From Magnetovibrio blakemorei (GTDB lineage Bacteria; Pseudomonadota; Alphaproteobacteria; Rhodospirillales; Magnetovibrionaceae): DNA of 64,000 nt. Made by a program: the position numbers and the translations under genes. Location of the stretch: the NCBI RefSeq assembly GCF_001746755.1, contig NZ_MCGG01000067.1, positions 1 to 64,000 of the forward strand. Reading direction: 5' to 3'. Positions 1 to 64,000 of this stretch are shown here, one piece after another. Position 1 is the stretch's first letter. Each line of letters opens with the position of its first letter. The notes below the pieces were generated by a model that was given only the letters and a program-made list of their open reading frames with translations, ran no database searches and had not been told where the DNA came from.

Positions 1-389
1 AAATAATCGCACATGAATTCCAACGCATGATGATCGCTGGCAAATCCAGGATATTGGTTGAATATCGAACTTTCGTGCGGATTTTCGATATGCCCTTCCA
101 GCGCCAAATCACCCTTGCTCTTGGCCAGCTTAAAAAGCACGTATTGAACGCTAAGCAGTTCCAGATAACTGGCTTGATTGTACTTGGCGCCTTTGATCAA
201 GGTCCCCAGCTTGCCCAACACGCCTTTGATGACCGAGCCGGGGTTCGAAATGATGAACGCCCCAATGCCTGCGCCAAAGATGATCAGGAATTCAAGGGGT
301 TGCCACAGCACTTCCAGGTGGCCTTCGGCCAACACGTAGCCACCAATCACGCTGGCGATAACAACCACAAATCCGATTATAAACTTCAT
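1..389 (-). CDS. motA: Flagellar motor stator protein MotA (partial, N-terminal part)
   Basis: The minus strand from an ATG at 389 stays open to the window edge, giving about 129 N-terminal residues. It begins MKFIIGFVVVIASVIGGYVL, then has EVLWQPLEFLIIFGAGIGAF and a cytoplasmic stretch starting NPGSVIKG. Two early membrane segments with the WQPxEFxIIxGxxxGAF signature are typical of MotA, the inner-membrane stator subunit that with MotB couples ion flow to flagellar rotation. The C-terminal membrane helices and the motB gene would lie beyond the left edge. A possible sigma-28-like -10 box lies upstream at 443-450. Confidence 0.9.
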   Translation of the reverse strand, partial: MKFIIGFVVVIASVIGGYVLAEGHLEVLWQPLEFLIIFGAGIGAFIISNPGSVIKGVLGKLGTLIKGAKYNQASYLELLSVQYVLFKLAKSKGDLALEGHIENPHESSIFNQYPGFASDHHALEFMCDY

Positions 390-710
390 TTAATTGACAT
401 GCCTCAAGGGATCTATTGGTTTGTCTGCGCGCCGAGCAGAGGTTATCGTCTGGGGGTACATAAGATCAAGCTAATTTCGGAAATTGGTGGGATTAGTAAT
501 CTATTAGCTGCGCAATTGTTGTGGTTCTTGTGGACAACGCACATCAATGCCCATAAACCACGCCAATGTACCTTAATGATTGTTTCACGAAAGGCAATTA
601 TGCTTTTTGATTACGAAAATCATTCCCTACATTAAGTAGAGGCACCATATTTGTGAAGGTTGCCAACTTTCTTTCCCATTTCAATCGCGCACCGGAGCAA
701 CAGAACCATC
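390..710. other. Intergenic region between divergent motA and flavin reductase genes
   Basis: About 320 bases with no convincing gene. A plus-strand open frame covers 27-635, but it lies mostly antisense to motA and its product resembles nothing. The region should hold the promoters of both divergent genes. I see no hairpin terminator or RNA gene. Confidence 0.6.
443..469 (-). promoter_or_regulatory. Possible sigma-28 (FliA) promoter for motA
   Basis: On the minus strand GACGATAA (443-450) matches the flagellar sigma-28 -10 consensus GCCGATAA at 7 of 8 positions. The -35 region 11 bases upstream (TTGATCTT, 462-469) is a weak match. It would start transcription about 45-50 bases before motA. 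This is pattern matching only. Confidence 0.35.
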
Positions 711-1226
711 GTGACTTCCCCTATTTTGAAAACAAACCTTAACCCCTTTAGTCAGCGTGATTTTCGGGATGCCATGGGCACTTTTGCGACTGGTGTGTGT
801 GTGGTGTGCGCGCGCAATGCTTATGGTGAAGCGATTGGCATGACGGTGAATTCGTTTTCGTCCGTTTCGTTGGATCCGCCGCTGGTTTTGGTGTGTCTCG
901 GCGAAGAATCGCCCCGTGCACAAGCGATTATCAATGCCGGAAAGTTCAGCATCTCGATGTTGGGTGAAACGCAGCTGGGCATTTCCAACCACTTTGCACT
1001 ACCGGGGCAAGGTCTGGCGGGCGAAGGTATGCTCAAAGATGGGCAAAGCACGACCCCCATCGTCCCCAATGCCGCCTCTGTGGTCGAATGCGAAGTGGAA
1101 ACACAATATCCCGGTGGCGATCATGTCATCCTCATCGGCCGTGTGACGCATCTGGAGACCAATGTGGACGTCGGACCGTTGATTTATTATCGCGGCGCTT
1201 ATCGGAAGTTGAACGGCGAGGTCTAA
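711..1226 (+). CDS. Flavin reductase-like protein (DIM6/NTAB family)
   Basis: The 171-residue product has the flavin-reductase fold signature: RDFRDAMGTFATGVCVVCA, then GMTVNSFSSVSLDPPLVLVCL and a C-terminal GDHVILIGRV. The family binds FMN and reduces flavins with NAD(P)H, often supplying reduced flavin to a monooxygenase. No partner monooxygenase is nearby, so the physiological partner is unknown. The GTG at 711 gives a normal family length. A TTG at 660 would add 17 atypical residues and has no suitably spaced ribosome site. Confidence 0.85.
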   Translation: MTSPILKTNLNPFSQRDFRDAMGTFATGVCVVCARNAYGEAIGMTVNSFSSVSLDPPLVLVCLGEESPRAQAIINAGKFSISMLGETQLGISNHFALPGQGLAGEGMLKDGQSTTPIVPNAASVVECEVETQYPGGDHVILIGRVTHLETNVDVGPLIYYRGAYRKLNGEV

Positions 1227-1227
1227 T

Positions 1228-2100
1228 GTGATTGAGGGGGGCAAGAACGAAGACGGTAGGCGCTCTTCCCGTCGTTCGATTTATGCCCTTTTTCCGCATG
1301 CTTTCGGCCCCTTGCCCCGCGTTTTGGCGGCCCAACTGGTCGCTTTCATCTTCATTCTGGCAATCGGTTTAGGCGTTGATGCCCTATGGCCGGGTTTGCG
1401 CCCGCCGCTGTGGGGTTTCATTGTCGCCCAAAGCCTGAGCGCTGCTGTGTTCAGCCGATCCTTTGGGCTCAAAGGGTGGTGGCTGGTGGCGCAATTGGTC
1501 TTGCCCGTGTTGGCGTGGGGCAGTTTGTTTGTCAACATGCCCTCATGGCTCTATCTGGTGGCCTTTTTGCTTTTGTTCTTGGTCTACAGCAACGTTTCCA
1601 CCGAACGGGTGCCTTTGTATTTGACCAATCGAACCACCTGGGTGGCGCTTTCGCATCTGCTTAGCGAAGAAGCCGAAGTGGAAGGCGCCCCGCACGGGCA
1701 AAAACGTCGTTTTGTCGACTTGGGCTGTGGGGTGGGGGGGATGCTGGCGTATTTGTCACGCGCCCATCCGGATTGGGACTTTGTCGGCGTTGAAAATGCA
1801 CCGGGGCCCTATGTGCTCAGCCGCATCAGGTTATGGAGTCGGCCCAACGTCAAGATTGAGTATAAAAGTCTTTGGGACGTGGATTTGAGCACCTTTGACT
1901 TCGTCTATGCGTTTTTGTCCCCGGCCCCCATGACGCGTTTGTTGAACCAGGCCGCGCGCGACCTCAAACCGGGGGCAATCTTGATCAGCAATTCGTTTTG
2001 GGCCCCCGATATTCCCTATGATGGGCAGGTCCAAGTGAATGATGGGCGTGAGACGTGTTTGTTTTTCACGCGCAAAGCTCAAAACTTTGAAGTGCAATAG
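1228..2100 (+). CDS. Membrane-anchored class I SAM-dependent methyltransferase
   Basis: This 290-residue protein starts at a GTG one base after the flavin reductase stop, so the two are probably cotranscribed. Residues about 30-130 hold three or four hydrophobic membrane segments. A cytosolic Rossmann-type domain follows, with motif I FVDLGCGVGGMLAYL near residue 160 and an acidic residue after the next strand (VGVENAP). A late motif, LKPGAILISNSF, matches class I methyltransferases. The substrate cannot be told from sequence; membrane location suggests a lipid, quinone or membrane protein. Confidence 0.8.
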   Translation: MIEGGKNEDGRRSSRRSIYALFPHAFGPLPRVLAAQLVAFIFILAIGLGVDALWPGLRPPLWGFIVAQSLSAAVFSRSFGLKGWWLVAQLVLPVLAWGSLFVNMPSWLYLVAFLLLFLVYSNVSTERVPLYLTNRTTWVALSHLLSEEAEVEGAPHGQKRRFVDLGCGVGGMLAYLSRAHPDWDFVGVENAPGPYVLSRIRLWSRPNVKIEYKSLWDVDLSTFDFVYAFLSPAPMTRLLNQAARDLKPGAILISNSFWAPDIPYDGQVQVNDGRETCLFFTRKAQNFEVQ

Positions 2101-2197
2101 GTGTCTTGGCGTCGATTTCAGGAAATATTTTTGACACACCTTTTGTGATATGCTTGGCTAAGAGTTAACCTAAACAACAACAGGCAGAGACTTTATC

Positions 2198-2404
2198 ATG
2201 ACCGTTTGGGGAGGCCATACCAAGGGCATGGATCACCTTCATCTTCGCGCGGAACAGCATATTGCCAAAGCGCGCAAAAGAAAGTCGTCCGTTGCGTCGC
2301 ATATGGACAAATTGTCCCATGCCGAACAGCGCAAAGCCTTGTACGAGCAGCGTGCCCAAGCCAAGTTGCGCGGTCGCCGCGATTGGGATGAGTTCGAGGA
2401 CTGA
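2198..2404 (+). CDS. Small basic hypothetical protein
   Basis: This is a 68-residue, strongly charged protein rich in Lys, Arg, His and Gln, with no membrane segment. The stretch AEQHIAKARKRKSSVASHMDKLSHAEQRKALYEQRAQAK is predicted helical by eye. A purine-rich stretch (GGCAGAGA) lies upstream of the ATG. It sits alone between the methyltransferase and the convergent threonine dehydratase gene. I do not recognise the family; nucleic-acid binding would be a guess from charge only. Confidence 0.55.
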   Translation: MTVWGGHTKGMDHLHLRAEQHIAKARKRKSSVASHMDKLSHAEQRKALYEQRAQAKLRGRRDWDEFED

Positions 2405-2422
2405 TCGAAGAAACTCGGGGCG

Positions 2423-3643
2423 TTATTCCGAGGTGGCGCTCAGCACGCGGGTCTCAAACCCGGCCTTGCACAACACCTTCACCAGATCTTCAACATGCTT
2501 TCGGTCCAGCGTCTCAACGGCGACGTCCATTTCGGTTTGCTTGAGCGGAATATCGGAAAAGAGCCGTTGATGGTGCACTTCGATGATGTTTGCCCCGGAG
2601 TTGCCGATCACTTTAGAGACTTCCGACAGCACGCCGGGCATATCCATAATTTTAATGCGCAAGCTGACCAAGCGACCTTCGCGAGCCAGCCCACGCATGA
2701 GAATGGTGGACAGCATGCGTGAATCAATATTGCCGCCCGACACAACCAAACCGACATTGCGGTCTTTGAAGCGGTTTTTGTTGTGAATCAAAGCCGCCAA
2801 AGGCGCTGCGCCCGCCCCCTCGACGACGATGCGTTTGAGTTCCAGGTACGCCTGAAGCGCCTTTTCGATCTCAAGTTCACTGACCAAAAAGACGTCATCA
2901 ACCATCTTTTCAATGATGGCCTGGGTGTTGGCCGCCGGGGTCTTGACCGCGATGCCGTCGGCGATGGTTTGGCCGTACAAAGCATCTGTCGTGAGATTGT
3001 GGTACGCGTCATACATGGATGGGAACGTGTCGGCTTGAACGCCAAAAACCTCCACGGACGGCTTTATATGTTTGGCGGCAATGGCGATGCCGGAAATCAA
3101 GCCGCCACCCCCGATGGCCGCAATGATGCAATCGAGTTGCGGCTGGTCTTCCATCATTTCCAAGCCAATGCAACCTTGTCCGGCAATCACCAGGGGGTCG
3201 TCATAGGGGTGGACAAAAATGTAACCATCGCGGGCCGACAGCTCCAGGGCGTAATCGCGGGCCTGGATAAAGCCTTCGCCATGCAAAACCACCTTGGCGC
3301 CAAGGGCCTCGGTGCGGGCAATTTTGGTGAAGGGGGTGTTTTTGGGCATCACGATGGTGGCGGGAATGTCCAGTTGGCGGGCGAAATAACCGACCCCTTG
3401 TGCATGGTTGCCTGCCGACGCGGCGATGACGCCAGCAGTACGCTCCTCGGCCGTTAAGGACAAAAGTTTCACCAAGGCGCCGCGAACCTTAAAGGCACCG
3501 GTGTGTTGAAGGTTTTCAAGCTTCAGCACGACATTCGCCCCGGTGAGTTCCGACAGTCGGGCGGCCGGGAAGCAGGGCGTGCGCAGCACACGGTCTTTGA
3601 TCAAAGCATGGGCGGCTTGGATGTCGGCAAACGTAACGTTCAT
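2423..3643 (-). CDS. ilvA: Threonine ammonia-lyase (threonine dehydratase) with C-terminal ACT domain
   Basis: This 406-residue fold-type II PLP enzyme has KLENLQHTGAFKVRGA (PLP lysine near residue 55), SAGNHAQGVG and the phosphate-binding IGGGGLISG. It converts threonine to 2-oxobutyrate and ammonia, the first step toward isoleucine. The last 80 residues (LVSLRIKIMDMPGVLSEVSKVIG) form one ACT domain, as in the shorter IlvA/TdcB-related group; E. coli IlvA has a larger regulatory part. The ATG at 3643 begins the conserved N-terminus MNVTFADIQAAH. The frame stays open far upstream but that extension has no family similarity. Confidence 0.9.
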   Translation of the reverse strand: MNVTFADIQAAHALIKDRVLRTPCFPAARLSELTGANVVLKLENLQHTGAFKVRGALVKLLSLTAEERTAGVIAASAGNHAQGVGYFARQLDIPATIVMPKNTPFTKIARTEALGAKVVLHGEGFIQARDYALELSARDGYIFVHPYDDPLVIAGQGCIGLEMMEDQPQLDCIIAAIGGGGLISGIAIAAKHIKPSVEVFGVQADTFPSMYDAYHNLTTDALYGQTIADGIAVKTPAANTQAIIEKMVDDVFLVSELEIEKALQAYLELKRIVVEGAGAAPLAALIHNKNRFKDRNVGLVVSGGNIDSRMLSTILMRGLAREGRLVSLRIKIMDMPGVLSEVSKVIGNSGANIIEVHHQRLFSDIPLKQTEMDVAVETLDRKHVEDLVKVLCKAGFETRVLSATSE

Positions 3644-3917
3644 GGTGAGTGACCAGTCTTCTCGGCGTGGGGCGTGTGTGCGATGCGGAGTGTACAGCAC
3701 CTGAGGCATCAAACAACTGCCACAAAGTGTGGTTTTGTAAACCATACTTTTGATGGTCAACGGTGATTGCCGCTGCTGGAGCAATCGGTTACACTGCTTA
3801 AATAGTGCTCTCGAAATGATGAATTTAGAGTGCGTTTGAGGCTGTAACAGCTTCATATTGGTTATAAAGTTTATGTGTTCCCCCAATTGCGGGATACCCA
3901 AAGGGAGTAATGATTCA

Positions 3918-4505
3918 ATGGCGGGCCAAGAACTCGTGGCAACCAGCACGGCTGAACTTGATGTGATCGGTGGAGCGGACTTGTCTGAATTTGTTACGTT
4001 CAATATCGCGGGCCAGCTTTTTGGTATTCCAGTCCTGATCGTGCAAGACATTTTGGTGCCGGAAAACATCGCATCGGTTCCCTTGGCGCCGCCAGAAGTC
4101 CGCGGTTCGATCAACTTGCGTGGACGCATTGTCACCGTTGTTGACGTGCGGGTGCGTTTGGGTTTGGAACGCCGTGAGGTTCACGCCGCCATTCCCCATG
4201 CAGACCACGACGCCGACAATGAAGGCGATGAGGGCATGTCGCACGATGCCGTAGAAGCTGTAAAACGCAAAATGCGCCAACACATGATGGGCGTCACCGT
4301 CGAGCATCAAAACGAACTTTACACCTTGTTGGTGGACAGCGTCGGCGATGTCATCAGCATCAACAAGCAAAGTTATGAAGGCAATCCCAGCACGTTGGAC
4401 CCCTTGTGGCGTGAATTCGCCAGCGGTGTGTACCGTTTGGAAGGCTCCTTGATGGTGGTCTTGGATGTTGAACGCTTGCTGGAATTTAAATCGCGGATTT
4501 TTTAA
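3918..4505 (+). CDS. cheW: Chemotaxis scaffold protein CheW
   Basis: The 195-residue protein has CheW landmarks: FVTFNIAGQLFGIPVLIVQDIL, then PPEVRGSINLRGRIVTVVDVRVRLG, and a C-terminal VYRLEGSLMVVLDVERLL. CheW links chemoreceptors to the CheA kinase at the inner membrane. An inserted acidic and His-rich stretch (about residues 95-115, HADHDADNEGDEG) lengthens it slightly over the usual 160-170 residues. The ATG at 3918 follows AAAGGGAG and is preferred to an in-frame ATG 20 codons upstream. No other che genes adjoin it, but a Cache-type receptor is encoded at 44.6 kb. Confidence 0.9.
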   Translation: MAGQELVATSTAELDVIGGADLSEFVTFNIAGQLFGIPVLIVQDILVPENIASVPLAPPEVRGSINLRGRIVTVVDVRVRLGLERREVHAAIPHADHDADNEGDEGMSHDAVEAVKRKMRQHMMGVTVEHQNELYTLLVDSVGDVISINKQSYEGNPSTLDPLWREFASGVYRLEGSLMVVLDVERLLEFKSRIF

Positions 4506-4531
4506 TCCCGCGGACTTGATGTCTAAATGCA

Positions 4532-4559
4532 AAACGGCGCTTCATCAGAAGCGCCGTTT
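4532..4559. terminator. Bidirectional terminator between cheW and hemB
   Basis: A perfect 12-bp stem (AAACGGCGCTTC / GAAGCGCCGTTT) with a 4-base loop ATCA lies between the two convergent stops. Short T runs on both sides suit termination in both directions. Confidence 0.8.
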
Positions 4560-4578
4560 GTGCGTGGGGGCTGAATTT

Positions 4579-5667
<1,089 letters not shown>

Positions 5668-5751
5668 TCAATTTGCACATACCATATCGGCACGGCCCAA
5701 ATTGCCAACAGAAATCTTTTCACAAGCCCAAATAGGGCGTATTGATTGGTT

Positions 5752-5997
5752 ATGGCAATGAAACGCTTTGGTGGCTCTCAAGAGACGGTGTTGGGTGAGG
5801 TGTTGTTTGAATTTCAACGCCACGGCAACATCATGCGCGTCACTGCCATCGACCCCAAGTCTGGCACCGAAGTGGTGATGATTGCCGATCCGCGCCACAG
5901 CCAAACCATCATCAAGCGCTTGGCCATGCGAAAATTACTGTACGTCATGAACAAAAAGGCCGTGCAGGCGCAAAAAGACCGTGACTTAAGGTCATAA
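5752..5997 (+). CDS. Small conserved alphaproteobacterial protein
   Basis: The protein has about 81 residues and includes RFGGSQETVLGEVLFEFQRHGNIMRVTAIDPKSGTEV followed by a C-terminal KRLAMRKLLYVMNKKA. Its compact beta-rich first half resembles a short family of uncharacterised alphaproteobacterial proteins (I believe DUF6898). There is no membrane segment or catalytic motif. The start may be the ATG at 5752 or 5758, as neither has a clear ribosome site. Function unknown. Confidence 0.65.
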   Translation: MAMKRFGGSQETVLGEVLFEFQRHGNIMRVTAIDPKSGTEVVMIADPRHSQTIIKRLAMRKLLYVMNKKAVQAQKDRDLRS

Positions 5998-6114
5998 AAT
6001 CTTCTTATTAGGTGTCGTTTTGGTGTTAGCGCTATTCATCAGTACCCTATCTGTGATATTTGGGTAGGTACGAATCTGCTGGGGGGTAGGTTTGCGTGTC
6101 GGGAGGACACAATA

Positions 6115-7098
6115 ATGGTTGGAGTCATGGCAACGCTGCCAGACATTCAAGATGACCATTTGTTTGCCGTGAGGTTGATGGAACATTTGGTCGTGCCGAC
6201 GTTCGTCCTGAATTCCAATGGCGACGTGATCATTTGGAACAAAGCCTGCGAACGTCTAACGGGGGTCAGCGCCGAAGAGGTGTTACACACAAAAAATCAT
6301 TGGTGCGCGTTTTACGACAAACCCCGGGCTTGTTTGGCCGATATTTTGGTTCATGGCCGTGCCGATGAGATGGAGGGGTTGTACACGTCTTATTCTGCAC
6401 CGGGGGATTCCCATCAGGGATTACGGGCGGAAAATTGGTGTGTGATGCCCAAAGCCGCCAAACGCCTCTATCTCGCCATCAATTCCGGGCCTATTTACAA
6501 TGATACGGGTGAGTTGATCGCCGTGGTCGAAACGCTGCGCGATATGACGGAGCAAAAGCAGGCGGAAAATGCCTTGCAAAGCTTGGCCCACAAGGACGGT
6601 TTGACGGGCATAGCCAACCGCCGTTCGTTCGATATGGCCTTGGAAGCCGATTTGCTGCATGCCAAACGTGAACGGGCTCCGTTGGCGTTGTTGTTGGGCG
6701 ATATTGACCACTTTAAGCTTTATAATGACCTCTACGGCCATCAAAAGGGTGATCGATGCCTGAAACTTGTGGCGAAGGCGATTGCCGCCGAGGTCAAGCG
6801 GCCAAGCGATTTGGCGGCACGCTATGGCGGTGAAGAGTTCGCGGTTATTTTGCCGGGCATTGATGCCGCGGGGGCGTTGCGCGTCGCTGAATCCATCCGT
6901 ACCGCTGTGTTTGCGCTCAATGAACGTCATAAAGGCAGTGAAACCTCTGATCGCGTGACCCTCAGCATCGGCTTGGTGTGCTTGGTTCCCGATGATGTGA
7001 TGAGTGAGGCCGACTTGATCGAGCGGGCCGATAAGGCGCTTTACACCGCCAAGGAAAGTGGCCGGAACCAGGTGGTGGTGGCCGACGCAACGGCGTAA
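6115..7098 (+). CDS. PAS-GGDEF diguanylate cyclase
   Basis: This 327-residue protein has a PAS domain (about 15-145; VPTFVLNSNGDVIIWNKACERLTG) ending in the coupling motif ETLRDMTEQKQAENAL, then a GGDEF domain (about 155-325). The active-site loop reads RYGGEEF, a functional variant, and an RPSD inhibitory site sits five residues upstream, so product feedback by c-di-GMP is likely. It should make c-di-GMP in response to a ligand or redox cue sensed by PAS. There is no membrane segment, so it is cytosolic. GGAGG eight bases before the ATG fixes the start. Confidence 0.92.
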   Translation: MVGVMATLPDIQDDHLFAVRLMEHLVVPTFVLNSNGDVIIWNKACERLTGVSAEEVLHTKNHWCAFYDKPRACLADILVHGRADEMEGLYTSYSAPGDSHQGLRAENWCVMPKAAKRLYLAINSGPIYNDTGELIAVVETLRDMTEQKQAENALQSLAHKDGLTGIANRRSFDMALEADLLHAKRERAPLALLLGDIDHFKLYNDLYGHQKGDRCLKLVAKAIAAEVKRPSDLAARYGGEEFAVILPGIDAAGALRVAESIRTAVFALNERHKGSETSDRVTLSIGLVCLVPDDVMSEADLIERADKALYTAKESGRNQVVVADATA

Positions 7099-7214
7099 AG
7101 GCCGCCGCACCGTCATCATAAACGATCTTTTATGCTGCACTGCACAGCCACTTTGCCTTTTCCAGCCGCTAAGCTTATAGTCATGCATCCTTTAAACAGT
7201 GAAGACCTGACCTC

Positions 7215-7682
7215 ATGATCGAGATTGTGCGCGCCAAACTCCACGGTATTCGGGTCACCGATGCCAACCTGAACTATCAAGGGTCCATCACCTTGGACCC
7301 GGAACTGTGTGAACGGGTCGGCATTTTACCCATGGAATTCGTCGATATCTGGAACAAAAATTCCGGCGCGCGGATTCAAACCTATGTGATTTTGGGCGAC
7401 GCGGGATCACGCTGCTGTGTGCTCAACGGTTCCGCTGCGCGCACCTGCCAACCGGGCGACGAAATCATCATCGCGGCCAGGGAATTCATCAACCGCTCTG
7501 AAATATATGACATCAAGCCCAAGGTTTTGACCTTCAAGGCGAACAATGAAATCGATCAAGAGCTGTTTTACGATGTGTTCGAGACGCCGGACCGGGCGCA
7601 CAACTTTCGCATCATGAACGGTGCTGAGGTGGTTGATTTCCGCGATACGGCCCGAGATATGGCCAAAAAAAGCAGCCACTAA
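7215..7682 (+). CDS. panD: Aspartate 1-decarboxylase (pyruvoyl-dependent)
   Basis: The proenzyme makes beta-alanine for pantothenate synthesis. The self-cleavage site is visible as LNYQGSITLD; cleavage between Gly and Ser forms the pyruvoyl group. K8 in RAKLHGIRVT and the NGSAAR motif (NGSAARTCQPGDEIII) are present. At 155 residues it is longer than the usual 120-130. The extra C-terminus (EIDQELFYDVFETPDRAHNF onward) looks like an extension found in some alphaproteobacteria, of unknown role. Confidence 0.9.
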   Translation: MIEIVRAKLHGIRVTDANLNYQGSITLDPELCERVGILPMEFVDIWNKNSGARIQTYVILGDAGSRCCVLNGSAARTCQPGDEIIIAAREFINRSEIYDIKPKVLTFKANNEIDQELFYDVFETPDRAHNFRIMNGAEVVDFRDTARDMAKKSSH

Positions 7683-7836
7683 GCAGTTCCTGCCTAAAAA
7701 ACTTGCCTCGACCTCGGCCTTTTACCGGCCCGAGCACTTGTGCCCGCTTGGCAGAGGGGGACGATATATGGTAACTAAGCGCTCGCTTGGACCTTCCCCA
7801 GGGTACCGTTGAAATCTGGATATGGACGAGACACTC

Positions 7837-8283
7837 ATGTCGAATGACACCATCGCAATCGCTTGCGACCACGGCGCTTTTGCCTTGAAACAGCATTTGG
7901 TCGCTTATCTGCAAGGTAAAGGCCTGAAGGTCTTGGATCTTGGTGTTCCCAGCACCGATTCTGTGGATTATCCCGAATACGGCTACGCCATGGCCCACGC
8001 CATCAAAGACGGCAAGGCGGCTAAGGGCATTTTGATGTGTGGCAGCGGCATTGGCATTTCCATCGCCGCCAACCGTTTTCCCGAAATCCGCGCCGCCCTG
8101 GTCACCGACGTCACCTGTGCGCGTCTGGCGCGGGAACACAACAACGCCAACGTGTTGTGTTTGGGCGGGCGGATGATCGGCCCCGATTTGGCAGAAGAAT
8201 GCGTTGATACGTTCCTCAACACGGATTTCGATGGCGGTGAACGTCATGTGCGCCGTGTCGGGTTGCTCGGCAATCCAAAATAG
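7837..8283 (+). CDS. rpiB: Ribose-5-phosphate isomerase B
   Basis: A RpiB/LacAB-family isomerase that interconverts ribose 5-phosphate and ribulose 5-phosphate. Signatures are IAIACDHGAFALKQHL at the N-terminus and GILMCGSGIGISIAANRFPEIRAALV, which holds the catalytic Cys and the GSGIG anion hole. The ATG at 7837 gives 148 residues and follows GGACGAG. An in-frame ATG at 7822 would add five residues. It lies 41 bases before glyA and is probably cotranscribed, a pairing common in alphaproteobacteria. Confidence 0.92.
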   Translation: MSNDTIAIACDHGAFALKQHLVAYLQGKGLKVLDLGVPSTDSVDYPEYGYAMAHAIKDGKAAKGILMCGSGIGISIAANRFPEIRAALVTDVTCARLAREHNNANVLCLGGRMIGPDLAEECVDTFLNTDFDGGERHVRRVGLLGNPK

Positions 8284-8324
8284 TCGTTTCTCTTTTTTAG
8301 CCTCTAGGACAAAGTGCTGCACTC

Positions 8325-9620
8325 ATGACCAGCTATCCCAACGATGAACTTGCTCAGTTTTTTTCCAAATCGCTCAGCGAAACCGATCCGGTACTGAAAG
8401 CCTCTATTGATGACGAATTGGGTCGCCAGCAAAATCAGGTTGAACTGATCGCGTCGGAAAACATCGTTTCCAAGGCGGTTTTGGAAGCGCAAGGCAGCGT
8501 TTTGACCAACAAATACGCCGAAGGCTATCCCGGACGGCGCTATTATGGCGGTTGTGAATATGTGGACGTGTCTGAACAACTGGCCATAGACCGCGCCAAA
8601 GAGATTTTCGGTTGCGCCTTTGCCAACGTTCAGCCCCATTCCGGCGCCCAAGCCAACGGAGGCGTGTTTATGGCCCTGTTGCAGCCCGGTGACACCATTT
8701 TGGGCATGAGCTTGGCGGCAGGCGGTCACTTGACCCACGGTGCGCCCCCGGCGCAATCAGGCAAGTGGTTCAACGCGGTTCAATACGGCGTCAACGAAAG
8801 CGATCTGCGGATCAATTTCGACGAAGTTGAAACCTTGGCCCGTGAACACAAACCGAAACTGATCATCGCGGGTGGTTCTGCCTATCCCCGTCACATCGAT
8901 TTTGCCCGGTTCCGGGCCATTGCCGACGAAGTGGGGGCCTATTTGATGGTCGACATGGCGCACTTCGCCGGTTTGGTCGCCGCAGGCGTGCACCCCAGCC
9001 CGGTGAGCATCGCGGACATCACCACCACCACCACCCACAAAACGCTGCGCGGTCCGCGTGGTGGCATGATCTTGACCAACGACGAAGCGATCGCGAAAAA
9101 GATCAACTCGGCCATCTTCCCCGGTCTCCAGGGTGGCCCGCTGATGCACGTCATCGCGGCCAAGGCGGTGGCCTTTGGCGAAGTTCTGCGCCCAAGCTTT
9201 AAAAGCTACGGCAAGCGGGTGGTTGAAAACGCCCAGGTTCTGGCTCAGACCATGGTCAACGGCGGCTACGCCATTTCCACCGGCGGCACCGACACCCACC
9301 TGATGTTGGTCGACTTGCGTCCCAAAGGCGTGAAGGGCAACGCTGCGGAACATGCATTGGACCGTGCGGGCATCACGTGCAACAAAAACGGCATTCCGTT
9401 TGATACCGAAAAGCCCATGGTGACCTCTGGCGTGCGCTTTGGCACCCCGGCTGGCACCACCCGTGGTTTTGGTGTGGCAGAGTTCAAACACATTGGCGAA
9501 ATGGCGTGTGAAGTGTTGGATGGACTGGCTGTAAATGGTGAAGACGGCAACGGCGCAGTTGAAGCCGCCGTTCGCGCCAAAGTCCTGGCCTTGTGCACAC
9601 GTTTCCCCATTTATGGCTAA
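8325..9620 (+). CDS. glyA: Serine hydroxymethyltransferase
   Basis: The 431-residue PLP enzyme interconverts serine and glycine with tetrahydrofolate and is the main source of one-carbon units. The PLP lysine lies in [14 protein letters not shown] (near residue 238). [20 protein letters not shown] and HLTHGAPP are typical SHMT motifs. The full length is present. It heads a run with nrdR and the riboflavin genes, a common alphaproteobacterial order. Confidence 0.97.
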
Positions 9621-9655
9621 TCTGGTCGTAAGCTAGAACAAAGAAAGGCAGGACC

Positions 9656-10111
9656 ATGCGTTGTCCGTTTTGCAGTCACAGCGACACCCAGGTGAAAGAC
9701 TCTCGTCCCAGTGAGGACAACGCCACCATCCGTCGTCGGCGCTACTGCCCGGCGTGTGGATCGCGTTTCACGACCTTCGAGAGGGTTCATTTGCGCGAAC
9801 TCACCGTGGTCAAAACGGACGGTCAGAAAGTTGCGTTTGATCGTGAAAAGGTCAAACGGTCCATGGAAATTGCCCTGCGCAAGCGGCCCACCACCGAAGA
9901 CCAGATTGAACGCATCGTCAACGGCATCCAGCGCCGCCTGGAAACCTCTGGGGAAACAGAAATTCCGTCCAAGGCCATCGGCGAATTGATCATGGAACGG
10001 CTGATGGAAGTGGACAAGGTAGCCTATGTGCGCTTTGCTTCTGTTTATAAAGATTTTCATGAAATCAAAGACTTCAATGAGTTTATTGGGAACTTAGGTG
10101 AGCGCGATTAA
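9656..10111 (+). CDS. nrdR: Transcriptional repressor NrdR
   Basis: This 151-residue regulator has an N-terminal zinc ribbon ([17 protein letters not shown] and [13 protein letters not shown]) and a central ATP-cone domain ([26 protein letters not shown]). The family represses ribonucleotide reductase genes by sensing ATP/dATP and binding paired NrdR boxes. No nrd gene is in the window. Its 3' end overlaps ribD by 14 bases, so the two are cotranscribed. Confidence 0.96.
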
Positions 10112-11204
10112 GCTCCGCGATGAAGACCATATGCGCGCCGCGTTGAGCTTGGCGCGTCGGGGGCTGGGCAACACCGCCCCCAATCCTGCGGTGGGCTGCA
10201 TTTTGGTCAAAGACGGAAAAGTCGTTGGTCGCGGCTGGACCCAGCCGGGCGGTCGTCCGCATGCCGAAGCGGTGGCGTTGGCCGAGGCCGGAGACGTCGC
10301 CCAAGGCGCCACAGCCTACGTCACCTTGGAGCCTTGTGCCCACTATGGCAAAACGCCGCCGTGCGCCGAGGCGCTGGTGGCGGCCAAAGTCGCCCGGGTG
10401 GTGAGTGCCGTCGGCGATCCGGACGCGCGGGTGGCGGGCAAGGGGCTGGAAATCCTCAAAAATGCGGGCATCGAAGTCTTAAACAACGTTCTGCGCGCGG
10501 AGGCTTACCGCACCAATTTAGGCTTTTTCAAACGCATATCCGAAGACCGCCCGCAGTTTACCTTGAAATTGGCCACCAGTCGGGACGGGCGTATTCCGCC
10601 CCGGGGTGCCGTTGGCGACGCCAAGTGGATCACGTCGCCGCAAGCGCGGAATCGCGGTCATTTGCTGCGCGCCAACCATGATGCGGTGCTGTTTGGCATC
10701 GGCACGGTGTTGGATGACGATCCCACCTACACCTGTCGTTTGAAAGGCCTGGAAGAGCAAAGCCCGGTGCGGGTGCTTTTGGACACCCGGCTGGACATTC
10801 CGGCCCATGCCAAACTGCTGCAAACGCTTGATCAGGCCCCGTTGTGGGTGGTGTGTTCCGCTGACGCCAATCCGGCCCGCAGAATGGCGTTGCAAGACCA
10901 AGGAGTGGTCGTCATCCAAGCCCCCAACGCGCTTTCGGATCGTTTGGATTTGACCTGGGTGGCTGGGGAATTGGCCGAACGCGGTCTCAACCGGGTATTG
11001 ATTGAAACCGGACCGGGGCTTGCGGGGGCCTTTTTGCAGGCCGGTTTGGTGGATGATATCGCGTGGTTCCGGGCTGAGCGGGTCTTGGGAAACCAAGGTG
11101 TGCCCGCATTTAACGATTTTGATGTGGAAAAACTGGCATTGGTCCCACGTGCTGTGCTAAACGCAGGGCCGGATCACTTGGAACTTTATGAATTGGGAAC
11201 CTAA
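10098..11204 (+). CDS. ribD: Bifunctional riboflavin deaminase/reductase RibD
   Basis: The 368-residue protein catalyses the second and third steps of riboflavin synthesis. The deaminase half (1-145) has the zinc site PHAEAVAL plus [16 protein letters not shown]. The NADPH reductase half (about 150-365) contains [11 protein letters not shown] and [15 protein letters not shown]. It starts at a GTG inside the end of nrdR. It begins the block ribD-ribE-ribBX-ribH that runs without large gaps into nusB. Confidence 0.96.
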
Positions 11205-11207
11205 GCC

Positions 11208-11822
11208 GTGTTCACAGGCATCGTCACCGACATGGGCACCGTACGTGCCGTGACCAAAACCGGCGCTGGCACCACATCGGGCACAAGCGAAGGGCGTCGC
11301 TTTGAAATCAGCACCCACTTTGATGTCAACGACATCGCTATCGGCGGGTCCATAGCCCACGCCGGGGCGTGCATGACGGTGGTGGACAAGGGCGACACGT
11401 GGTACGCCATCGAAGTGTCCGGCGAAAGCCTGTCCAAAACCACGCTCGGGTCATGGCATGTCGGTACAGCCATGAATTTGGAACGCGCCATGCGCTTGGG
11501 CGATGAGTTGGGCGGTCATATGGTGTCGGGTCATGTGGACGGCGTGGGCGAAGTGACGGCGCGCGTCGCTGATGGCGACAGCGTGCGGTTTAGCTTTCAA
11601 GCCCCCGACACATTGGCCAAATATTTGGCCCCCAAAGGCTCCATCACCATTGATGGTGTGTCGTTGACGGTGAACGAAGTGGACGGTGCGACGTTCGGTA
11701 TTAACGTCATTCCCCACACCCAAGAGGTGACCACCATTGGTGCTCTTGGCGTTGGCGATAAGGTGAACCTGGAAATCGATATGCTGGCGCGGTATGTTGC
11801 GCGACTTCTGGGACAAGAATAA
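11208..11822 (+). CDS. ribE: Riboflavin synthase, alpha subunit
   Basis: Begins with the family N-terminus MFTGIVTDMGTV and has two tandem lumazine-binding domains (about 1-95 and 96-195; the second has GGHMVSGHVDGVGEV). It dismutates two 6,7-dimethyl-8-ribityllumazine molecules into riboflavin and the pyrimidinedione. At 204 residues it is normal length. The GTG start lies three bases after the ribD stop. In some naming schemes this gene is ribC. Confidence 0.95.
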   Translation: MFTGIVTDMGTVRAVTKTGAGTTSGTSEGRRFEISTHFDVNDIAIGGSIAHAGACMTVVDKGDTWYAIEVSGESLSKTTLGSWHVGTAMNLERAMRLGDELGGHMVSGHVDGVGEVTARVADGDSVRFSFQAPDTLAKYLAPKGSITIDGVSLTVNEVDGATFGINVIPHTQEVTTIGALGVGDKVNLEIDMLARYVARLLGQE

Positions 11823-11854
11823 CACTTAAAAATAACGCGGGTAGGATCTCAAAC

Positions 11855-12976
11855 GTGCCATATACAAATAAACTTTCCCCTATTGAAGACATCATCGAAG
11901 ACGCGCGCAATGGCCGCATGTTCATTCTGGTGGATGACGAGGGGCGCGAAAACGAAGGCGATTTGGTGATTCCGGCGCAGATGGCGACCCCGGAAGCGAT
12001 CAACTTCATGGCCACCCACGGGCGCGGCCTGATTTGCCTGACGTTGACGCGCGAACGCGTTGAGTATCTGGACCTGCCGCACATGTCTCAGTCTAACGTG
12101 TCGCGGCATTCGACGGCGTTCACGGTGTCGATTGAGGCCCGTGAAGGGGTCACCACAGGCATTTCGGCATCGGATCGCGCCCACACCGTGGCGGTCGCCA
12201 TCGGCGGCAACCGGGGCAAGGAAGACATCACCACGCCCGGCCACGTGTTTCCTTTGGAAGCGCGCGACGGCGGCGTTTTGGTGCGCGCAGGCCACACCGA
12301 AGCGGCGGTCGATATCTCGCGCTTGGCGGGGCTCAATCCGTCGGGCGTGATTTGTGAAATCATGAACGACGACGGCACCATGGCGCGCTTGGATGATTTG
12401 ATCCCGTACGCCGAAAAGCACAAATTGAAGATCGCCAGCATTGCCGATCTGATTGCCTATCGTTTGAAAAACGACCACGTGGTGGAAAAAGTCCTCACCC
12501 AGCCCTTTACCTCGCTGTATGGCGGTGAGTTTGAGCTGAGCATCTATCGCAGCGGCTTGGACGGTACCGAACATCTGTCGCTGAGCTGCGGCGATGTCAC
12601 GACCGGGGGGCCGGTTTTGGTGCGTATGCATGCCATGGACATCCTCACCGATGCGCTGGGCGACAATGGGGCGGGTAAAGCGGGGATTTTGCAGCGGTCT
12701 CTGAAAACCATTGCCGAGGAGGGCCGGGGCGCCGTTGTGGTGATCCGCAACCCCCGTCTCAATGCCTTATCTGAGCGCAAATTGGTGGTCTCTGAATCAG
12801 AACCCGGCGATGCCGGTGGCGTCAGTGCGGAATTGCGCAATTATGGCGTCGGCGCACAGATCTTGCTGGACCTGGGCGTTAAGGAAATGATCTTGCTGTC
12901 CAATACCCAGCACACCATAATTGGTCTTGAGGGTTACGGTCTCACGGTTGCCGGGCAAAAGCCGATCCCTGAATGA
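11855..12976 (+). CDS. ribB: RibBX-type protein: active DHBP synthase fused to degenerate GTP cyclohydrolase II domain
   Basis: Residues 1-205 are a 3,4-dihydroxy-2-butanone 4-phosphate synthase, with the catalytic acidic loop [12 protein letters not shown], plus [23 protein letters not shown] and [10 protein letters not shown]. The C-terminal 165 residues resemble RibA, but the zinc-cysteine motif of active GTP cyclohydrolase II is lost: the place of the CLTGDVFGSLRCDCG-type segment reads [21 protein letters not shown]. The second half is thus probably catalytically dead, matching the RibBX variant described in Proteobacteria. A genuine ribA must lie elsewhere. The GTG start follows a weak ribosome site. 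Confidence 0.9.
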
Positions 12977-13010
12977 CGTCTCCTTTGAGCAGACAAAAGG
13001 AATTTTTTTG

Positions 13011-13469
13011 ATGGTTACTCAAGTTCTCATTATCGAGGCCCCGTTTTACCACCACATCACCGAGCAGTTGGTGGCGGGGGCCGTCGCCAAGTTGGAAGAG
13101 GCTGGCGTGAGTTTTGATCACATCACCGTTCCCGGCGCATTTGAAATTCCCGGTGTCATTGCTTTCAGTGAGCTGGCCCAAGAAAATCATCCCATCGCGT
13201 CCCGCCACTACAGCGGCTACATCGCGCTGGGTTGCGTCATTCGCGGCGAAACCAGCCATTATGATTACGTTGCGGGTGAAAGCTGCCGTGCTTTGATGAA
13301 CCTGACCTTGGAAGGCGTGGCCATCGGCAATGGCATTTTGACGGTCGAAAACGAAGCCCAGGCTCTGGTGCGCGCAGGCGTTGATCAAAAAAACAAAGGC
13401 GGCGATGCTGCCGAAGCGTGCTTGCGCATGATCGGTGTGCGCGACAGCCTGATGCAGGGTCGAATTTGA
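13011..13469 (+). CDS. ribH: 6,7-dimethyl-8-ribityllumazine synthase
   Basis: The 152-residue lumazine synthase has [13 protein letters not shown] and [17 protein letters not shown], which hold the substrate-binding and catalytic His region. It condenses 5-amino-6-ribitylaminouracil with DHBP and forms hollow multimers in the cytosol. The ATG at 13011 follows AAAAGGAA and is better than the upstream in-frame start within ribBX. Its stop overlaps the nusB start (TGATG). Confidence 0.95.
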
Positions 13470-13984
13470 TGGCCGACACGGACGGCGCGCCTTCAAAACC
13501 CCTAAAATTTGACGCCAAAGGCCGTTCTGCCGCCCGCATGGCGGCGGTGCAGTCTTTGTACGAGCTTGATATGGTTGAAGGGGCCATCGATCCGGTGTTG
13601 CGGACCTTTATCGAAAAGCGCTGGACCGTTCCCATCGAAGATGAGGACGGCGATGAAGTGGGCGAAGCCGAATTCAACGACCCCGACAAATCCTTTCTCA
13701 TCGAATTGGTGCGCGGCGTCGTCGCTCGCCAAGGCGAAATCGACGAGTGTCTGCAAGGCGCGCTTGGTGACAAATGGACGGTTGAGCGCCTAGAAGTGCT
13801 GTTGCGCGCCATTTTGCGCTGTGGAATTTTTGAGTTGATGACCCGCACCGAGATTCCGGCCAAGGTCGTTATCAATGAATACATGGATGTCGCCAACGCC
13901 TTTTTCAGTGAAGGCGAACCGAAAATGGTGAACGGTGTTCTGGACAAGCTGGCCCACGTGCTGCGCGATGGAAAATTGACTTAA
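13469..13984 (+). CDS. nusB: Transcription antitermination factor NusB
   Basis: The 171-residue protein has a short acidic N-terminal extension, then the NusB helical core: RSAARMAAVQSLYELDM, LIELVRGVVARQGEIDECL and a C-terminal PAKVVINEYMDVANAFFSEGEPKMVNGVLDKLA. It binds boxA RNA with NusE/S10 to promote rRNA antitermination. The start overlaps the ribH stop, a very common neighbourhood (ribH-nusB-thiL). Confidence 0.95.
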   Translation: MADTDGAPSKPLKFDAKGRSAARMAAVQSLYELDMVEGAIDPVLRTFIEKRWTVPIEDEDGDEVGEAEFNDPDKSFLIELVRGVVARQGEIDECLQGALGDKWTVERLEVLLRAILRCGIFELMTRTEIPAKVVINEYMDVANAFFSEGEPKMVNGVLDKLAHVLRDGKLT

Positions 13985-14013
13985 TTCACCACCGTTGGGG
14001 ACGGAGACGGCCA

Positions 14014-15036
14014 ATGGCTGATCACAATACGGCCCGAGAATTCGATATTATATCCAAATACTTTCGTCCTTTGGTTAAGGACGTGGATGAAGCTTTGGGC
14101 TTGGCTGATGATGCTGCGGTTCTGAGCGTGCCTCCCACCCATCAATTGGTGGTCACCACCGATGCCATTGTTGAGGGGGTACACTTCTTGCCCAGCCTCA
14201 GCGCCGAAGACGTGGCGTATAAGCTGGTAGGTGTGAACCTGTCGGATTTGGCGGCCATGGGGGCCATGCCAAAGGCTGTGTTTTTGGCCGCACAATTCAC
14301 CCCGGATACCTCCGAGTCATGGATCGAAGCGTTTGCAGCGGGTCTGAAGGCCGCGTTGGCCCCTTCGGGGGCGCAGCTTTTGGGTGGCGACACCGTATCC
14401 ACACCAGGGCCGCTGGCGTTCACCCTGACGGCCCTTGGATTTGTCAAAACGGGGCAAGCCTTGAAACGGTCCGGGGCTCATGTCGGCGACTTGGTGTTTG
14501 CCACCGGAACCATTGGGGATGGGGCTTTGGGGTTGGCCATGTTGCGCGGGGAATTAGAAGGTTTAAGCCCCCAACATGCCGCCCATTTGGCCGGGCGCTA
14601 TGCGCGCCCAGAGCCGCGCTGGGATTTTGCCCAAGTCTTAGCCGATCTTGGCCTCGCCACAGCGTGTGTGGACGTGTCGGATGGCTTGGTCGCTGACTTA
14701 AACCACATTTGCTCGGCCTCCGGCGTTGCCGCCATTGTCGAAGCGGAACAAGTTTTGCTCTCAGATGCCGCCAATGCCGTCGTCGAGACGTCTGCTGAGC
14801 GGTTGAAGGATGTGCTTACGGGCGGTGATGACTATGAATTGGTGTTCACCGCCCCCTCATCGGCGCTGGGCGCGCTGGAAGAGCTGGCTGAATCGATGCA
14901 ATTGCCCCTCAGCGTCATCGGTCACATCGAAGCCGCCGACTCAGGTGGCGACGGCCTTGCTGGACTGCGCGTTCGGGTTCTCGATGCCCATGGCGCGGAT
15001 TTAGAACTTGGGCCCGGGGGGTATCAACACCTTTAA
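14014..15036 (+). CDS. thiL: Thiamine-monophosphate kinase
   Basis: The 340-residue ATP-dependent kinase makes thiamine diphosphate from thiamine monophosphate. Family signatures are GLADDAAVL near residue 30, VVTTDAIVEGVHFLP, GVNLSDLAAMGA and GGDDYELVFTAP near residue 270. The metal- and ATP-binding Asp residues of the AIRS/PurM-like fold are intact. It closes the riboflavin-nusB run. Confidence 0.95.
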   Translation: MADHNTAREFDIISKYFRPLVKDVDEALGLADDAAVLSVPPTHQLVVTTDAIVEGVHFLPSLSAEDVAYKLVGVNLSDLAAMGAMPKAVFLAAQFTPDTSESWIEAFAAGLKAALAPSGAQLLGGDTVSTPGPLAFTLTALGFVKTGQALKRSGAHVGDLVFATGTIGDGALGLAMLRGELEGLSPQHAAHLAGRYARPEPRWDFAQVLADLGLATACVDVSDGLVADLNHICSASGVAAIVEAEQVLLSDAANAVVETSAERLKDVLTGGDDYELVFTAPSSALGALEELAESMQLPLSVIGHIEAADSGGDGLAGLRVRVLDAHGADLELGPGGYQHL

Positions 15037-15148
15037 GGGGGGCTATCAACATCTTTAGGATTATGCCTTTTCAATGCCCTGTGCAGGGTTATACTCTACG
15101 ATTCTAAGGGACTGACAACAAACACAATATGACCAGAGACTTGAAAAT

Positions 15149-15637
15149 ATGAAAAAATTGGTTATCGCATTTGCCGTTATGTTGATGTTGGCGGGCGGCA
15201 CGGTGAGCTTGTTGAAATATATGTCCATGGGGCCGTTTGAAATAACGGCGGAAGAATTGGCGGCGCAACAGGCCGAAGAAGCCAAAAAAGCAAAAACAAA
15301 AACTTTATTTGAATCGCGCCCGCGCTACATCGAAATGGATCAGATCCAGATTCCGATCTTTCAAGACAATTCCGTCGCAGGCACGCTCATGATCAACTAC
15401 AAGCTGGAAGCCTTGAACGTTGACAATGAACGCACCATCGCCCAAGCCAAACGTCGTCTGGGGGATGCATTGATCAAGGACTTTTCGTTTTATATTCCGA
15501 GAACCTTGCGCAACAACAAAACCCTGGATGTCACGTTGGTCAAATATCGCATTTTGATGATTTCAGATCGGATGTTGGGCAAAGGGGTCGTGAGCGATGC
15601 TTTGATCCAAGCGATGACCAGCACCAACGACCAATAA
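15149..15637 (+). CDS. Single-pass inner-membrane protein, FliL-like topology
   Basis: A 162-residue protein with an uncleaved signal-anchor (residues 4-24, VIAFAVMLMLAGGTVSLLKYM), an Ala/Lys-rich linker (AAQQAEEAKKAKTKTL) and a periplasmic beta/alpha domain containing RPRYIEMDQIQIPIF and VAGTLMINYKLEALN. Topology and domain size recall FliL-family proteins, but I cannot confirm membership. It lies alone between thiL and hppA. Function unknown. Confidence 0.7.
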   Translation: MKKLVIAFAVMLMLAGGTVSLLKYMSMGPFEITAEELAAQQAEEAKKAKTKTLFESRPRYIEMDQIQIPIFQDNSVAGTLMINYKLEALNVDNERTIAQAKRRLGDALIKDFSFYIPRTLRNNKTLDVTLVKYRILMISDRMLGKGVVSDALIQAMTSTNDQ

Positions 15638-15748
15638 TCATTTCATTTTTATAGCATTTTCAGATTATTGCGGCCTTGCGCCGGAGCTGGTCTTTGGAAC
15701 TGTTCCGAGCAAGTTACGAACCAATTCATTCATAAGAAAAGAATAATA

Positions 15749-15801
15749 TACCCCGTAGGTTGCTAATATTCGTTTGTTCTGGCAACCTGCTGTCCGGGGT
15801 A
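15749..15801 (+). promoter_or_regulatory. Structured 5' leader upstream of hppA
   Basis: Nested inverted repeats TACCCCG (15749-15755) with CGGGGTA (15795-15801), and AGGTTGC (15757-15763) with GCAACCT (15782-15788), could form one long imperfect hairpin about 80 bases before hppA. There is no T run, so it is not a simple terminator. It may be an RNA leader or a protein-binding site. Confidence 0.4.
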
Positions 15802-15879
15802 GGGCTGGGTTTTGTGAAAAATGCACCTTACGCTCAAAAGACAGGGAAAATCTGGGAAACCCAGTGGGAGAATTCGTAA

Positions 15880-17988
15880 ATGTCGATGACATATTATTTA
15901 GTGCTCGCCTGCGGCCTATTGGCTGTGCTGTATGGCGTATACGCAATTCGGTCGGTTCTGGCAAAGCCTGCCGGCAATGAGAAAATGCAAGAAATTGCCG
16001 CTGCGATCCAAGAGGGTGCGGCGGCTTATTTGAATCGTCAGTATAGAACCATTGCCATTGTTGGCGTCGTGATTGGTGTTTTGCTGGGCTGGCGGCTTGG
16101 CATTCCGGTGGCCATTGGCTACGTGATCGGTGCGGTTTTGTCCGGTCTTGCGGGCTACATTGGCATGAACGTTTCCGTTCGCGCCAACGTCCGCACGGCA
16201 GAAGCTTCGCGCCGCGAAGGTCTGGCCGGTGGTTTGGATATCGCCTTTAAGTCCGGCGCTGTCACCGGTATGTTGGTTGTCGGTCTGGCGCTTTTGGGCG
16301 TTGCCGGTTACTACATCGTGCTGCGCGAAATGTTTGATCCGGCTTCGGCCGAAGGGATGCGTCACATCCTTGAAGCCCTGGTGGCTTTGGGCTTTGGCGC
16401 TTCTTTGATTTCCATCTTTGCCCGTTTGGGCGGTGGTATCTTTACCAAGGGTGCCGACGTTGGCGCCGATTTGGTGGGTAAGATCGAAGCTGGTATTCCC
16501 GAAGACGATCCCCGCAACCCTGGCGTTATTGCCGACAACGTTGGCGACAACGTTGGCGACTGTGCGGGCATGGCAGCGGATTTGTTTGAAACCTACGCCG
16601 TGACCGTGGTCGCGACCATGTTGTTGGGCGCGATGTTCTTCGCCGGTGCAGATAAAGACCTGATGATGTTGTTCCCGTTGGCGGTTGGTGGTGCGTGCAT
16701 CATCGCATCGGTCATCGCGACGTTCTTCGTCAAGTTGGGTTCAAGTCAATCGGTGATGGGCGCTTTGTATAAGGGCTTTATCGCTTCGGCCGTCATTTCC
16801 GCCATTTTGATTGCGGGCTTGATGCAGGTGATGATGGGCGGCTTTGACGCCGTGTTCACCATGAGCAGCGGCAAAGTCATTTCCGTCATGCAGCTTTATG
16901 AAGCCTCGTTGACCGGTTTGGTGGTTACGGGTCTGATCGTGTGGATCACGGAATACTATACCGGCACCGATCACCGTCCGGTGAAGTCGGTGGCGTTTGC
17001 TTCGACCACGGGACACGGTACCAACGTGATCCAGGGTTTGGCCGTGTCGATGGAATCGACAGCCATGCCGGTTTTGGTCATTTGCGGTGGCATCGTCGCC
17101 AGCTACATGATTGCCGGTCTCTATGGCTTGGCGATTGCAGCAACCACCATGCTGGCGTTGGCCGGGATTGTGGTGGCGTTGGACGCATTTGGTCCTGTGA
17201 CCGATAACGCGGGCGGCATCGCCGAAATGGCGGATCTGCCTTCCGACGTGCGTAAAATCACCGACACCCTGGATGCCGTCGGCAACACCACCAAGGCTGT
17301 CACCAAAGGCTATGCCATTGGATCGGCTGGCTTGGCGGCATTGGTTTTGTTCGCCGCGTACACCGAAGACTTGGTGCACTATTTCCCCGATGTCTATCAA
17401 TCGGTCAACTTCAGCATCCAAAACCCGTTTGTGGTGGTGGGCCTGTTCATCGGCGGCATGTTGCCGTTCTTGTTCGGTTCCATGGGCATGATGGCGGTTG
17501 GTCGCGCGGGTGGCCAGGTGGTCGTCGAAGTGCGGCGTCAGTTCAAGGAAATGCCCGGCATTATGGAAGGCACGCAAAAGCCTGACTATGCCCGTTGTGT
17601 GGACATGCTGACCAAGACCGCGATCAAAGAAATGATCGTTCCTTCGGTGCTGCCGGTTTTGGCACCCGTGGTCATGTACTTCGTCGTGTTGGGCATTGCC
17701 GATCAAGCCTCGGCATTCTCCGCCTTGGGCGCGATGCTCATGGGCACCATTGTCACCGGTATCTTCGTCGCCATTTCGATGACGTCGGGTGGCGGTGCTT
17801 GGGACAACGCGAAAAAATATATTGAAGACGGCAACTATGGCGGCAAGGGCTCTGATGCCCACCATGCCGCCATCACCGGTGATACGGTGGGTGATCCTTA
17901 CAAGGATACCGCAGGACCCGCCATCAACCCGATGATTAAAATCATCAACATCGTGGCGATCTTGCTGCTGGCCGTCTTGGCTGGTTAA
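15880..17988 (+). CDS. hppA: Proton-translocating inorganic pyrophosphatase, K+-independent type
   Basis: This 702-residue, roughly 16-helix membrane pyrophosphatase has the PPi-binding loops [48 protein letters not shown] (near residue 185) and a C-terminal [21 protein letters not shown]. It couples pyrophosphate hydrolysis to H+ export. The diagnostic site reads GNTTKA, with Lys where K+-dependent enzymes have Ala, which assigns it to the K+-independent class. GGGAGAA eight bases upstream supports the ATG. A strong terminator follows. Confidence 0.97.
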
Positions 17989-18004
17989 GGTTCGATCTCA
18001 CCAT

Positions 18005-18044
18005 CAAAAAAACCCCGAAGGTTCAGCCTTCGGGGTTTTTTTTT
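18005..18044. terminator. Rho-independent terminator after hppA
   Basis: Stem CCCCGAAGG / CCTTCGGGG with loop TTCAG, preceded by seven A and followed by nine T. Because of the flanking A and T runs it can also end the convergent bamE transcript. Confidence 0.9.
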
Positions 18045-18063
18045 AGGTCATTATGAAGCGGGC

Positions 18064-18555
18064 TTATTTCTTGTTAAAGCGCCCCAGGTTGGACAGCATC
18101 TGTTCGATCACACCCAATGAGTTGCCAGCTGTGGGGGTTTTGCGCTCCACCGGATTGACATACTCGGCGCTGTTTTTGTCGTAAACATCAACAGACTTTA
18201 CGACACCGTGCTCGTCGAAGATAATCGCCACCACTTGACGTTCAATGACTTCAGGGGCGAAGAAGGCGGTCGTTTCGGTGCGTTCGGAAATGTAATACCA
18301 TGCCGAATCGTCGTACGGGTCAGTGCTCGACGGTGAGCCCAGCGTGTCGAGAACACGATCGCGGGTGTATACGCCGGGCTCAATGGCGGCAATCTCTTCC
18401 AGTTGCACGGCGTTGCCATGCATATTGACGCGCGGTGCGCACGCGGTCGACAGGCCCAAAACGATCAGAACTGTGCCCAACATGGCCAAGCGCAAAGGCG
18501 AACGCGCCTTGTTGATAGAAAGTCTTACAACGGGGGCTTTTTTATTTGTGTTCAT
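18064..18555 (-). CDS. bamE: Outer-membrane protein assembly factor BamE (SmpA/OmlA lipoprotein)
   Basis: The 163-residue lipoprotein precursor has a basic N-terminus, hydrophobic stretch and lipobox LSTAC near residue 39. The mature domain has the BamE pattern IEPGVYTRDRVLDTLGSPSSTDPYDDSAWYYISERTETTAFFAPEVIERQVVAIIFDEHGVV. It is an outer-membrane accessory of the BAM beta-barrel assembly machine. The long N-terminal tail before the signal is unusual, and a later start is possible. It is divergent from the cytochrome bc1 chaperone gene, a typical alphaproteobacterial pairing. Confidence 0.9.
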   Translation of the reverse strand: MNTNKKAPVVRLSINKARSPLRLAMLGTVLIVLGLSTACAPRVNMHGNAVQLEEIAAIEPGVYTRDRVLDTLGSPSSTDPYDDSAWYYISERTETTAFFAPEVIERQVVAIIFDEHGVVKSVDVYDKNSAEYVNPVERKTPTAGNSLGVIEQMLSNLGRFNKK

Positions 18556-18771
18556 TGCCCTACATTCTGCCCAAAAGTTAAGGTCTGCTGCTTAGGCGCG
18601 CACAAGATGCGTTTTGGGTGCAAGCACAAGCGCTGCGGACCTGAGTTGATTTAAGCCCAGAAAATCGCACCCCCTGACCCAGGAGTCAATGTATGGGGTG
18701 TCATGAAGGGGCCTTATTGTTGGCTCAGTATACGCCGAAATTCATTGAAATAGAAAAAAGCCGAATACACG

Positions 18772-19362
18772 ATGAAGGCTCTGCTGAAAATACTTGGGTT
18801 TAACCGTGCTGATCCTGCGGCTGAGCGACTGTACGCCACCGCCGTCGCCACCGCCAGACGGGAAGACCATTTTACCCAAATGGGCGTGCCGGACACGGTG
18901 GACGGTCGTTTCGACATGATTTCGCTGGTCACGGCTCTGCTCAATCGGCGCATTGGCATGGCGAACCCCAAACACGTTCTGCGGATACAAAGTCTGGCGC
19001 AAGAGCTGTTTGACGTGATGTTTGCCGATATGGACGTCAACTTGCGGGAATTGGGCGTTTCCGATGAAGGCATGAAGCATCGCATCAAACCGATGGCGGG
19101 TGCGCATTTGGGGCGGGTCAAGGCTTATGCCGACGCTTTGGCCCCGGTGGATGAGGATGAGCGTCTGAAGCGTCTGACAGACGCTTTGGTGCGCAATGTC
19201 TATCGTGCCCAGGAAGACACCTCAGGGGCTCATGCGCTGGCGTTGCGGGCCATTGATTTGTCGTTGGAGCTGGACGGCGCAACGGACGATGAAATTCTCA
19301 GCGGTCGTTTTGTTTTTTCGACACCCGAGATTCGAGCAGATGAGGAGGGCGAACATGTCTAA
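18772..19362 (+). CDS. Ubiquinol-cytochrome c chaperone family protein (CBP3/UQCC1-like)
   Basis: The 196-residue cytosolic helical protein begins MKALLKILGFNRADPAAERLYATAVATAR and contains FDVMFADMDVNLRELGVSDEGMKHRIKPMAGAHLGRVKAY, the hallmark of the ubiquinol-cytochrome c chaperone family. Mitochondrial members help cytochrome b assembly into complex III. A bc1 role here is inferred from homology. Its 3' end overlaps the yceD gene by 8 bases. Confidence 0.9.
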   Translation: MKALLKILGFNRADPAAERLYATAVATARREDHFTQMGVPDTVDGRFDMISLVTALLNRRIGMANPKHVLRIQSLAQELFDVMFADMDVNLRELGVSDEGMKHRIKPMAGAHLGRVKAYADALAPVDEDERLKRLTDALVRNVYRAQEDTSGAHALALRAIDLSLELDGATDDEILSGRFVFSTPEIRADEEGEHV

Positions 19363-19945
19363 AATATCCCCCCAGGACCAAAACGTCATTGTCCCCGAAT
19401 GGTCGCGCATTGTGCGGGTCGATAAATTGGGCGCGCAGCTCTACAGCCAAGACATCAAAGCCAATGCCGATGAACTTCGCGCCCTGACCAGACGCCTCAA
19501 AGTCGATGAGGTGGAAAATGTATCGGCGCATGTTTCCGTGCAATTGATGACCAGCGGCGATGTTTTGGTGAAAGCATCGTTTCAGGCGCGTGTGACCCAG
19601 ACCTGCGGCGTCACGTTGGAACCCATCGTAAGTGATATTTCTTCTGATTTTAAAGTGACTTACACAGAAAATGGAATGCTGTCAGAGGCCTCGGAAGAGG
19701 AAGAAATCGTTGGTTTGGTTGACGATTTTGACCCCCCCGAAGAGCTTGTTGATGGAAAAATCGACATCGCCGAGGCGGTCATAGAGCATTTGGCACTTGA
19801 ATTGGACCCCTTTCCCCGCGTAAAAGGCGCTACGTTCGATGGTTATTCGTCGGGGTCGTGGACTGAAAACGAGCCGATCACTGAGAAGAAGAACCCGTTT
19901 GAAGTTCTCGCTCAGTTGAAGGTTGCACCGAAATCCTCTACGTGA
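19355..19945 (+). CDS. yceD: YceD family protein (DUF177, large-subunit rRNA accumulation)
   Basis: The 196-residue protein contains the DUF177 core: VSVQLMTSGDVLVKASFQARVTQTCGVTLEPI followed by an acidic stretch and IDIAEAVIEHLALELDPFPR. YceD-family members are linked to 23S rRNA accumulation and usually precede rpmF, as here. The ATG at 19355 overlaps the preceding stop. A longer in-frame ORF starting at 19196 is antisense-like in its extra part and is rejected. Confidence 0.88.
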   Translation: MSKISPQDQNVIVPEWSRIVRVDKLGAQLYSQDIKANADELRALTRRLKVDEVENVSAHVSVQLMTSGDVLVKASFQARVTQTCGVTLEPIVSDISSDFKVTYTENGMLSEASEEEEIVGLVDDFDPPEELVDGKIDIAEAVIEHLALELDPFPRVKGATFDGYSSGSWTENEPITEKKNPFEVLAQLKVAPKSST

Positions 19946-19978
19946 ACGCCGGGAAATGCTTGCCCCGGCGTCTTTTAT
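19946..19978 (+). terminator. Terminator-like hairpin between yceD and rpmF
   Basis: Stem ACGCCGGG (19946-19953) with CCCGGCGT (19964-19971) followed by CTTTTATT. It would separate the chaperone-yceD transcript from rpmF, which then needs its own promoter. Confidence 0.7.
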
Positions 19979-20066
19979 TCGTTAAGTAAGCACCCCTCAG
20001 CGTCGTGTTGAGATGATCGTGCTGAGGACACTCCGATGGAGTGTTTGTATTTTTAAGGATTGTGAA

Positions 20067-20252
20067 ATGGCTGTTCCTAAGCATAAAATTTCGACCTCTA
20101 AACGCAACATGCGCCGCTCGCATGATGCTTTGAAGAGCAACGCCTATGAAGAATGCCCGTCTTGTGGGGAATTGAAGCGCCCGCACCATGTGTGCGAAGC
20201 TTGCGGTCAATACAACAGCCGCGAAGTCGTTTCGTCCGAAGACGCCGCCTAA
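20067..20252 (+). CDS. rpmF: 50S ribosomal protein L32
   Basis: The 61-residue protein [20 protein letters not shown] has the zinc-ribbon cysteines [17 protein letters not shown], so it is the zinc-containing L32 form. Length is normal. It precedes plsX, the standard rpmF-plsX-fabH order in bacteria. The ATG at 20067 follows AAGGA. Confidence 0.96.
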
Positions 20253-20297
20253 TTTATTTGGGACGGAAGCCAACCGGCTAAGAGGACGAAGCGCATC

Positions 20298-21350
20298 GTG
20301 CCGCAAACCATTACCCTCTCGATAGACGCCATGGGCGGTGACAACGCGCCGAATATGGTCGTTGAGGGTATGGATCTGGCTCTTCGCGATTTGCCCAATG
20401 TCAGGTTTATTGTTTTCGGGCGTTCGGAACAGCTTGTTCCGTTGCTGGAAAAGCATAAACGGTTGTCGGCGAGAATAGACTTGCGCCACTGCGACGACGT
20501 CGTCAGCAGCGAAGAAAAGCCCGGTGTCGCTTTGCGCTCCGGGCGAAAATCGTCTATGCGCAAAGCCATTGATGCCGTTGGCACCCACGAAGCGGATGGG
20601 GTGGTGTCGGCGGGCAATACCGGTGCGTTGATGGCGATGGCCAAATTCGTGCTGAAAACGCTTCCGGGCATTGATCGTCCGGCCATCGCATCACTACTGC
20701 CCAATATGAAGGGCGAAAGCGTGATGCTCGATTTGGGCGCAAACATTCAATGTGACGCCGAAAATTTGGTGCAATTCGCGGTTATGGGCGAAGTGTACGC
20801 CCGCAACGTCTTGCACATCGACAAGCCGTCCATCGGTATCCTCAACGTCGGGACCGAGGTCTTAAAAGGCAACGACTCGGTCAAACAGGCCGCAGCGATC
20901 CTCAGCGAAACAAAATTGCCCATCGATTTTTACGGTTTCGTCGAAGGCGACGACATCGGCAAGGGGACGGTTGACGTGATCGTCACCGATGGGTTTACCG
21001 GTAACGTCGCCCTGAAAACCGTCGAAGGCACGGCCAAATTGTTCGCCGGGGCCTTGAAGCAAGAACTGATGAAATCGACCCTGGGCAAGATCGGCGCCTT
21101 CATCGCCAAGCCCGCCATTGATTCTTTTCGCAACCGATTCGACCCGCGTCGCTACAACGGGGCCATGTTTTTGGGACTGGGTGGCATCTGTATCAAGAGC
21201 CACGGCGGGACGGATGGCTTGGGTTTTTGCTATGCCATTAAGGCTGCGCACGAATTGGTCACAGATCAGTTGAATGAGGGCATCAAGGAAGACTATGCTC
21301 GGTTCAGTTCCGAACACCACTCCATGTCCCTCACAACTCCGGAAGATTGA
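20298..21350 (+). CDS. plsX: Phosphate acyltransferase PlsX
   Basis: A 350-residue enzyme that makes acyl-phosphate from acyl-ACP for phospholipid synthesis at the membrane. Motifs are [18 protein letters not shown] at the N-terminus, [10 protein letters not shown] near residue 95 and [19 protein letters not shown] near residue 225. It uses a GTG start. Its stop overlaps the fabH start (TGATG), indicating translational coupling. Confidence 0.96.
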
Positions 21351-22321
21351 TGTCTTATTGCTCCCGTATTATCGGTACAGGTTCTCACTTGCCCGATCAG
21401 GTGGTCACCAACGAACAGTTGGCCGAAACCATTGACACCAGTGATGACTGGATCGTCGATCGCACCGGCATTCGGGAACGACGCATTGCACGAGAAGGTG
21501 AAACCACGTCGGTTCTGGCCTTTCAAGCGGCGGAAAACGCCTTGGAAGCCGCCGGAATCAGCGCCAAAGACCTCGATCTTGTGATTGTTGCGACGACCAC
21601 GCCGGACAACACCTTTCCGTCAACGGCGACCAAGGTCCAAGCCATGTTGGGCATGGAAGGCGGGGCGGCGTTTGACATTCAGGCGGTTTGTTCCGGTTTC
21701 GTCTATGCCTTGGCGGTGGCCGATAACTTTATTCGTGCTGGCCAGGCAAAGACCGTTTTGGTCATTGGCGCAGAGGTCATGAGCCGTATTCTCGATTGGA
21801 GCGATCGCGGCACCTGCGTTTTGTTCGGTGACGGCGCGGGCGCGGTGGTGGTGCAAGCCGAGGAAGTCGGCGCGGGCGAGCCGGTCGGCATTTTGTCCAC
21901 GCATTTGCATTCCGATGGCAAGCTGCGCGATCTTTTATATGTCGATGGTGGCCCCGGTACCAACAAACAGGTCGGTCATTTGCGGATGCTGGGCCGTGAA
22001 GTGTTTCGTCATGCCGTCACAAACTTGGCTTCCGTAGTGGTCGAAGCGTTGAGCGCCAATGGTTATACCCAATCCGATATCGATTGGTTGGTGCCCCATC
22101 AGGCCAACAAACGCATTCTGGATGGGACCGCGCGCAAATTGGGACTCCGCGAAGACCAAGTCGTCATCACGGTCGAACGTCACGCCAACACATCGGCGGC
22201 ATCCGTGCCCTTGGCGTTGGATGAAGCGGTGCGCGACGGGCGCATTCAGAAAGGTCAATTGGTGTTGATGGAAGCCATGGGCGGTGGTTTGACCTGGGGT
22301 GCTGCGCTGGTACGCTGGTAA
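21350..22321 (+). CDS. fabH: Beta-ketoacyl-ACP synthase III
   Basis: The 323-residue enzyme starts fatty-acid synthesis by condensing acetyl-CoA with malonyl-ACP. The catalytic triad is visible: Cys in [13 protein letters not shown] (near 112), His in VPHQANKRI (near 250) and Asn in HANTSAAS (near 280). The ATG at 21350 is preceded by GGAAGA. It is coupled to plsX and followed by ihfA. Confidence 0.96.
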
Positions 22322-22486
22322 AACGGCGCCCTTTGCCTTCGCTCGTGCTCTGTTTGCGCTGCACCATTTTAGGTGCTCTAGGGTGGCCCGACCTGAATTT
22401 CAATCGTTTCTTCCATCCCTTTGATATTGACGGCTTTTGTTCGCCGTTATACCCTTTGGTCTTAAATATTGAAAAGGGGTGTTTGG

Positions 22487-22789
22487 ATGACGAACCGTAC
22501 CATCACACGGGCGCAGCTCAGCGAAGCCGTTTACCAAGAGGTTGGCCTGTCTCGCAACGAGTCTGCGGACCTGTTGGAAACCGTGTTGTCGATGATGTCT
22601 GATGCTCTGTCGTCCGATGAAACCGTGAAGATTTCATCCTTTGGCAGTTTTTCTGTCCGTCAAAAGGGGCAGCGCATCGGTCGTAATCCCAAAACCGGTG
22701 AGGAAGTGCCCATTCTTCCGCGCAAGGTTTTGGTGTTTCGCCCGTCTCAAGTCATGAAGGCACGGATCAACGCGAAGCGTGTGCCGTAG
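22487..22789 (+). CDS. ihfA: Integration host factor subunit alpha
   Basis: The 100-residue HU/IHF-family protein has [41 protein letters not shown], including the DNA-bending beta-arm RNPKTGEEV. The N-terminus [22 protein letters not shown] is alpha-subunit-like. IHF bends DNA in recombination, replication and sigma-54 promoters and could assist the Ntr regulators downstream. AAAAGGGG precedes the ATG. Confidence 0.93.
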
Positions 22790-22905
22790 TTTTTTGAAAA
22801 ACGGGCGACACCAGTCCGGACCATGTTTGTCGGGACGATGGGTGTCGGCCTGCATGACTTGTGTATCAAAGACACGAGTTTAATTTTTCACGGGTAAAAA
22901 AAACA

Positions 22906-23367
22906 GTGGACCAATCCCCTAAGTCAGAGCGGACGCAAAAATCTACCCAGGCCTTTCGCACCATCAGTGAGGTTGCGGATGAACTTGATTTGCCTCAGCA
23001 TGTGTTGCGGTTTTGGGAAACCAAATTCAAACAAATTTCGCCCATGAAGCGGGGCGGGGGGCGGCGCTATTATCGCCCCGAAGACGTTGAACTGTTGCGC
23101 GCCATCAAGGCTTTGCTGCATTTTGACGGGTACACCATCAAAGGGGTGCAGAAGCTGCTCAGCAGCGGTGGATTGAATAACCTGAGCGCTTCAGACACAA
23201 CCCCGGCACCCGTGGCCTCCGTCGAGGCGGCCCCCGCTGATCAAGCCCATATCGAAAATAACCGCGCTGAGCCCTCCCTTCAGCCGTCTTTCGACCTTGC
23301 CGGATTGGCTGTTTTGGTGCGCGAATTGGAAGATATTCGCGATCATTTGAAAAAATCGGTTTCTTGA
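22906..23367 (+). CDS. MerR family transcriptional regulator
   Basis: A MerR winged-helix domain occupies residues about 15-85: [70 protein letters not shown] low-complexity linker follows and then a short leucine-rich C-terminal helix ([20 protein letters not shown]). The start is uncertain: GTG at 22906 or 22861. The ligand is unknown, but MerR genes directly after ihfA are common in alphaproteobacteria. Confidence 0.85.
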
Positions 23368-23378
23368 CGCTTGAGCCG

Positions 23379-23407
23379 TTGCAACATGCCGGACCAGCGC
23401 GTATATT
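23379..23407 (+). promoter_or_regulatory. Probable housekeeping promoter of tRNA-Pro
   Basis: TTGCAA (23379-23384) and TATATT (23402-23407) are separated by exactly 17 bases, about 55 bases before the mature tRNA start. Confidence 0.6.
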
Positions 23408-23462
23408 CGCGCCGATTCTGGTCCTCTCTTAAGATCTTGAGAGATTATCTAAATCAGATTGT

Positions 23463-23539
<77 letters not shown>

Positions 23540-23580
23540 AAATAAAGAGCTGAGCCTTAGGGTTCAGCTCTTTATTTGTT
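23540..23580. terminator. Terminator after tRNA-Pro
   Basis: A 14-bp perfect stem AAATAAAGAGCTGA / TCAGCTCTTTATTT follows the tRNA directly. It probably also ends the convergent HD-GYP transcript, whose stop lies at 23588. Confidence 0.85.
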
Positions 23581-23587
23581 TCTGCTC

Positions 23588-24688
23588 TTAGTCTTCAATG
23601 GCGGCGCGGAACAGTTTCACCAAGCGCTGGTCCAAGGCAAAAGGTTGCTGCTCCATGATGGCGAACGCGACATTGGGGGCAAAGGCGCGTTTTAACGGAC
23701 GGATGTCCGTCAGCGTGGCGAACGTATCGGCAATCGCCGACATGCGCCCCAATTCGTTGATTTGTGCGCCTTGCAATTGATTGGGGTAGCCCGAACCATC
23801 CAGACGTTCGTGGTGTTGTTCGACAATCACCCGAACGGCGTCATGAATGCCGTCAATGCTCTGCACGATGTCTTGCGAAAACTGGGCATGTTCGCGCAAA
23901 GCCGAAAATTCGTTTTTATCCAAATCGCCGGTTTTGTTGACCAACTGCTGTGACAGCGCCATTTTGCCGACATCGTGTAAAAATCCGCCAATCGCCAATT
24001 GGTTCATTTCGTCTGTGCTGACGTTATAGGCTTTGGCGAAGACCGCCATAAACACGGCCACGCGCATGGAATGCACGTAAGTGTAATTGCTGTGGTCGCG
24101 GAGCCCTTTTAAAATGAGTTTGTGCTGGTCGTCTTGGACACACGCGACCAAGGGATTGCAACTGGCAGAAACGGCCTTGCGGTCCAGTGGCGTGTTGTTG
24201 GCGACGGCTTTGGCAATATCGTCAAATTGAATCAATGTGTCGTGCAGGGCGGTTCCGATGGGTTTGGGCAGGGCTTTCCAGGACTGTTCCACCCGTTGGC
24301 CGACACAGGCGTCAATGCGATTGACCAACTGTTCGATACGAATGGGGCGTTTGAGAAAGTGATCCGCAGCCCCGCTGCCATCACCGGCGATAAAGGGCCC
24401 GCTTTGCGTGTCCGACATGATGATAAACGGGATGTGCTTGAGGCTGTTGTCGGTGCACTTGGTGCGGTGAACGCCACCGCCTTGGGTGCGCAGGGTGTGC
24501 TCATCAACCAAAACCACGTCCGGATTGTTTTTGCGCATGGCGTCAAGAGCGGCGCGCCCGTTTGTGAAGGGGGACAAGACGTACAACGCCCCCAGCGCCT
24601 TACGGATTTTGTTGACCCGCTCCGCTTCGCCGTCGATGACGTAAATGCTCTGACGCGCACCCACTTCAAGAGAAGGGTGGCCGGACAC
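23588..24688 (-). CDS. Receiver-HD-GYP domain protein (putative c-di-GMP phosphodiesterase)
   Basis: The 366-residue protein has an N-terminal response-regulator receiver (about 14-130) with the phospho-acceptor in PDVVLVDEH and a conserved Lys in FLKRP. A C-terminal HD-GYP domain (about 195-345) has the metal ligands in HDVGKM and HHERLDGSGYP. The GYP motif is intact, supporting c-di-GMP hydrolysis to GMP. It may oppose the PAS-GGDEF cyclase at 6.1 kb. It is monocistronic, ending against the tRNA terminator. The sensor kinase is unknown. Confidence 0.9.
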   Translation of the reverse strand: MSGHPSLEVGARQSIYVIDGEAERVNKIRKALGALYVLSPFTNGRAALDAMRKNNPDVVLVDEHTLRTQGGGVHRTKCTDNSLKHIPFIIMSDTQSGPFIAGDGSGAADHFLKRPIRIEQLVNRIDACVGQRVEQSWKALPKPIGTALHDTLIQFDDIAKAVANNTPLDRKAVSASCNPLVACVQDDQHKLILKGLRDHSNYTYVHSMRVAVFMAVFAKAYNVSTDEMNQLAIGGFLHDVGKMALSQQLVNKTGDLDKNEFSALREHAQFSQDIVQSIDGIHDAVRVIVEQHHERLDGSGYPNQLQGAQINELGRMSAIADTFATLTDIRPLKRAFAPNVAFAIMEQQPFALDQRLVKLFRAAIED

Positions 24689-25109
24689 ATCAATGGAATT
24701 CGCAAATTGCAGGGACTTAATCCTTTAGGCCGTTCAAAAACGAGACGATCCAGCTGAAGCCGTCTTCTGTCATATACAATTTATGTAATATAATTGATTT
24801 TTGCGCATGTACATATTGCGTTCACAGCGATTTTCAATAAGCAAAAAAAACCGACTGCGTTTTCACGCAGTCGGCTGAGTTTGTGCTCTTGAGGGAAGGG
24901 AAAGGCTCACAGTGAGCCAATCCACAATCTTATACTGACGCGATTGCACTCGTGACGCTGTGACGGTGATCACAGCCGCATTCTCAATTTGGAAAAATTC
25001 GCCCGAATGCATATATATGGTGAACAAAACGCATTATGATTTCGTTTAGAAGTCTCAATTATGATGAAGTATCCATCTCCTCGATACAGCGGTTCAGGGA
25101 AGCGCGTCC
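24689..25109. other. Intergenic region holding a candidate minus-strand small RNA
   Basis: About 420 bases free of a convincing protein gene. The minus-strand frame overlapping 25059-25562 is antisense to the 116-residue gene and is rejected. The notable content is a promoter-hairpin-pyrimidine tract-terminator series on the minus strand, listed separately. Confidence 0.6.
24843..24922 (-). ncRNA. Candidate trans-acting small RNA
   Basis: Read on the minus strand, a -10-like TATAAG (24934-24929) is followed by hairpin GGCTCAC-T-GTGAGCC (24918-24904), an unstructured pyrimidine tract TTTCCCTTCCCTC, and a terminator hairpin CCGACTGCG / CGCAGTCGG (24874-24851) ending in eight U. No minus-strand gene lies upstream that needs this terminator. 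The layout is that of an Hfq-type sRNA with an anti-Shine-Dalgarno-like seed. Ends are approximate and the -35 is weak. Confidence 0.4.
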
Positions 25110-25460
25110 ATGAGTGAAGAACACACTGACGATTACAAAAAAATGATGAACCAAAAACGGTTTCTCAATGATATTGAGCAAGGCATTCGCATTGCCAACC
25201 GTGAAATCATCCACAAACGAATTCCGGCTTTGAACAAAGATACCGTGTTGGCCTTCGCCGTTGCCATCGCGCGGGCACGGACTCGCTATCTTGAAGCCGC
25301 GTTTCGGGCAGCAGCCACGGACAAAGGGGAGCCGTTGGATCAAGGCGAAGTGAACCAACTTCGGTCCCACAGAGAATCCTACGAAGAAACGAAAAAAGCT
25401 TTTGAAGCTTTGCGCTATGCCATCGAACAAGGTTATGTCGATGTCGAAATGGTCGATTGA
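25110..25460 (+). CDS. Hypothetical helical protein
   Basis: This is a 116-residue, charged, mostly helical protein (DDYKKMMNQKRFLNDIEQGIRIANREIIHKRIPAL... YEETKKAFEALRYAIEQGYVDV). There are no membrane segments, cysteines or known motifs. The whole frame has normal codon use and no competing frame resembles a known protein. I do not recognise the family. Confidence 0.6.
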   Translation: MSEEHTDDYKKMMNQKRFLNDIEQGIRIANREIIHKRIPALNKDTVLAFAVAIARARTRYLEAAFRAAATDKGEPLDQGEVNQLRSHRESYEETKKAFEALRYAIEQGYVDVEMVD

Positions 25461-25649
25461 AAGGGTTTTTTTGGGCCCCCATTGTATGGGGCGTGTGGCC
25501 TTCAGTCGGCGCATTTGACCCTTCGCTTCGTCTTTGATCGAAACTTTGTTTTGTAAAAGCAACGATAAAACTGCACGCGAAGTTAAATGGGGTGTTCAAG
25601 AAATGGTGATTGGATTCTTGGACGCAACGCCTCATGTGAACAGATAAGG

Positions 25650-25760
25650 TGCCCGTTTCCGGTTCAATCCTCCTCCCCCCTCACATCACCCCTGGATTGG
25701 GGACGGGCATAGACACAAAAAAACGCCCCTGCAGAATGGCTCTGCGGGGGCGTTTTATGC
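25650..25760 (+). ncRNA. Candidate small RNA with CCUCCUCCC anti-SD motif
   Basis: A possible promoter (TTGGAC 25618-25623, GATAAG 25643-25648, spacing 19) precedes a tract CCTCCTCCCCCCTC (25669-25682), a small hairpin CCCCtggattGGGG, and the terminator stem at 25720-25755. The motif resembles the anti-Shine-Dalgarno loops of alphaproteobacterial cuckoo-type sRNAs. Boundaries are approximate. Confidence 0.3.
25717..25756. terminator. Bidirectional terminator
   Basis: Stem AAACGCCCCTGCAGA / TCTGCGGGGGCGTTT (one G-U pair) with a 5-base loop, flanked by A7 on the left and T4 on the right. On the minus strand it ends the 94-residue gene, whose stop is at 25771. Confidence 0.85.
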
Positions 25761-25770
25761 CGTACCGCAA

Positions 25771-26055
25771 TTACGTTAATGCAGCGCGACCCGCATCGGT
25801 CAGCTTGCAGACAATCCAATCGGGTTTTAAGGGGTTAGAAAACCAAGGTTCCGCCCAGCCTTTTTCGATGCAGCTGTGCACCGTGCGTTCACAGACTTGT
25901 TGGCCTTGGGAATCGAACAGGGGCAATTTGCCACCCGCTTGGTTGAGCCCGCGGCTAAGCCAGGCCCGTTGTGCCGTTGAAGGTGCCCCCATGCCTTTGT
26001 CTTTCGACTTCGTGTCTTTTCTTGTCACTTTGGCGGTTTCGCTGTGCGCTTGCAT
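25771..26055 (-). CDS. Hypothetical protein with winged-helix-like C-terminus
   Basis: This 94-residue protein starts with a Lys/Asp-rich tail (TRKDTKSKDKGMG). The C-terminal 60 residues (AQRAWLSRGLNQAGGKLPLFDSQGQQVCERTVHSCIEKGWAEPWFSNPLKPDWIVCKLTDAGRAAL) recall a short winged-helix fold ending in LTDAGRAAL, as in MarR- or PadR-like proteins. AAGGAG before the ATG at 26055 decides the start. The function is not assigned. Confidence 0.7.
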   Translation of the reverse strand: MQAHSETAKVTRKDTKSKDKGMGAPSTAQRAWLSRGLNQAGGKLPLFDSQGQQVCERTVHSCIEKGWAEPWFSNPLKPDWIVCKLTDAGRAALT

Positions 26056-26164
26056 GGGCGCAGGCTCCTTAAGATAGGGCTGATTGATCAATCGGTGCCC
26101 TATGGTACGTTAAAAGTTGGGTGTTTCACAATAATGACAATTTGGGGCAAGCTGGGGATAACTT

Positions 26165-26515
26165 ATGAAAACGGAAAATAGTCAACGCGCGACGCAACTG
26201 GAAGCATTGCAATGGATTTATGTAACGGCGCCAAATCGTGAAGCAGCCTTGGACCTGGCCAGAACCCTTGTCAAAGAACGCCTTGTGGCGTGTGCCAACG
26301 TGATGGACGGGGTGCAGTCGGTTTATTGGTGGGAAGGGGGCATTGTCGAAGACGCGGAGGCGGTGGTTGTTTTCAAAACCCAAAAGAGCCTGGTGCCCCA
26401 ACTCACCCGACGCATTCAAGACTTACACAGTTATGACTGTCCGTGCATCGTGGCCCTGGACATACAAGACGGCAACCCGGACTTTTTAAGGTGGATTGTT
26501 CACGAGACTTCGTAA
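26165..26515 (+). CDS. cutA: Divalent-cation tolerance protein CutA
   Basis: The 116-residue CutA1-family protein has the core VTAPNREAALDLARTLVKERLVACANVMDGVQSVYWWEGGIVEDAEAVVVFKTQ, including the conserved ACAN and YxWxG motifs, and ends in the family pattern CPCIVALDIQDGNPDFLRWI. It is a trimeric, signal-transduction-like protein associated with copper/divalent-metal tolerance. A 10-residue N-terminal addition precedes the domain. Confidence 0.93.
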   Translation: MKTENSQRATQLEALQWIYVTAPNREAALDLARTLVKERLVACANVMDGVQSVYWWEGGIVEDAEAVVVFKTQKSLVPQLTRRIQDLHSYDCPCIVALDIQDGNPDFLRWIVHETS

Positions 26516-26523
26516 CCTAAAAT

Positions 26524-27462
26524 CTACATCTTGATGGTTTTGGTAATTTCGCGGGCGGTTTCGGTGTCTTTGCTATTGTGCGTACCAAAGCCCCGCTCAA
26601 TGGCTTGTGTCAGGGGTTTGAGCAAATCGATATCTTTGGGCAACGGGGCGTTTCCAGCTTCAAGGATGCGCTGGGTCACGTTGGTCAAAGAGTGGATCAA
26701 ATCACCCACATGGGCGTAGGGCGTGCCAACCATGCGCCGAGACGAGTCTTCGCTGACATAGTTCAGGCGCTGTAACATTTTGGTGGTGTCTTCGGTCGGT
26801 GCACCGCGCTCAAGGGCAGGCAAAATGCGCTCAACCAACCACGTGAGTTGGGTGGCGTGACGTTCGAGTTTTTCCAAATTGACTTTTTTGATGCAGACGT
26901 CAATTTCACGTTGGATTTGCTCCACACTCATGGATTTGTCGCCAATGGCCTTGGCGCGCAACGTGTTGGGAACTTGAATGGGGTGGATCTTTTCGCCGCG
27001 GTCATGATCCTCGCCGGGTTTGCGACGATCGGGTCCAATATAGCGGCTGGTGACCACAAAGGGTTTGCGCGCATTGACCAACCCTTTGATGCGTTGCAAA
27101 ATTTGCCCTGCAGACAAGGGTTTTGTGATGATGTCGTCGGCACCCGCCTGAATGATGGCGCGCACATCTTCGGTGGTGGGCGACCACATGGTGGCGATAA
27201 TCGGTAAAAAGGGGTTGCTGCCGACGGCATGGTGGCGCAAGCCATAAACAAAAGCGTTTAAATTGCCATCTTCGAGTTTGATCTCGGAAATCAACAAGTC
27301 GGGCGTGCCGATGCGCAGCTTGGTTTCAATATCAGCAATGCCAGAGCCAATGGTTACATTTCTAAAGCCATTATCAACAAGGATGTTGCGAATAGCCATA
27401 CGGACAGTTCGATCCGGTTCGATGAGTAAAATATCGACCTTATCAAAGGAAAATTTTTCCAT
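26524..27462 (-). CDS. Atypical (pseudo-)receiver domain protein
   Basis: The 312-residue protein has an N-terminal receiver-like domain (about 1-130): KVDILLIEPDRTVRMAIRNIL, then PDLLISEIKLEDG, IIATMWSPTTEDV and ITKPLS. The usual phospho-acceptor Asp (PDLLLLDI position) is Glu (ISEI), so normal phosphorylation is unlikely. A short YIGPDRRK motif and a helical C-terminal region of unknown fold follow. The start at 27462 is the first ATG before the receiver. Role unknown; signalling by protein interaction is possible. Confidence 0.8.
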   Translation of the reverse strand: MEKFSFDKVDILLIEPDRTVRMAIRNILVDNGFRNVTIGSGIADIETKLRIGTPDLLISEIKLEDGNLNAFVYGLRHHAVGSNPFLPIIATMWSPTTEDVRAIIQAGADDIITKPLSAGQILQRIKGLVNARKPFVVTSRYIGPDRRKPGEDHDRGEKIHPIQVPNTLRAKAIGDKSMSVEQIQREIDVCIKKVNLEKLERHATQLTWLVERILPALERGAPTEDTTKMLQRLNYVSEDSSRRMVGTPYAHVGDLIHSLTNVTQRILEAGNAPLPKDIDLLKPLTQAIERGFGTHNSKDTETAREITKTIKM

Positions 27463-27607
27463 TATGTATCCAACTCGTTGATTTGTTTTTTGCCTTACCA
27501 AAAAAACACAAAAATACAGACCACTCTGTGGTGTTCATTGGTATTTCCGATGAATTATAGTAATTCAAATCATGAACTTACACCAGCTAGACATTTGGGT
27601 AATTTAG

Positions 27608-28783
27608 TTACCGCAGAGTGCGTACGGTGGCCAGAGCTTGCGCACCGATCCCTTCACGTCGCCCGGTAAACCCAAGGCCTTCGGTGGTGGTGGCTTTGAC
27701 CGATACGCGATCCGGCGCAAGGTTCAAGATGTCCGCAATCTTGGCAACCATTGCTTCGCGATGAGGGCCGATTTTAGGGGCTTCACAAATCAACGTGATG
27801 TCGACATTGACGATCTCCCCCCCGCGTTCGTGAATGAGGTCGCGAGCATGGGCGACAAAAAGGTGCGAAGCGGCGCCTTTCCATTTTGCCTCCGTCGGCG
27901 GAAAGTGCTGTCCAATATCGCCGGCACCGATAGCCCCCAACAGCGCATCGGTGAGGGCGTGGAGCGCCACATCGGCATCTGAATGGCCTTCCAAGCCTTG
28001 GCTGTGGGCCACCCCGACGCCGCACAACGTCACCGCTGTTCCGGGGCCAAAACGGTGAACGTCAAAGCCTTGACCGGTGCGAAACTCATAAACGGCAGCC
28101 TCATGTGCAGACAATTGGTTATGGGCGCGCATCATGTCCTCTTGGGTGGTGATTTTAAAATTATCTTCATCGCCCGGGGTCAGAACGACGCGGAGCTCTG
28201 CCAGTTCAAACAACTGGGCGTCATCGGTGATCTCAGGGGCGTTTTGAACACGACTGAATTCATTGTGTGCAGCTAAAATGTCTTTAAAGTGAAAGCCTTG
28301 TGGGGTTTGGGCGCGATAAAGACCGTGCCGGGCCACCGTTTCGACAATTTCACCATCTTGGCCGCGTTTTAACGTGTCGGCGACGGCGACGGCGGGCAGG
28401 GCACCTTTATGCGAGGCGAGTGCGTGGATCACGCCGTCGATCAACGCGGTACCGACAAAGGGGCGGGCGGCATCGTGGATCAACACCAGCTCAGGATTTT
28501 GTTCCGTCAGGCTTTGCAGGCCCAAGCGCACCGAATCTTGTCGGGTTGCACCGCCGAATACAGGATCAAGCAGGTCCAGACCCTCTACGGCTTGTCCATA
28601 AAGGTCTATGTCATCGCTATGAATGACACACTTAACCGCATCGATGGCAGGGTGCGCCAACAGGCGTGAAACCGTGTGGTACAACACCGTGTGTCCGGCC
28701 AGGGGCGCGTATTGCTTGGGTAAATCTCCGCCAAAGCGCTGTCCGCGTCCCGCCGCAACCACCAGGGCTACCGTTTTGATCAT
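27608..28783 (-). CDS. ispDF: Bifunctional IspD/IspF isoprenoid enzyme
   Basis: Residues 1-225 are IspD (2-C-methyl-D-erythritol 4-phosphate cytidylyltransferase; [24 protein letters not shown] and [10 protein letters not shown]). Residues 230-391 are IspF (MECDP synthase; [30 protein letters not shown] and [21 protein letters not shown]). The fusion catalyses two non-consecutive steps of the MEP pathway and is typical of alphaproteobacteria. Metal ligands Asp-X-His of IspF are present. Confidence 0.96.
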
Positions 28784-28915
28784 GGTGTTGAAACCTCAAG
28801 CTGAACTCTTTGGCGTTCACCCGAACGCCGATATTGTGCGTAAACTAACACTTAGGTGTTTATTTCCAAACCATTTCGCTTGCATCTGAACGCCATTGAG
28901 GCAAACAATGCGACC

Positions 28916-29707
28916 ATGTCTCAAAGCTTGATGTATAACCTGATCGCCATTTTTTCCCTGTTGCCCGCCGCCTTGGTGGTGCACCGCAAGGACGCACAGC
29001 CTGATTTTGCCCATTGGACGGCCATCGTTTTGGCTGTTTTGGGCACCGGGACGTGGGCTTTGGCGCTCACGTCGGGCATGTGGCAAGAAAGCCTTGGGGT
29101 GGCACTGTGGCTGACCGTTGCGGTGACCATGGCCGTGTTTGCCATGCTGTCTTGGTCAGTCAAAGAGGTTTGGCGTCTGACGCCGCTGATCGCCCCTTAT
29201 ATGATGGGGATCGGAATCTTGGGCTTGCAAGCGCCCACCCGCATGTTCGACACCGGAGCTGCCGATGCCTGGCTGATCTTGCACATCACCGTGTCGGTGG
29301 TGACTTATGGGCTGGTGACCATCGCAGCGGTGGCGGCCTTGGCGGCATTTTTGCAAGAACGGGCATTGAAAACCAAGCGCCCGACCACGCTGACGCACAA
29401 ATTGCCGTCCGTGGCCGATTGTGAATTTCTCACCGTGCGCCTGTTGGGATGGGGGGAAGGGATTTTGGCCTTAGGCCTCGTCACCGGCATGGCGGCCGAA
29501 TATCAGGCGGTCGGACGGTTGTTGACGTTTAATCACAAGACGGTGTTGAGCGTGCTGACGTTTGTCGTTATTGGCGCTCTGTTGTATGCCCATCATAAAA
29601 CCGGCATGCGCGGGCGGCGCGCGGCGCGTTTGGTGTTGTTGGCTTACCTGTTGCTGACACTGGGTTATTTGGGGGTCAAGGTCGTCACCGACGTGTTCTT
29701 GGCTTAA
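28916..29707 (+). CDS. CcsA/HemX-like cytochrome c assembly membrane protein
   Basis: The 263-residue protein has about eight hydrophobic helices, with a His in LILHITVSVVTYGLVTIAAVAA and a late one in NHKTVLSVLTFVVIGALLYAHH, the pattern of the cytochrome c assembly family (YpjD/HemX branch). It may handle haem at the inner membrane. The tryptophan-rich WWD motif of true CcsA is not seen, so the YpjD-like assignment is preferred. The ATG at 28916 begins just before the first helix; an upstream TTG/ATG frame adds a poor N-terminus. Confidence 0.8.
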   Translation: MSQSLMYNLIAIFSLLPAALVVHRKDAQPDFAHWTAIVLAVLGTGTWALALTSGMWQESLGVALWLTVAVTMAVFAMLSWSVKEVWRLTPLIAPYMMGIGILGLQAPTRMFDTGAADAWLILHITVSVVTYGLVTIAAVAALAAFLQERALKTKRPTTLTHKLPSVADCEFLTVRLLGWGEGILALGLVTGMAAEYQAVGRLLTFNHKTVLSVLTFVVIGALLYAHHKTGMRGRRAARLVLLAYLLLTLGYLGVKVVTDVFLA

Positions 29708-29841
29708 TCGCTTCTTCCCCCATTTTTTTCATATTTTTTAGGCGTCGCCTGTATTTAGGGCAGGAGGCATTCTATGCCTTGCTATTTGCCTGGATTTGCA
29801 CAATAAATGGGCAGCTTTCCTATTTCTCGGACTTTTAACCC

Positions 29842-30867
29842 ATGCGCTATTCCATAGGCCCCGTTGAACTGAGCAGCAATGTCATGCTGGCACCCATGGC
29901 GGGCGTCACCGACATGCCCTATCGACGCCTGGTCAAATCCTTTGGCGTGGGCTTGGTGGTGTCGGAGATGATTGCATCCAAGGCCATGATTTACGCCAAT
30001 AAAAAGACGCTCCGCATGTCTACGGGGTGCGCCGACGAGTTCCCTATGGCGGTCCAGTTGGCGGGCACCAATCCTGAAGATGTGGCCGAGGCGGCCAAAC
30101 TGAACGAAGACCGCGGCGCGGCGATTATCGACCTCAACATGGGCTGTCCGGCGAAAAAGGTGGTGAACCATTATTCCGGTTCGGCCCTGATGAAGGACGA
30201 ACTGCTGGCGGGACGCATTATGGAAGCCGCCGTGAAAGCGGTCAGTCTGCCGGTCACCTTGAAAATGCGCACGGGCTGGGACGACGCCAACCGTAACGCC
30301 CCGAATTTGGCGCGCATCGCCCAAGAATGCGGCATTCAGTCGTTGGTGGTTCATGGCCGAACCCGCTGTCAAATGTATCGCGGGCACGCCGATTGGGACT
30401 TTATCGGTGAAGTCAAAGACAGTGTCTCCATTCCCGTGACGGGCAATGGCGACATCAACACGTTTGATGATGCCGAAGTGATGTTTCAAAGCTCCCATGC
30501 CGACGGCGTGATGATTGGCCGCGGCACCTATGGACGGCCGTGGTTCCCGTCGCAAATCGAGCACTTCCTTAAAACCGGCGAAAGGATGCCCGACCCCAGT
30601 TTGGAAGATCAAATGAACATCATCTTGCGCCATTACGACACCATGCTGTCGCACTATGGTAAAGAGCTGGGGATGCGCAATATGCGCAAGCATATTGCGT
30701 GGTATTCCAAAGGCTTGCCGGGGTCTGCTGAGTTTCGTTCTGAGGTGTTTACGTGTAATGATCCGTTGGGTGTTCCCGACTTTATTCGCGCTTTTTTCGA
30801 ACCGTTGATTGAGCTGGGCATTACGCCGGACGCGCAAGCTTCCAACACCAAAAGCAAGGCTGCGTAA
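29842..30867 (+). CDS. dusB: tRNA-dihydrouridine synthase (NifR3/DusB)
   Basis: The 341-residue FMN enzyme reduces uridines in tRNA. Motifs are LAPMAGVTDMPYRRLVKSFG, DLNMGCPAKKVV with the catalytic Cys, KMRTGWDD, VVHGRTRCQMY and GVMIGRGTYGRPW. In alphaproteobacteria it was named nifR3 because it leads the ntrBC operon, as here: its TAA is followed immediately by the ntrB ATG. Confidence 0.95.
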   Translation: MRYSIGPVELSSNVMLAPMAGVTDMPYRRLVKSFGVGLVVSEMIASKAMIYANKKTLRMSTGCADEFPMAVQLAGTNPEDVAEAAKLNEDRGAAIIDLNMGCPAKKVVNHYSGSALMKDELLAGRIMEAAVKAVSLPVTLKMRTGWDDANRNAPNLARIAQECGIQSLVVHGRTRCQMYRGHADWDFIGEVKDSVSIPVTGNGDINTFDDAEVMFQSSHADGVMIGRGTYGRPWFPSQIEHFLKTGERMPDPSLEDQMNIILRHYDTMLSHYGKELGMRNMRKHIAWYSKGLPGSAEFRSEVFTCNDPLGVPDFIRAFFEPLIELGITPDAQASNTKSKAA

Positions 30868-32046
30868 ATGGGAAAACGCGTTTTTCAGTTTCTGCCGACG
30901 CGCTCCACCAACAATGCGTGTTTTGAGCCGGGCGCGATCCTCAACGCCCTGGGAAGCGCCGTTTTGGTGATCGCTGGCGATGACAATTTGCTGTACGCCA
31001 ACGCCGCCGCCGAGCAATTGTTCGCCCGCAGTCGTTCAAGCCTGTCACACGCCACCATCACCGATTTGCTGCCCAGCGACAGTCCCGTTTTTGAATTGAT
31101 CGGGCAGGTGCGCGGCGGTATGAGCGCCATCACCGAACACGGTTTGACCTTGGATACCCCCAAAACCGGTTTGCGTTTGGTCAATGTTCAAGCTGCACCG
31201 ATGATCGAAGTCACGGGTGCGGTGGTGTTGTCTTTTCAAGAACGCGCCATCGCTGATCAAATCGACCATCGTTTGACCCACAGAGAAGCCACCCGTTCGA
31301 TTGCGGCGATGTCGGCCATGATGGCTCATGAAGTCAAAAACCCGTTATCCGGCATTCGCGGTGCCGCACAGTTGTTGGAAACGAACGCTTCTGAAGCCGA
31401 TCAAGAACTCACCCAGCTGATCCAGGACGAAGTCGATCGCATCAAGGTTTTGGTGGAGCGCATGGAAGTCTTGTCCGAAAGCGCCCCCATCAAAAGCGGT
31501 CCGGTGAACATTCATCAGGTGCTCGACCGGGTTCGGCGCATCGCCGAAAACGGTTTTGGCAAGCATGTGCGTTTTATGGCCGAATACGATCCGTCGCTGC
31601 CGCCGGTATCGGGAAATCGCGATCAATTGATCCAGGTGTTTTTGAATCTGATTAAAAATGCCTGTGAAGCGGTGCCTGAAGAGGGCGGCGAAGTGCGCAT
31701 GAAAACGTCCTACCAACACGGCGTGCGGTTTGCCATGCCGGGCTCCATGAGCCGTGTGCATCTGCCCATGTCGGTGACCATCGAAGACAACGGTCCCGGC
31801 ATTACACCCGAAATGCATGATCATCTGTTTGACCCGTTTGTCACCACCAAGCCCAAAGGTACCGGATTGGGGTTGGCTTTGGTGGCTAAAATTGTCGGCG
31901 ACAACGGTGGCGTCATTGATTTTAAAAGCAGGCCCGGTCGCACGGAATTTCGCCTGCTTTTGCCCATGTCTAAAGAACCATTGCCTGCGGAAGAGTTGAA
32001 CGAGCCCGTCGGTGCCCCTACAAATCAAGGAAACTTTGACGCATGA
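30868..32046 (+). CDS. ntrB: Nitrogen regulation sensor histidine kinase NtrB
   Basis: The 392-residue soluble kinase has a PAS-like sensor (about 20-130), a phospho-accepting H-box [23 protein letters not shown] and an ATPase domain with [20 protein letters not shown] and [10 protein letters not shown]. It controls NtrC in response to nitrogen status through PII. It lies directly after dusB and overlaps ntrC by 4 bases. Confidence 0.95.
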
Positions 32047-33482
32047 GTGCTGGCTCCACCATTTTGATCGCCGACGACGATGCCTCCATCCGCACGGTGC
32101 TGGAACAAGCCCTGACCCGGGCTGGCTATCGGGTGCGCACCACGTCGAATGCTTCGACGCTGTGGAACTGGGTGTCGGCGGGCGACGGCGATTTGGTCAT
32201 CACCGATGTGGTTATGCCGGACGAAAATGGTCTCGATCTGGTGCCGCGTATTTTGAAGCTGCGGCCCAACTTGCGCATCATCGTCATGAGCGCGCAAACC
32301 ACCATCCTTACAGCCGTCAAGGCCGCCGAACGCGGCGCTTTTGAATACCTGCCAAAACCTTTTGATATCAATGAGGTGGTGTCTGTTGTTCGCAGAGGGC
32401 TTGAGGCCAGTAAGCCCGCCAAGCCGATGACCCAGCATCCCGATGACGAAGAAGGCTTGCCGTTGATCGGTCGATCCGTGGCGATGCAGGCGATCTATCG
32501 CTCGATTGCGCGTTTGATGCGCACGGACTTGTCGGTGATCATCAGCGGCGAGTCCGGTACCGGTAAAGAGCTGGTCGCACGTGCTTTGCATGAGTATGGC
32601 GCCCGGCGCAACAAACCGTTTGTGGCCGTCAACATGGCGGCAATCCCGCGCGATTTGATCGAATCAGAGCTGTTCGGTCATGAAAAAGGCGCGTTTACGG
32701 GGGCCACCAACCGCAGCGTCGGACGCTTTGAACAGGCCCAAGGCGGGACGTTGTTCTTGGATGAAATCGGCGATATGCCATTGGAAGCGCAAACGCGGCT
32801 GTTGCGGGTGCTGCAAGAAGGCGAATACACGACGGTCGGCGGGCGCACACCGATCAAAACCAACGTGCGCATCATTGCCGCCACCCACCGCGATTTAAAA
32901 CAGCTCATTCGCCAAGGTATTTTCCGCGAAGATCTGTATTTCCGCTTGAACGTTGCCCCGGTTCGCTTGCCGGCCTTGCGCGAACGCGTTGAGGACGTGC
33001 CTGAGTTGATCCGCCATTTTCTCGCCCAAGCGGCGTCGGAAGGGTTGCCGTGGAAAACCATCGCCCCCAAAGCGATGGAGCGCTTAAAGCGCCACACCTG
33101 GCCCGGCAACGTGCGCGAACTGGAAAACATGGTCAAACGCTTGGCCGCGCTGTGTGCGGAAGAAGAGGTGAGCTTAGAGACCATCGACCTGGAATTGGCG
33201 GAAGCGCCTCCCAGCACGCCCGACCACGACGAAGGTGGTTTGTCGCAGTCGGTTGAGCGCCACGTGAAAGCCTATTTTGATGCTCACGGCGACAGTCTGC
33301 CATCTCCGGGGCTTTATGATCGCATTCTGCGCGAGGTGGAGCGTCCGTTGTTGCAGTTGACGTTGGATGCGACACGTGGCAACCAGGTTCGTGCCGCAGA
33401 TGTTTTGGGCTTAAATCGCAATACGTTGCGCAAAAAAATTCGTGATTTGGATATTCCCGTTGTGCGGGGCGTGACAAAATAA
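32043..33482 (+). CDS. ntrC: Nitrogen regulation response regulator NtrC
   Basis: The 479-residue sigma-54 activator has a receiver ([14 protein letters not shown]), a AAA+ domain ([16 protein letters not shown], the sigma-54-contacting GAFTGA loop in [18 protein letters not shown], and [10 protein letters not shown]) and a C-terminal Fis-type HTH ([20 protein letters not shown]). All elements for open-complex formation are intact. It should activate ammonium-assimilation genes. Confidence 0.96.
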
Positions 33483-33520
33483 TGTTGATGAATTGACGCT
33501 CAGGTGTTGAAAGAGCTTTT

Positions 33521-35830
33521 ATGAACAAGCCACCTTCAACTCAATCCTACCCTGCCGACAAAAGTTGGCGCGACAAGCTCTCGCGCGTGTTGGTCAGCCG
33601 TCGTTTGGCGTTTGTGCTGGCGAGTTGCGCCATCGGCTTGGGCATTGCGACGTTTGGACTGTTGACGGGCACGTCGAGCGGCACCGGCACCCCTGATCCC
33701 GTCACACTTCAGATCCTGTTGGCCGCGGATTTGGTTATTTTCTTGCTGTTGGCACTGGTGATTGCGCATCGATTGGTGCGGATGTGGGTGCAGCGTCGGG
33801 AAGGCATGGCGGGTGCCGCGTTGCATGTGCGTTTGGTGGTGATGTTTTCCCTGCTGGCGGTGACGCCGGCCATTTTGGTGACGATCTTCGCCGCGCTGTT
33901 TTTGAATTTCGGCTTCAACGCGTGGTTCAGCGAACGGGTGCGCACCGCCGTTGATGCTTCGCAAGCCGTGGCCAGTGCGTATTTTGACGAACACATTCAA
34001 AATATTCGCGCTGACGTGTTGGCCATGGCCAATGACCTGAACCGCGATCAGGCGGTCCTTTCGGCCAATTCCCGTTTGTTGGAACGGGCGTTATCCAAAC
34101 ATGCAATCGAGCGCAACTTGACCGAAGCCACTGTTTTGGATGGCAGCGGGCAAATCATGGCGCGATCAGAATATTCCATTTTATCGTTGGAAATCGGCCG
34201 CATGCCGCCAGGGGCGCTGGAACGCGCGGATCGGGGCGAATTGGTGATCCTCACAGCGCCCAACGCCGACCAAGTCCGCGCCCTGGTGCGATTGGAACGT
34301 TATATCAGCGCTTATTTGCTGGTGGGGCGCTTTGTCGACGCCAAGGTGCTGAGCAATATGGAAAGCGTGCGCACGGCGTCACAGACCTATCTGCGTCTGG
34401 AAGAAAGCAGCGGTAAAATCCAGGTCAGCTTTGTCGCCATTTTTGCCCTGGTTTCTCTGCTGTTGTTGTTGGCAGCGGTGTGGATCGGAATGACCTTGGC
34501 CAACCAAATGGCGCGACCCATTTCCAATTTGATTGAGGCCGCAGACCGGGTTTCATCGGGGGATCTGGAACACCGTGTGCCGATTGACGACACCATTGGT
34601 GAAATCGGTTCCTTGTCATTGGCCTTCAACGCCATGACCAGTCAGCTTGAGGCGCAGCAAGAGGGCTTGATGCAGATGAACCGAACCTTGGATGAACGCC
34701 GTCGGTTTACCGAAACGGTGTTGTCGGGGGTGTCTGCGGGGGTTGTCGGTTTGGATACGGATGGCCGCATCAACCTGCCCAATCGCACAGCCAGTATGTT
34801 GTTGGGCACGGATTTGCAAGAGGCCTGTGGCTTGCACCTGGCTCAGGTGGCTCCGGAAATGGCTGAAGTTGTGGCGCTTGCCATGGATCACCCCGAACGC
34901 ATTGCGCAATCGGAAGTGACCATCACCCGCGACGGCCACGCCCGCGCCTTGATCGTTTCGGTCGCCGCCGAGCAGTTGGAAGGCGCTGTGTTTGGCTATG
35001 TTTTGACCTTTGACGACATTACGGAACTGCAATCGGCACAACGCAAAGCCGCTTGGTCCGGGGTGGCGCGGCGCATCGCTCATGAAATCAAAAATCCGCT
35101 GACCCCCATCCAGTTGGCGGCGGAACGCCTGAAACGCAAATACTTGAAGCAAATTGTCGACGATCCGGAAACGTTTGTAACCTGCACCGACACCATCATT
35201 CGCCAAGTTGAAGATTTGGGCCGTATGGTTGATGAGTTTTCATCCTTTTCGCGCATGCCTCAGGCCGTGCTGAAGCCGGAAAATCTGTCGGAGCTGTGCC
35301 GCCAAACTCTGTTTTTGGAACGGAACCGCTCTCAAAGCATACAGCTGGAAGACGAACTGCCTGAACACGACGTCAAGATCGAGTGTGATGCGCAGCAAAT
35401 ATCTCGGGTTTTGACCAATGTCTTGAAAAACGCTTCCGAGTCGGTGAGCGAACGCATGGAAAATGAGGGCGAGCAGGCCCAACCCGGAGCCATAAAGTTT
35501 GTTTTGTCGCAACAAAACACCCTGCAAGGATTTCGTACGACCATTGTCGTGGAAGACAACGGAACCGGGCTTCCCGAGACGGATTTGGTGCGCTTGACGG
35601 AACCTTACGTGACCACGCGCGCCAAGGGCACGGGTTTGGGGCTCGCGATTGTGAAGAAAATCATGGAAGATCATGGCGGTGATCTGATACTTGAAAACAG
35701 ACCAGAAGGCGGGGCGCGGGTCATCTTGACGCTGCCGCCACAAGATACGCTAAACGCTAACGACCCTCAAAACACACAGGGCGTTGACACCAAACAAGCC
35801 GACGACACTGTCGCGCAAGCTGGCGAGTAG
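33521..35830 (+). CDS. ntrY: Membrane sensor histidine kinase NtrY
   Basis: The 769-residue kinase has three or four N-terminal membrane helices (within residues 28-130), a periplasmic segment, another helix near 305-325, a HAMP domain (MARPISNLIEAADRVSSGDLEHRV), PAS (about 385-495), the H-box RRIAHEIKNPLTPIQLAAERL and an ATPase domain with VEDNGTGLPETD and KGTGLGLAI. It pairs with NtrX and reports nitrogen or redox state. Its 3' end runs to 8 bases before ntrX. Confidence 0.95.
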   Translation: MNKPPSTQSYPADKSWRDKLSRVLVSRRLAFVLASCAIGLGIATFGLLTGTSSGTGTPDPVTLQILLAADLVIFLLLALVIAHRLVRMWVQRREGMAGAALHVRLVVMFSLLAVTPAILVTIFAALFLNFGFNAWFSERVRTAVDASQAVASAYFDEHIQNIRADVLAMANDLNRDQAVLSANSRLLERALSKHAIERNLTEATVLDGSGQIMARSEYSILSLEIGRMPPGALERADRGELVILTAPNADQVRALVRLERYISAYLLVGRFVDAKVLSNMESVRTASQTYLRLEESSGKIQVSFVAIFALVSLLLLLAAVWIGMTLANQMARPISNLIEAADRVSSGDLEHRVPIDDTIGEIGSLSLAFNAMTSQLEAQQEGLMQMNRTLDERRRFTETVLSGVSAGVVGLDTDGRINLPNRTASMLLGTDLQEACGLHLAQVAPEMAEVVALAMDHPERIAQSEVTITRDGHARALIVSVAAEQLEGAVFGYVLTFDDITELQSAQRKAAWSGVARRIAHEIKNPLTPIQLAAERLKRKYLKQIVDDPETFVTCTDTIIRQVEDLGRMVDEFSSFSRMPQAVLKPENLSELCRQTLFLERNRSQSIQLEDELPEHDVKIECDAQQISRVLTNVLKNASESVSERMENEGEQAQPGAIKFVLSQQNTLQGFRTTIVVEDNGTGLPETDLVRLTEPYVTTRAKGTGLGLAIVKKIMEDHGGDLILENRPEGGARVILTLPPQDTLNANDPQNTQGVDTKQADDTVAQAGE

Positions 35831-35837
35831 GGGCATC

Positions 35838-37241
35838 ATGGGCCAGGACATTCTCATTGTTGACGATGAAGCGGATATCCGCTCTTTGGTCGCTGGAATT
35901 TTGGAAGATGAAGGCTTCAAACCGCGCGAAGCCGGTTCCGATGCGCAAGCGTTCGAGATGATCGAAACGCGCCGCCCCAGCCTGATCTTGCTCGACATTT
36001 GGCTGCAAGGCAGTCAAATGGACGGCCTGCAAATCCTGGCGGCTGTAAAAAAACGCCACCCCAATCTGCCGGTGGTGATGATGAGCGGTCACGGCACCAT
36101 CGAAACCGCCGTGAAAGCGTTGAAAGACGGCGCCTATGACTTCATCGAAAAGCCGTTTAAATCGGATCGCATGATCATGGTGGTGCGCCGCGCCATCGAA
36201 GCGGCCCGTTTGCGACGTGAAAACGAAGAATTGCGGCTGCGCACCGATGCCGACGACACCTTGGTCGGCACGTCTTCGGCCATTTCCCATGTGCGTCAAG
36301 CCATCGAACGGGTGGCTCCGGCCAATTCGCGGGTGCTGATTTCGGGACCCAGCGGATGCGGCAAAGAGGTTGTGGCGCGTATGCTACATGACCGATCCGC
36401 GCGTGCGGCGGCGCCGTTTGTGGTGGTCAACTGCGCCACCATGGAACCGGGACGTCTGGAAATTGAACTGTTCGGCACCGAAACGCCGGCGGAAGACAAT
36501 GAAGGCGGGCGCAAGGTGGGCTATTTTGAAGCCGCGCACATGGGCACGCTGTTTCTCGATGAAGTGACCGATATGCCCTTGGAAACCCAGGGGAAGATTG
36601 TTCGCGTGCTGCAAGAACAAATTTTCGAGCGGGTCGGCGGCACCACCAAAGTCGAGGTCGACGTGCGGGTTGTCGCCAGCGCGACGCGTTCCATTCAAGA
36701 CGAAATCAGCGCCGGACACTTTCGCGAAGATTTGTATTATCGCTTGTCCGTTGTGCCCATACAGGTGCCGCCGCTGAAGGCGCGCCGCGAAGACATTCCG
36801 ATGCTGGCCGCGCACTTTATCGGCCAGGCGTCGCGTCGTTCGGGGCAGCCGCGCCGCGTGCTGTCCGAAGACGCCATCGCCGCGTTGCAGGCCCATGACT
36901 GGCCGGGCAATGTGCGGGAATTGAAAAACATCATCGAACGGTTGCTGATTATGGCACCGGGCGGCACCAACGATCCGATCCGGGCAGAAAGCTTACCCAG
37001 CGAAGTGCTGTCCGGTTCTCTGGCCGCTGCGGGGGTGAATGGCGGTAGTGAAGTGATGGGCTTGGCGCTGAAACAAGCCCGTGAAACCTTTGAACGCGAT
37101 TATTTGCACGCCCAAATCACCCGATTTGACGGTAATATCTCGCGCACGGCCGAATTTGTCGGTATGGAACGGTCTGCCCTGCATCGAAAACTGAAGTCCT
37201 TAGGGCTTGGCGGTGAGGATGGGGCGAAGAAAGTTGAATGA
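35838..37241 (+). CDS. ntrX: Response regulator NtrX
   Basis: The 467-residue regulator has a receiver (LILLDIWLQGSQMDG), a AAA+ domain with Walker A-like ISGPSGCGKEVVARML and FLDEVTDMP, and a Fis-like HTH (NISRTAEFVGMERSALHRKLKSLG). The GAFTGA sigma-54 loop is absent: the place reads FGTETPAEDNEGGRKVGYFEAA. This matches the NtrX subfamily and implies it does not remodel sigma-54 holoenzyme in the classical way. AGGGG before the ATG at 35838 decides the start over an upstream frame inside ntrY. Confidence 0.93.
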   Translation: MGQDILIVDDEADIRSLVAGILEDEGFKPREAGSDAQAFEMIETRRPSLILLDIWLQGSQMDGLQILAAVKKRHPNLPVVMMSGHGTIETAVKALKDGAYDFIEKPFKSDRMIMVVRRAIEAARLRRENEELRLRTDADDTLVGTSSAISHVRQAIERVAPANSRVLISGPSGCGKEVVARMLHDRSARAAAPFVVVNCATMEPGRLEIELFGTETPAEDNEGGRKVGYFEAAHMGTLFLDEVTDMPLETQGKIVRVLQEQIFERVGGTTKVEVDVRVVASATRSIQDEISAGHFREDLYYRLSVVPIQVPPLKARREDIPMLAAHFIGQASRRSGQPRRVLSEDAIAALQAHDWPGNVRELKNIIERLLIMAPGGTNDPIRAESLPSEVLSGSLAAAGVNGGSEVMGLALKQARETFERDYLHAQITRFDGNISRTAEFVGMERSALHRKLKSLGLGGEDGAKKVE

Positions 37242-37304
37242 GCGAACGGTGAGCGTTCAGCGGAACGCTGATCAATGGCTTAAACGAGTCGAAAGGTTCT
37301 TGGC

Positions 37305-38681
37305 ATGAAAGTTGTCGTCTGCGGCGCTGGGCAGGTGGGGTTCCACATTGCACAGCATTTATCGCGTGAAAACAATGACGTCACCGTGATTGATCAGTCA
37401 CCGGAACTGGTGCGGCGGATTTCCGACACCTTGGATGTACAAGGGGTGATCGGTCACGCTTCGCGTCCCGATATTTTGGAACGGGCCGGAACCGCGGACG
37501 CGGATATGATCATCGCCGTGACCGCCGCCGACGAAGCCAATATGGTGGCGTGTCAGGTGGCGCATTCGTTGTTTGGCGTGCCGACCAAGATCGCGCGCAT
37601 CCGCGCTCAGGCTTATTTGCAACCCATGTGGGCCAATTTGTTTTCCCGCGAACACATGCCCATTGATGTGATCATTTCCCCGGAAATTGAGGTCGCGCGC
37701 GCCATTCAACGCCGTTTGACGGTTCCAGGTGCGTTTGAAATGATCCCCTTGGTCGATCATAAGGTCAAGCTGTTGGGGGTGCGCTGTGGAGCAGCTTGTC
37801 CTTTGCTCAACACGCCTTTGCGTCAAATCACCCAGCTGTTTCCGGACCTGTCCATCACCGTCATCGGTTTGGTTCGAGACGGCGAATTTGTCCTGCCCGA
37901 TGCCGACAGCCAGATGATGCCGGGCGACAGCGTGTATTTTGTCGTCGATGCGGAAAAACAAGACCGCGCCATGGCGGCATTTGGCCATGATGAGCAAGAA
38001 GCCCGCCGTTTGGTCATCTTTGGTGGCGGCAATATCGGTTTGTTTTTGGCCGAAGAGTTGGAAGCCTCCGACAACCATTACAACGTCAGGCTTATCGAAT
38101 GGAGCCCGGAACGGGCCAGTCTGTGTGCCAGTCGCTTGAAAAAGACCATGGTTATTCAAGGCGATGCGCTGGACAAACAAATTATGGAAGAAGCCAACGT
38201 GGCGATGACGGAAACCGTGATCGCGGTGACCAACGATGACGAGATTAACATTTTGTCGTCACTGTTGGCCAAGCGCGAAGGGGCCAAGCGCGCCATCACA
38301 TTGATCAACAAGGGCGAATACGAAACCTTGATCGGGTCGTTGGGTATTGATGTGGTGGTTGACCCGCGCAACATCACCGTTTCGACGATCATCCAGCATG
38401 TGCGCCGGGGGCGTATTCATTCGGTCCACACGCTGGGCGAAGGTTTTGGCGAATTGATTGAAGCCGAAGCGTTGGAAACATCGCCGATGGTCGGCAAACC
38501 GCTGAAAGAAGCTGACCTGCCGGCAGGTATGGTGATTGGTGCCGTGGTGCGCGACGATGTGGTCATCAGCCCGCGCGGCAATACGGTCATTCGCGCCAAG
38601 GACCGGGTGGTGGTGTTTGCCGCAAGCGATATCATTTCCCAGGTTGAAAAAATGTTCTCCGTCCAGCTTGAGTATTTCTAA
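37305..38681 (+). CDS. trkA: Trk potassium uptake regulator TrkA
   Basis: The 458-residue peripheral membrane protein has two RCK units, each with an NAD-binding Rossmann fold (VVCGAGQVGFHIAQHLS near residue 3 and LVIFGGGNIGLFLAEELE near 232) followed by a TrkA-C domain. It gates the Trk/Ktr potassium channel. No trkH/trkG lies in the window. Location after ntrX is standard in alphaproteobacteria. Confidence 0.96.
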   Translation: MKVVVCGAGQVGFHIAQHLSRENNDVTVIDQSPELVRRISDTLDVQGVIGHASRPDILERAGTADADMIIAVTAADEANMVACQVAHSLFGVPTKIARIRAQAYLQPMWANLFSREHMPIDVIISPEIEVARAIQRRLTVPGAFEMIPLVDHKVKLLGVRCGAACPLLNTPLRQITQLFPDLSITVIGLVRDGEFVLPDADSQMMPGDSVYFVVDAEKQDRAMAAFGHDEQEARRLVIFGGGNIGLFLAEELEASDNHYNVRLIEWSPERASLCASRLKKTMVIQGDALDKQIMEEANVAMTETVIAVTNDDEINILSSLLAKREGAKRAITLINKGEYETLIGSLGIDVVVDPRNITVSTIIQHVRRGRIHSVHTLGEGFGELIEAEALETSPMVGKPLKEADLPAGMVIGAVVRDDVVISPRGNTVIRAKDRVVVFAASDIISQVEKMFSVQLEYF

Positions 38682-39539
38682 ATGGCAACGTCTTACGTTA
38701 ATGGGCGTTATGTCCTGCATGGCAATGCCTTTGTGCACATCGAAGATCGGGGTTTTCAATTTGGCGACGCCATCTATGAAGTGTTTGCCGTTCAAGGTGG
38801 AACCCTCATCGACGAAGAGGGCCATTTAGATCGCATGGAGCGGTCTTTGGCCGAGCTGGCTATTCCCGAACCCATGAGTCGTGCGGCCCTGAAAGTGGTC
38901 ATGCGTCATCTTTTGCGCCTCAATAAGATCACCTATGGCGGGCTTTATCTGCAAATCACCCGGGGAGTTGCCAAACGCGACTTCACCGCGCCGGTTGGCA
39001 TTGAACCGACCGTCGTGATGACCGCCAAACGTCTCAAACCGTTTAACATCCAAGCCGCACTTCAAGGCATCAAAGTGATCACCACGCCAGATCTGCGCTG
39101 GAAACGCTGCGATATCAAAACCGTACAACTGGCGGCCGGGGTGATGAGCAAAACCGCTGCGCACCTTCAAGGGGCAGGGGAAGCGTGGCTGGTGGATGAA
39201 ACGGATCACGTCACCGAAGGATCGGGTTCGAACGCTTGGATCGTCAGTGCAGACGGATTGCTGATCACGCGTCACGCCGACACGGCGATTTTGGGGGGCA
39301 TCACCCGCCAAACGATCTTGAAACTGGCCGCGCAAAACGGCTTGAAGGTGGTCGAGCGGGCGTTCAGCGTGACTGAGGCCAAAGCGGCACGTGAAGCCTT
39401 CACCACGTCGTCGACCTTGATGGTGCGCCCGGTGGTTCAGATTGACGACATACCGATAGGCGAAGGCGCGTGTGGACCGTTTTGTCAGCAGCTTATTGAA
39501 TGGTATGGGGCCTATTTGCAACAAGGCTCTCCATTATGA
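38682..39539 (+). CDS. dat: D-amino-acid transaminase (fold-type IV PLP enzyme)
   Basis: The 285-residue aminotransferase class IV protein has the PLP lysine in RWKRCDIKTVQLAAG, plus FQFGDAIYEVFAVQGGTLID and EGSGSNAWIV. The RCDIK motif and length fit D-alanine transaminases that make D-glutamate or D-alanine for peptidoglycan. A branched-chain or aminodeoxychorismate-lyase role cannot be excluded. Its stop overlaps the following HAD gene by 4 bases. Confidence 0.88.
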   Translation: MATSYVNGRYVLHGNAFVHIEDRGFQFGDAIYEVFAVQGGTLIDEEGHLDRMERSLAELAIPEPMSRAALKVVMRHLLRLNKITYGGLYLQITRGVAKRDFTAPVGIEPTVVMTAKRLKPFNIQAALQGIKVITTPDLRWKRCDIKTVQLAAGVMSKTAAHLQGAGEAWLVDETDHVTEGSGSNAWIVSADGLLITRHADTAILGGITRQTILKLAAQNGLKVVERAFSVTEAKAAREAFTTSSTLMVRPVVQIDDIPIGEGACGPFCQQLIEWYGAYLQQGSPL

Positions 39540-40198
39540 ATGCCCCGGCCTTTGCCCATCCCAAGGCCATCATCTTTGACTGGGACAACACCTTGGTCGA
39601 CAGTTGGGTGGTCATTCAAGATGCCCTGAACACAACGTTTCGCCAATTTGATGTGCCCGAATGGACCTTTGAGGAAACCAAAACGCGGGTGGCGAAATCC
39701 ATGCGCGACAGCTTTCCCGAAATTTTCGGCGATCAGTGGGAAGCGGCGGGCAAGGCCTTTTACGCTCATTTTGAATCCATCCATCTTGAGCGTCTAACGC
39801 CCTTATTGGGGGCCGCAGAAATGCTTGCTCAACTGGACGCTCGAGGCATCTATCTGGGGGTCGTCAGCAACAAGACCGGCAATCTTTTGCGCGCCGAGGC
39901 GCAACAGCTGGGCTGGGACCGGCATTTTGGCCAGATCATTGGGGCCATGGATGCGCCCCGCGACAAACCTGCTGCCGATCCGGTTTTTATGGCTTTGGAC
40001 GGCAGCCAAGTCGCGCCGGGAGCCGACGTTTGGTTTGTCGGCGATGCCAGGGTCGATCTGGAATGCGCGCTCAATTCAGGGTGTACACCCGTATTGATTC
40101 GCCCAGAAGCGCCTCTGCCGGGTGAGTTTGAAGGGGCCTTGCCCGCATTATATTTCGATGCACCACAAGGGCTTTCCAATTTCGTCAAGAACCTGTAA
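39536..40198 (+). CDS. HAD-superfamily hydrolase, phosphoglycolate phosphatase-like
   Basis: The 220-residue protein has HAD motif I IIFDWDNTLVDSW, motif II LGVVSNKTG, a motif III Lys in DAPRDKPAADPVFMAL, and motif IV VWFVGDARVDLECALNSGC. An alpha-helical cap lies between motifs I and II, as in Gph/PgmB-type phosphatases. The substrate is not determined. Start coupled to the dat stop (ATGA). Confidence 0.87.
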   Translation: MNAPAFAHPKAIIFDWDNTLVDSWVVIQDALNTTFRQFDVPEWTFEETKTRVAKSMRDSFPEIFGDQWEAAGKAFYAHFESIHLERLTPLLGAAEMLAQLDARGIYLGVVSNKTGNLLRAEAQQLGWDRHFGQIIGAMDAPRDKPAADPVFMALDGSQVAPGADVWFVGDARVDLECALNSGCTPVLIRPEAPLPGEFEGALPALYFDAPQGLSNFVKNL

Positions 40199-40362
40199 TG
40201 TCAGGGTTCCATCTGGGGGGGCCTTCATAGTGGGGCGATAAAAAGGGGAAACAATCCTCTCGCTTCTTCTCCGCATATTTGGCCTACATGGAAAAAAAAT
40301 AATGGCTCTGATTCCGTTTCCGGCGGGTCTTGGCTGATAATGTTGTAAGTAAGGAAGCAACC

Positions 40363-40617
40363 ATGGCTTCGGAAAAATCACAAAACGTTCAAGACGTGTT
40401 TCTCAATCACATTCGCAAACAAAAAACACCCATCACCGTCTTTTTGGTGAACGGCGTTAAGCTTCAGGGCATCGCGACGTGGTTTGATAACTTCTCGGTG
40501 CTGTTGCGCCGCGATGGGCACACCCAGCTTGTTTACAAGCACGCGATCTCGACCATTATGCCGTCACAGCCCATCCAGCTGTTCGAGCCGGAAACGGCAG
40601 ACGACGTAGAGGAATGA
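40363..40617 (+). CDS. hfq: RNA chaperone Hfq
   Basis: The 84-residue Sm-like protein has the Sm1 motif [28 protein letters not shown] and the Sm2 motif [13 protein letters not shown]. It forms hexamers that pair sRNAs with mRNAs. The C-terminus is short and acidic (ETADDVEE), typical of alphaproteobacteria. AAGGAAG before the ATG at 40363 supports the start. It is followed by hflX, the usual partner. Confidence 0.97.
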
Positions 40618-40623
40618 CATACT

Positions 40624-42099
40624 TTGTCATCTGATACGTCTGACGATGGTCCCGTCGATTTAGGTGAAGAGGAAAACTCTGAGCCCAATCGGGATATCGG
40701 CAAAGTCGGCGAGGAAGAGCATCCGCAACGCCCTGGAGGGGAGGAGCGTTCTCTGCGCGAAGACTCACGCCCAAGCGACGGCATTTTGCATGACGTCGAC
40801 GGTTTTGCGCGCGGTGAACGCTGCCTGGTCATCCACCCCCATCTGAAAAAGACTTCGCGCAAAGAAGGCGGGGCCTCTGTGCGCGGCCCCGAAGCGCGCC
40901 TGGATGAAATCGTTGGCTTGTCCGAAGCCATTGAGCTGGACATCGTTGAGACGCAAATCGTCTCCGTCACCGATCTCAAGCCGGGATCATATTTCGGTAA
41001 GGGGACCGTTGAGCGCTTAGACGCCATCATCAAGAGCCGTGACGTCGGTGTGGTGGTGATCGATGCGCAGCTTAGCCCTGTGCAGCAGCGTAACTTGGAA
41101 CGCGCCTGGGAAGCCAAAGTGCTGGACCGCACCGGCATCATCTTGGAAATTTTCGGCGAACGCGCGCGCACCAAGGAAGGGCGTTTGCAAGTTGAACTGG
41201 CACACCAATCGTATCAACGCTCTCGGCTGGTTCGGTCTTGGACCCACTTGGAACGCCAACGCGGCGGCGCCGGGTTTATGGGGGGACCGGGTGAAAGCCA
41301 GATCGAAGTCGACAGACGGTTGATTGATCAGCGCATCACCAAGCTCAAAAAACAGCTGGTGGAGGTCAAACGCACTCGCGAATTGCACAGAGAAGCGCGC
41401 CGCAAGGTGCCATATCCCATTGTCGCGCTGGTGGGCTACACCAACGCGGGCAAATCGACTTTGTTCAATCGCTTGACCCATTCCGACGTGTTCGTCAAAG
41501 ACCAGTTGTTTGCCACCTTGGACCCGACCATGCGGGGCCTTGAGTTGCCGTCAGGGACCAACATTATCCTGTCCGACACGGTGGGTTTCATTTCCAACTT
41601 GCCCCATGAACTGGTCGAAGCGTTTCATGCCACCTTGGAAGAGGTGTTGGAAGCGGAAATCATCGTCCATGTGCGCGATATTTCCCATCCCGACAGTGAA
41701 GCGCAAAAAGCCGATGTGGAAAGCGTTCTCAAGGGCCTTGGCGTGGATGATGAACGGGTCGGCAGCGCGATGATTGAAGTGCGCAACAAATGCGACGTTC
41801 TCAGCCCAGACGACTATGAACTGCAGTCCAACATCGCCAAACGCGCCGATCCACCGGTGGTGTTGATGTCGGCGGTGAGCGGGGAGGGGCTTGAGACGTT
41901 CTTGGCCCTCATCGAAGAACGGCTTTCAAGTTCTCATGAAACCATCACCGTGTGCCTATCGCCCACGGAAGGCAAACTGATGTCTTGGATGTATACCAAC
42001 GGCGAAGTTCTTGAGCGCACCGACGCCGATGACGGCGTGCATTTAACGGTGCGGTTCGAACCCAGCAATGCGCGACGCTTTGAACAAATGAAGCGCTAA
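40624..42099 (+). CDS. hflX: GTPase HflX
   Basis: The 491-residue ribosome-associated GTPase has an N-terminal HflX domain (KPGSYFGKGTVERLDAIIKS ... LDRTGIILEIFGERARTKEG), a coiled-coil with GPGESQIEVDRRLI, and a G domain with G1 GYTNAGKSTLF, G3 SDTVGFI and G4 NKCDVL. It splits or rescues stalled ribosomes under stress. About 60 acidic extra residues precede the domain from a TTG start. An internal start is possible. Confidence 0.93.
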   Translation: MSSDTSDDGPVDLGEEENSEPNRDIGKVGEEEHPQRPGGEERSLREDSRPSDGILHDVDGFARGERCLVIHPHLKKTSRKEGGASVRGPEARLDEIVGLSEAIELDIVETQIVSVTDLKPGSYFGKGTVERLDAIIKSRDVGVVVIDAQLSPVQQRNLERAWEAKVLDRTGIILEIFGERARTKEGRLQVELAHQSYQRSRLVRSWTHLERQRGGAGFMGGPGESQIEVDRRLIDQRITKLKKQLVEVKRTRELHREARRKVPYPIVALVGYTNAGKSTLFNRLTHSDVFVKDQLFATLDPTMRGLELPSGTNIILSDTVGFISNLPHELVEAFHATLEEVLEAEIIVHVRDISHPDSEAQKADVESVLKGLGVDDERVGSAMIEVRNKCDVLSPDDYELQSNIAKRADPPVVLMSAVSGEGLETFLALIEERLSSSHETITVCLSPTEGKLMSWMYTNGEVLERTDADDGVHLTVRFEPSNARRFEQMKR

Positions 42100-42225
42100 G
42101 GGGTTTTCCCGCTTCCAAACGCCTTTCCCAAATATAATTCCACACGGTTGCGCGCTCAGGGCGCTGCAACCTGACCCTTTGCGAGTCGATGTCTGAGAAA
42201 TATCTGTTTTTGTTTGATTTAACTG

Positions 42226-42255
42226 TTGACAAGTGGGTGGCTACTAGTAGATAAT
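42226..42255 (+). promoter_or_regulatory. Strong sigma-70-type promoter
   Basis: A perfect TTGACA (42226-42231) and GATAAT (42250-42255) with an 18-base spacer lie about 107 bases before the 89-residue gene. Between hflX and this promoter (42100-42225) I see nothing else. Confidence 0.6.
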
Positions 42256-42361
42256 GGACGACTTAAGTTGAATGCCGCAGGTGTATCGTGCGTGTCTGGA
42301 AGCGTGTTCTGGGTCGTGTGTTGCGTCGAGCGGTTCCCAGAATGGGCGGAAGGGAAGAGCA

Positions 42362-42631
42362 ATGGCCACCACGGAAGCACAGCGCAAATGGCGCGAAAAA
42401 AATCGCTTCGTTAAATCACAGCTGAATGTCATGGCGCGTAAAATCACCCATGACGGTCTTAAGGAAATTTCGGAAGTCTTTGGACTGCACGGCAAGGCGG
42501 AAGCCGTTGCCTTTTGCGCCTACATCGTGCGCGCGATGCGGCAAAAGGGCGAACGAGACGCGGCGACGTTTTTATACCTGGATGCCTTGAAGGCCGGCTT
42601 TAAGCGCGACCGCGATACCTATTCGCCCTAA
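42362..42631 (+). CDS. Hypothetical helical protein
   Basis: This 89-residue, mostly helical, basic protein begins ATTEAQRKWREKNRFVKSQLNVMARK and ends in ATFLYLDALKAGFKRDRD. GGAAGGGAAGAG lies just before the ATG at 42362. A longer frame from 42272 lacks such a site. It has its own good promoter, which supports a real gene. Function unknown; the basic N-terminal helix could bind nucleic acid. Confidence 0.65.
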   Translation: MATTEAQRKWREKNRFVKSQLNVMARKITHDGLKEISEVFGLHGKAEAVAFCAYIVRAMRQKGERDAATFLYLDALKAGFKRDRDTYSP

Positions 42632-42697
42632 AAAACAGGGCCTTAAAAGCTGGTATATGTGATTCATGGCTTGTACATCGGCTCATGATGTCGAAAT

Positions 42698-43522
42698 ATG
42701 GTGCCCATGAACACTTTGTTGCAAGACGTTGAAAATCTCATGCGGGACGTGGCGGAACAAGAAGTTCTGTCGCGTTTTGGGCGTCTTGAACGCACCGACA
42801 TCCAAGCCAAACGCGGCCCCGGCGACATCGTCACAAAAGCCGATTTGGAAGCTGAAAACCGTCTGATCGAAGGTTTAAGCAAACTCTTGCCCGAAAGCAC
42901 CACGGTCGGCGAAGAAGAATGCTTTCACAACCCAGACCTCCTTCAACGCCTCAGTTCCGGCCAACCCGTATGGGTCATTGATCCTCTCGATGGAACCGGG
43001 AACTTCGCCGCCAACAAGCCCTGTTTTGCGATGATCTGCGCGTTGATTGAAAACGGGCAGACGCAAATGGGCTGGATTCTCGATCCCGTTGCGGGGGTGT
43101 GCGCGCAGGTCCAAAGGGGCCGCGGTGTGTATATCGGTGGCCAACGCCTCACCATCACGCCGCCTGACGACTTAGAACACATGACCGGGTCGTTGGGCGA
43201 TGGCACACGCAAAAAAATCAAAGCGCTGAAAGAAGCCGGAGAACCAGGACTGCCCCTGCATCTGGTGCGCTATCACTGCTGCGGGCGGGAATACTTGGAT
43301 TTACTGGTGGGCAAGATCCATTTTGCCCACTACGGTGGGGCCTTGATGCCGTGGGATCACGCTGCCGGCACCTTGATGATTGAAGAAGCCGCAGGCTATG
43401 CCCGGCTTCGCAAGGACAAAAGCCTTTACATTTCGGGCCGTTATGGCCAAGGGGATCAGTTGTTACTTGCCCCCAATGAACATACCTTCGATGCGCTGGG
43501 TAAGGTTCTGTCAAACGTTTGA
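42698..43522 (+). CDS. Inositol monophosphatase family protein
   Basis: The 274-residue Mg-dependent phosphatase has the family metal sites: GEEE (near 68), VWVIDPLDGTGNF (near 90) and a C-terminal WDHAAGTLMIEEAAG (near 215). Members hydrolyse inositol monophosphate, 3'-phosphoadenosine phosphates or fructose-1,6-bisphosphate. The exact substrate is unresolved. The start may be ATG 42698 or 42707. Confidence 0.9.
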   Translation: MVPMNTLLQDVENLMRDVAEQEVLSRFGRLERTDIQAKRGPGDIVTKADLEAENRLIEGLSKLLPESTTVGEEECFHNPDLLQRLSSGQPVWVIDPLDGTGNFAANKPCFAMICALIENGQTQMGWILDPVAGVCAQVQRGRGVYIGGQRLTITPPDDLEHMTGSLGDGTRKKIKALKEAGEPGLPLHLVRYHCCGREYLDLLVGKIHFAHYGGALMPWDHAAGTLMIEEAAGYARLRKDKSLYISGRYGQGDQLLLAPNEHTFDALGKVLSNV

Positions 43523-43538
43523 AAACGGAGCATTTAAA

Positions 43539-44417
43539 ATGAAAACGGCATTTCTGGGTCTTGGCGTCATGGGTTATCACATGGCGGGCTATCTGCAAAA
43601 AGCAGGTTACGAAACCACGGTCTATAACCGCACGGCGCAAAAAGCGGTTGCCTGGGTAGCCGAGTTTGGCGGAACAAGCGCCGACACCCCCGCCAAAGCC
43701 GCCCACGATGCCGACATCGTGTTTGCCTGTGTGGGCAACGACAATGATTTGCGCGCTGTCGTGTTGGGTGAAAATGGCGCGTTTTCCGGCATGAAGGCCG
43801 GGGCCATTTTCGTCGACAACACCACCGCATCCGCAATTGTTGCCCGCGAATTGTATGCCCTGGGCAATGAGCACGGGTTTCATTTTATCGATGCGCCGGT
43901 TTCGGGCGGCGAAGCGGGGGCTAAAAATGGCGCTCTCACGGTGATGTGTGGTGGCGATGCAGCCGCCTTTCAAAAGGCTCAGCCCGCCATTGACACGTTT
44001 GCCCGCGCCGTCACCTTGATGGGACCCAGCGGCAGCGGCCAGCTCACCAAAATGGTCAACCAGGTGTGCATCGCGGGGATGTTGCAGGGCTTGTCGGAAG
44101 CGCTCAACTTTTCCGAACGCGCCGGGCTGGACAGCAAACTGGTGCTCGACGTGATTTCCAAAGGCGCGGCGCAGTCGTGGCAGATGGAAAACCGCGGCAC
44201 CACCATGGTCGATAATAAATTCGATTTCGGCTTCGCCGTCGATTGGATGCGCAAAGATTTGGGCATCGTTCTGGCGGAAGCCGAACAAAACGGCGCGCAA
44301 ATGCCGGTAACGGCCTTGGTCGACCAGTTTTACAAAGACGTTCAGGCCATGGACGGTGGGGCTGGCAAACGCTGGGATACCTCGAGCCTCATCAAACGCT
44401 TGCGCCGCGAAGACTAA
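43539..44417 (+). CDS. 3-hydroxyisobutyrate dehydrogenase-family beta-hydroxyacid dehydrogenase
   Basis: The 292-residue NAD(P)-dependent enzyme has the N-terminal dinucleotide motif AFLGLGVMGYHMAGYL, the substrate motif FIDAPVSGGEAGAKNGALTVMCGG and the catalytic Lys in GQLTKMVNQVCIAG. Related enzymes act on 3-hydroxyisobutyrate, tartronate semialdehyde or glyoxylate/succinic semialdehyde. The specific substrate is not certain. GGAG before the ATG at 43539 gives the start. Confidence 0.9.
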   Translation: MKTAFLGLGVMGYHMAGYLQKAGYETTVYNRTAQKAVAWVAEFGGTSADTPAKAAHDADIVFACVGNDNDLRAVVLGENGAFSGMKAGAIFVDNTTASAIVARELYALGNEHGFHFIDAPVSGGEAGAKNGALTVMCGGDAAAFQKAQPAIDTFARAVTLMGPSGSGQLTKMVNQVCIAGMLQGLSEALNFSERAGLDSKLVLDVISKGAAQSWQMENRGTTMVDNKFDFGFAVDWMRKDLGIVLAEAEQNGAQMPVTALVDQFYKDVQAMDGGAGKRWDTSSLIKRLRRED

Positions 44418-44576
44418 GTGCTCTCCGTTTGGTAACGTTACGCAAAAATCCATATTTTGCATTGCACTGAGAGCGATGCTGTATTGCAAAAAACAGTCAT
44501 TCCAATGGCAATTTTGTACTGTTAAACAGGTGCCTTATGTCCGACGGGTGTCGTCAGGCCAGAATAGGTGCGTGTT

Positions 44577-46262
44577 ATGTTCTTGCAAAACCTCCCCATA
44601 AATAAAAAGTTGATGTTGATTGTCGCTTTGGTCGCAGTGGGTATGATGGTGATTTTTTCCATCAGCCTGTACGCGCTGCGCAGTGAAATGATGGACAGTC
44701 GCCAGCAGAAAACCAAAAGTATTGTCGAAACCACCCTGTCTGTCATTGCTCATTTTGAGGCGATGTCCCATAGCGGGCAACTCACAAAGGCCGAAGCACA
44801 AGAAAAAGCGAAGTTGGCAGTCGCTGACTTGCGTTATGACGATGGCAACTACGTTTGGATCAATGATCTTGATGTTATTATGGTCATGCACCCGTTAAAA
44901 CCCGCCCTCAACGGGAAAGACCTGTCGGACATCAAAGATCCCAACGGATTTGCCTTGTTCACAGCGTTTGCCGATACGGTGCGCAACAAGGGTGCTGGAT
45001 TTGTGCCATACATGTGGGCCAAGCCGGGCTTTGATAAGCCTCAACCCAAAATTTCATACGTTGGCGGATTCACCCCGTGGGAATGGGTTGTGGGTACGGG
45101 TGTGTATATCGATGATGTGAATACGGCATTTTACAATCAGGCGATGGTTTTTGCGGTTGTGTTTGCGGTTGTGTTGAGCTTGGTGGTGGCGTTTGCCATT
45201 GCCATAGGTCGGGGCATATCCGGTCCCGTGAATGCTTTGTCTGTGACCATGCGGGAACTATCAGGTGGGAATAAGAGCCACGACATTCCAGGGCTTGAGC
45301 GTGGTGACGAAGTCGGTGGCATGGCCCAAGCCGTCAACATCTTCAAACAAGAAATGATCCGTGCAGAAGCCCTTGATGAGCAACACAAAGAAGTTGAACG
45401 TGCCCAGAAACAGCGGGCCGAACGCATTGCCGCGTTGACGCAAAAATTTGATCAAGATGCGGCGGCTATGATCCAAACCGTCTCTTCTGCGGCGACGGAG
45501 CTTCAATCGTCGTCTCAGTCCATGAGCGGCACGGCAGAGCAAACCATGAGACTGTCAACCAGCGTCGCCAGTGCGTCCGAACAAGCGTCCGCCAATGTGC
45601 AAACTGTGGCCAGTGCGGCGGAAGAACTGTCGGCATCGATTTCGGAAATTTCACGTCAAGTGTCGCAGTCCTCGCAAATTGCGGGAACGGCCGTGTCCGA
45701 AGTCCAGGGGGCCAACACCAAAGTCCAAGGATTGGCCGAGGCCGCCAACAAGATTGGTGCCGTGGTGGCCTTAATCACCGACATCGCGGATCAGACCAAC
45801 CTGCTGGCCCTGAACGCAACCATCGAAGCGGCCCGCGCGGGCGAAGCGGGCAAGGGCTTTGCGGTGGTGGCCTCCGAAGTGAAGAACCTCGCCAACCAAA
45901 CGGCCAAAGCAACGGAAGAAATTTCCAGCCACATCAGCGGCATCCAAAGCGCCACACAAGATGCGGTTCACGCCATTGGGTCCATTGGCGGTATTATGAA
46001 CCAAATCAATGAGATATCATCAACCATTGCTGCGGCGGTTGAAGAGCAGGGCGCGGCCACTTCGGAAATTGCCCGCAACGTTGAACAAGCGGCGATTGGC
46101 ACCAAGGAGGTGACGACCAACACTGTCAAAGTCACCCACGGGGCCAGCGAAACCGGCCATGCAGCGGGTGAAGTTTTGGCGGCATCCAAAGAATTGTCCA
46201 AGCAATCCGAAATGCTCCGCGCCACCGTGGATACGTTCCTCAACGACGTTCGGTCAGCTTAG
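44577..46262 (+). CDS. Methyl-accepting chemotaxis protein with periplasmic Cache domain
   Basis: The 561-residue receptor has a first helix (about 12-32), a periplasmic single-Cache-like domain ([40 protein letters not shown] ... [19 protein letters not shown]), a second helix near 185-208, HAMP ([18 protein letters not shown]) and a long cytoplasmic signalling coil. The hairpin tip [35 protein letters not shown] is canonical. It should feed the CheW encoded at 3.9 kb. The DPNG/HP motifs suggest an organic-acid ligand, by analogy only. Confidence 0.94.
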
Positions 46263-46280
46263 AACCTCAACCTCCATCAT

Positions 46281-46325
46281 AAAAAAGCGGGCGGCAGACG
46301 CGAAGGTCTTCCGCCCGTATTTTTT
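46281..46325. terminator. Bidirectional terminator between the chemoreceptor and lipoprotein genes
   Basis: Stem CGGGCGG (46288-46294) / CCGCCCG (46311-46317) lies between A6 on the left and ATTTTTT on the right, at the convergence of two genes. Confidence 0.85.
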
Positions 46326-46343
46326 GCAGTTCAGTATGAGCAG

Positions 46344-46964
46344 TTATTCGATGATGAACACCGCGCGGGGACGGGGGCTTTTGATGTCTTTGACGTCCCA
46401 CACCAGCCACATGAAGCGCGGATCTTTGGGGTCTTTCTTTTTTGACGTGGCGTTGTCGCTTTTGACGGGCAGGTCAGTTTTAACGCGGATTTGACCTTGC
46501 ATGTTCAGGCCCATATCCCAAAGCCGCTGGCGGTTGTCTGCCGAAATGGATTTGCCTTCGAGCACAATGTAGCCAGAATTTTCAACGTATTTTAGCTGTA
46601 AAATCAATTCGTTGCGACGAATGAAGGTCATGGTTTTGTTTTTTAAGAGATCGCCCGCGATTTCCCATTTCAGCTTGAAATGGCCTTGTTTGTAGTACTG
46701 GAATTCTTTGGTGGCGGTGTCGCGTTTGAAATCGCGCTCGATCACGGCGATTTTTTCTTTTTCTTCCGCGGGTGAAATCTTGCCATCTTTGAGGCCCTGA
46801 TAGAGCGTCAAATCGGCCAAGTAGCCGTCGAACTTCACGGAATAATAACCAGCCTTGTCGAGCTCGATTTCCGCATCGAACCGCGCCGGCAGATAACACG
46901 ACGCCAACAGCGCGCCCATTAGCCCTAAGCCTAAAAACTTAACCAGAACGGATTTGAGTTTCAT
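46344..46964 (-). CDS. Hypothetical lipoprotein
   Basis: The 206-residue protein has a signal peptide ending in lipobox LLASC (Cys near residue 23), so it is lipid-anchored in the envelope. The mature part is basic and beta-rich (RFDAEIELDKAGYYSVKFDGYLADLTLYQGL ... FKLKWEIAGDLL ... NKTMTFIRRNELILQLKYVENSGYIVLEG). I recognise no domain. The start overlaps the mazG stop by 4 bases, so it is cotranscribed with mazG. Confidence 0.8.
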   Translation of the reverse strand: MKLKSVLVKFLGLGLMGALLASCYLPARFDAEIELDKAGYYSVKFDGYLADLTLYQGLKDGKISPAEEKEKIAVIERDFKRDTATKEFQYYKQGHFKLKWEIAGDLLKNKTMTFIRRNELILQLKYVENSGYIVLEGKSISADNRQRLWDMGLNMQGQIRVKTDLPVKSDNATSKKKDPKDPRFMWLVWDVKDIKSPRPRAVFIIE

Positions 46965-47827
46965 TGGTCTTTTGGTCCTTTGTCTGCGTTTTGGCTATCT
47001 GCGTTTTGGGCGGTCTTCGCTTCGTCCCACAGGCGGTCCAGTTCATCCAAGGCGGTGCCTTCGACGGTTTGACCTTGGGCCCACAGGCTCTGTTCAATAT
47101 AACCAAAACGGTTTTCGAAGCGGCCATTGGCGCGCCCCAGCGCCACTTCGGAATCCACACCCAACTTGCGCGCCAAGTTGACGCAGGTAAACAGCAAATC
47201 GCCAATTTCGTGTTCGATGGCGCGTTCATCATGGGTTGTGATTTCAGCTTCAAGCTCGGCCACTTCTTCGCGAAATTTGTCGAACACGGGGGCCACGCCG
47301 GGCCAGTCAAAGCCCACTCGTGCGGCGCGTTTTTGCAGCTTGTGGGCGCGCATCAAGGCCGGGAAGCCTCGGCTGACATCGGCCAGAGCTCCGGTGGGCT
47401 GATCGACATTTGCGCCTTTTGCCTTGGTTTTGCGCTCATCAGCCTTCAGCGCTTCCCAATTGTCCACTTGGGCCTGGGCGTCATCGATGCCCACTTGGGT
47501 GCCGAACACATGGGGGTGGCGACGGATCATCTTTTCGGTAATCGTAGCGGCGATGGCGTGAAAGTCGAACGCGCCTTGTTCCTTGGCCATCTGGGCGTAA
47601 AACACCACCTGGAACAGCAAATCGCCCAGTTCGTCCTTCAAATGGTCCATGTCGCCGTGTTCGATGGCATCGGCGACTTCATAGGCTTCTTCGATGGTGT
47701 GGGGTGCAATGGTGGCGAAGGTCTGCTCCAAATCCCACGGGCACCCGCCATCGGGCGAGCGCAACCGCGCCATCAGGTCCAGAAGACCGTCTAAGTCGTT
47801 TTTGGGGAGGGGGGTAGATTTGCTCAT
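46961..47827 (-). CDS. mazG: Nucleoside triphosphate pyrophosphohydrolase MazG
   Basis: The 288-residue protein has tandem MazG domains. The first has CPWDLEQTFATIAPHTIEEAYEVADAIEHGDMDHLKDELGDLLFQVVFYAQ; the second has EEVAELEAEI with EIGDLLFTCVNLARKL. The EExxE/ExxD metal motifs are intact. It hydrolyses abnormal NTPs to NMP and pyrophosphate. The ATG at 47827 is preferred because the upstream extension is not conserved. Confidence 0.94.
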   Translation of the reverse strand: MSKSTPLPKNDLDGLLDLMARLRSPDGGCPWDLEQTFATIAPHTIEEAYEVADAIEHGDMDHLKDELGDLLFQVVFYAQMAKEQGAFDFHAIAATITEKMIRRHPHVFGTQVGIDDAQAQVDNWEALKADERKTKAKGANVDQPTGALADVSRGFPALMRAHKLQKRAARVGFDWPGVAPVFDKFREEVAELEAEITTHDERAIEHEIGDLLFTCVNLARKLGVDSEVALGRANGRFENRFGYIEQSLWAQGQTVEGTALDELDRLWDEAKTAQNADSQNADKGPKDQ

Positions 47828-47873
47828 GCGTCGATTATCCCGAGAGGCCTTGGCAGACACAAGACATTTCGCC

Positions 47874-48632
47874 TTAAACTTTCAAAACCTTGCCATATTC
47901 GTCTAAAGCCGCCTGATAGCGCCCGTGTTCGCTGGAAAACTCTGGTTTATCGCAGGTGAAGTCCACGAATTTCTGCAACACTATCGATTGTTTTGCGGCA
48001 AAATCCACCACATCAACGGTCCCTAAGCGTGTCAGAAGGGGGAAGAAGCTCACCACCACATGACCGCCTTGGGGGCGCAGCGCCATTTTATCGATGTCTT
48101 GGCGCAAGGCGGGCAGGCCTGCCATCATGAATTCGCCAAATGGGCGCAAAATGGCGGCATCAGCCTCTAACTGGCGACGTTCCGCGATGAATTGGGTCCG
48201 CTCCGTAATGACTTTATCGGCGTAAACGACCGGGGCTTCGGTTGAGATGTCACACTCCCATCCGGCCTTGGGAATCAACAGATCGGTTTGATCGTCTTCG
48301 GCGCGGCTGCCCGACAGTGGCATGGTGCGGCACCGTTGCGGCTTGGTTTCGTGAACCGCGCACAGGCCATCGGGCAGCAACGCCGGGCAGGGCGTATGCA
48401 GCGGCAGGTAGGACAGGGCGGTGATCCGCACAGCGATCGGCTTCTTTTTAGACGTTTTGGTCAAAAGGCCATATTTGGCGGTGATCTCAAACGACTTACC
48501 GCCGGGACGCACGGGCGTGAACAGCAAAAATAGCGGCAACAGATCGGCGTGGCGGATGGCGTCGTCCAGGCCCAGCGGCAACCACCCCTGACAGCATTTG
48601 CCACAACCGATACAGTTAAAATGCCGATCCAC
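47874..48632 (-). CDS. YkgJ family cysteine-cluster protein
   Basis: The 252-residue protein has the N-terminal cluster FNCIGCGKCCQGW and later CPALLPDGLCAVHETKPQRCRTMPL, the CxxCGxCC ... C ... C...C pattern of the YkgJ/UPF0153 family, which probably binds zinc or an Fe-S cluster. Biochemical role unknown. It lies on the same strand as mazG with short spacers. Confidence 0.88.
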   Translation of the reverse strand: MDRHFNCIGCGKCCQGWLPLGLDDAIRHADLLPLFLLFTPVRPGGKSFEITAKYGLLTKTSKKKPIAVRITALSYLPLHTPCPALLPDGLCAVHETKPQRCRTMPLSGSRAEDDQTDLLIPKAGWECDISTEAPVVYADKVITERTQFIAERRQLEADAAILRPFGEFMMAGLPALRQDIDKMALRPQGGHVVVSFFPLLTRLGTVDVVDFAAKQSIVLQKFVDFTCDKPEFSSEHGRYQAALDEYGKVLKV

Positions 48633-48670
48633 GGCGTCCCCTCATTCAGTCTAGGCCATCAACGGCAATA

Positions 48671-49156
48671 TCAGGCGCCACAACACTTTTTGAACTTTTT
48701 GCCGGAACCACAGGGGCAGGGATCATTGCGCCCGACCTTGTCGACCCGGCGCGGCTCCAAGTTGGGATTGATTTTGCCGTCCAAGTAGACCCAGCGGCCG
48801 TTTTCGCGGATAAAATCGGCGCGTTCTCGGTGCGCATGCAATTGTCCGGCTTCGTTAAAGCGCGCCGTAAAGGTCACGGTGCCCACCTCGTCGTCCGCGC
48901 CGCCACCGGTGGTTTCGGTGATTTCCAGACCAACCCATTCGGTGTCCACCGATTGCGCCTTGGCGGCGGCTTTGTTGTAGCTGCTCTGCGCAGACTTGGC
49001 GTGGGTGTTGGCAACGTGATCAAAATCATCTTTGACGTGCGCCGTATAACGCGAGCGCATCAAAGCCTCCGCGGTCAGAGCCGTGCTGGGGTCAGCCAAG
49101 ATCGGCCCACAACACTCATCAAAATCTTTACCGGAATTACACGGGCACGCAGTCAT
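48671..49156 (-). CDS. YchJ family protein with two SEC-C motifs (UPF0225)
   Basis: The 161-residue protein begins [18 protein letters not shown] and ends [17 protein letters not shown], the two SEC-C zinc motifs that bracket a cystatin/NTF2-like middle domain, as in YchJ. Function is unknown; SEC-C motifs bind zinc and are found in SecA and other proteins. The frame continues upstream to 49471 and crosses the dif site, but that extension looks like chance. Confidence 0.9.
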
Positions 49157-49339
49157 GGCAGGTACTTTCTTTAAAGGGGGTGTTTGAGAATCAATTGGGT
49201 GATGGCGACAATTTAACCGCTGCCGCTCCAATTTGAAATCACTGTGTTGAGGAATGCATTCGGTAGTTTTCACAGAAGCTTGGAAGAATGGGGGGGGGCC
49301 ACGTAATCGTAGCGCGCAGTCACATACGAATATTCCCGT

Positions 49340-49367
49340 TAATCGCATAATGTATATTATGGAAAAT
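49340..49367 (+). other. dif: Chromosomal dif site / attL of the prophage
   Basis: XerC arm TAATCGCATAA (49340-49350), centre TGTATA (49351-49356) and XerD arm TTATGGAAAAT (49357-49367). The CGCATAA half and the TGTATA centre equal the E. coli dif sequence, and the XerD arm differs at two positions. XerCD acts here on chromosome dimers. The 17 bases from 49351 recur at 60807, marking the left boundary of the prophage. Confidence 0.85.
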
Positions 49368-49445
49368 CGGCTTAAGATTTTCATTTCAAAGGCTTGGCGC
49401 GCTTTCACACACCATCTAGTGATCTTCGCCCCCACACCTACGTAA
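49368..49445 (+). other. Alternative 3' exon-like end of the phage regulator gene (used in the circular form)
   Basis: Reading in frame through the 17-bp core (YIMEN), the left end of the prophage encodes 25 residues, [20 protein letters not shown] plus APTPT, then TAA at 49443-49445. In the excised circle these codons would join the regulator starting at 60335. In the integrated state they are cut off from their start codon. Confidence 0.75.
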
Positions 49446-49491
49446 GCCCGTAGGTTGACGGCATTGGTCATACAATGCCCATTTCTCCCCT

Positions 49492-49932
49492 ATGGCACTG
49501 GAAACTTTCATGGTTGCGTTACCCCCACCCGACAAAATCGGCATGGCAAACTACCTTGAAAAGCTCGCTCATACTTTGCGCTTTCAAGCCGAAAATGACG
49601 CGAAAAGAGTCCTCGACAACGCCAACGTCAACCGCCACCGCGACAAGCTCAAAGACGCCCGCGCCGTGCTCAGGGCGCGCATGTGGCAAGGGCTTGATCG
49701 TCACCGCGCCATCTTGCAAACCGAACAGGAAACAGGCATCCCTCGCGACGTGCTGGAAAAATGGGCCAACTTGGAAGCCGCCGATATCACCCGGCAAAAA
49801 CGTGATCGAGCGATCATGCAAAAATGCGCGACAGGCTGGACCAACCCCCAGCTTGCCACGCATTTCAACGTCTCAGAAACGCACATCGCCCGCATTATCG
49901 CAAAAATGCGCGCCACAGCAAAAAGACCATGA
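49492..49932 (+). CDS. Phage HTH protein (second regulator candidate)
   Basis: The 146-residue basic protein has a C-terminal helix-turn-helix (GWTNPQLATHFNVSETHIARIIAKMRATAKRP) and an N-terminal helical region (NRHRDKLKDARAVLRARMWQGLDRHRAI). In the circular phage it lies 46 bases downstream of the regulator and on the same strand, so the two could form one plus-strand unit. The start could also be the ATG at 49510, which follows GGAAA. It converges on the last minus-strand gene, overlapping it by 38 bases. Confidence 0.7.
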   Translation: MALETFMVALPPPDKIGMANYLEKLAHTLRFQAENDAKRVLDNANVNRHRDKLKDARAVLRARMWQGLDRHRAILQTEQETGIPRDVLEKWANLEAADITRQKRDRAIMQKCATGWTNPQLATHFNVSETHIARIIAKMRATAKRP

Positions 49933-50140
49933 CCAACCCCACCACCCATGGAGTGTATTTTTTGATTGCATCTTCCCGCGCCCATGCGCTTTCGATTTCA
50001 TCAATCCATGACTGGTCAATGATTTCCGCGCCATTTTCAGAACCAGACGAAAACCACGCCGGAACAGACCAGTCCCATTGACTTGCGTCAAAAGCCGTGG
50101 TTTTGAGCCAGTCGGGAACATAGTCCGTCCAAGTCGACAT
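49895..50140 (-). CDS. Small phage membrane protein
   Basis: The 81-residue protein is acidic and Trp-rich in the first 60 residues (MSTWTDYVPDWLKTTAF ... IDEIESAWAREDAIKKY) and ends in one membrane helix (PWVVGLVMVFLLWRAFLR). It is the last gene of the minus-strand series. The topology resembles the small virion-membrane proteins of PM2. Specific role unknown. Confidence 0.7.
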   Translation of the reverse strand: MSTWTDYVPDWLKTTAFDASQWDWSVPAWFSSGSENGAEIIDQSWIDEIESAWAREDAIKKYTPWVVGLVMVFLLWRAFLR

Positions 50141-50144
50141 GATC

Positions 50145-50261
50145 TTAACCCTTCGCCTTCACCACACGCCCGCCCTTGGCGTAGCGATAACCCTTTTTGA
50201 GTTTGGACGTGCCCTTTTTCAAGCCCACCCGCGACTTTGATTTTTTACGCCGTACAGCCAT
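50145..50261 (-). CDS. Tiny highly basic phage protein (38 residues)
   Basis: An ATG at 50261 opens a 38-codon frame with the sequence MAVRRKKSKSRVGLKKGTSK followed by LKKGYRYAKGGRVVKAKG. Almost half of its residues are Lys or Arg. It follows the neighbouring small gene closely on the same strand. It recalls small DNA-condensing or virion-internal proteins, but the role is inferred from charge and place only. Confidence 0.65.
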   Translation of the reverse strand: MAVRRKKSKSRVGLKKGTSKLKKGYRYAKGGRVVKAKG

Positions 50262-50265
50262 AACC

Positions 50266-50418
50266 TCACCCCTTGACCTTGACGGGAACGCCGTCAACAT
50301 ATTTCCAGCCCTTCACCAAAAGGCCGCTCTTGCCGTTGCGATAGGGATTTTCACCCGTCGCACCGCCACCCTTACGCGCCGCAAAAACCTGCTCACGACG
50401 GCTTAAAATCTTGCTCAT
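50266..50418 (-). CDS. Small basic phage protein (50 residues)
   Basis: ATG at 50418 to TGA at 50266: MSKILSRREQVFAARKGGGA, then TGENPYRNGKSGLLVKGWKY and VDGVPVKVKG. It overlaps the stop of the holin-like gene by 4 bases and ends 5 bases before the 38-residue gene. Basic, Gly-rich, with no membrane helix. A virion or DNA-associated protein is possible; unrecognised. Confidence 0.65.
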   Translation of the reverse strand: MSKILSRREQVFAARKGGGATGENPYRNGKSGLLVKGWKYVDGVPVKVKG

Positions 50419-50849
50419 GATTTGCCCCCAAATTTCAAAAGCGCCGCCTTGGCAATGTCGCCCATGTGCGGAGCCGCAAAGTAAAACCCTAGAATTAACA
50501 TCATCGCGCCATTCATCGCCCCGGCGCGCTCCCCAATGACGCTAGAAGCCAACTGCAAATTGACCGGGTTGACCTCCCAAATCGCCACCAAATCAAGCGC
50601 CATGCTGGTCAAATATTGCAGCAACCAAACCGCCGTAATAATCAGCGCCAACAAGCGCCGCGCCAAACTTTGCCCTTGGGTTGAAGCCATCCACTCAACC
50701 ACCATCTTGCGCGCCTCAGAGCGATCCTTTGCCGCATCCCCGGCCTTTTCTTCGTCGGTATACACCAACGCATCTAGGCCACGGGTCACACCGGACACAA
50801 CGCCCTGCAAAGCCGCTTCCGTGCCGAAGATTTTACCAAAAAAACCCAT
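50415..50849 (-). CDS. Holin-like protein of the GTA three-helix type
   Basis: The 144-residue protein begins MGFFGKIFGTEAALQGVVSGVTRGLDALVYTDEEKA. It has RSEARKMVVEWMASTQGQSLARRLLALIITAVWLLQYL and a second or third helix near the C-terminus (AGAMNGAMMLILGFYFAAPH). This order is that of the gene-transfer-agent-type holin family (GTA_holin_3TM). It would form inner-membrane holes at lysis. The start overlaps the preceding stop as TAATG. Confidence 0.75.
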   Translation of the reverse strand: MGFFGKIFGTEAALQGVVSGVTRGLDALVYTDEEKAGDAAKDRSEARKMVVEWMASTQGQSLARRLLALIITAVWLLQYLTSMALDLVAIWEVNPVNLQLASSVIGERAGAMNGAMMLILGFYFAAPHMGDIAKAALLKFGGKS

Positions 50850-50983
50850 TAGATTTCCTTGCCCGCCTTGATTTCCAGACGCAACAGACGACGATCAAAC
50901 TTCCACAAGGCGAAGGCAAGCAACACCGTCGCGGCATCGCCACCCATGCCCAACACCTCGCGAACAGCGTTAAACAATTCCAT
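50849..50983 (-). CDS. Tiny phage membrane protein (44 residues)
   Basis: ATG at 50983: MELFNAVREVLGMGGDAATV, then LLAFALWKFDRRLLRLEIKAGKEI. One membrane helix and a basic tail. It is coupled on both sides (TGATG at the start, TAATG at the end). A place between hydrolase and holin suggests a lysis accessory or spanin-like part. Confidence 0.65.
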   Translation of the reverse strand: MELFNAVREVLGMGGDAATVLLAFALWKFDRRLLRLEIKAGKEI

Positions 50984-51159
50984 CACGCGCCCCTTTTCTT
51001 TAACCAGCGCCAACCCAACCACGCCGCCACGCCCGCAAACAAAATCCACTTCACTTGCGCCGAAATCAATTCGGGCGTTGTTTCGCCATCCTCAGCGCGA
51101 TTGTTGAACCATTCCCACGCCACCACACCCGACAAAGCCCACAACAAAATATTGACCAT
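50983..51159 (-). CDS. Small two-helix phage membrane protein (58 residues)
   Basis: ATG at 51159 begins MVNILLWALSGVVAWEWFNN, followed by RAEDGETTPELISAQ and a second helix VKWILFAGVAAWLGWRWLKK. Two helices with an acidic loop. The stop overlaps the next ATG (TGATG). It sits in the putative lysis cassette. Role not determined. Confidence 0.65.
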   Translation of the reverse strand: MVNILLWALSGVVAWEWFNNRAEDGETTPELISAQVKWILFAGVAAWLGWRWLKKRGA

Positions 51160-51618
51160 CTAAGCCACCCCGAAACGATGCTGGCCAACGACCGCCGTTT
51201 CATTAAAAGCGCTGATCCATGTGGGCGTGACAATGCGCGGATTGTAATAATGGGTTGCCCCGCCCGTCACATCGGGCAGATCGCCCGCAATCGCCAAGCC
51301 CGCGATTTCATAAGCCAGATCAAAAAGCGCATCGCCCTTATTCGGCTCTTTGGTGCGGATCAACGCCGCGTTGGGGTCGTTTTGGTTCCATGCGGTAAAT
51401 TGTGCTTTTTTCATGCATACGGAAATGACGCTATCGCCCCACCAGCCGCCCAAGGTTGCGCGCCGCATCACCACGTTGGCAACGGCTTGCATTCCCGCGT
51501 AGCCTTCGCCCCGCGCCTCACCATAAGCCGTCCTGGCTAACACCAACTGAGCCTCATTCATCCGCCACCGCCACAGGGCAAATAGCCCAACTCCAAAGGT
51601 TAAAAATAGCCATCGCAT
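51160..51618 (-). CDS. SleB-like cell wall hydrolase with N-terminal membrane anchor
   Basis: The 152-residue protein has a membrane helix at residues 2-18 (RWLFLTFGVGLFALWRW), then a Hydrolase_2 (SleB) domain with the conserved ARTAYGEARGEGYAGMQAVANVVMRRA and GATHYYNP. The catalytic Glu lies in YGEARGE. The family cleaves peptidoglycan. Here it may serve host lysis or genome entry through the wall. Start coupled to the preceding stop (TGATG). Confidence 0.85.
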   Translation of the reverse strand: MRWLFLTFGVGLFALWRWRMNEAQLVLARTAYGEARGEGYAGMQAVANVVMRRATLGGWWGDSVISVCMKKAQFTAWNQNDPNAALIRTKEPNKGDALFDLAYEIAGLAIAGDLPDVTGGATHYYNPRIVTPTWISAFNETAVVGQHRFGVA

Positions 51619-51863
51619 CACACCACCAACGGACGCAAGGCGGCAATTTGCGCCTCCACGTCCTGAATGAAGGCAAGCGCCACCGCGTCACCTAAAACCG
51701 CCTCACGTTGTCGCCTATCACTGATTGACGCCTCTAAGGCCAAGATAGCCGCCTCAGCATCACGCCGGGCTTGCCCCGCCGCCCAAGCCACTTCCTCAGC
51801 TTGACGAACAGCAATCTCCGCCGCGCTCAAATCAACCAATTTGCCATTAACGCTTTTTTGCAT
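51618..51863 (-). CDS. Small coiled-coil phage protein
   Basis: The 81-residue Ala- and Glu-rich protein has a predicted heptad-like helix (LSAAEIAVRQAEEVAWAAGQARRDAEAAILALEASISDRRQRE). There is no membrane segment. Its stop overlaps the hydrolase start and its own start overlaps the upstream stop. It may be a chaperone or an attachment of the spike-like protein upstream; inference from position only. Confidence 0.65.
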   Translation of the reverse strand: MQKSVNGKLVDLSAAEIAVRQAEEVAWAAGQARRDAEAAILALEASISDRRQREAVLGDAVALAFIQDVEAQIAALRPLVV

Positions 51864-52408
51864 CACAGCACCCCGTAAATAGAAAATTCACCAGACACCA
51901 AACCAGCCGTTAAAAGAAAACTTACGGCGTTAATCTCCGCACCTGTGCCAACTCCACCCGATCCTTGATTGCGAACCATATGAGCAGCACGCCAATGCGT
52001 GCCAGACCAATGACAGCTTTTAAAATACACAGGATTTGAAGGGTTTTTTAACTCTAAGGTAAATTCCCCAGAGTTTCCCGCAGTTGTTCCTAAACCCTCA
52101 CCTACAATATTCATGAGAATTTGACCCGCGCTTGCCGCTCCTCCATCAGCACCCCCCGCCCCATCCTCCCTATCACTTCTTGTCTTGTAAAAATGAGAGG
52201 ATAAAAAAGTTGCCCCTCCATCACTAGATAGCTTGAAAAGCAAAGACACATTGTCAGAACTCGTAACAATGTCATGCCCCTCAAAAATAAAGTTTTTGTA
52301 AGCAGTATCAATAATTCCATCTGTAAAATCGACAGAGGAAACACCCGCCACAACTTGACGATTAATTAATTTGATTGATCCGCCACCGCTTGAGCTAAAT
52401 CCGGTCAT
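51863..52408 (-). CDS. Phage beta-rich structural protein, spike or receptor-binding candidate
   Basis: The 181-residue Gly/Ser-rich protein has the pattern VSSVDFTDGIIDTAYKNFIFEGHDIVTSSDNVSLLFKLSSDGGATFLSS, a repeated motif in phage host-contact proteins. There is no membrane helix. Base composition is more AT-rich than in its neighbours (runs such as aaaataaagtttttgtaa), which may reflect horizontal exchange of a host-range gene. GAGG lies 8 bases before the ATG. Confidence 0.7.
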   Translation of the reverse strand: MTGFSSSGGGSIKLINRQVVAGVSSVDFTDGIIDTAYKNFIFEGHDIVTSSDNVSLLFKLSSDGGATFLSSHFYKTRSDREDGAGGADGGAASAGQILMNIVGEGLGTTAGNSGEFTLELKNPSNPVYFKSCHWSGTHWRAAHMVRNQGSGGVGTGAEINAVSFLLTAGLVSGEFSIYGVL

Positions 52409-52411
52409 GAC

Positions 52412-52996
52412 TTAACCCTCTTCTAAAACACGCACGTCTTGCCCCGCCGTGCCGCTTATCGCATAAACCGCCGCCGAAACACCCGACAAGGTGAACGCGC
52501 CGCCATTGGCCGCAACCTCTAGACCATCGGCCACCGTCACACCCGCACCGCCCAAATAAATGGGTTGCGCGCCTAAATTTTGGATGGTTACAGACTTGCG
52601 CGCCGCATTGGCAGCAACAACAAGACCAGCGGCAACCCCTACGACCACAGCCGCCGTTGAATAACTTGACGCCAAGCCAAGATCCACCGTACCCGATATT
52701 GAAATCGTCCCCGACGCCTGAAAACGACCATCGTCAATCGCGCCCTCACCGACACCAATGTTGAACGTGACGGCACCGCCCGAATTGTTTACAACGCGAA
52801 TCGAACTGAAGCCCTTAGGCACCGGAATACCGACGCCAACAGGCACCAAATACGGACTGTAGCCGTCAACACCGACATCAAGCTCCGTTGCGCCCGTGCA
52901 ATCGAGAATGCGGAAAAAATGCCCCTCGAAATTCAGCGTAATTCCCGCGCCATTGGCAAGCGTATAAGGCTCGATTTTATAAGGTTCACCACTCAT
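52412..52996 (-). CDS. Phage beta-rich structural protein
   Basis: The 194-residue Gly/Ala/Val-rich protein has alternating beta-prone stretches (GITLNFEGHFFRILDCTGATELDVGVDGYSPYLVPVGVGIPVPKGFSSIRVVNNSGGAVTFNIGVG) and no charges in its C-terminal half. It resembles receptor-binding or vertex proteins of small phages but is not assigned. GAGG seven bases upstream decides the start at 52996; an upstream in-frame start lies inside the previous gene. Confidence 0.7.
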   Translation of the reverse strand: MSGEPYKIEPYTLANGAGITLNFEGHFFRILDCTGATELDVGVDGYSPYLVPVGVGIPVPKGFSSIRVVNNSGGAVTFNIGVGEGAIDDGRFQASGTISISGTVDLGLASSYSTAAVVVGVAAGLVVAANAARKSVTIQNLGAQPIYLGGAGVTVADGLEVAANGGAFTLSGVSAAVYAISGTAGQDVRVLEEG

Positions 52997-53000
52997 CTTT

Positions 53001-53417
53001 TTACCTCTTAAACAAAATGCCCAAAGCCACCACCGACGCACCGACCAAAATCAAAGCCTTCAAAGCCAACATTCCAATTTCTTTTTGATCGCTCTCAACC
53101 TTTTCGGCCAAAATCTTGTTGTTTTCCGTGAACGCTTGGGAAAAGGCATCGGTCACATTTTCGACAGCCTTCGCCGCACCCTCCAAGCCCGCCTCAAGAA
53201 CATCTTTCGCCCCGGCAATCGCGCCGTAATCCGTAAAAGACACATCACCCGAACCCGACACCGCCAAACCGTCACCGCCTACCGTTGCGCGCTGGTCATA
53301 TTGATCCGAACTCGTTGAACTTGAGCTTGACGATTGCGACGACGAAGAGCCGCCATGCACCGCCACCCCATAGCGCCCGAACCGTTCCCGAAACCGGATA
53401 TCTGCCGGGTGCGCCAT
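53001..53417 (-). CDS. Phage membrane protein with Ser-rich stretch
   Basis: The 138-residue protein has a Ser tract (SSSSQSSSSSSTSS near residue 25), an Ala-rich helix (AKDVLEAGLEGAAKAVENVTDAFSQAF) and a C-terminal membrane helix (LALKALILVGASVVALGILFKR). The topology, with the bulk outside and a single anchor, fits an internal-membrane protein of the virion. Start overlaps the preceding stop (TAATG). Confidence 0.7.
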   Translation of the reverse strand: MAHPADIRFRERFGRYGVAVHGGSSSSQSSSSSSTSSDQYDQRATVGGDGLAVSGSGDVSFTDYGAIAGAKDVLEAGLEGAAKAVENVTDAFSQAFTENNKILAEKVESDQKEIGMLALKALILVGASVVALGILFKR

Positions 53418-53839
53418 TAGACAACGCCCTTTTTAAACACCACTTCCGTCTTGCGAAAACCAGCGTCCCGCAAAGAGCCGATAAACCGCGATCCGCCCGC
53501 AACGTGGGTACGCATGGACGCGCAACCACGGGACCGGGCGAAATTCTCCAAGGCCGGAAGCGTGAGCCGTGCCGCTGATTTATGATTGCGGAACGCCTCG
53601 CCCGCTTGGATCACCAATTCACGGGTGCGCCCAAAATCATCAACCCACAACACCACATAGCCCAACGCATCCGCCCCCAAAGAAACGAGATACAACGTCG
53701 CGTGCCCCTCGATAACTTCCCGGCGCAAATCGTCCAGCGTGTAAGTGGGATCAACACCCGCCGCACCCTGCAACAAAATCGCGGCCTGTTCATTCCAAGC
53801 TACGGATTTCAAATTTACGTTTTGCGTCTGCTCAACCAT
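53417..53839 (-). CDS. GNAT-like fold phage protein
   Basis: The 140-residue soluble protein has the order of a GNAT acetyltransferase: YTLDDLRREVIEGHATLYLVSLGADALGYVVLWVDDFGRTRELVIQ, then helix SAARLTLPALENFARSRGCASMRTHVAG and the terminal LRDAGFRKTEVVFKK. The acetyl-CoA loop (Q/RxxGxG/A) is not clear, so enzymatic activity is uncertain. It lies among structural genes. An adapted non-catalytic structural role is possible. Confidence 0.6.
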   Translation of the reverse strand: MVEQTQNVNLKSVAWNEQAAILLQGAAGVDPTYTLDDLRREVIEGHATLYLVSLGADALGYVVLWVDDFGRTRELVIQAGEAFRNHKSAARLTLPALENFARSRGCASMRTHVAGGSRFIGSLRDAGFRKTEVVFKKGVV

Positions 53840-54033
53840 GCGAAAGCCACCAATGCCAAAGCCACAACAACCACGACCCCCATTGAGCCGATACCCGAAC
53901 CGCCCGTGATCACATCGCCAAACGTGGCGTTTGCGCTCATTGTGGCGGCACTGTCCGAAAACGCATCAGAGGGGGCGGCATCGCCACCCTGCAATGATGT
54001 TCCGCCCCCAAGCGCCTCCGTAAACGGGTCCAT
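53815..54033 (-). CDS. Small phage membrane protein (72 residues)
   Basis: An acidic, Gly/Ala-rich N-terminal half (MDPFTEALGGGTSLQGGDAA ...) is followed by one membrane helix (GSMGVVVVVALALVAFAWLS) and a basic end RRKT. This is the topology of PM2-type small virion membrane proteins. It overlaps the GNAT-like gene by 25 bases. Confidence 0.7.
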   Translation of the reverse strand: MDPFTEALGGGTSLQGGDAAPSDAFSDSAATMSANATFGDVITGGSGIGSMGVVVVVALALVAFAWLSRRKT

Positions 54034-54036
54034 AGA

Positions 54037-54354
54037 TCAACGCCCCTTCATCAAAGCGATAACGGCAATGATCAAACCCGCCGCCGCGATCCACATGCCG
54101 ATTTTCTGATAATCGGTAGAGGCAAAACTATCGCCCATACTTTGCGCGCCACCCGCACCACTGCCAAACGTGGCTTGCCCAGACGTAGGCACCAAGCCCG
54201 CCGCCATAGACCGCTTGTAAATATCCAAATCGGCAATTTTGGAACCCCAATCGGTGAAGATATCCAAAATGCCGTTTAGAGACCCCGTTCCCCAAGTCGC
54301 AGAACCGGAGCCACCCCCCGAAGTCGAAGTGCCAGTTCCAAATAACCAACCCAT
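54037..54354 (-). CDS. Small phage membrane protein (105 residues)
   Basis: Gly/Ser-rich N-terminus (MGWLFGTGTSTSGGGSGSAT), a middle amphipathic region (LNGILDIFTDWGSKIADLDIYKRS) and a C-terminal membrane helix (IGMWIAAAGLIIAVIALMKGR). AAGGGG eight bases upstream supports the ATG at 54354. It follows the capsid gene directly and is probably a virion membrane protein. Confidence 0.7.
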   Translation of the reverse strand: MGWLFGTGTSTSGGGSGSATWGTGSLNGILDIFTDWGSKIADLDIYKRSMAAGLVPTSGQATFGSGAGGAQSMGDSFASTDYQKIGMWIAAAGLIIAVIALMKGR

Positions 54355-54420
54355 CACATATACCCCTTAAAAATTGAGAGGCTGGCACGCCCTGCCCCAC
54401 AACGTGCCAGCCGATGAAGA

Positions 54421-55278
54421 TTAGTCGGGTTGCCCCAACACCTCCTCATGGAGAACCGTGTACGCCGCCGCAGCCGCGTTAAAGTCCAATTTCAAGCGGA
54501 AACCATTTGCGCCCTGTGTCGGGACAATACCGCTGTAGCGATTGCCCGAAAAATCAAGGTGCGTATAGCCCGCCTGAGGGGTACGGCTTACGGTTTGGAA
54601 GCTTTCGATATCCGCGATCAAATCCGACAAGCCCGTTGTCACTTCACGGATTTTCGTGTCATTGAGCAGCACTTCAAAGCTGTCAATTGCCGCCGAACTG
54701 ATATGCAGCGCCTTAACGCCGCGACCGGTTTCCGGACCACGAATAGGCAAGTCGTGAATTTCAACACGACCAGCCGCCGACACGTTGCCATAAGACGTGG
54801 AACGCACGCGCAAAATCTGACCCGGAGGACGAGACACCAAACCACCCGCGCCCCATTGCAAATTCGCGAAAGCCCGCAATTCAGGAGCTACGGAAGCCGC
54901 CGCGATCTTGACTTCAAGGGTCACGTTCAACAGGCCCTTTGTGCCCAGCGCAAAACGCTGCTCTTCAATCGGGTCCATGAATTCAGGCCGAATGAAGGGG
55001 ATCACGAAATAACCGGCAACCATGGGGAAGCCGTAATATTGATTGAGCATCACCAGTTCCGCACCGGAAATATCAATCATAGGCTCACCATTGACCTTGA
55101 GCTTGATATTGTCGATATGCGTCCCGAAATCGGCAACGGCGCACAGCGTAGACGCGGTGTGCTTCAATTCCAAAATCAGGTAGCGATACGTTGAACCATC
55201 GGCAGGTAAGGACAAGTTAGCAACTTGACCGACGCCGACAGCGTTGAACGACTGCAATTCACGGGTAACGTCACGCAT
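54421..55278 (-). CDS. Major capsid protein, PM2 P2-like (double jelly roll)
   Basis: The 285-residue protein is close in length to PM2 P2 (269). From what I recall of P2, shared blocks are an N-terminal VANLSLPADGSTYRYLILEL, the RPE followed by QRFALGTKGLLNVTLEVKI, and IHDLPIRGPETGRGVKALHISSAAIDSFEVLLNDTKIREV (P2 has FALGTVGL and DLP...AIHI...DAVEF..DGTKWRDL). Such proteins form trimeric double-jelly-roll capsomers on a lipid membrane. It is beta-rich with no membrane helix. The fold is inferred from this family resemblance. Confidence 0.82.
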   Translation of the reverse strand: MRDVTRELQSFNAVGVGQVANLSLPADGSTYRYLILELKHTASTLCAVADFGTHIDNIKLKVNGEPMIDISGAELVMLNQYYGFPMVAGYFVIPFIRPEFMDPIEEQRFALGTKGLLNVTLEVKIAAASVAPELRAFANLQWGAGGLVSRPPGQILRVRSTSYGNVSAAGRVEIHDLPIRGPETGRGVKALHISSAAIDSFEVLLNDTKIREVTTGLSDLIADIESFQTVSRTPQAGYTHLDFSGNRYSGIVPTQGANGFRLKLDFNAAAAAYTVLHEEVLGQPD

Positions 55279-55294
55279 TGGACCGCCCCCCCCC

Positions 55295-55429
55295 TTAAGA
55301 AATTACGTCGTAGATTTCGGACAACACGGGGATATCGTTTTCATTTCCCCACTTGACCAACAACACCAGCAGACCCACCCCGATCATCACCGGAACGGAA
55401 GCCTTTAACAAATCCGTCACCTTTTTCAT
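55295..55429 (-). CDS. Tiny phage membrane protein (44 residues)
   Basis: ATG at 55429: MKKVTDLLKASVPVMIGVGL, then LVLLVKWGNENDIPVLSEIYDVIS. One membrane helix. It immediately precedes the capsid gene and follows the terminator-like hairpin. A longer frame from 55495 reads through that hairpin and is rejected. Confidence 0.65.
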   Translation of the reverse strand: MKKVTDLLKASVPVMIGVGLLVLLVKWGNENDIPVLSEIYDVIS

Positions 55430-55442
55430 TCCAACAAACCCC

Positions 55443-55488
55443 AAAAAAAGAAAAACCCCAGTCACGCCGCCCGCGTGAACCTGAGGTT
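55443..55488 (-). terminator. Terminator-like hairpin ahead of the virion genes
   Basis: On the minus strand, stem AACCTCAGGTTCACGC pairs with GCGTGACTGGGGTT (one mismatch and a 2-base bulge), followed by TTTTTCTTTTTTT. It lies between the ATPase stop and the capsid operon, 14 bases before the first ATG, leaving no room for a downstream promoter. It may act as an attenuator. Confidence 0.65.
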
Positions 55489-55520
55489 TATCCAATTCCC
55501 TTTTTTTGGGAGTTTCATCG

Positions 55521-55540
55521 CTCCGTATACGTATACGGAG
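55521..55540. repeat. Perfect 20-bp palindrome
   Basis: CTCCGTATACGTATACGGAG lies immediately after the ATPase stop codon. A shorter version, TTCCGTATACGGAA, is at 56737-56750. Its place upstream of the virion genes suggests an operator or binding site. Confidence 0.7.
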
Positions 55541-56188
55541 CTAGGTAGGGGGGATGATCCGCAATTCGCCGTTTTCATCCCTGTAGACGTGATGGAAGCG
55601 CTCAAGCTCTTGGATCATTTGCCCCGCGCCCTGCACTTGCATGGCCCGTTCCGCCGCCTCGATATCGTTGGAAAATGACAGGGCAAACGATGCCACCCGG
55701 TCAAGGTTTCCGCGTGCCCTTGGCGACACTTCCGCGGGACGTTGGGCCAAGTACACAACGTCAATCCCACGCTTGCCGCCCTTGGACATAATGCGGCCAA
55801 AGCCGGAATGTTTTGGCTTAACGTGCAATCCAAAACTGTCCTGAGCTTCATCGACAACAAACATCACCTTGCGTTCGTTTTCGCCCAGCTTATACGGCTC
55901 TTGGAGCGCCTGAACGATCCGCGAGACCTGATGCAATTCGGCCTCTTCATGCATTTCCTGAGGGACATAGATCAAACGGAAATTGCCGTCCCAACAATCT
56001 TCCAAGACGCGGAGAAAATCGGCCAGATCAACGGCACGATAAAACCCTTTCAAATCGTCAAATTGCTCTTCCGGATCAAACACGATAACGCGATCCATAC
56101 CCCTAACCATATTCTTGACATATGTCGTTTTGCCGCTTTGGGATTTTCCATATACGGCCATACGCAACCCGCTTCTAGTTCCCGACAT
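55541..56188 (-). CDS. Genome-packaging ATPase (FtsK/HerA type, PM2 P9-like)
   Basis: The 215-residue protein has Walker A YGKSQSGKTT near residue 15, Walker B MFVVDEAQD near 120 and a later sensor region GIDVVYLAQRPAEVSPRARGNLD. This is the layout of the A32/P9 packaging ATPases of membrane-containing viruses. Inovirus Zot is related but has a C-terminal membrane helix, absent here. ATG at 56188 lies six bases from AAGGGG; an ATG at 56194 is also possible. It overlaps the preceding stop by 14 bases. Confidence 0.85.
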   Translation of the reverse strand: MSGTRSGLRMAVYGKSQSGKTTYVKNMVRGMDRVIVFDPEEQFDDLKGFYRAVDLADFLRVLEDCWDGNFRLIYVPQEMHEEAELHQVSRIVQALQEPYKLGENERKVMFVVDEAQDSFGLHVKPKHSGFGRIMSKGGKRGIDVVYLAQRPAEVSPRARGNLDRVASFALSFSNDIEAAERAMQVQGAGQMIQELERFHHVYRDENGELRIIPPT

Positions 56189-56696
56189 GCTCATCCCCTT
56201 CGCTTGAGGTTTCCGCAACAGTCGCAGAAACCCGCGCTTTTCGCTTTTCCATTTTCTCGTTAAGTACGCCCTTGACCACCGGACCAAAACCGATGAACAA
56301 AATAATCGCATCCTCAAGAGCCTGAGACCCCAGACGTTCCAAAAGAGGAGCAATCGCACTATCAGCGAGACGCCGATAGACCACTTCCACGGAAGCCCTG
56401 AATTCTTCATCGCCCGCGTCAATTTGAAGAGACTTATAGCCCCGCTTGCGCCCGATCCACGCGCACGTTTTGACGACATGGTTATGAAACTTATCTTCCG
56501 TATAGAAGCGCTTGACATCATCCGTTGTAATTCGGCCCTGAGGCTCGTCGTTTTCATTCGCCGCCTCGCCACCCTCAAAAACGACTTCACCATCAACCAC
56601 CCGTGCCCCAAATAACGGACTTTGCGGCACGTCCTCAGCTTCACCAGCTAAGGGACCATCCGTTTCCACTTCCGCCTTTTTGTTCATTCCGAACAT
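56175..56696 (-). CDS. Hypothetical phage protein (173 residues)
   Basis: The acidic N-terminal third (AEVETDGPLAGEAEDVP) is followed by a helical domain (ITTDDVKRFYTEDKFHNHVVKTCAWIGRKRGYKSLQIDAGDEEFRASVEVVYRRLADSAIAPLLERLGSQALEDAIILFIGFGPVVKGVL). One moderately hydrophobic helix near residue 130-150. AAGGGG six bases before the ATG at 56696 decides the start. Unrecognised; cotranscribed with the ATPase, possibly a packaging partner. Confidence 0.7.
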   Translation of the reverse strand: MFGMNKKAEVETDGPLAGEAEDVPQSPLFGARVVDGEVVFEGGEAANENDEPQGRITTDDVKRFYTEDKFHNHVVKTCAWIGRKRGYKSLQIDAGDEEFRASVEVVYRRLADSAIAPLLERLGSQALEDAIILFIGFGPVVKGVLNEKMEKRKARVSATVAETSSEGDEHVGN

Positions 56697-57006
56697 CGCT
56701 TGCCCCTTCGTTTGCGTTACGCGTTTCCGCCTTGGTTTCCGTATACGGAACTTGAGGCGCTTTTTGTTCCGGAATTTCCGGAACTGGCACCGTCTCATTG
56801 CGTATAGGCTCGAACATCGGCAAATCGCTTTCGTGCGATACGTCCGGATTGAACCGATGATGTTGCAGACACGTTTTTTCTTTGTGATTTACATAGAACC
56901 GCCCGTGTCCTTTTGTTTCACCTTGCCGAAAAACTTCAACACGCACCGTCTTGCCGTGCATGTAACATTCCGGACAAGGGACCGTGCCGTATGGTCCCGT
57001 CGCCAT
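56641..57006 (-). CDS. Phage zinc-finger-like protein
   Basis: The 121-residue protein has an N-terminal Cys/His module: VPCPECYMHGKTVRVEVF ... HGRFYVNHKEKTCLQHH, with two Cys in CPEC and a later Cys/His group, which may bind zinc. The C-terminal half is Glu/Pro-rich and unstructured. It overlaps Rep (TAATG) and the next gene by 56 bases. Function unknown. Confidence 0.65.
   Translation of the reverse strand: MATGPYGTVPCPECYMHGKTVRVEVFRQGETKGHGRFYVNHKEKTCLQHHRFNPDVSHESDLPMFEPIRNETVPVPEIPEQKAPQVPYTETKAETRNANEGASDVRNEQKGGSGNGWSLSW
56737..56750. repeat. 14-bp palindrome TTCCGTATACGGAA
   Basis: Shares the core TCCGTATACGGA with the 20-bp palindrome at 55521-55540. It lies inside the coding region of the zinc-finger-like gene. 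Confidence 0.55.
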
Positions 57007-58181
57007 TAAAACGGTACTCCCTCTCTCTGTTCGTCTATGAAAAATAGCCGCTTATCCGCCGCAAAATATTTGCGCTTGAACTGGACCGGATCACGGCTTG
57101 CAAAGGCGCTAAATTCATCCGCGATAACTTGCGCGAATTCGTGCGCCGCCTCCTCAGGAGTGTTGCCCATGGCGACGGCATAGCTCACGCACCATCCCAT
57201 CACGCCGTTGCGGTACATATCTTGAATATCTTCACGCCGCCCCTCGACAACACGCTTTCTATCCGCCTTCGCCATATACGGAACAAGAGCCGTGTTGACC
57301 TCTTCACGCAAAATGGCCCAAAGCGCATGATCTGGAACGCGTGTTACATTTTCGCCCGGTTCAGGTTGGCGCTTCATCATCCGCACGGCTTGACACGCGG
57401 AACCGAACAGCGCCGCGAATTTCACTTCCAAATCTTCAAACGTGGTGATTTTCCATTCTTTCAAATGGATCTTCCCGGCGCGCATTTCGACACGCCAAAT
57501 GGGTGGGCAATCGTCCTTTTCAAAGCCCCAAAGCGCATACCAATGCGAAGATACCTTGCGCGCCACTTCCCGCCGCTTGTCATAGATGATGGTTTGCCGC
57601 CCCGGCATCTTGCCGATGGTGACGCTATTGCTCATTCTGTTTGCGTATGAAACGACGAATTCAGAGCCGCCCAAGGGGATGCCCTCTTGATCATCACCGC
57701 GTACCAGCATTTGACTGTGTGAATGGCAAGAGACGAGCCCCACGTCCAACGTGAAGCCCTCAGCAACGAAATCAACGGCAAAATCCACCCGCGATATACT
57801 TTCGTCTATCACCTTGGCCCCAAAGGCCTCTAGCCGCCCATACAGCGCCGCCTTGGTTTCGTGATATCCGTTGACGGCTAATTGAGCGTTTGCGACGGAA
57901 ACACGAATATTCCACTCCCTAGGGTCCGGATTATCCTTAATAGTCCAGATTTCACCGTCCGGACCTGTATCAAAGCAAAAAGCATACCCACCAGAAGCGC
58001 CCGTTTTACCAATATGACCGTGCACGCCTTCAATAACCACATATTCAGGCTTTCCTTCCGACGTGGCTTTTGCCTTCGCATCGCGCATGAGAGCGCGAAC
58101 ACTTGAAGGCAAACACCCCATAAACGCCACGTCTAGGCTATCAATCCCTTTTCTCAGGACTCGATATTCCGATTGTTCCAT
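57006..58181 (-). CDS. Replication initiator, Rep_trans family
   Basis: The 391-residue protein has Rep_trans hallmarks: ISRVDFAVDF, VTIGKMPGRQTIIYDKRREV and WRVEMRAGKIHLKEW. This family of initiators serves rolling-circle plasmids and filamentous phages such as CTXphi (RstA). I do not see the HUH motif of the PM2 P12 type. It should nick and start replication of the circular phage genome. It lies upstream of the packaging genes in the same minus-strand series. Confidence 0.87.
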   Translation of the reverse strand: MEQSEYRVLRKGIDSLDVAFMGCLPSSVRALMRDAKAKATSEGKPEYVVIEGVHGHIGKTGASGGYAFCFDTGPDGEIWTIKDNPDPREWNIRVSVANAQLAVNGYHETKAALYGRLEAFGAKVIDESISRVDFAVDFVAEGFTLDVGLVSCHSHSQMLVRGDDQEGIPLGGSEFVVSYANRMSNSVTIGKMPGRQTIIYDKRREVARKVSSHWYALWGFEKDDCPPIWRVEMRAGKIHLKEWKITTFEDLEVKFAALFGSACQAVRMMKRQPEPGENVTRVPDHALWAILREEVNTALVPYMAKADRKRVVEGRREDIQDMYRNGVMGWCVSYAVAMGNTPEEAAHEFAQVIADEFSAFASRDPVQFKRKYFAADKRLFFIDEQREGVPF

Positions 58182-58231
58182 TAGTCTGTAATCCTAGAGG
58201 GGGGTGCTACATAGACCCCCGCTTAGTTCCG

Positions 58232-58447
58232 TCAATAAAAACGATCATCTTTCAATTGCTTCGCCAACTCTTCAACAAGCGCACCAATTGAACGCTTAAC
58301 CAGCGCCGTTTCACCGTTGTATGAAATCTTTTTGCAAACAGGCTTAGGACACGCCGTTCTGCTCAGTAAAAGCTCACCCGAAGTTATGCCATTGCGAACC
58401 GAAACCTTAACGCTCAACTCAAGATCATGATCTCTGTCATTGCTCAT
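58232..58447 (-). CDS. Small hypothetical phage protein (71 residues)
   Basis: MSNDRDHDLELSVKVSVRNG at the N-terminus, then a two-Cys stretch TACPKPVCKK, and a C-terminal helix (LVEELAKQLKDDRFY). Its start overlaps the preceding stop (ATGA). Unrecognised; early-region accessory. Confidence 0.6.
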   Translation of the reverse strand: MSNDRDHDLELSVKVSVRNGITSGELLLSRTACPKPVCKKISYNGETALVKRSIGALVEELAKQLKDDRFY

Positions 58448-58689
58448 TGGTCAAACTCCCAAGCCAAGCATTCCATGTAACTTGCCATCACTTCCGCACT
58501 CAAAAACACCGTGCCCGAAGCTGGCAAATAATCAGGGCGGCCCATACGAAGCAACGCGGCCAACGCCTTCTTTTTTGACGTTGAGGAACCCGAAAACATG
58601 ATGTTTCCGGCAACTTCAAAGGCGAAATACCAATGCCCCTTTTCCACCCTTTTTAACGTGATAATCGCCGCAACTTTAATTCCGCTCAT
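58444..58689 (-). CDS. Small hypothetical phage protein (81 residues)
   Basis: Beta-prone first half (IKVAAIITLKRVEKGHWYFAFEVAGNIMFSGSSTSKKKALAALLRMG) and a C-terminal helix (SAEVMASYMECLAWEFDQ). It is coupled by 4-base overlaps to both neighbours. Unrecognised. Confidence 0.6.
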   Translation of the reverse strand: MSGIKVAAIITLKRVEKGHWYFAFEVAGNIMFSGSSTSKKKALAALLRMGRPDYLPASGTVFLSAEVMASYMECLAWEFDQ

Positions 58690-58868
58690 GCCACCAACTC
58701 CAACTTGTCAAACTCAACACAATAGCCGCCATCATCCGCCGCAAAATCGTGACGCTCACACCATCCGCCAACGCGGAACCGACACCGCCCACAGCGCAGA
58801 GGCGAATTGCCACCGCCTGAAACCACGTCAAAATCACGATCCAATAACGGGGTGATATGGCGCACCAT
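58686..58868 (-). CDS. Small Cys-rich phage protein (60 residues)
   Basis: Contains CGRCRFRVGGWCERH and a later Cys (YCVEFD), a possible zinc-binding module. The ATG at 58868 overlaps the preceding stop (TGATG), which makes it more likely than the upstream frame start. Function unknown. Confidence 0.6.
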   Translation of the reverse strand: MVRHITPLLDRDFDVVSGGGNSPLRCGRCRFRVGGWCERHDFAADDGGYCVEFDKLELVA

Positions 58869-59062
58869 CACTTGACGATCCGCCCCGCCCACATCATCGC
58901 CTCATCAAGCCGCGCCATGGCTTCCGATACGGAGCGATGTACGTCATTGGCCTCAGCGCTCTTGCACTGTTCCGCCCGCTCCGCACCGATTTCAGAAACC
59001 AGCAACGCGATGCATTTGGCATAGTGCTTTGCCGTGTTGTATTTTTCCTCTTGCCTAGTCAT
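58868..59062 (-). CDS. Small helical phage protein (64 residues)
   Basis: Starts MTRQEEKYNTAKHYAKCIAL and continues as helix-rich LVSEIGAERAEQCKSAEANDVHRSVSEAMARLDEAMMWAG. Its start overlaps the upstream stop by 4 bases. Unrecognised. Confidence 0.6.
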   Translation of the reverse strand: MTRQEEKYNTAKHYAKCIALLVSEIGAERAEQCKSAEANDVHRSVSEAMARLDEAMMWAGRIVK

Positions 59063-59520
59063 GACCTAAGCCTCCTCATTTCAAAATTGTCAGGCAATCC
59101 GCCCATGCCATCCTGGTCATAAAAATCATCCCAGAAACGCCAAAAATTCTTGCTGTCAAACGCCCGCGCCGTATTCGACGCCCGCATGTAAAGCGTTGCC
59201 GGGAAATGCTTTGTGCAGGGCAAAAGCTCGACTTTGCAAAACACACCCAAAGGCGGATTTTTCCAGTAAGCCGATTGCGGAAATTCCCGAACCTTGAGCC
59301 AGAAATATTCATGCTCACGCTCACGAAAAACCGTCGCCAAATCGGCAATAAAATCAAACGTACCCTTGAGAGCGAAGTCCTGCCCCTGATACGTCCAAAG
59401 AACCATCCATTGTTTGACGGTTATCGGATCGCGCATTTTTCCCGTGTCCGCATCCAACAAAAAGCCGCCCGTTCCCTTGCGAGAACGGACGGAAGTTTGA
59501 GGAGTGCGAACAAAAGACAT
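59059..59520 (-). CDS. Hypothetical phage protein (153 residues)
   Basis: An aromatic-rich protein: ITVKQWMVLWTYQGQDFALKGTFDFIADLATVFREREHEYFWLKVREFPQSAYW ... SKNFWRFWDDFYDQDG. There is no membrane helix or recognised motif. It lies directly after the SSB-like gene with a 10-base spacer, so it is an early replication-region gene. Function unknown. Confidence 0.65.
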   Translation of the reverse strand: MSFVRTPQTSVRSRKGTGGFLLDADTGKMRDPITVKQWMVLWTYQGQDFALKGTFDFIADLATVFREREHEYFWLKVREFPQSAYWKNPPLGVFCKVELLPCTKHFPATLYMRASNTARAFDSKNFWRFWDDFYDQDGMGGLPDNFEMRRLRS

Positions 59521-59530
59521 TCAACGCGCC

Positions 59531-59974
59531 TTAGTAGGGGATGCTATCGTTATCAACGGACGAAGGCGACGGCGCACCGCCGAAGTCTTGCCCGCCGTTC
59601 CCGGCCTTCGGACGTGACCAGCGCAACGTGAAATTCGCGGGTTTGCCCTTGGGCGTGTCTTTGGGTTGCTCATCATCGGGAAACGCCGCCAAATAAATCG
59701 GCTTGTCGGTCATGTGAGGATGGTCGACGGTGATGGAGAAAAACGAGCCGCCCGCCTTGAGCTTTTTGACCCAACATTGACCAACCACGCCATATTGACC
59801 GGAACGGCTTTTCATCTTCATTTCGTAATCGGGCGACTTGACCGGATCGCGCTTTTCAGCAACCGGGATCAAATAGAAATCGCCAATAATGTTTCCGAAG
59901 TCGATTTCCCCCGCGTACACGGTGGGCTTGCCTTCAACATCACGGCGCAACACATATCCACATTCAATAGCCAT
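59531..59974 (-). CDS. DUF736 family protein with SSB-like C-terminal tail
   Basis: The 147-residue protein matches the DUF736 pattern: SPDYEMKMKSRSGQYGVVGQCWVKKLKAGGSFFSITVDHPHMTDKPIYLAAFPDD ... FTLRWSRP. The C-terminus is disordered and ends VDNDSIPY, close to the acidic tip DDDIPF of bacterial SSB proteins that recruits replication partners. It is the first gene of the minus-strand series and probably binds single-stranded DNA during phage replication. Confidence 0.75.
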   Translation of the reverse strand: MAIECGYVLRRDVEGKPTVYAGEIDFGNIIGDFYLIPVAEKRDPVKSPDYEMKMKSRSGQYGVVGQCWVKKLKAGGSFFSITVDHPHMTDKPIYLAAFPDDEQPKDTPKGKPANFTLRWSRPKAGNGGQDFGGAPSPSSVDNDSIPY

Positions 59975-60334
59975 AGCTGTTTTTCCAATTCTGTTAGCTG
60001 TTTTCGTTTCCTACGCGCTCCGCGCAGGGGCTGTTTTTTGCCGTTTTAAAAACGGGTTTGAAAGAGGGGGGAGAGGTTTTTCAGGCCTCTCCCCATTTTA
60101 GAAAGGGAAGCCATGGCAACCCGTTTCCAAAACACCCCGTTGTGAAACAGCCAGAAACACAGCGCGGGGCTAAAACTTTTTACACCTCATCTTGTGCCGT
60201 TAACCTTTCGTTAACCCCTTCCCTTGGGGGTGGCACACCATTCAGTTGTTAGCTGAAAGATGAAGCATACATCTAGCGATTGTCAACCGTTAACTTAAAG
60301 ATTAGATTTGAACTGCAAAAAAGGAGAACAGCAC
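59975..60334. promoter_or_regulatory. Divergent control region and candidate origin of the prophage
   Basis: A 360-bp gene-free stretch between the early minus-strand operon and the plus-strand regulator. It has nested inverted repeats: GGCTGTTT (60029-60036) with AAACAGCC (60145-60152), AAACGGGTT (60050-60058) with AACCCGTTT (60118-60126), and GGGGAGAGG (60068-60076) with CCTCTCCCC (60086-60094). GTTAAC sites lie at 60199, 60210 and 60289. It may hold both the switch and the Rep origin. Confidence 0.55.
60280..60308 (+). promoter_or_regulatory. Promoter of the phage regulator, with an overlapping operator
   Basis: TTGTCA (60280-60285), 17-base spacer, TAGATT (60303-60308). The spacer contains CCGTTAACTT (60287-60296), a copy of CCGTTAACCTT at 60197-60207, so a GTTAAC-binding repressor would block this promoter. 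On the other strand TTGACA overlaps the same spot. Confidence 0.5.
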
Positions 60335-60868
60335 ATGGCCCGCACCCGCCAAAACACCACCCGCTACATATCGTCTTTTGAGCATGGCCTTACCGTCGAA
60401 ATAGCTGGGAAAATCAAAGACTTTCCTTCTATTGGCGACTACATAGAGGCGTGCCTAGTGACGTGGCCCGGCGACTATAAAAGCCGCTCTGACGTAGCCG
60501 TTGCGCTGGGCATAACCCCTCAAAGTTTGTCTATGTGGATGAACGGCGTGCGCTTTCCAACAGACGAAAATATGGTAAAACTTGCTCACATCTTAGAAAC
60601 CGACGCCGACGCCGCACTAATGCACCTGAATATTTGGCGCACCCGTGGCGAAGCGCAAAATGCATATATTCGCATGGCTAAAAAGATAGGTGCCGTCGCC
60701 GCCGCCATCTTTGGCCTGTATATTTTGACCAATCCGAGCACCGCGCACGCCGCCCCGATTGCCCTAGAACAAATCGGGCACAGCCTAACATGGGCACGGG
60801 AAACAGTGTATATTATGGAAAATTACGTTATATATTTTATATCAATATGTTATGTGGATTATGTTTAA
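60335..60868 (+). CDS. Phage HTH regulator whose 3' end crosses attR
   Basis: In the integrated state it has 177 residues. An HTH-like region (SRSDVAVALGITPQSLSMWMNGVRFPTDENMVKLAHIL) is followed by a hydrophobic segment (IGAVAAAIFGLYILTNPSTA). From residue 158 the gene enters the dif core and its last 14 residues are host-encoded (YVIYFISICYVDYV). In the excised circle it would have 188 residues. AAGGAG eight bases before the ATG at 60335 decides the start. It is probably the lysogeny repressor or a related switch protein, perhaps DUF3693-like. Confidence 0.75.
   Translation: MARTRQNTTRYISSFEHGLTVEIAGKIKDFPSIGDYIEACLVTWPGDYKSRSDVAVALGITPQSLSMWMNGVRFPTDENMVKLAHILETDADAALMHLNIWRTRGEAQNAYIRMAKKIGAVAAAIFGLYILTNPSTAHAAPIALEQIGHSLTWARETVYIMENYVIYFISICYVDYV
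60796..60823 (+). other. attR of the prophage (hybrid dif site)
   Basis: Degenerate XerC arm ACGGGAAACAG (60796-60806), then TGTATATTATGGAAAAT (60807-60823), identical to the left core. The phage attP therefore has a poor XerC arm and a good XerD arm, so after integration only the left copy is a full dif. Confidence 0.82.
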
Positions 60869-60969
60869 ATATACATGAAGTCGTACGTATATGGTGTGTT
60901 GGCGTTTTGGGAGCGTGCTTGGATTGCGGCTTTGAGGCTTGGCTTCTTAGCGTCAGCCTGCCCCGCAGC

Positions 60970-61755
60970 TCAGACCTCTATGGTCAGGCCGTCGTAGGCG
61001 ACGAAGATGTTTTTGGGCAGTTTGGCTTGCAGGGTTTCGAAATCGAGGCCGAAGCCTAAGTGGGTGAAGTACGCGCGTTCCGGCTTTACCCTTTCGCACC
61101 ACGCGAGTGCCGTCTCGACGTCCAAGTGGGTGGGATGCAGTGTGGCGGCAAAGGTGCCCAGCATCCATACTTTGATGCCCTTGAGCAGCTCAAAACCGTC
61201 TTCGTGCATGGAAATCAGGTCCGTTGTGTAGGCAAAGTCGCCAAAGCGTAGCCCAAACGTAGTCATATAGGCATGGTCTTGTTCAATCGCCGTCACCTCC
61301 AAGCCGCCTGCGTTAAACGCTTCGCCGTGGTGAAAGGCATGCATGTTGAGCGTGGTTTTGTAAAACATCGTGGCTTCTGGAGACAACGGTTCCAGCACGT
61401 AGCCAAAGCGGCGTTGGATCGAGGCTATGGTTCCGGCGTCGGCAAACGCCTCAATCGGCGCGTTCATAAGACGGTTGATGCCGCGTAAATCATCAATGCC
61501 ATGCAGGTGATCGGCATGCGCATGTGTGTAAACAACACCGTCGAGGTGCTTGATTTCATGGCGTAAAAGTTGTTCGCGCAAATCCGGTGAGGTGTCGACA
61601 AGGACGGATTTTGATACCCCCTCAATTTGGTCCTCAACCAAAATAGACGGCCGGGTGCGGCGATTTTTTGGGTTTTTCGGGTCACATTTGCCCCATCCGG
61701 CTTCGACGCTGGGGGTGCCGGTGCTGGAACCGCTGCCGAGAACCGTGATGCGCAT
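60970..61755 (-). CDS. Metallo-beta-lactamase-fold hydrolase (PhnP-like)
   Basis: The 261-residue protein has the MBL motif THAHADHLHGIDDLRG and starts MRITVLGSGSSTGTPSVEAGWGKCDPKNPKNRRTRPSILV, as in the PhnP/YycJ-type phosphodiesterases. It also has HMHEDGFELLKGIKVWMLGTFAATLHPTH-like ligands near the C-terminus. Related members hydrolyse cyclic ribosyl phosphates. No phn cluster is present, so the substrate is open. It is 4 bases from tatD, and metG follows upstream on the same strand. Confidence 0.88.
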   Translation of the reverse strand: MRITVLGSGSSTGTPSVEAGWGKCDPKNPKNRRTRPSILVEDQIEGVSKSVLVDTSPDLREQLLRHEIKHLDGVVYTHAHADHLHGIDDLRGINRLMNAPIEAFADAGTIASIQRRFGYVLEPLSPEATMFYKTTLNMHAFHHGEAFNAGGLEVTAIEQDHAYMTTFGLRFGDFAYTTDLISMHEDGFELLKGIKVWMLGTFAATLHPTHLDVETALAWCERVKPERAYFTHLGFGLDFETLQAKLPKNIFVAYDGLTIEV

Positions 61756-61759
61756 GGGC

Positions 61760-62548
61760 TCAGAATCCCTCCGCAGGTCGAGGGGCTTTGGTGAACAAAC
61801 GATAGAAGTTATCGGTGGTTACGGTTTCAATCTCATCTTCTGAGACACCCTTGATTTCCGCCAGTTTCGCCGCCGTGTAGCGGGTGTAGGCGGGCTCGTT
61901 GGGTTTGCCGCGAAACGGTATTGGAGCCAGATAGGGGGCGTCGGTTTCGACCAAAAAGCGTTCCAGCGGCACATCTTTGATGGCGTCACGCACGTTTTGC
62001 GCCTTGTTAAACGTGACGATGCCCGAAATGGAAATATAAAAGCCCAGCTCAACTGCCTCTGTGGCGAATTCAGCAGAGGCGCTAAAGCAATGAATAAGCC
62101 CGGGAAAAGCTCCCTGCTTCATTTCATCTTTTAAGATAGCCATGGTGTCGTCATCGGCGTCGCGAGTGTGTACGATGAGCGGCAATTGCAGACGCCGCGC
62201 CGCTTCGATGTGGATGCGAAAGCTTTTTTGTTGCTGGGCGCGGGGGCTGCGTTCGTAAAAGTAATCCAGCCCGGTTTCGCCAAAGCCGACGACTTTGGGG
62301 TGATCGGCCAAGCGCAACAGCTCATCCAGCTGGACCATCTCGCCCTTGCCCGCTTCATGGGGATGAACGCCAACGGTGCAGTAAATGTTGGGTTGCGCCT
62401 CAGCCACCGCCAAAACAGCGGGAAAACGGCTGAGTTCCGTGCCGATGGTCAACATGGCGCCGACCCCTGCCGCCTCCGCACGGCGCACCACGTCCGCCAA
62501 ATCGGCGAATTCGGGGTAGTCGAGGTGACAGTGGCTGTCGACAAGCAT
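61760..62548 (-). CDS. tatD: TatD family deoxyribonuclease
   Basis: The 262-residue TIM-barrel metal hydrolase has the N-terminal MLVDSHCHLDYPEF, GFGETGLDYFYERSPRAQQQKSF, VHTRDAD, LIHCFSAS and LVETDAPYLAP, all the family metal-ligand motifs. TatD proteins are 3'-5' exonuclease or DNA-repair enzymes. The gene usually follows metG in this order, as here. Confidence 0.95.
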   Translation of the reverse strand: MLVDSHCHLDYPEFADLADVVRRAEAAGVGAMLTIGTELSRFPAVLAVAEAQPNIYCTVGVHPHEAGKGEMVQLDELLRLADHPKVVGFGETGLDYFYERSPRAQQQKSFRIHIEAARRLQLPLIVHTRDADDDTMAILKDEMKQGAFPGLIHCFSASAEFATEAVELGFYISISGIVTFNKAQNVRDAIKDVPLERFLVETDAPYLAPIPFRGKPNEPAYTRYTAAKLAEIKGVSEDEIETVTTDNFYRLFTKAPRPAEGF

Positions 62549-62560
62549 GGGCGATTGGGG

Positions 62561-64000
62561 TTACTTCCCCTCCTCTTCCGGATCAACAAAACGCGGGAAC
62601 ACGCCTGCGGGGGGCGGCAACTGGGTGCCCGGCACCAAGGCATGGCCTTCGCCCATGAAGTCAAAACTGCGGTGCTCCGGCGAAATCGCCAACAGGTCGA
62701 GCATCTTGGCCATGGATTGGGGCATAAACGGCTGCAAAATCAAACCCAAATGGCGAATGCATTCGGCCAGCACATAGAGCACCGTTTCCATGCGTGGAGG
62801 ATCTTCTTTTTTGAGCTTCCAAGGTGCTTGGCGGTCCACATAGCCGTTGCATGCACGAACCACCACCCAGATGTCTTCCAGCGCGCCGTTAAAGGCCTGC
62901 ACGTCCATGCGTTCGCGGGCTTGGTCCAATGTCGTGCGCGCGGCGCCCAGCATTTGTAAGTCGTCTTCGGTGAATTCGCCATGTTGAGGCACCGCGCCGC
63001 CACAGTTTTTGTTGACCATCGACAGCACCCGCTGGGCCAGATTGCCCAAATCGTTGGCCAGTTCACCGTTCATGCGCGACACCATGGCCGCGTGAGAAAA
63101 GTCGCCATCATTGCCAAAGGGCACTTCGCGCATCAAGAAATAGCGCACCGGGTCCAGGCCGTAACGGTCCACCAATTCGATGGGATCAATGACGTTTCCG
63201 GTGGATTTGGAGATTTTCTGACCTTCGTTGGTCCACCAGCCATGGGCAAACACGCGCTTGGGCGGCTCGATCCCGGCGGCCATCAAAAATGCTGGCCAAT
63301 AGACCGCGTGAAAGCGCAAAATATCCTTGCCCACCATGTGCAGGTCGGCGGGCCAATAGGTTTGGAATTCGCCATGGTTTTCATCGGGAAAGCCGACGGC
63401 GGTGATGTAGTTGGTCAACGCATCCAGCCACACGTACATGATGTGGTCTTCGTCGCCGGGAACCGGAATGCCCCATTTGAACGTGGTGCGCGACACCGAC
63501 AGGTCCAACAGCCCGCCTTCAACAAATTTGGTGACTTCGTTGCGTCGGGTTTTGGGCAAGATGAAATCGGGGTTTTCGTCATAGAACTTGAGCAGTCGAT
63601 CGCCCCACGCTGATAGCTTGAAGAAGTAACTGGCTTCTTCGACCCATTCAACAGGAGCGCCGGTGGGCGCGGTAAAGACGCCGTCTTTGCCTTTGGTGAG
63701 TTCGCTTTCGGCATAAAAGGCTTCATCGCGGACCGAATACCAGCCCGCATATTTGTCCAAATAGATTTCGCCCCGCTCTTTCAGACGCTTCCACAATTCC
63801 TGAACCGACAGGCGATGGCGTTCTTCGGTGGTGCGGATGAAATCGTCGTTGGTGAAATTCATCGTGCCCAAAAGATCGCGAAACCGCTGCGACACTTGAT
63901 CGGTGAAGGTTTGCGGATCGACGCCTTTGTCGTTGGCGGATTTTTCAACCTTCTGCCCGTGCTCGTCGGTTCCGGTGAGGAATTTGACGTCGTAGCCGTC
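62561..64000 (-). CDS. metG: Methionyl-tRNA synthetase (partial, C-terminal 479 residues)
   Basis: The frame enters from the right edge (DGYDVKFLTGTDEHGQKVEK) and runs to the stop at 62561. It has YAGWYSVRDEAFY, KISKS in GQKISKSTGNVIDP, and the anticodon-binding helical domain near the C-terminus (LDQARERMDVQAFNGALEDIWVVVRACNGYVDRQAPW). No zinc knuckle Cys appear in the part seen, fitting the short MetG form common in alphaproteobacteria. The N-terminus, including HIGH, is outside the window. Confidence 0.95.
   Translation of the reverse strand, partial: DGYDVKFLTGTDEHGQKVEKSANDKGVDPQTFTDQVSQRFRDLLGTMNFTNDDFIRTTEERHRLSVQELWKRLKERGEIYLDKYAGWYSVRDEAFYAESELTKGKDGVFTAPTGAPVEWVEEASYFFKLSAWGDRLLKFYDENPDFILPKTRRNEVTKFVEGGLLDLSVSRTTFKWGIPVPGDEDHIMYVWLDALTNYITAVGFPDENHGEFQTYWPADLHMVGKDILRFHAVYWPAFLMAAGIEPPKRVFAHGWWTNEGQKISKSTGNVIDPIELVDRYGLDPVRYFLMREVPFGNDGDFSHAAMVSRMNGELANDLGNLAQRVLSMVNKNCGGAVPQHGEFTEDDLQMLGAARTTLDQARERMDVQAFNGALEDIWVVVRACNGYVDRQAPWKLKKEDPPRMETVLYVLAECIRHLGLILQPFMPQSMAKMLDLLAISPEHRSFDFMGEGHALVPGTQLPPPAGVFPRFVDPEEEGK

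Follow-up and report, generated by a model that had tools for sequence, protein, structure and literature searches.

The element and its genes

The DNA analysed (the window) is the stretch of 64,000 nucleotides from position 1 of contig NZ_MCGG01000067.1 of Magnetovibrio blakemorei. An element of 11,456 bp occupies positions 49351-60806, the extent that had been given in a preliminary description of this DNA. Its main features are listed here with coordinates and strand.

49340..49367, +, left att site: chromosomal XerC arm (ending TCGCATAA), TGTATA and XerD arm TTATGGAAAAT; centre at 49351; reads as a full dif
49492..49932, +, HTH protein, Mor/late-activator-like (Pfam GerE 2.7e-05, Mor 4.1e-05; phrog_532, late transcriptional activator, 3.1e-06)
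49895..50140, -, small protein with one predicted membrane helix (hydropathy 1.63)
50415..50849, -, membrane protein, putatively holin-like by position (hydropathy 1.86; phrog_9646 4.7e-33)
51160..51621, -, cell-wall hydrolase, SleB superfamily (Pfam Hydrolase_2 3.6e-20; NCBIfam spore_SleB 4e-13, under its cut-off)
51863..52408, -, virion-module protein of unknown function (phrog_14820 3.3e-14)
52412..53041, -, spike (P1) candidate by position (phrog_30212, unknown function, 1.1e-11)
53001..53417, -, P10-position protein with C-terminal membrane helix (hydropathy 2.43; homologues in related loci)
53417..53839, -, GNAT-type acetyltransferase between the capsid and spike-position genes (phrog_1249 2.5e-4; Pfam Acetyltransf_1 0.055)
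53815..54033, -, small membrane protein, P8 position (hydropathy 2.48)
54037..54357, -, small membrane protein, P3 position (hydropathy 2.18)
54421..55278, -, major capsid protein, PM2 P2-like double jelly roll (Pfam, sequence and predicted-structure matches)
55295..55495, -, small membrane protein, P7 position (hydropathy 2.36)
55541..56194, -, P9-like packaging ATPase, 217 aa (phrog_2666 5.9e-18, with the longer ORF)
56175..56798, -, protein upstream of the ATPase, Gp-h position (homologues in L029, 2.2e-21, and L055, 2.2e-32)
57006..58181, -, candidate replication initiator, Rep_trans/RepDE-like (Pfam Rep_trans 22.5 bits, cut-off 29.6)
58868..59062, -, small protein with Acb2/Tad1 hairpin domain (Pfam PF24729 28.6 bits, cut-off 27)
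59531..59974, -, DUF736 protein (Pfam 2.3e-09)
60308..60868, +, HTH repressor candidate (Pfam HTH_3 3.5e-08; phrog_638 2.9e-16)
60796..60823, +, right att site: divergent XerC-side arm (ending GGGAAACAG), TGTATA and XerD arm TTATGGAAAAT; centre at 60807

The capsid protein matched Pfam P2_N (1.2e-27) and P2_C (4.7e-24), and residues 8-268 matched the crystal chain of PM2 P2 (2vvf) by sequence (E 1.9e-10). For an AlphaFold model of the protein, of low to moderate confidence (pLDDT 57.5), the best match in the PDB was also 2vvf (E 1.5e-13, probability 1.00, TM 0.54), that to PhiCjT23 being weaker (E 6.9e-5). Profile, sequence and the structure comparison that had been proposed for this protein all point to a PM2 P2-type double-jelly-roll capsid, as expected for the order Vinavirales. 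In a capsid tree of 21 rows, read for grouping with the capsid of Rhodobacter phage Jorvik, no supported group includes the element.

A P9-type packaging ATPase gene near the capsid gene is likewise a Vinavirales character. The ATPase had been predicted, and its PHROG match is joined by P9-like ORFs found by phmmer in eight of ten related P2 loci and in Vibrio phage NO16; none was found by this search in L030, L038, Jorvik or GXT1010. Nine signature genes are described as common to the Vinavirales families (PMC12451628). In the element the capsid and ATPase are assigned by homology, the acetyltransferase by PHROG, and P3, P7, P8, P10 and spike only by position or hydropathy. Homologues of the spike candidate occupy the matching position in other P2 loci, and Jorvik has an acetyltransferase gene in the matching position. 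The holin-like protein belongs to a PHROG family of unknown function, and a putative holin is found at the corresponding end of Jorvik. At least eight small membrane proteins had been claimed; eight of the 28 ORFs do pass a simple hydropathy cut, of which two (at 52412 and 56175, each over 200 aa) are doubtful, making six the safer count. The SleB-type hydrolase in the P5 position and the acetyltransferase between the capsid and spike genes (Pfam score as listed) are both features described for Mestraviridae/clade A (PMC9502842).

The proposed Rep_trans initiator fared less evenly. The candidate stays below the gathering score of Rep_trans (PF02486), so the label is sub-threshold; a low-confidence AlphaFold model (pLDDT 53.9) supports it, with RepDE (4cwc) as best PDB match (E 4e-5, TM 0.28). 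Four of 13 aligned Rep homologues matched Rep_trans at E 0.01. The Rep profile matched no PDB chain by sequence, and tblastn (E 0.01) of the Rep protein against the phage collection gave no match. Rep homologues in genomes lacking a capsid match (G055, G020, G046) were considered as possible filamentous phages. In L051, the one of four such stretches read gene by gene, Rep adjoins a tyrosine recombinase, and the idea was dropped for that locus. Six small proteins gave no match in a defence library.

Insertion at dif

The two ends share 17 identical bases, the dif centre plus the XerD arm, in copies 11,456 bp apart, in agreement with the 17-bp dif core first noticed there; left of the centre 0 bases are alike and right of it 11. 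Ten shuffles of each of 17 loci, 170 in all, produced no att pair like this one; the shuffling preserved base composition in 50-base blocks but not dinucleotides. The exact core CATAATGTATATTATG is present as a single copy in the genome, and no Rfam or tRNA match lies within 45000-64000. Beyond the right site the chromosomal flank is AT-rich, and the 3' end of the repressor candidate crosses this site into the chromosome.

The left att site recurs in congeners beside the same flanking genes. Four of these (G002-G005) carry one full dif each, next to the MBL-TatD-MetG genes; three have contigs long enough to show the opposite side, where SEC-C and YkgJ lie. P2 was found in none of five congeners by protein search or P2_N search, G001 being only 67% complete. 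As read from these assemblies, a single chromosomal dif locus is occupied by the element in M. blakemorei and empty in these four congeners. A genome of another family in the same order (G033) has a P2 prophage at the same locus; its dif is at 1.26 Mb, 0.14 Mb or more away from the switch in sampled GC skew (1.4-1.6 Mb), so that the terminus position is only approximate.

Such att pairs, 9,302-11,553 bp apart, were found in 10 of 17 P2 loci, the element included. Nine were obtained with the shuffle control; the tenth, L034, has one centre mismatch and came without that control. The count excludes L038 (on a 4.4-kb contig) and L064 (the match in G618, a 97-aa fragment at a contig start). The seven loci with no att pair are L030, L032, L036, L037, L055, L066 and L068, five of them cut by contig ends and two, L030 and L036, not plainly cut. 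Exact end overlap was not found in L030, L036, L037, L055, L066 or L068 (part of a contig), and hence no circular contig was seen among these six. In most related prophages with readable ends, as in the element, the right att is only a half dif.

Relatives with comparable gene sets occur in many genomes, those with capsid genes including Alphaproteobacteria bacterium UBA6062, Pelagibius and Pseudovibrio. In plasmid records P2 had three matches, all from Vibrio, and a P9-alignment search of genome contigs gave at least five loci, one of which (L056) had no capsid match in the stretch examined. Searches of viral contigs with the capsid, Rep and P9 alignment gave no confirmed relative.

The element had been said to lack an integrase, and none was recognised. 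The tyrosine recombinase family PF00589 has 18 matches in the genome and none on the element's contig, the 20 of 28 ORFs scanned with Pfam contain no recombinase family, and in 15 of 15 genomes no PF00589 match lies near the P2 gene. Among the host's own recombinases, XerD scores 329.6 bits, right at its cut-off, and a candidate for XerC reaches 310.7 bits against a cut-off of 335.15. With dif-like sites at both ends and, as regards tyrosine recombinases, no integrase of its own, the element has the make-up of a Xer-exploiting element (IMEX).

Comparison with known systems

Jorvik (Anticleavirus jorvik, Mestraviridae; OP588643) has the Vinavirales structural order and shares with the element the arrangement of capsid, small membrane proteins, acetyltransferase, spike position and hydrolase. 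It is temperate, has an alphaproteobacterial host and no predicted integrase, and its authors describe a dif-like attP and propose integration through host XerCD (PMC10589892). It differs in its size (8.8 kb), its short replicase, similar to the lytic replication protein of P1, its ATPase operon on the opposite strand, its insertion in the RuBisCO operon and its annotated lytic transglycosylase and M15 peptidase, where the element has a SleB hydrolase. The capsid proteins barely match (phmmer E 1.4e-4) and P9 does not. Only by eye does the annotated Jorvik attP look like the XerC half, and no site was scored in a dif scan of this phage.

NO16 (Asemoviridae; MH730557), for which XerCD integration at a dif-like site has also been proposed (PMC9966536), is temperate and encodes homologues of both P2 (tblastn 2e-14) and P9 (tblastn 5e-12). 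Its host is gammaproteobacterial, its genome is 10.6 kb, and the element's Rep and hydrolase were not found in it. Pseudoalteromonas phage PM2 (Corticoviridae; NC_000867) resembles the element in P2 sequence and fold and in the order ATPase, P7, capsid, P3; its presumptive dif (PMC9966536), located here by scan, likewise keeps the XerD half. PM2 is lytic in published work and has a P5 lysin (PMC9502842) in place of the SleB hydrolase. The P12-type replication protein of Corticoviridae was not recognised in the element, whose Rep, as noted, gave no match in the phage collection.

Clade A of Vinavirales is described as mostly alphaproteobacterial prophages with a SleB hydrolase and, in most genomes, an acetyltransferase; replication genes vary across the order and include Rep_trans (PMC9502842). 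By this description the element resembles clade A in its hydrolase and acetyltransferase, and its Rep_trans-like candidate has parallels in the order. The main text of that paper does not contain the words 'Xer' and 'integrase'.

CTXphi, VGJphi, TLCphi and the gonococcal island also target dif and use host XerCD (PMC5357621, PMC4246890), but they comprise filamentous phages, one satellite and one island, whereas the element is a predicted tailless icosahedral phage. TLCphi and the gonococcal island keep the XerC site and centre and have a divergent XerD site (PMC5357621), an attP type to which the element, keeping the XerD side, does not conform. Neither CTXphi, for whose site the two reviews give different descriptions, nor VGJphi, where the centre is altered close to the XerD site (PMC5357621, PMC4246890), keeps a simple half.

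Interpretation

The capsid, ATPase, att repeats and conserved dif in congeners support the initial proposal that the chromosomal dif holds a tailless prophage of PM2-like type. The element is best explained as a temperate, tailless, probably membrane-containing Vinavirales phage with clade A (Mestraviridae) features, integrated in the dif of its host (probability about 0.92). Its genes suggest that the virion probably has an inner membrane, and host XerCD is most likely used for integration. A circular phage genome would replicate in rolling-circle mode from the Rep protein; XerC and XerD of the host would recombine it into dif and release it by the same route, and P9 would fill an icosahedral capsid, lined by an inner membrane, with dsDNA.

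A decayed or domesticated remnant, no longer excising or forming virions, would fit the half dif on the right, which is shared with most related prophages; given that the core genes are open, that both att sites are retained with identical centres and that similar gene sets recur in many genomes, this is unlikely. Packaging of one strand, as in the ssDNA viruses PhiCjT23 and FLiP, would accord with the RepDE-like fold match; PhiCjT23 is itself a double-jelly-roll phage with ssDNA, and it has prophages flanked by dif (PMC9719478). The element also has the highest coding-strand GC skew (0.199) of 13 elements compared, which is not decisive because dsDNA PM2 is strongly skewed too (0.143; nine related prophages 0.02-0.125). 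The P9-type ATPase, a term ('packaging ATPase') absent from the main text on PhiCjT23 (PMC9719478), and a capsid model nearer to PM2 P2 make an ssDNA virus very improbable.

The least probable of these alternatives is that an unrecognised phage recombinase or a helper element carries out the integration, dif being merely a safe site. Integrase genes are a regular feature of the tailless Vibrio prophages located at dif (PMC11630473), and the genome-wide search covered tyrosine recombinases only (PF00589). Against this stand the negative recombinase searches of 20 of the 28 ORFs and, for PF00589 near the P2 gene, of the 15 genomes, and a common repeat made up of precisely the dif centre and a single Xer arm.

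The novelty first seen in a dif-integrating PM2-like phage with Rep_trans mostly falls, since NO16 (PMC9966536), Jorvik (PMC10589892), a few tailless Vibrio prophages located at dif (PMC11630473) and the Rep_trans genes of Vinavirales (PMC9502842) are earlier. Integration of membrane-containing tailless phages by XerCD at dif is already proposed in print, and the element adds to known viruses.

Two points may be new. The phage and chromosome have the centre and XerD arm in common and the phage XerC arm is divergent, and in polarity the predicted attP seems opposite to those of TLCphi and the gonococcal island. This attP also lies inside the 3' end of the repressor candidate, and integration would consequently change the repressor tail. 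A good XerD arm with a divergent XerC arm would let the prophage enter dif in the opposite orientation; a possibly membrane-anchored repressor would change its tail on integration, tying immunity to the integrated state; and exchange of a repressor-attP cassette between otherwise close phages (L065 and L067) would flip the polarity. That all three hold together, as a mirror-image Xer-exploiting class with tail swap and exchangeable cassette, is a speculative and rather doubtful proposal.

Dif-flanked insertion is frequent among the P2-bearing tailless prophages around this host (the 10 of 17 loci above), beyond Jorvik and NO16. Elements that keep opposite halves of dif form natural pairs, in which one could ask directly which of the recombinases takes the first step once an arm of the site is gone.

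Results and discussion

The element extends from the left dif centre to the right dif centre (49351-60806). Of its ORFs, 28 were considered, and scans covered 20 with Pfam, 20 with PHROGs and 10 with NCBIfam. The features referred to below are:

49340-49367: left att site
49492-49932, + strand: HTH gene (the 49492-type gene)
54421-55278, - strand: capsid protein
55541-56194, - strand: P9-like ATPase, starting at 56194 and not at the start of the longer ORF
57006-58181, - strand: candidate replication protein (Rep)
58868-59062, - strand: small protein with an Acb2/Tad1 hairpin domain match
59531-59974, - strand: DUF736 protein
60308-60868, + strand: candidate repressor, HTH
60796-60823: right att site

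The capsid protein matched both P2 domains and, by sequence, the PM2 P2 crystal structure. The comparison with PM2 P2 proposed in the preliminary description came out favourably: PM2 P2 was the top PDB match of the AlphaFold model (TM 0.54; pLDDT 57.5, from four sequences), followed mostly by other double-jelly-roll capsids. The capsid protein and the ATPase both agree with the order Vinavirales. The integrase family PF00589 gave no match on the window's contig, against 18 in the whole genome, and no tRNA gene or Rfam family was found in 45000-64000.

The small protein just passed the Pfam threshold of the Acb2/Tad1 hairpin domain (28.6 vs 27 bits). This family takes its name from anti-defence proteins, which bind cyclic nucleotides. 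No homologue of it was found by phmmer in the other P2 loci. The DUF736 protein adjoins the early genes and has homologues in several related prophages.

Rep had been described as a Rep_trans initiator. Its score lies under the Pfam Rep_trans cut-off, only four of 13 aligned homologues matched Rep_trans at E 0.01, and its profile matched no PDB chain. The first structural matches of its model (pLDDT 53.9) were to Staphylococcus RepDE (E 4e-5 and 1.2e-4, TM 0.28-0.32), ahead of TATA-binding-protein folds. Rep is best read, short of proof, as a rolling-circle initiator of the RepDE type. GC skew of the structural strand is 0.199 in the element and 0.143 in PM2, so the skew is no proof of a single-stranded DNA genome.

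A single full dif, TCGCATAA T[G/T]TATA TTATGGAAAAT, was found in four of five congeners (G002-G005), where it adjoins the MBL, TatD and MetG genes that form the right flank of the window's element. SEC-C and YkgJ genes lie on its other side in G002, G004 and G005, with about 1.4-3.4 kb of other DNA between SEC-C and dif; the G003 contig ends before them. No P2 match, by protein or by the P2_N profile, was obtained in the five congeners (the G001 genome is 67% complete), and a search for half-dif copies near the congener dif found none. A full dif beside the same genes in genomes without a P2 match indicates that dif is conserved in place and, in the window, is interrupted by an insertion.

In the fifth congener, G001 (L022/L040), a half-dif was seen on the SEC-C side, 0.3 kb before the contig end; its centre and XerC arm are those of dif, whereas the sequence on the XerD side is foreign. 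This suggests that another element is probably inserted in the same dif.

In a closed genome from another family of the order (G033), a P2 prophage lies beside the same MBL gene in the opposite orientation, with MazG on the far side. Among 20 sampled stretches, GC skew is positive as far as 1.4 Mb, apart from the stretch at 0.8 Mb, and is negative from 1.6 to 3.0 Mb. The dif at 1.26 Mb is therefore close to the terminus but off the switch at 1.4-1.6 Mb.

The class yielded P2_N hits above the cut-off in 10 of 385 genomes and the order in six of 297; the window's genome is part of both counts. None of 14 control genomes gave such a hit. Among 17 P2 loci, the window included, 10 had att pairs, spaced 9,302-11,553 bp apart. 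Nine pairs have identical centres; that of L034 has one centre mismatch and falls outside the shuffle control, in which no pair was seen in 170 shuffled sequences. Of the seven loci with no pair, five (L032, L037, L055, L066, L068) run into contig ends, and two (L030, L036) do not plainly do so. No hit to PF00589 fell close to the P2 gene in the 15 genomes searched (14 of the 17 loci, plus L038). Homologues of the window's Rep occur in 14 of the 17 loci, the window counted (none was found in L030, L032 or L058), and also, with best E below 1e-50, in three genomes with no P2 match (G055, G020, G046).

At L051:6231-10488, a Rep homologue lies near a tyrosine recombinase and a small, excisionase-like HTH gene; on its other side stands a large gene resembling methyltransferases (all named by eye). 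The genome has no P2 match. This stretch is perhaps an integrative plasmid or satellite.

The att pairs differ in which arm is common to both ends. In the window and L065 it is the XerD arm, with the centre; in L029, L031, L033, L034, L035, L057 and L067 it is the XerC arm, with the centre. L058 shares parts of both arms, and L066 and L068, with one readable end each, resemble the window type. Both ends and both regulator genes could be located in five loci (window, L031, L033, L057, L065); in each of them the 49492-type HTH gene has the good arm next to it and the repressor has the divergent one. L065 and L067, both tailless prophages, are close relatives (83-93% identity over four blocks, about 8.6 kb in total) of opposite polarity. 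The aligned blocks end about 0.5 kb before the repressor-side att in both, and the two loci differ in the stretch from repressor to attP.

The window's polarity is the reverse of that in TLC and the gonococcal island, where attP retains the centre with the XerC site and the XerD site diverges (excerpts of PMC5357621; for TLC also PMC4246890), and in gokushoviruses, where the site carried by the phage is most variable in its spacer and XerD arm (PMC7062461, in part). In the excerpts of PMC5357621 and PMC4246890, VGJ is unlike dif in the part of the centre close to the XerD side. For CTX, that of PMC5357621 gives sites like the XerC side and unlike the XerD side, and that of PMC4246890 gives attP1 and attP2 with both binding sites but unsuitable central regions. 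The presumptive dif of PM2 keeps the XerD half, as the window does (PMC9966536, in part). No description of the window's polarity as a class was found in the literature searched, the coverage of which was mostly superficial.

In four of nine loci tested (window, L034, L057, L065), attP lies within the repressor ORF, so the encoded tail differs between the circular form and the integrated one; for the element in the window, the last residues of the putative repressor come from the chromosome in the integrated form. The site is also within the ORF in L066, outside this set. A hydrophobic stretch was seen by eye ahead of the tail in the four loci; in the window it scores 1.49, under the membrane cut of 1.6. 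Coupling of the repressor to integration is an idea and not a result, and the other five loci, with attP 31-112 nt past the repressor stop, speak against a general role.

The element's SleB-type hydrolase and its acetyltransferase fit clade A, for which the name Mestraviridae was proposed (PMC9502842, in part). An ICTV family of this name, with Jorvik as a member, has been created (excerpt of PMC12451628; taxonomy record). The capsid tree did not settle the window's place, and membership of Mestraviridae is likely rather than demonstrated.

Neither dif integration nor Rep_trans is new to such phages. Insertion at dif, or proposed use of XerCD there, has precedents, in the portions of the papers available, in NO16 (PMC9966536), Jorvik (PMC10589892), some Vibrio prophages (PMC11630473) and the single-stranded DNA phage PhiCjT23 (PMC9719478), and Rep_trans is named within the Vinavirales in the available part of PMC9502842, the one paper found to link Rep_trans, a double jelly-roll and a prophage. 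The element thus belongs to a kind already known, and it is the polarity of attP and its overlap with the repressor that are worth testing.

What the first reader, a model, noticed from the sequence alone, without database searches (positions are those of the whole stretch)
60335..60868. Integration swaps the C-terminus of the phage regulator
The regulator gene runs into the dif core in frame (TVYIMEN). In the lysogen it ends with 14 host-encoded residues; in the circle it would end with 25 phage-encoded residues beginning [13 protein letters not shown], read from 49368-49445. The protein would report whether the genome is integrated. A gene also sits 46 bases downstream (49492) only in the circular form. 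This could be an integration-dependent switch.
Basis: partly seen in the sequence, partly recalled or inferred. Interest (0 to 1): 0.78.

Follow-up and report, generated by a model that had tools for sequence, protein, structure and literature searches.

The report
Phage integration rewrites its regulator's tail
A small tailless virus inserted at a bacterium's chromosome-terminus (dif) site has its insertion point inside the end of its own regulator gene, so the regulator gets a virus-encoded tail when the virus is a free circle and an arbitrary host-encoded tail when it is inserted; related filamentous phages keep the virus-encoded tail in frame, which suggests that the free-circle form of the protein matters.

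Summary
A corticovirus-like prophage (49351-60823) sits at the host dif site. Its HTH regulator (60335-60868) reads in frame through the dif core (VYIMEN). It ends with 14 host residues in the lysogen; joining the attachment sites gives 25 phage residues ([25 protein letters not shown]) and puts an HTH gene (49492) 46 nt downstream. Alone this is weak evidence: a random frame stays open 25 codons about 30% of the time.

Relatives carry the weight. In Xanthomonas/Stenotrophomonas inovirus regulators of the same family (phrog_638), the gene meets the dif core in all three reading frames. The phage-side tail is conserved and in frame in 30 of 31 prophages with both junctions, despite at least 18 frame changes on the tree. 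Lysogen tails are arbitrary. All six free inovirus types read through dif have an in-frame basic tail, and the next gene overlaps or abuts its stop. Two other corticoviruses show the same layout; one relative does not.

So integration swaps the regulator's tail and detaches the next gene. That the two forms act differently is unproven, and the idea was published for phage RSS0 (PMC3816273), with XacF1 and BPs as precedents. New here: the corticovirus case and the evolutionary evidence.

The parts
49351..49367 (+). attL core and XerD arm (TGTATATTATGGAAAAT); with the host XerC arm at 49344-49350 (CGCATAA) it forms a complete dif
49368..49442 (+). phage-encoded codons for the circle-form tail [25 protein letters not shown]; stop 49443-49445
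49492..49932 (+). HTH gene (GerE/Mor-like C-terminus), first phage gene after attP, same strand as the regulator; start may be 49510
   Evidence: Pfam GerE 2.7e-5, Mor 4.1e-5; phrog_532/836 late activators; homologs at the same place in L023, L026, L157
51160..51621 (-). cell wall hydrolase (endolysin)
   Evidence: Pfam Hydrolase_2 3.6e-20
54421..55278 (-). [quoted passage not shown]
   Evidence: Pfam P2_N 1.2e-27, P2_C 4.7e-24
55541..56644 (-). ORF with P-loop ATPase, probably the packaging ATPase (true start probably inside this ORF)
   Evidence: Pfam Pox_A32 3.4e-5, other AAA matches
57006..58181 (-). replication initiation protein (Rep_trans-like)
   Evidence: Pfam Rep_trans 9.9e-5, below its cut-off
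60335..60868 (+). HTH regulator, lysogen form (177 aa); residues 158-163 VYIMEN overlap the dif core
   Evidence: Pfam HTH_3 3.1e-8; phrog_638 2.6e-16 over residues 47-163
60686..60751 (+). regulator hydrophobic segment and signal-peptidase-I-like motif (IGAVAAAIFGLYILTNP-STAHA|AP), just upstream of the dif-derived residues
   Evidence: hydropathy and motif by inspection, no topology predictor run
60807..60823 (+). attR core and XerD arm (TGTATATTATGGAAAAT), inside the regulator gene
60824..60868 (+). host-encoded 14-residue tail YVIYFISICYVDYV plus stop

Best explanation
A corticovirus-like temperate phage probably uses host XerCD to integrate at dif, with attP inside the 3' end of its HTH regulator gene. 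As a circle it encodes a 188-aa regulator (HTH, hydrophobic segment, linker, 25-residue basic amphipathic tail) and has an HTH, perhaps activator, gene just downstream on the same strand. Integration cuts between linker and tail: the regulator receives whatever the host dif neighbourhood encodes, and the tail and downstream gene move to the other prophage end, away from the regulator's promoter. Most likely the tail and the linkage to the next gene are needed only in the replicating state, and the regulator without that tail suffices for prophage maintenance. Integration is thus a one-step change of both protein form and operon, reset on excision. Shown from sequence: the swap, the two junctions, tail conservation and frame-keeping in related inoviruses, the linked gene in relatives. 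Inferred: XerCD use, co-transcription, membrane placement, and that the two forms differ in activity or stability.
For: Both junctions in the window; dif confirmed in relatives. Inovirus regulators of the same phrog_638 family: circle tail in frame in 30 of 31 two-junction prophages (29 of 30 distinct, permutation p about 1e-5), in all three core phases, with at least 18 phase changes on a tree built without the junction. Tail pN/pS 0.46 and 0.67, against 1.07/1.77 and 1.19/0.74 in shifted frames. Free phages XacF1/Cf1c, phiXv2, phiLf, Cf2, SHP2, SMA7 all have in-frame basic tails, with the next gene overlapping or 2 nt from the stop. phrog_34897 aligns with the XacF1 regulator in its first part and with the next gene in its last part, so it looks like a fusion of the two. 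Corticoviruses L023 and L157 repeat the layout, circle stop 5 nt before and 8 nt into the next HTH gene. Lysogen tails are arbitrary.
Against: No expression data, no sighting of the circle. The window's tail has no sequence relative, so selection on it is untested. Relative L025 (about 85-93% identical to L023 in matched blocks) has a regulator that stops before its attachment site. Exceptions in inoviruses: L107/L108 and L109 appear out of frame; L086 reads into the next gene instead. The junction can move as one cassette by recombination, so the 18 phase changes are not 18 independent compensations. Corticovirus stop-start spacing alone is only weakly beyond chance (0.13, 0.26, 0.31). pN/pS 0.67 for the second tail group is weak purifying selection.
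Confidence: 0.6

Rival explanations
1. Compact packing without a switch: attP sits at the 3' end of the regulator because that spot tolerates it. The full-length protein is wanted in the circle, but losing its tail on integration has no regulatory consequence.
For: Lysogen tails are arbitrary in length and sequence, so the tail is dispensable there. L025 does without the overlap. The circle tail would be conserved under this view too.
Against: Does not by itself explain why the overlap recurs in inoviruses and corticoviruses, or why the next gene is repeatedly linked to the regulator across attP.
Confidence: 0.27
2. BPs-type integration-dependent immunity: the circle tail is a degron, so the viral form is degraded and only the integrated form represses.
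For: Same logic and gene layout as mycobacteriophage BPs (PMC4557955). WC36-1 (L068) ends in LNAAV, like a known engineered ssrA-tag variant (own knowledge).
Against: The window tail ends APTPT; most others end RTGQ, RHGA, VKA, QYA: no ssrA-like end. The tails are long and basic.
Confidence: 0.08
3. Chance: an open frame running through dif into host DNA with no selection on either tail in this phage.
For: One 25-codon open frame is expected about 30% of the time; no close relative of this tail is available; the gap to the next gene is 46 nt.
Against: phrog_638 aligns through the dif-encoded residues; regulators of L023, L024, L027 and L157 also run into the core; inovirus relatives show selection.
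Confidence: 0.05

Closest known systems
Ralstonia filamentous phage RSS0, ORF13 (PMC3816273)
   Same: attP (dif) at the 3' end of an HTH regulator; integration changes 156 aa to 130 aa (26-residue C-terminal loss); the author proposes different functions before and after integration
   Different: Inovirus; integrated form shorter there, here a 14-residue host tail replaces 25 residues; its sequence was not in the collection, so homology was not tested
Xanthomonas phages XacF1/Cf1c (PMC4076744), phiXv2, phiLf, Cf2
   Same: attP inside the regulator ORF, same phrog_638 family (tested for XacF1), in-frame dif core, basic phage-encoded tail, next gene at the stop
   Different: Different virus realm; next gene is DUF3653-like, not the HTH gene; XacF1-type tails look like a second membrane segment
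Mycobacteriophage BPs integration-dependent immunity (PMC4557955)
   Same: attP in the repressor gene; integration changes the C-terminus; circle form longer
   Different: Own integrase gene; the viral form carries an ssrA-like degron, not seen here; regulator not compared by sequence; tested experimentally
Jorvik, NO16 and PM2 (Vinavirales) (PMC10589892, PMC9966536, PMC1950889)
   Same: PM2-type capsid, dif-like attachment sites, no predicted integrase in Jorvik; Jorvik gp1 (HTH) lies next to attP and is implicated in lysogeny
   Different: The core scan found no regulator ORF running through such a site in PM2, and no site at all in NO16 or YY at the pattern used; different replication and regulatory genes

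Membership tests
Integration-dependent immunity (BPs type) | attP lies inside the repressor/regulator ORF | tested here: met
Integration-dependent immunity (BPs type) | virus-encoded form carries an ssrA-like C-terminal degron | tested here: not met
   window tail ends APTPT
Integration-dependent immunity (BPs type) | phage integrase beside the repressor | tested here: not met
   no integrase match in the element ORFs scanned; small ORFs not all scanned
Integration-dependent immunity (BPs type) | integrated form represses, viral form does not | not testable with these tools
   needs a reporter assay
RSS0/XacF1-type dif-overlapping regulators (phrog_638) | sequence family with HTH and C-terminal hydrophobic region | tested here: met
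   phrog_638 2.6e-16, residues 47-163; hydrophobic segment; Pfam DUF3693 not detected in the window protein
RSS0/XacF1-type dif-overlapping regulators (phrog_638) | dif core read in frame at the C-terminus with a phage-encoded continuation | tested here: met
RSS0/XacF1-type dif-overlapping regulators (phrog_638) | circle tail under purifying selection | tested here: inconclusive
   shown for inovirus relatives; no close relative of the window tail
Vinavirales/corticovirus-like phage | PM2 P2-type double jelly-roll capsid protein | tested here: met
   Pfam P2_N 1.2e-27 and P2_C 4.7e-24
Vinavirales/corticovirus-like phage | circular dsDNA genome in a membrane-containing virion | not testable with these tools
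   only the integrated form is seen
XerCD-dif integrating element | flanked by dif-type sites at the single host dif | tested here: met
XerCD-dif integrating element | uses host XerC/XerD | not testable with these tools
   inferred from the site and from the lack of an integrase match

The most novel reading that the evidence does not exclude
The phage reports its integration state outside the cytoplasm: the regulator's hydrophobic segment plus AxA motif (STAHA|AP in the window; a similar motif by eye in about 18 of 26 relatives examined) acts as an internal signal sequence, so the dif-spanning C-terminus is cut off into the periplasm as a peptide whose basic amphipathic half exists only while the genome is a circle.
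Probability: 0.08. Interest if true: 0.85.

Novelty: new variant of a known kind. Interest (0 to 1): 0.6.

Why it matters
Integration-dependent regulation was shown for mycobacteriophages with their own integrase and only suggested for a few filamentous phages. The same gene layout at dif in two unrelated virus realms, with a phage-encoded tail conserved across all three core reading frames in inoviruses, suggests that phages borrowing host XerCD can sense integration simply by where attP lies. It makes the 2013 RSS0 hypothesis directly testable and would explain why these regulators have seemingly random C-termini in bacterial genomes.

Tried and rejected
tblastn of the regulator in INPHARED: no match. 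Capsid-profile scans: two already known loci in genome contigs, none in IMG/VR. Profile scan with the divergent regulators: no conserved stretch. RSS0 record JQ408219 not held. Same-genus search around L023/L025 gave no further capsid, so no close relative for a selection test on a corticovirus tail. Degron idea: no ssrA-like ends except WC36-1. Meaning of the host 14 residues: rejected, tails at 12 related dif sites are 0-40 aa. Tail net charge is higher in circle than lysogen forms (p 0.003, or 0.014 when short lysogen tails are dropped; rows related and hand-picked, so weak), hydrophobicity does not differ. Promoter/terminator scans near both junctions uninformative. Vibrio phages VCY and VALG8: no matching core at the pattern used. 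phiRs551: uses its own resolvase, not dif.

Full report
What is there. The window contains a prophage between two copies of TGTATATTATGGAAAAT, at 49351-49367 and 60807-60823. The left copy, with the host bases before it, matches CGCATAATGTATATTATGGAAAAT, found (up to one mismatch) in 12 of 18 genomes of the family and 9 of 10 good ones, in all five genera, once per genome except two copies in one genome: the dif site. The element encodes a PM2-type P2 capsid protein (Pfam P2_N 1.2e-27, P2_C 4.7e-24), a Rep_trans-like protein, a P-loop ATPase and a cell wall hydrolase, so it is corticovirus-like. No integrase was seen among the ORFs scanned.

The regulator. ORF 60335-60868 has an HTH (Pfam HTH_3 3.1e-8) and matches phrog_638 over residues 47-163 (2.6e-16), i.e. 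right through the dif-encoded VYIMEN. In the lysogen it ends YVIYFISICYVDYV, host DNA. Joining the two sites gives [25 protein letters not shown] with stop at 49443-49445 and an HTH gene at 49492. Every coordinate in the finding holds. Taken alone, an open frame of 25 codons is expected about 30% of the time, so the window cannot show that the tail matters.

Corticovirus relatives. L023 (G172) has dif-type sites at both ends; its regulator ends FNGIYYDK in the lysogen through a host stop and would continue LRSLTEYIRRLIYALKNNRLNVPVKA in the circle, with stop 5 nt before the next HTH gene. L157 (G774) ends PIYTLCD and would continue GFRLNLKSDRRHGPDLARFACLFRRFLQSIGFTCQYA, stop overlapping the next HTH gene by 8 nt. 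L024 (G123) carries the regulator at the dif beside the same host genes as in the window, reading the core in another frame, with a host tail. L026 (Magnetospira MAG) shows only the phage side; in the VYIMEN frame its tail stops 5 nt before the next HTH gene. The downstream HTH genes are alignable (21-28% identity). The spacing is only weakly beyond chance (0.13, 0.26, 0.31). L025 (G196), similar to L023 over most of the phage, is a counterexample: its regulator stops before the site.

Filamentous relatives. Homologs of the XacF1 regulator in IMG/VR reach the dif core at about residue 120, in all three reading frames. Where both junctions are present, the circle tail can be read. In 30 of 31 such prophages the conserved phage tail (..LTLLCALAAYHCWSLHRKRTG.. 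or ..WLARLLPRPLSLLRHGA) lies exactly in the frame in which the regulator enters the core (15, 10 and 5 cases in the three phases; permutation p about 1e-5 on distinct rows). A tree of the regulator without its junction needs 18 phase changes, so this is not one inherited frame, though the junction may move as a cassette. Tail pN/pS is 0.46 and 0.67 in frame. Lysogen tails in the same prophages are host-encoded and range from almost nothing to over 100 residues. The six free inovirus types read (XacF1/Cf1c, phiXv2, phiLf, Cf2, SHP2, SMA7) all have an in-frame basic tail, and in each the next gene overlaps or lies 2 nt from the stop. phrog_34897 matches the regulator in its first part and the next gene in its last part, so fused versions probably exist; L086 reads as one. 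Exceptions are L107/L108, L109 and L086.

Mechanism. Best-supported reading: the full-length circle form is the selected protein; integration removes its tail and separates the next gene from the regulator's promoter in one step. Inovirus data establish selection for the circle form; extension to the window phage is by family membership and layout. Which form represses better, whether membrane placement or proteolysis is involved, and whether the circle occurs in this strain are not known. Many family members have a hydrophobic segment followed by an AxA-type motif before the dif residues (by inspection), which would place the tail across the membrane; XacF1-type tails instead look like a second membrane segment.

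Known work. The idea was stated for RSS0 ORF13 (PMC3816273), and XacF1's authors noted that attP lies in ORF12 and may split it (PMC4076744). BPs is the tested precedent with a degron (PMC4557955); the degron criterion is not met here. In the papers searched I found no earlier report of the overlap in a corticovirus-like phage or of the three-frame conservation, but the library lacks many subscription papers.

Verdict. Observation confirmed; interpretation partly supported; a new variant of a known kind. Interest 0.6.

Noticed in passing
window 49440-49500: Stable hairpin (GGCATTG-GTCATA-CAATGCC, 49460-49479) between the circle-form stop and the HTH gene, z -2.7; no T run, so perhaps a translation control element or attenuator of the circle-form transcript.
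   Followed up: partly
window 49254-49445: In the lysogen the phage tail codons stay open in a 63-aa ORF with a host-encoded start ([15 protein letters not shown]...), so the tail could still be made as a host-phage fusion.
   Followed up: no
window 60335-60868 (segment MAKKIGAVAAAIFGLYILTNPSTAHA) and L023, L068, L071, L072, L074, L076: A methionine stands just before the signal-peptide-like segment of several regulators, so an internal start could give a separate secreted peptide.
   Followed up: no
L062 6427-6885: In XacF1 the Pfam DUF3693 domain covers residues 64-121 and so ends right where the dif core begins: the family model appears to stop at the attachment site.
   Followed up: partly
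L027 13916-14224: A lone regulator fragment ending VYIMDKPSG near a tyrosine recombinase gene in a same-family genome, perhaps a remnant or another dif element.
   Followed up: no
L101 10001-10427: The lysogen tail itself reads NWLLTLLCALAAYQC, i.e. apparently a remnant of an older phage tail beside the host dif.
   Followed up: no
L025 4260-14459: Phage similar to L023 but inserted in the opposite orientation, with a shortened regulator lacking the hydrophobic segment.
   Followed up: partly
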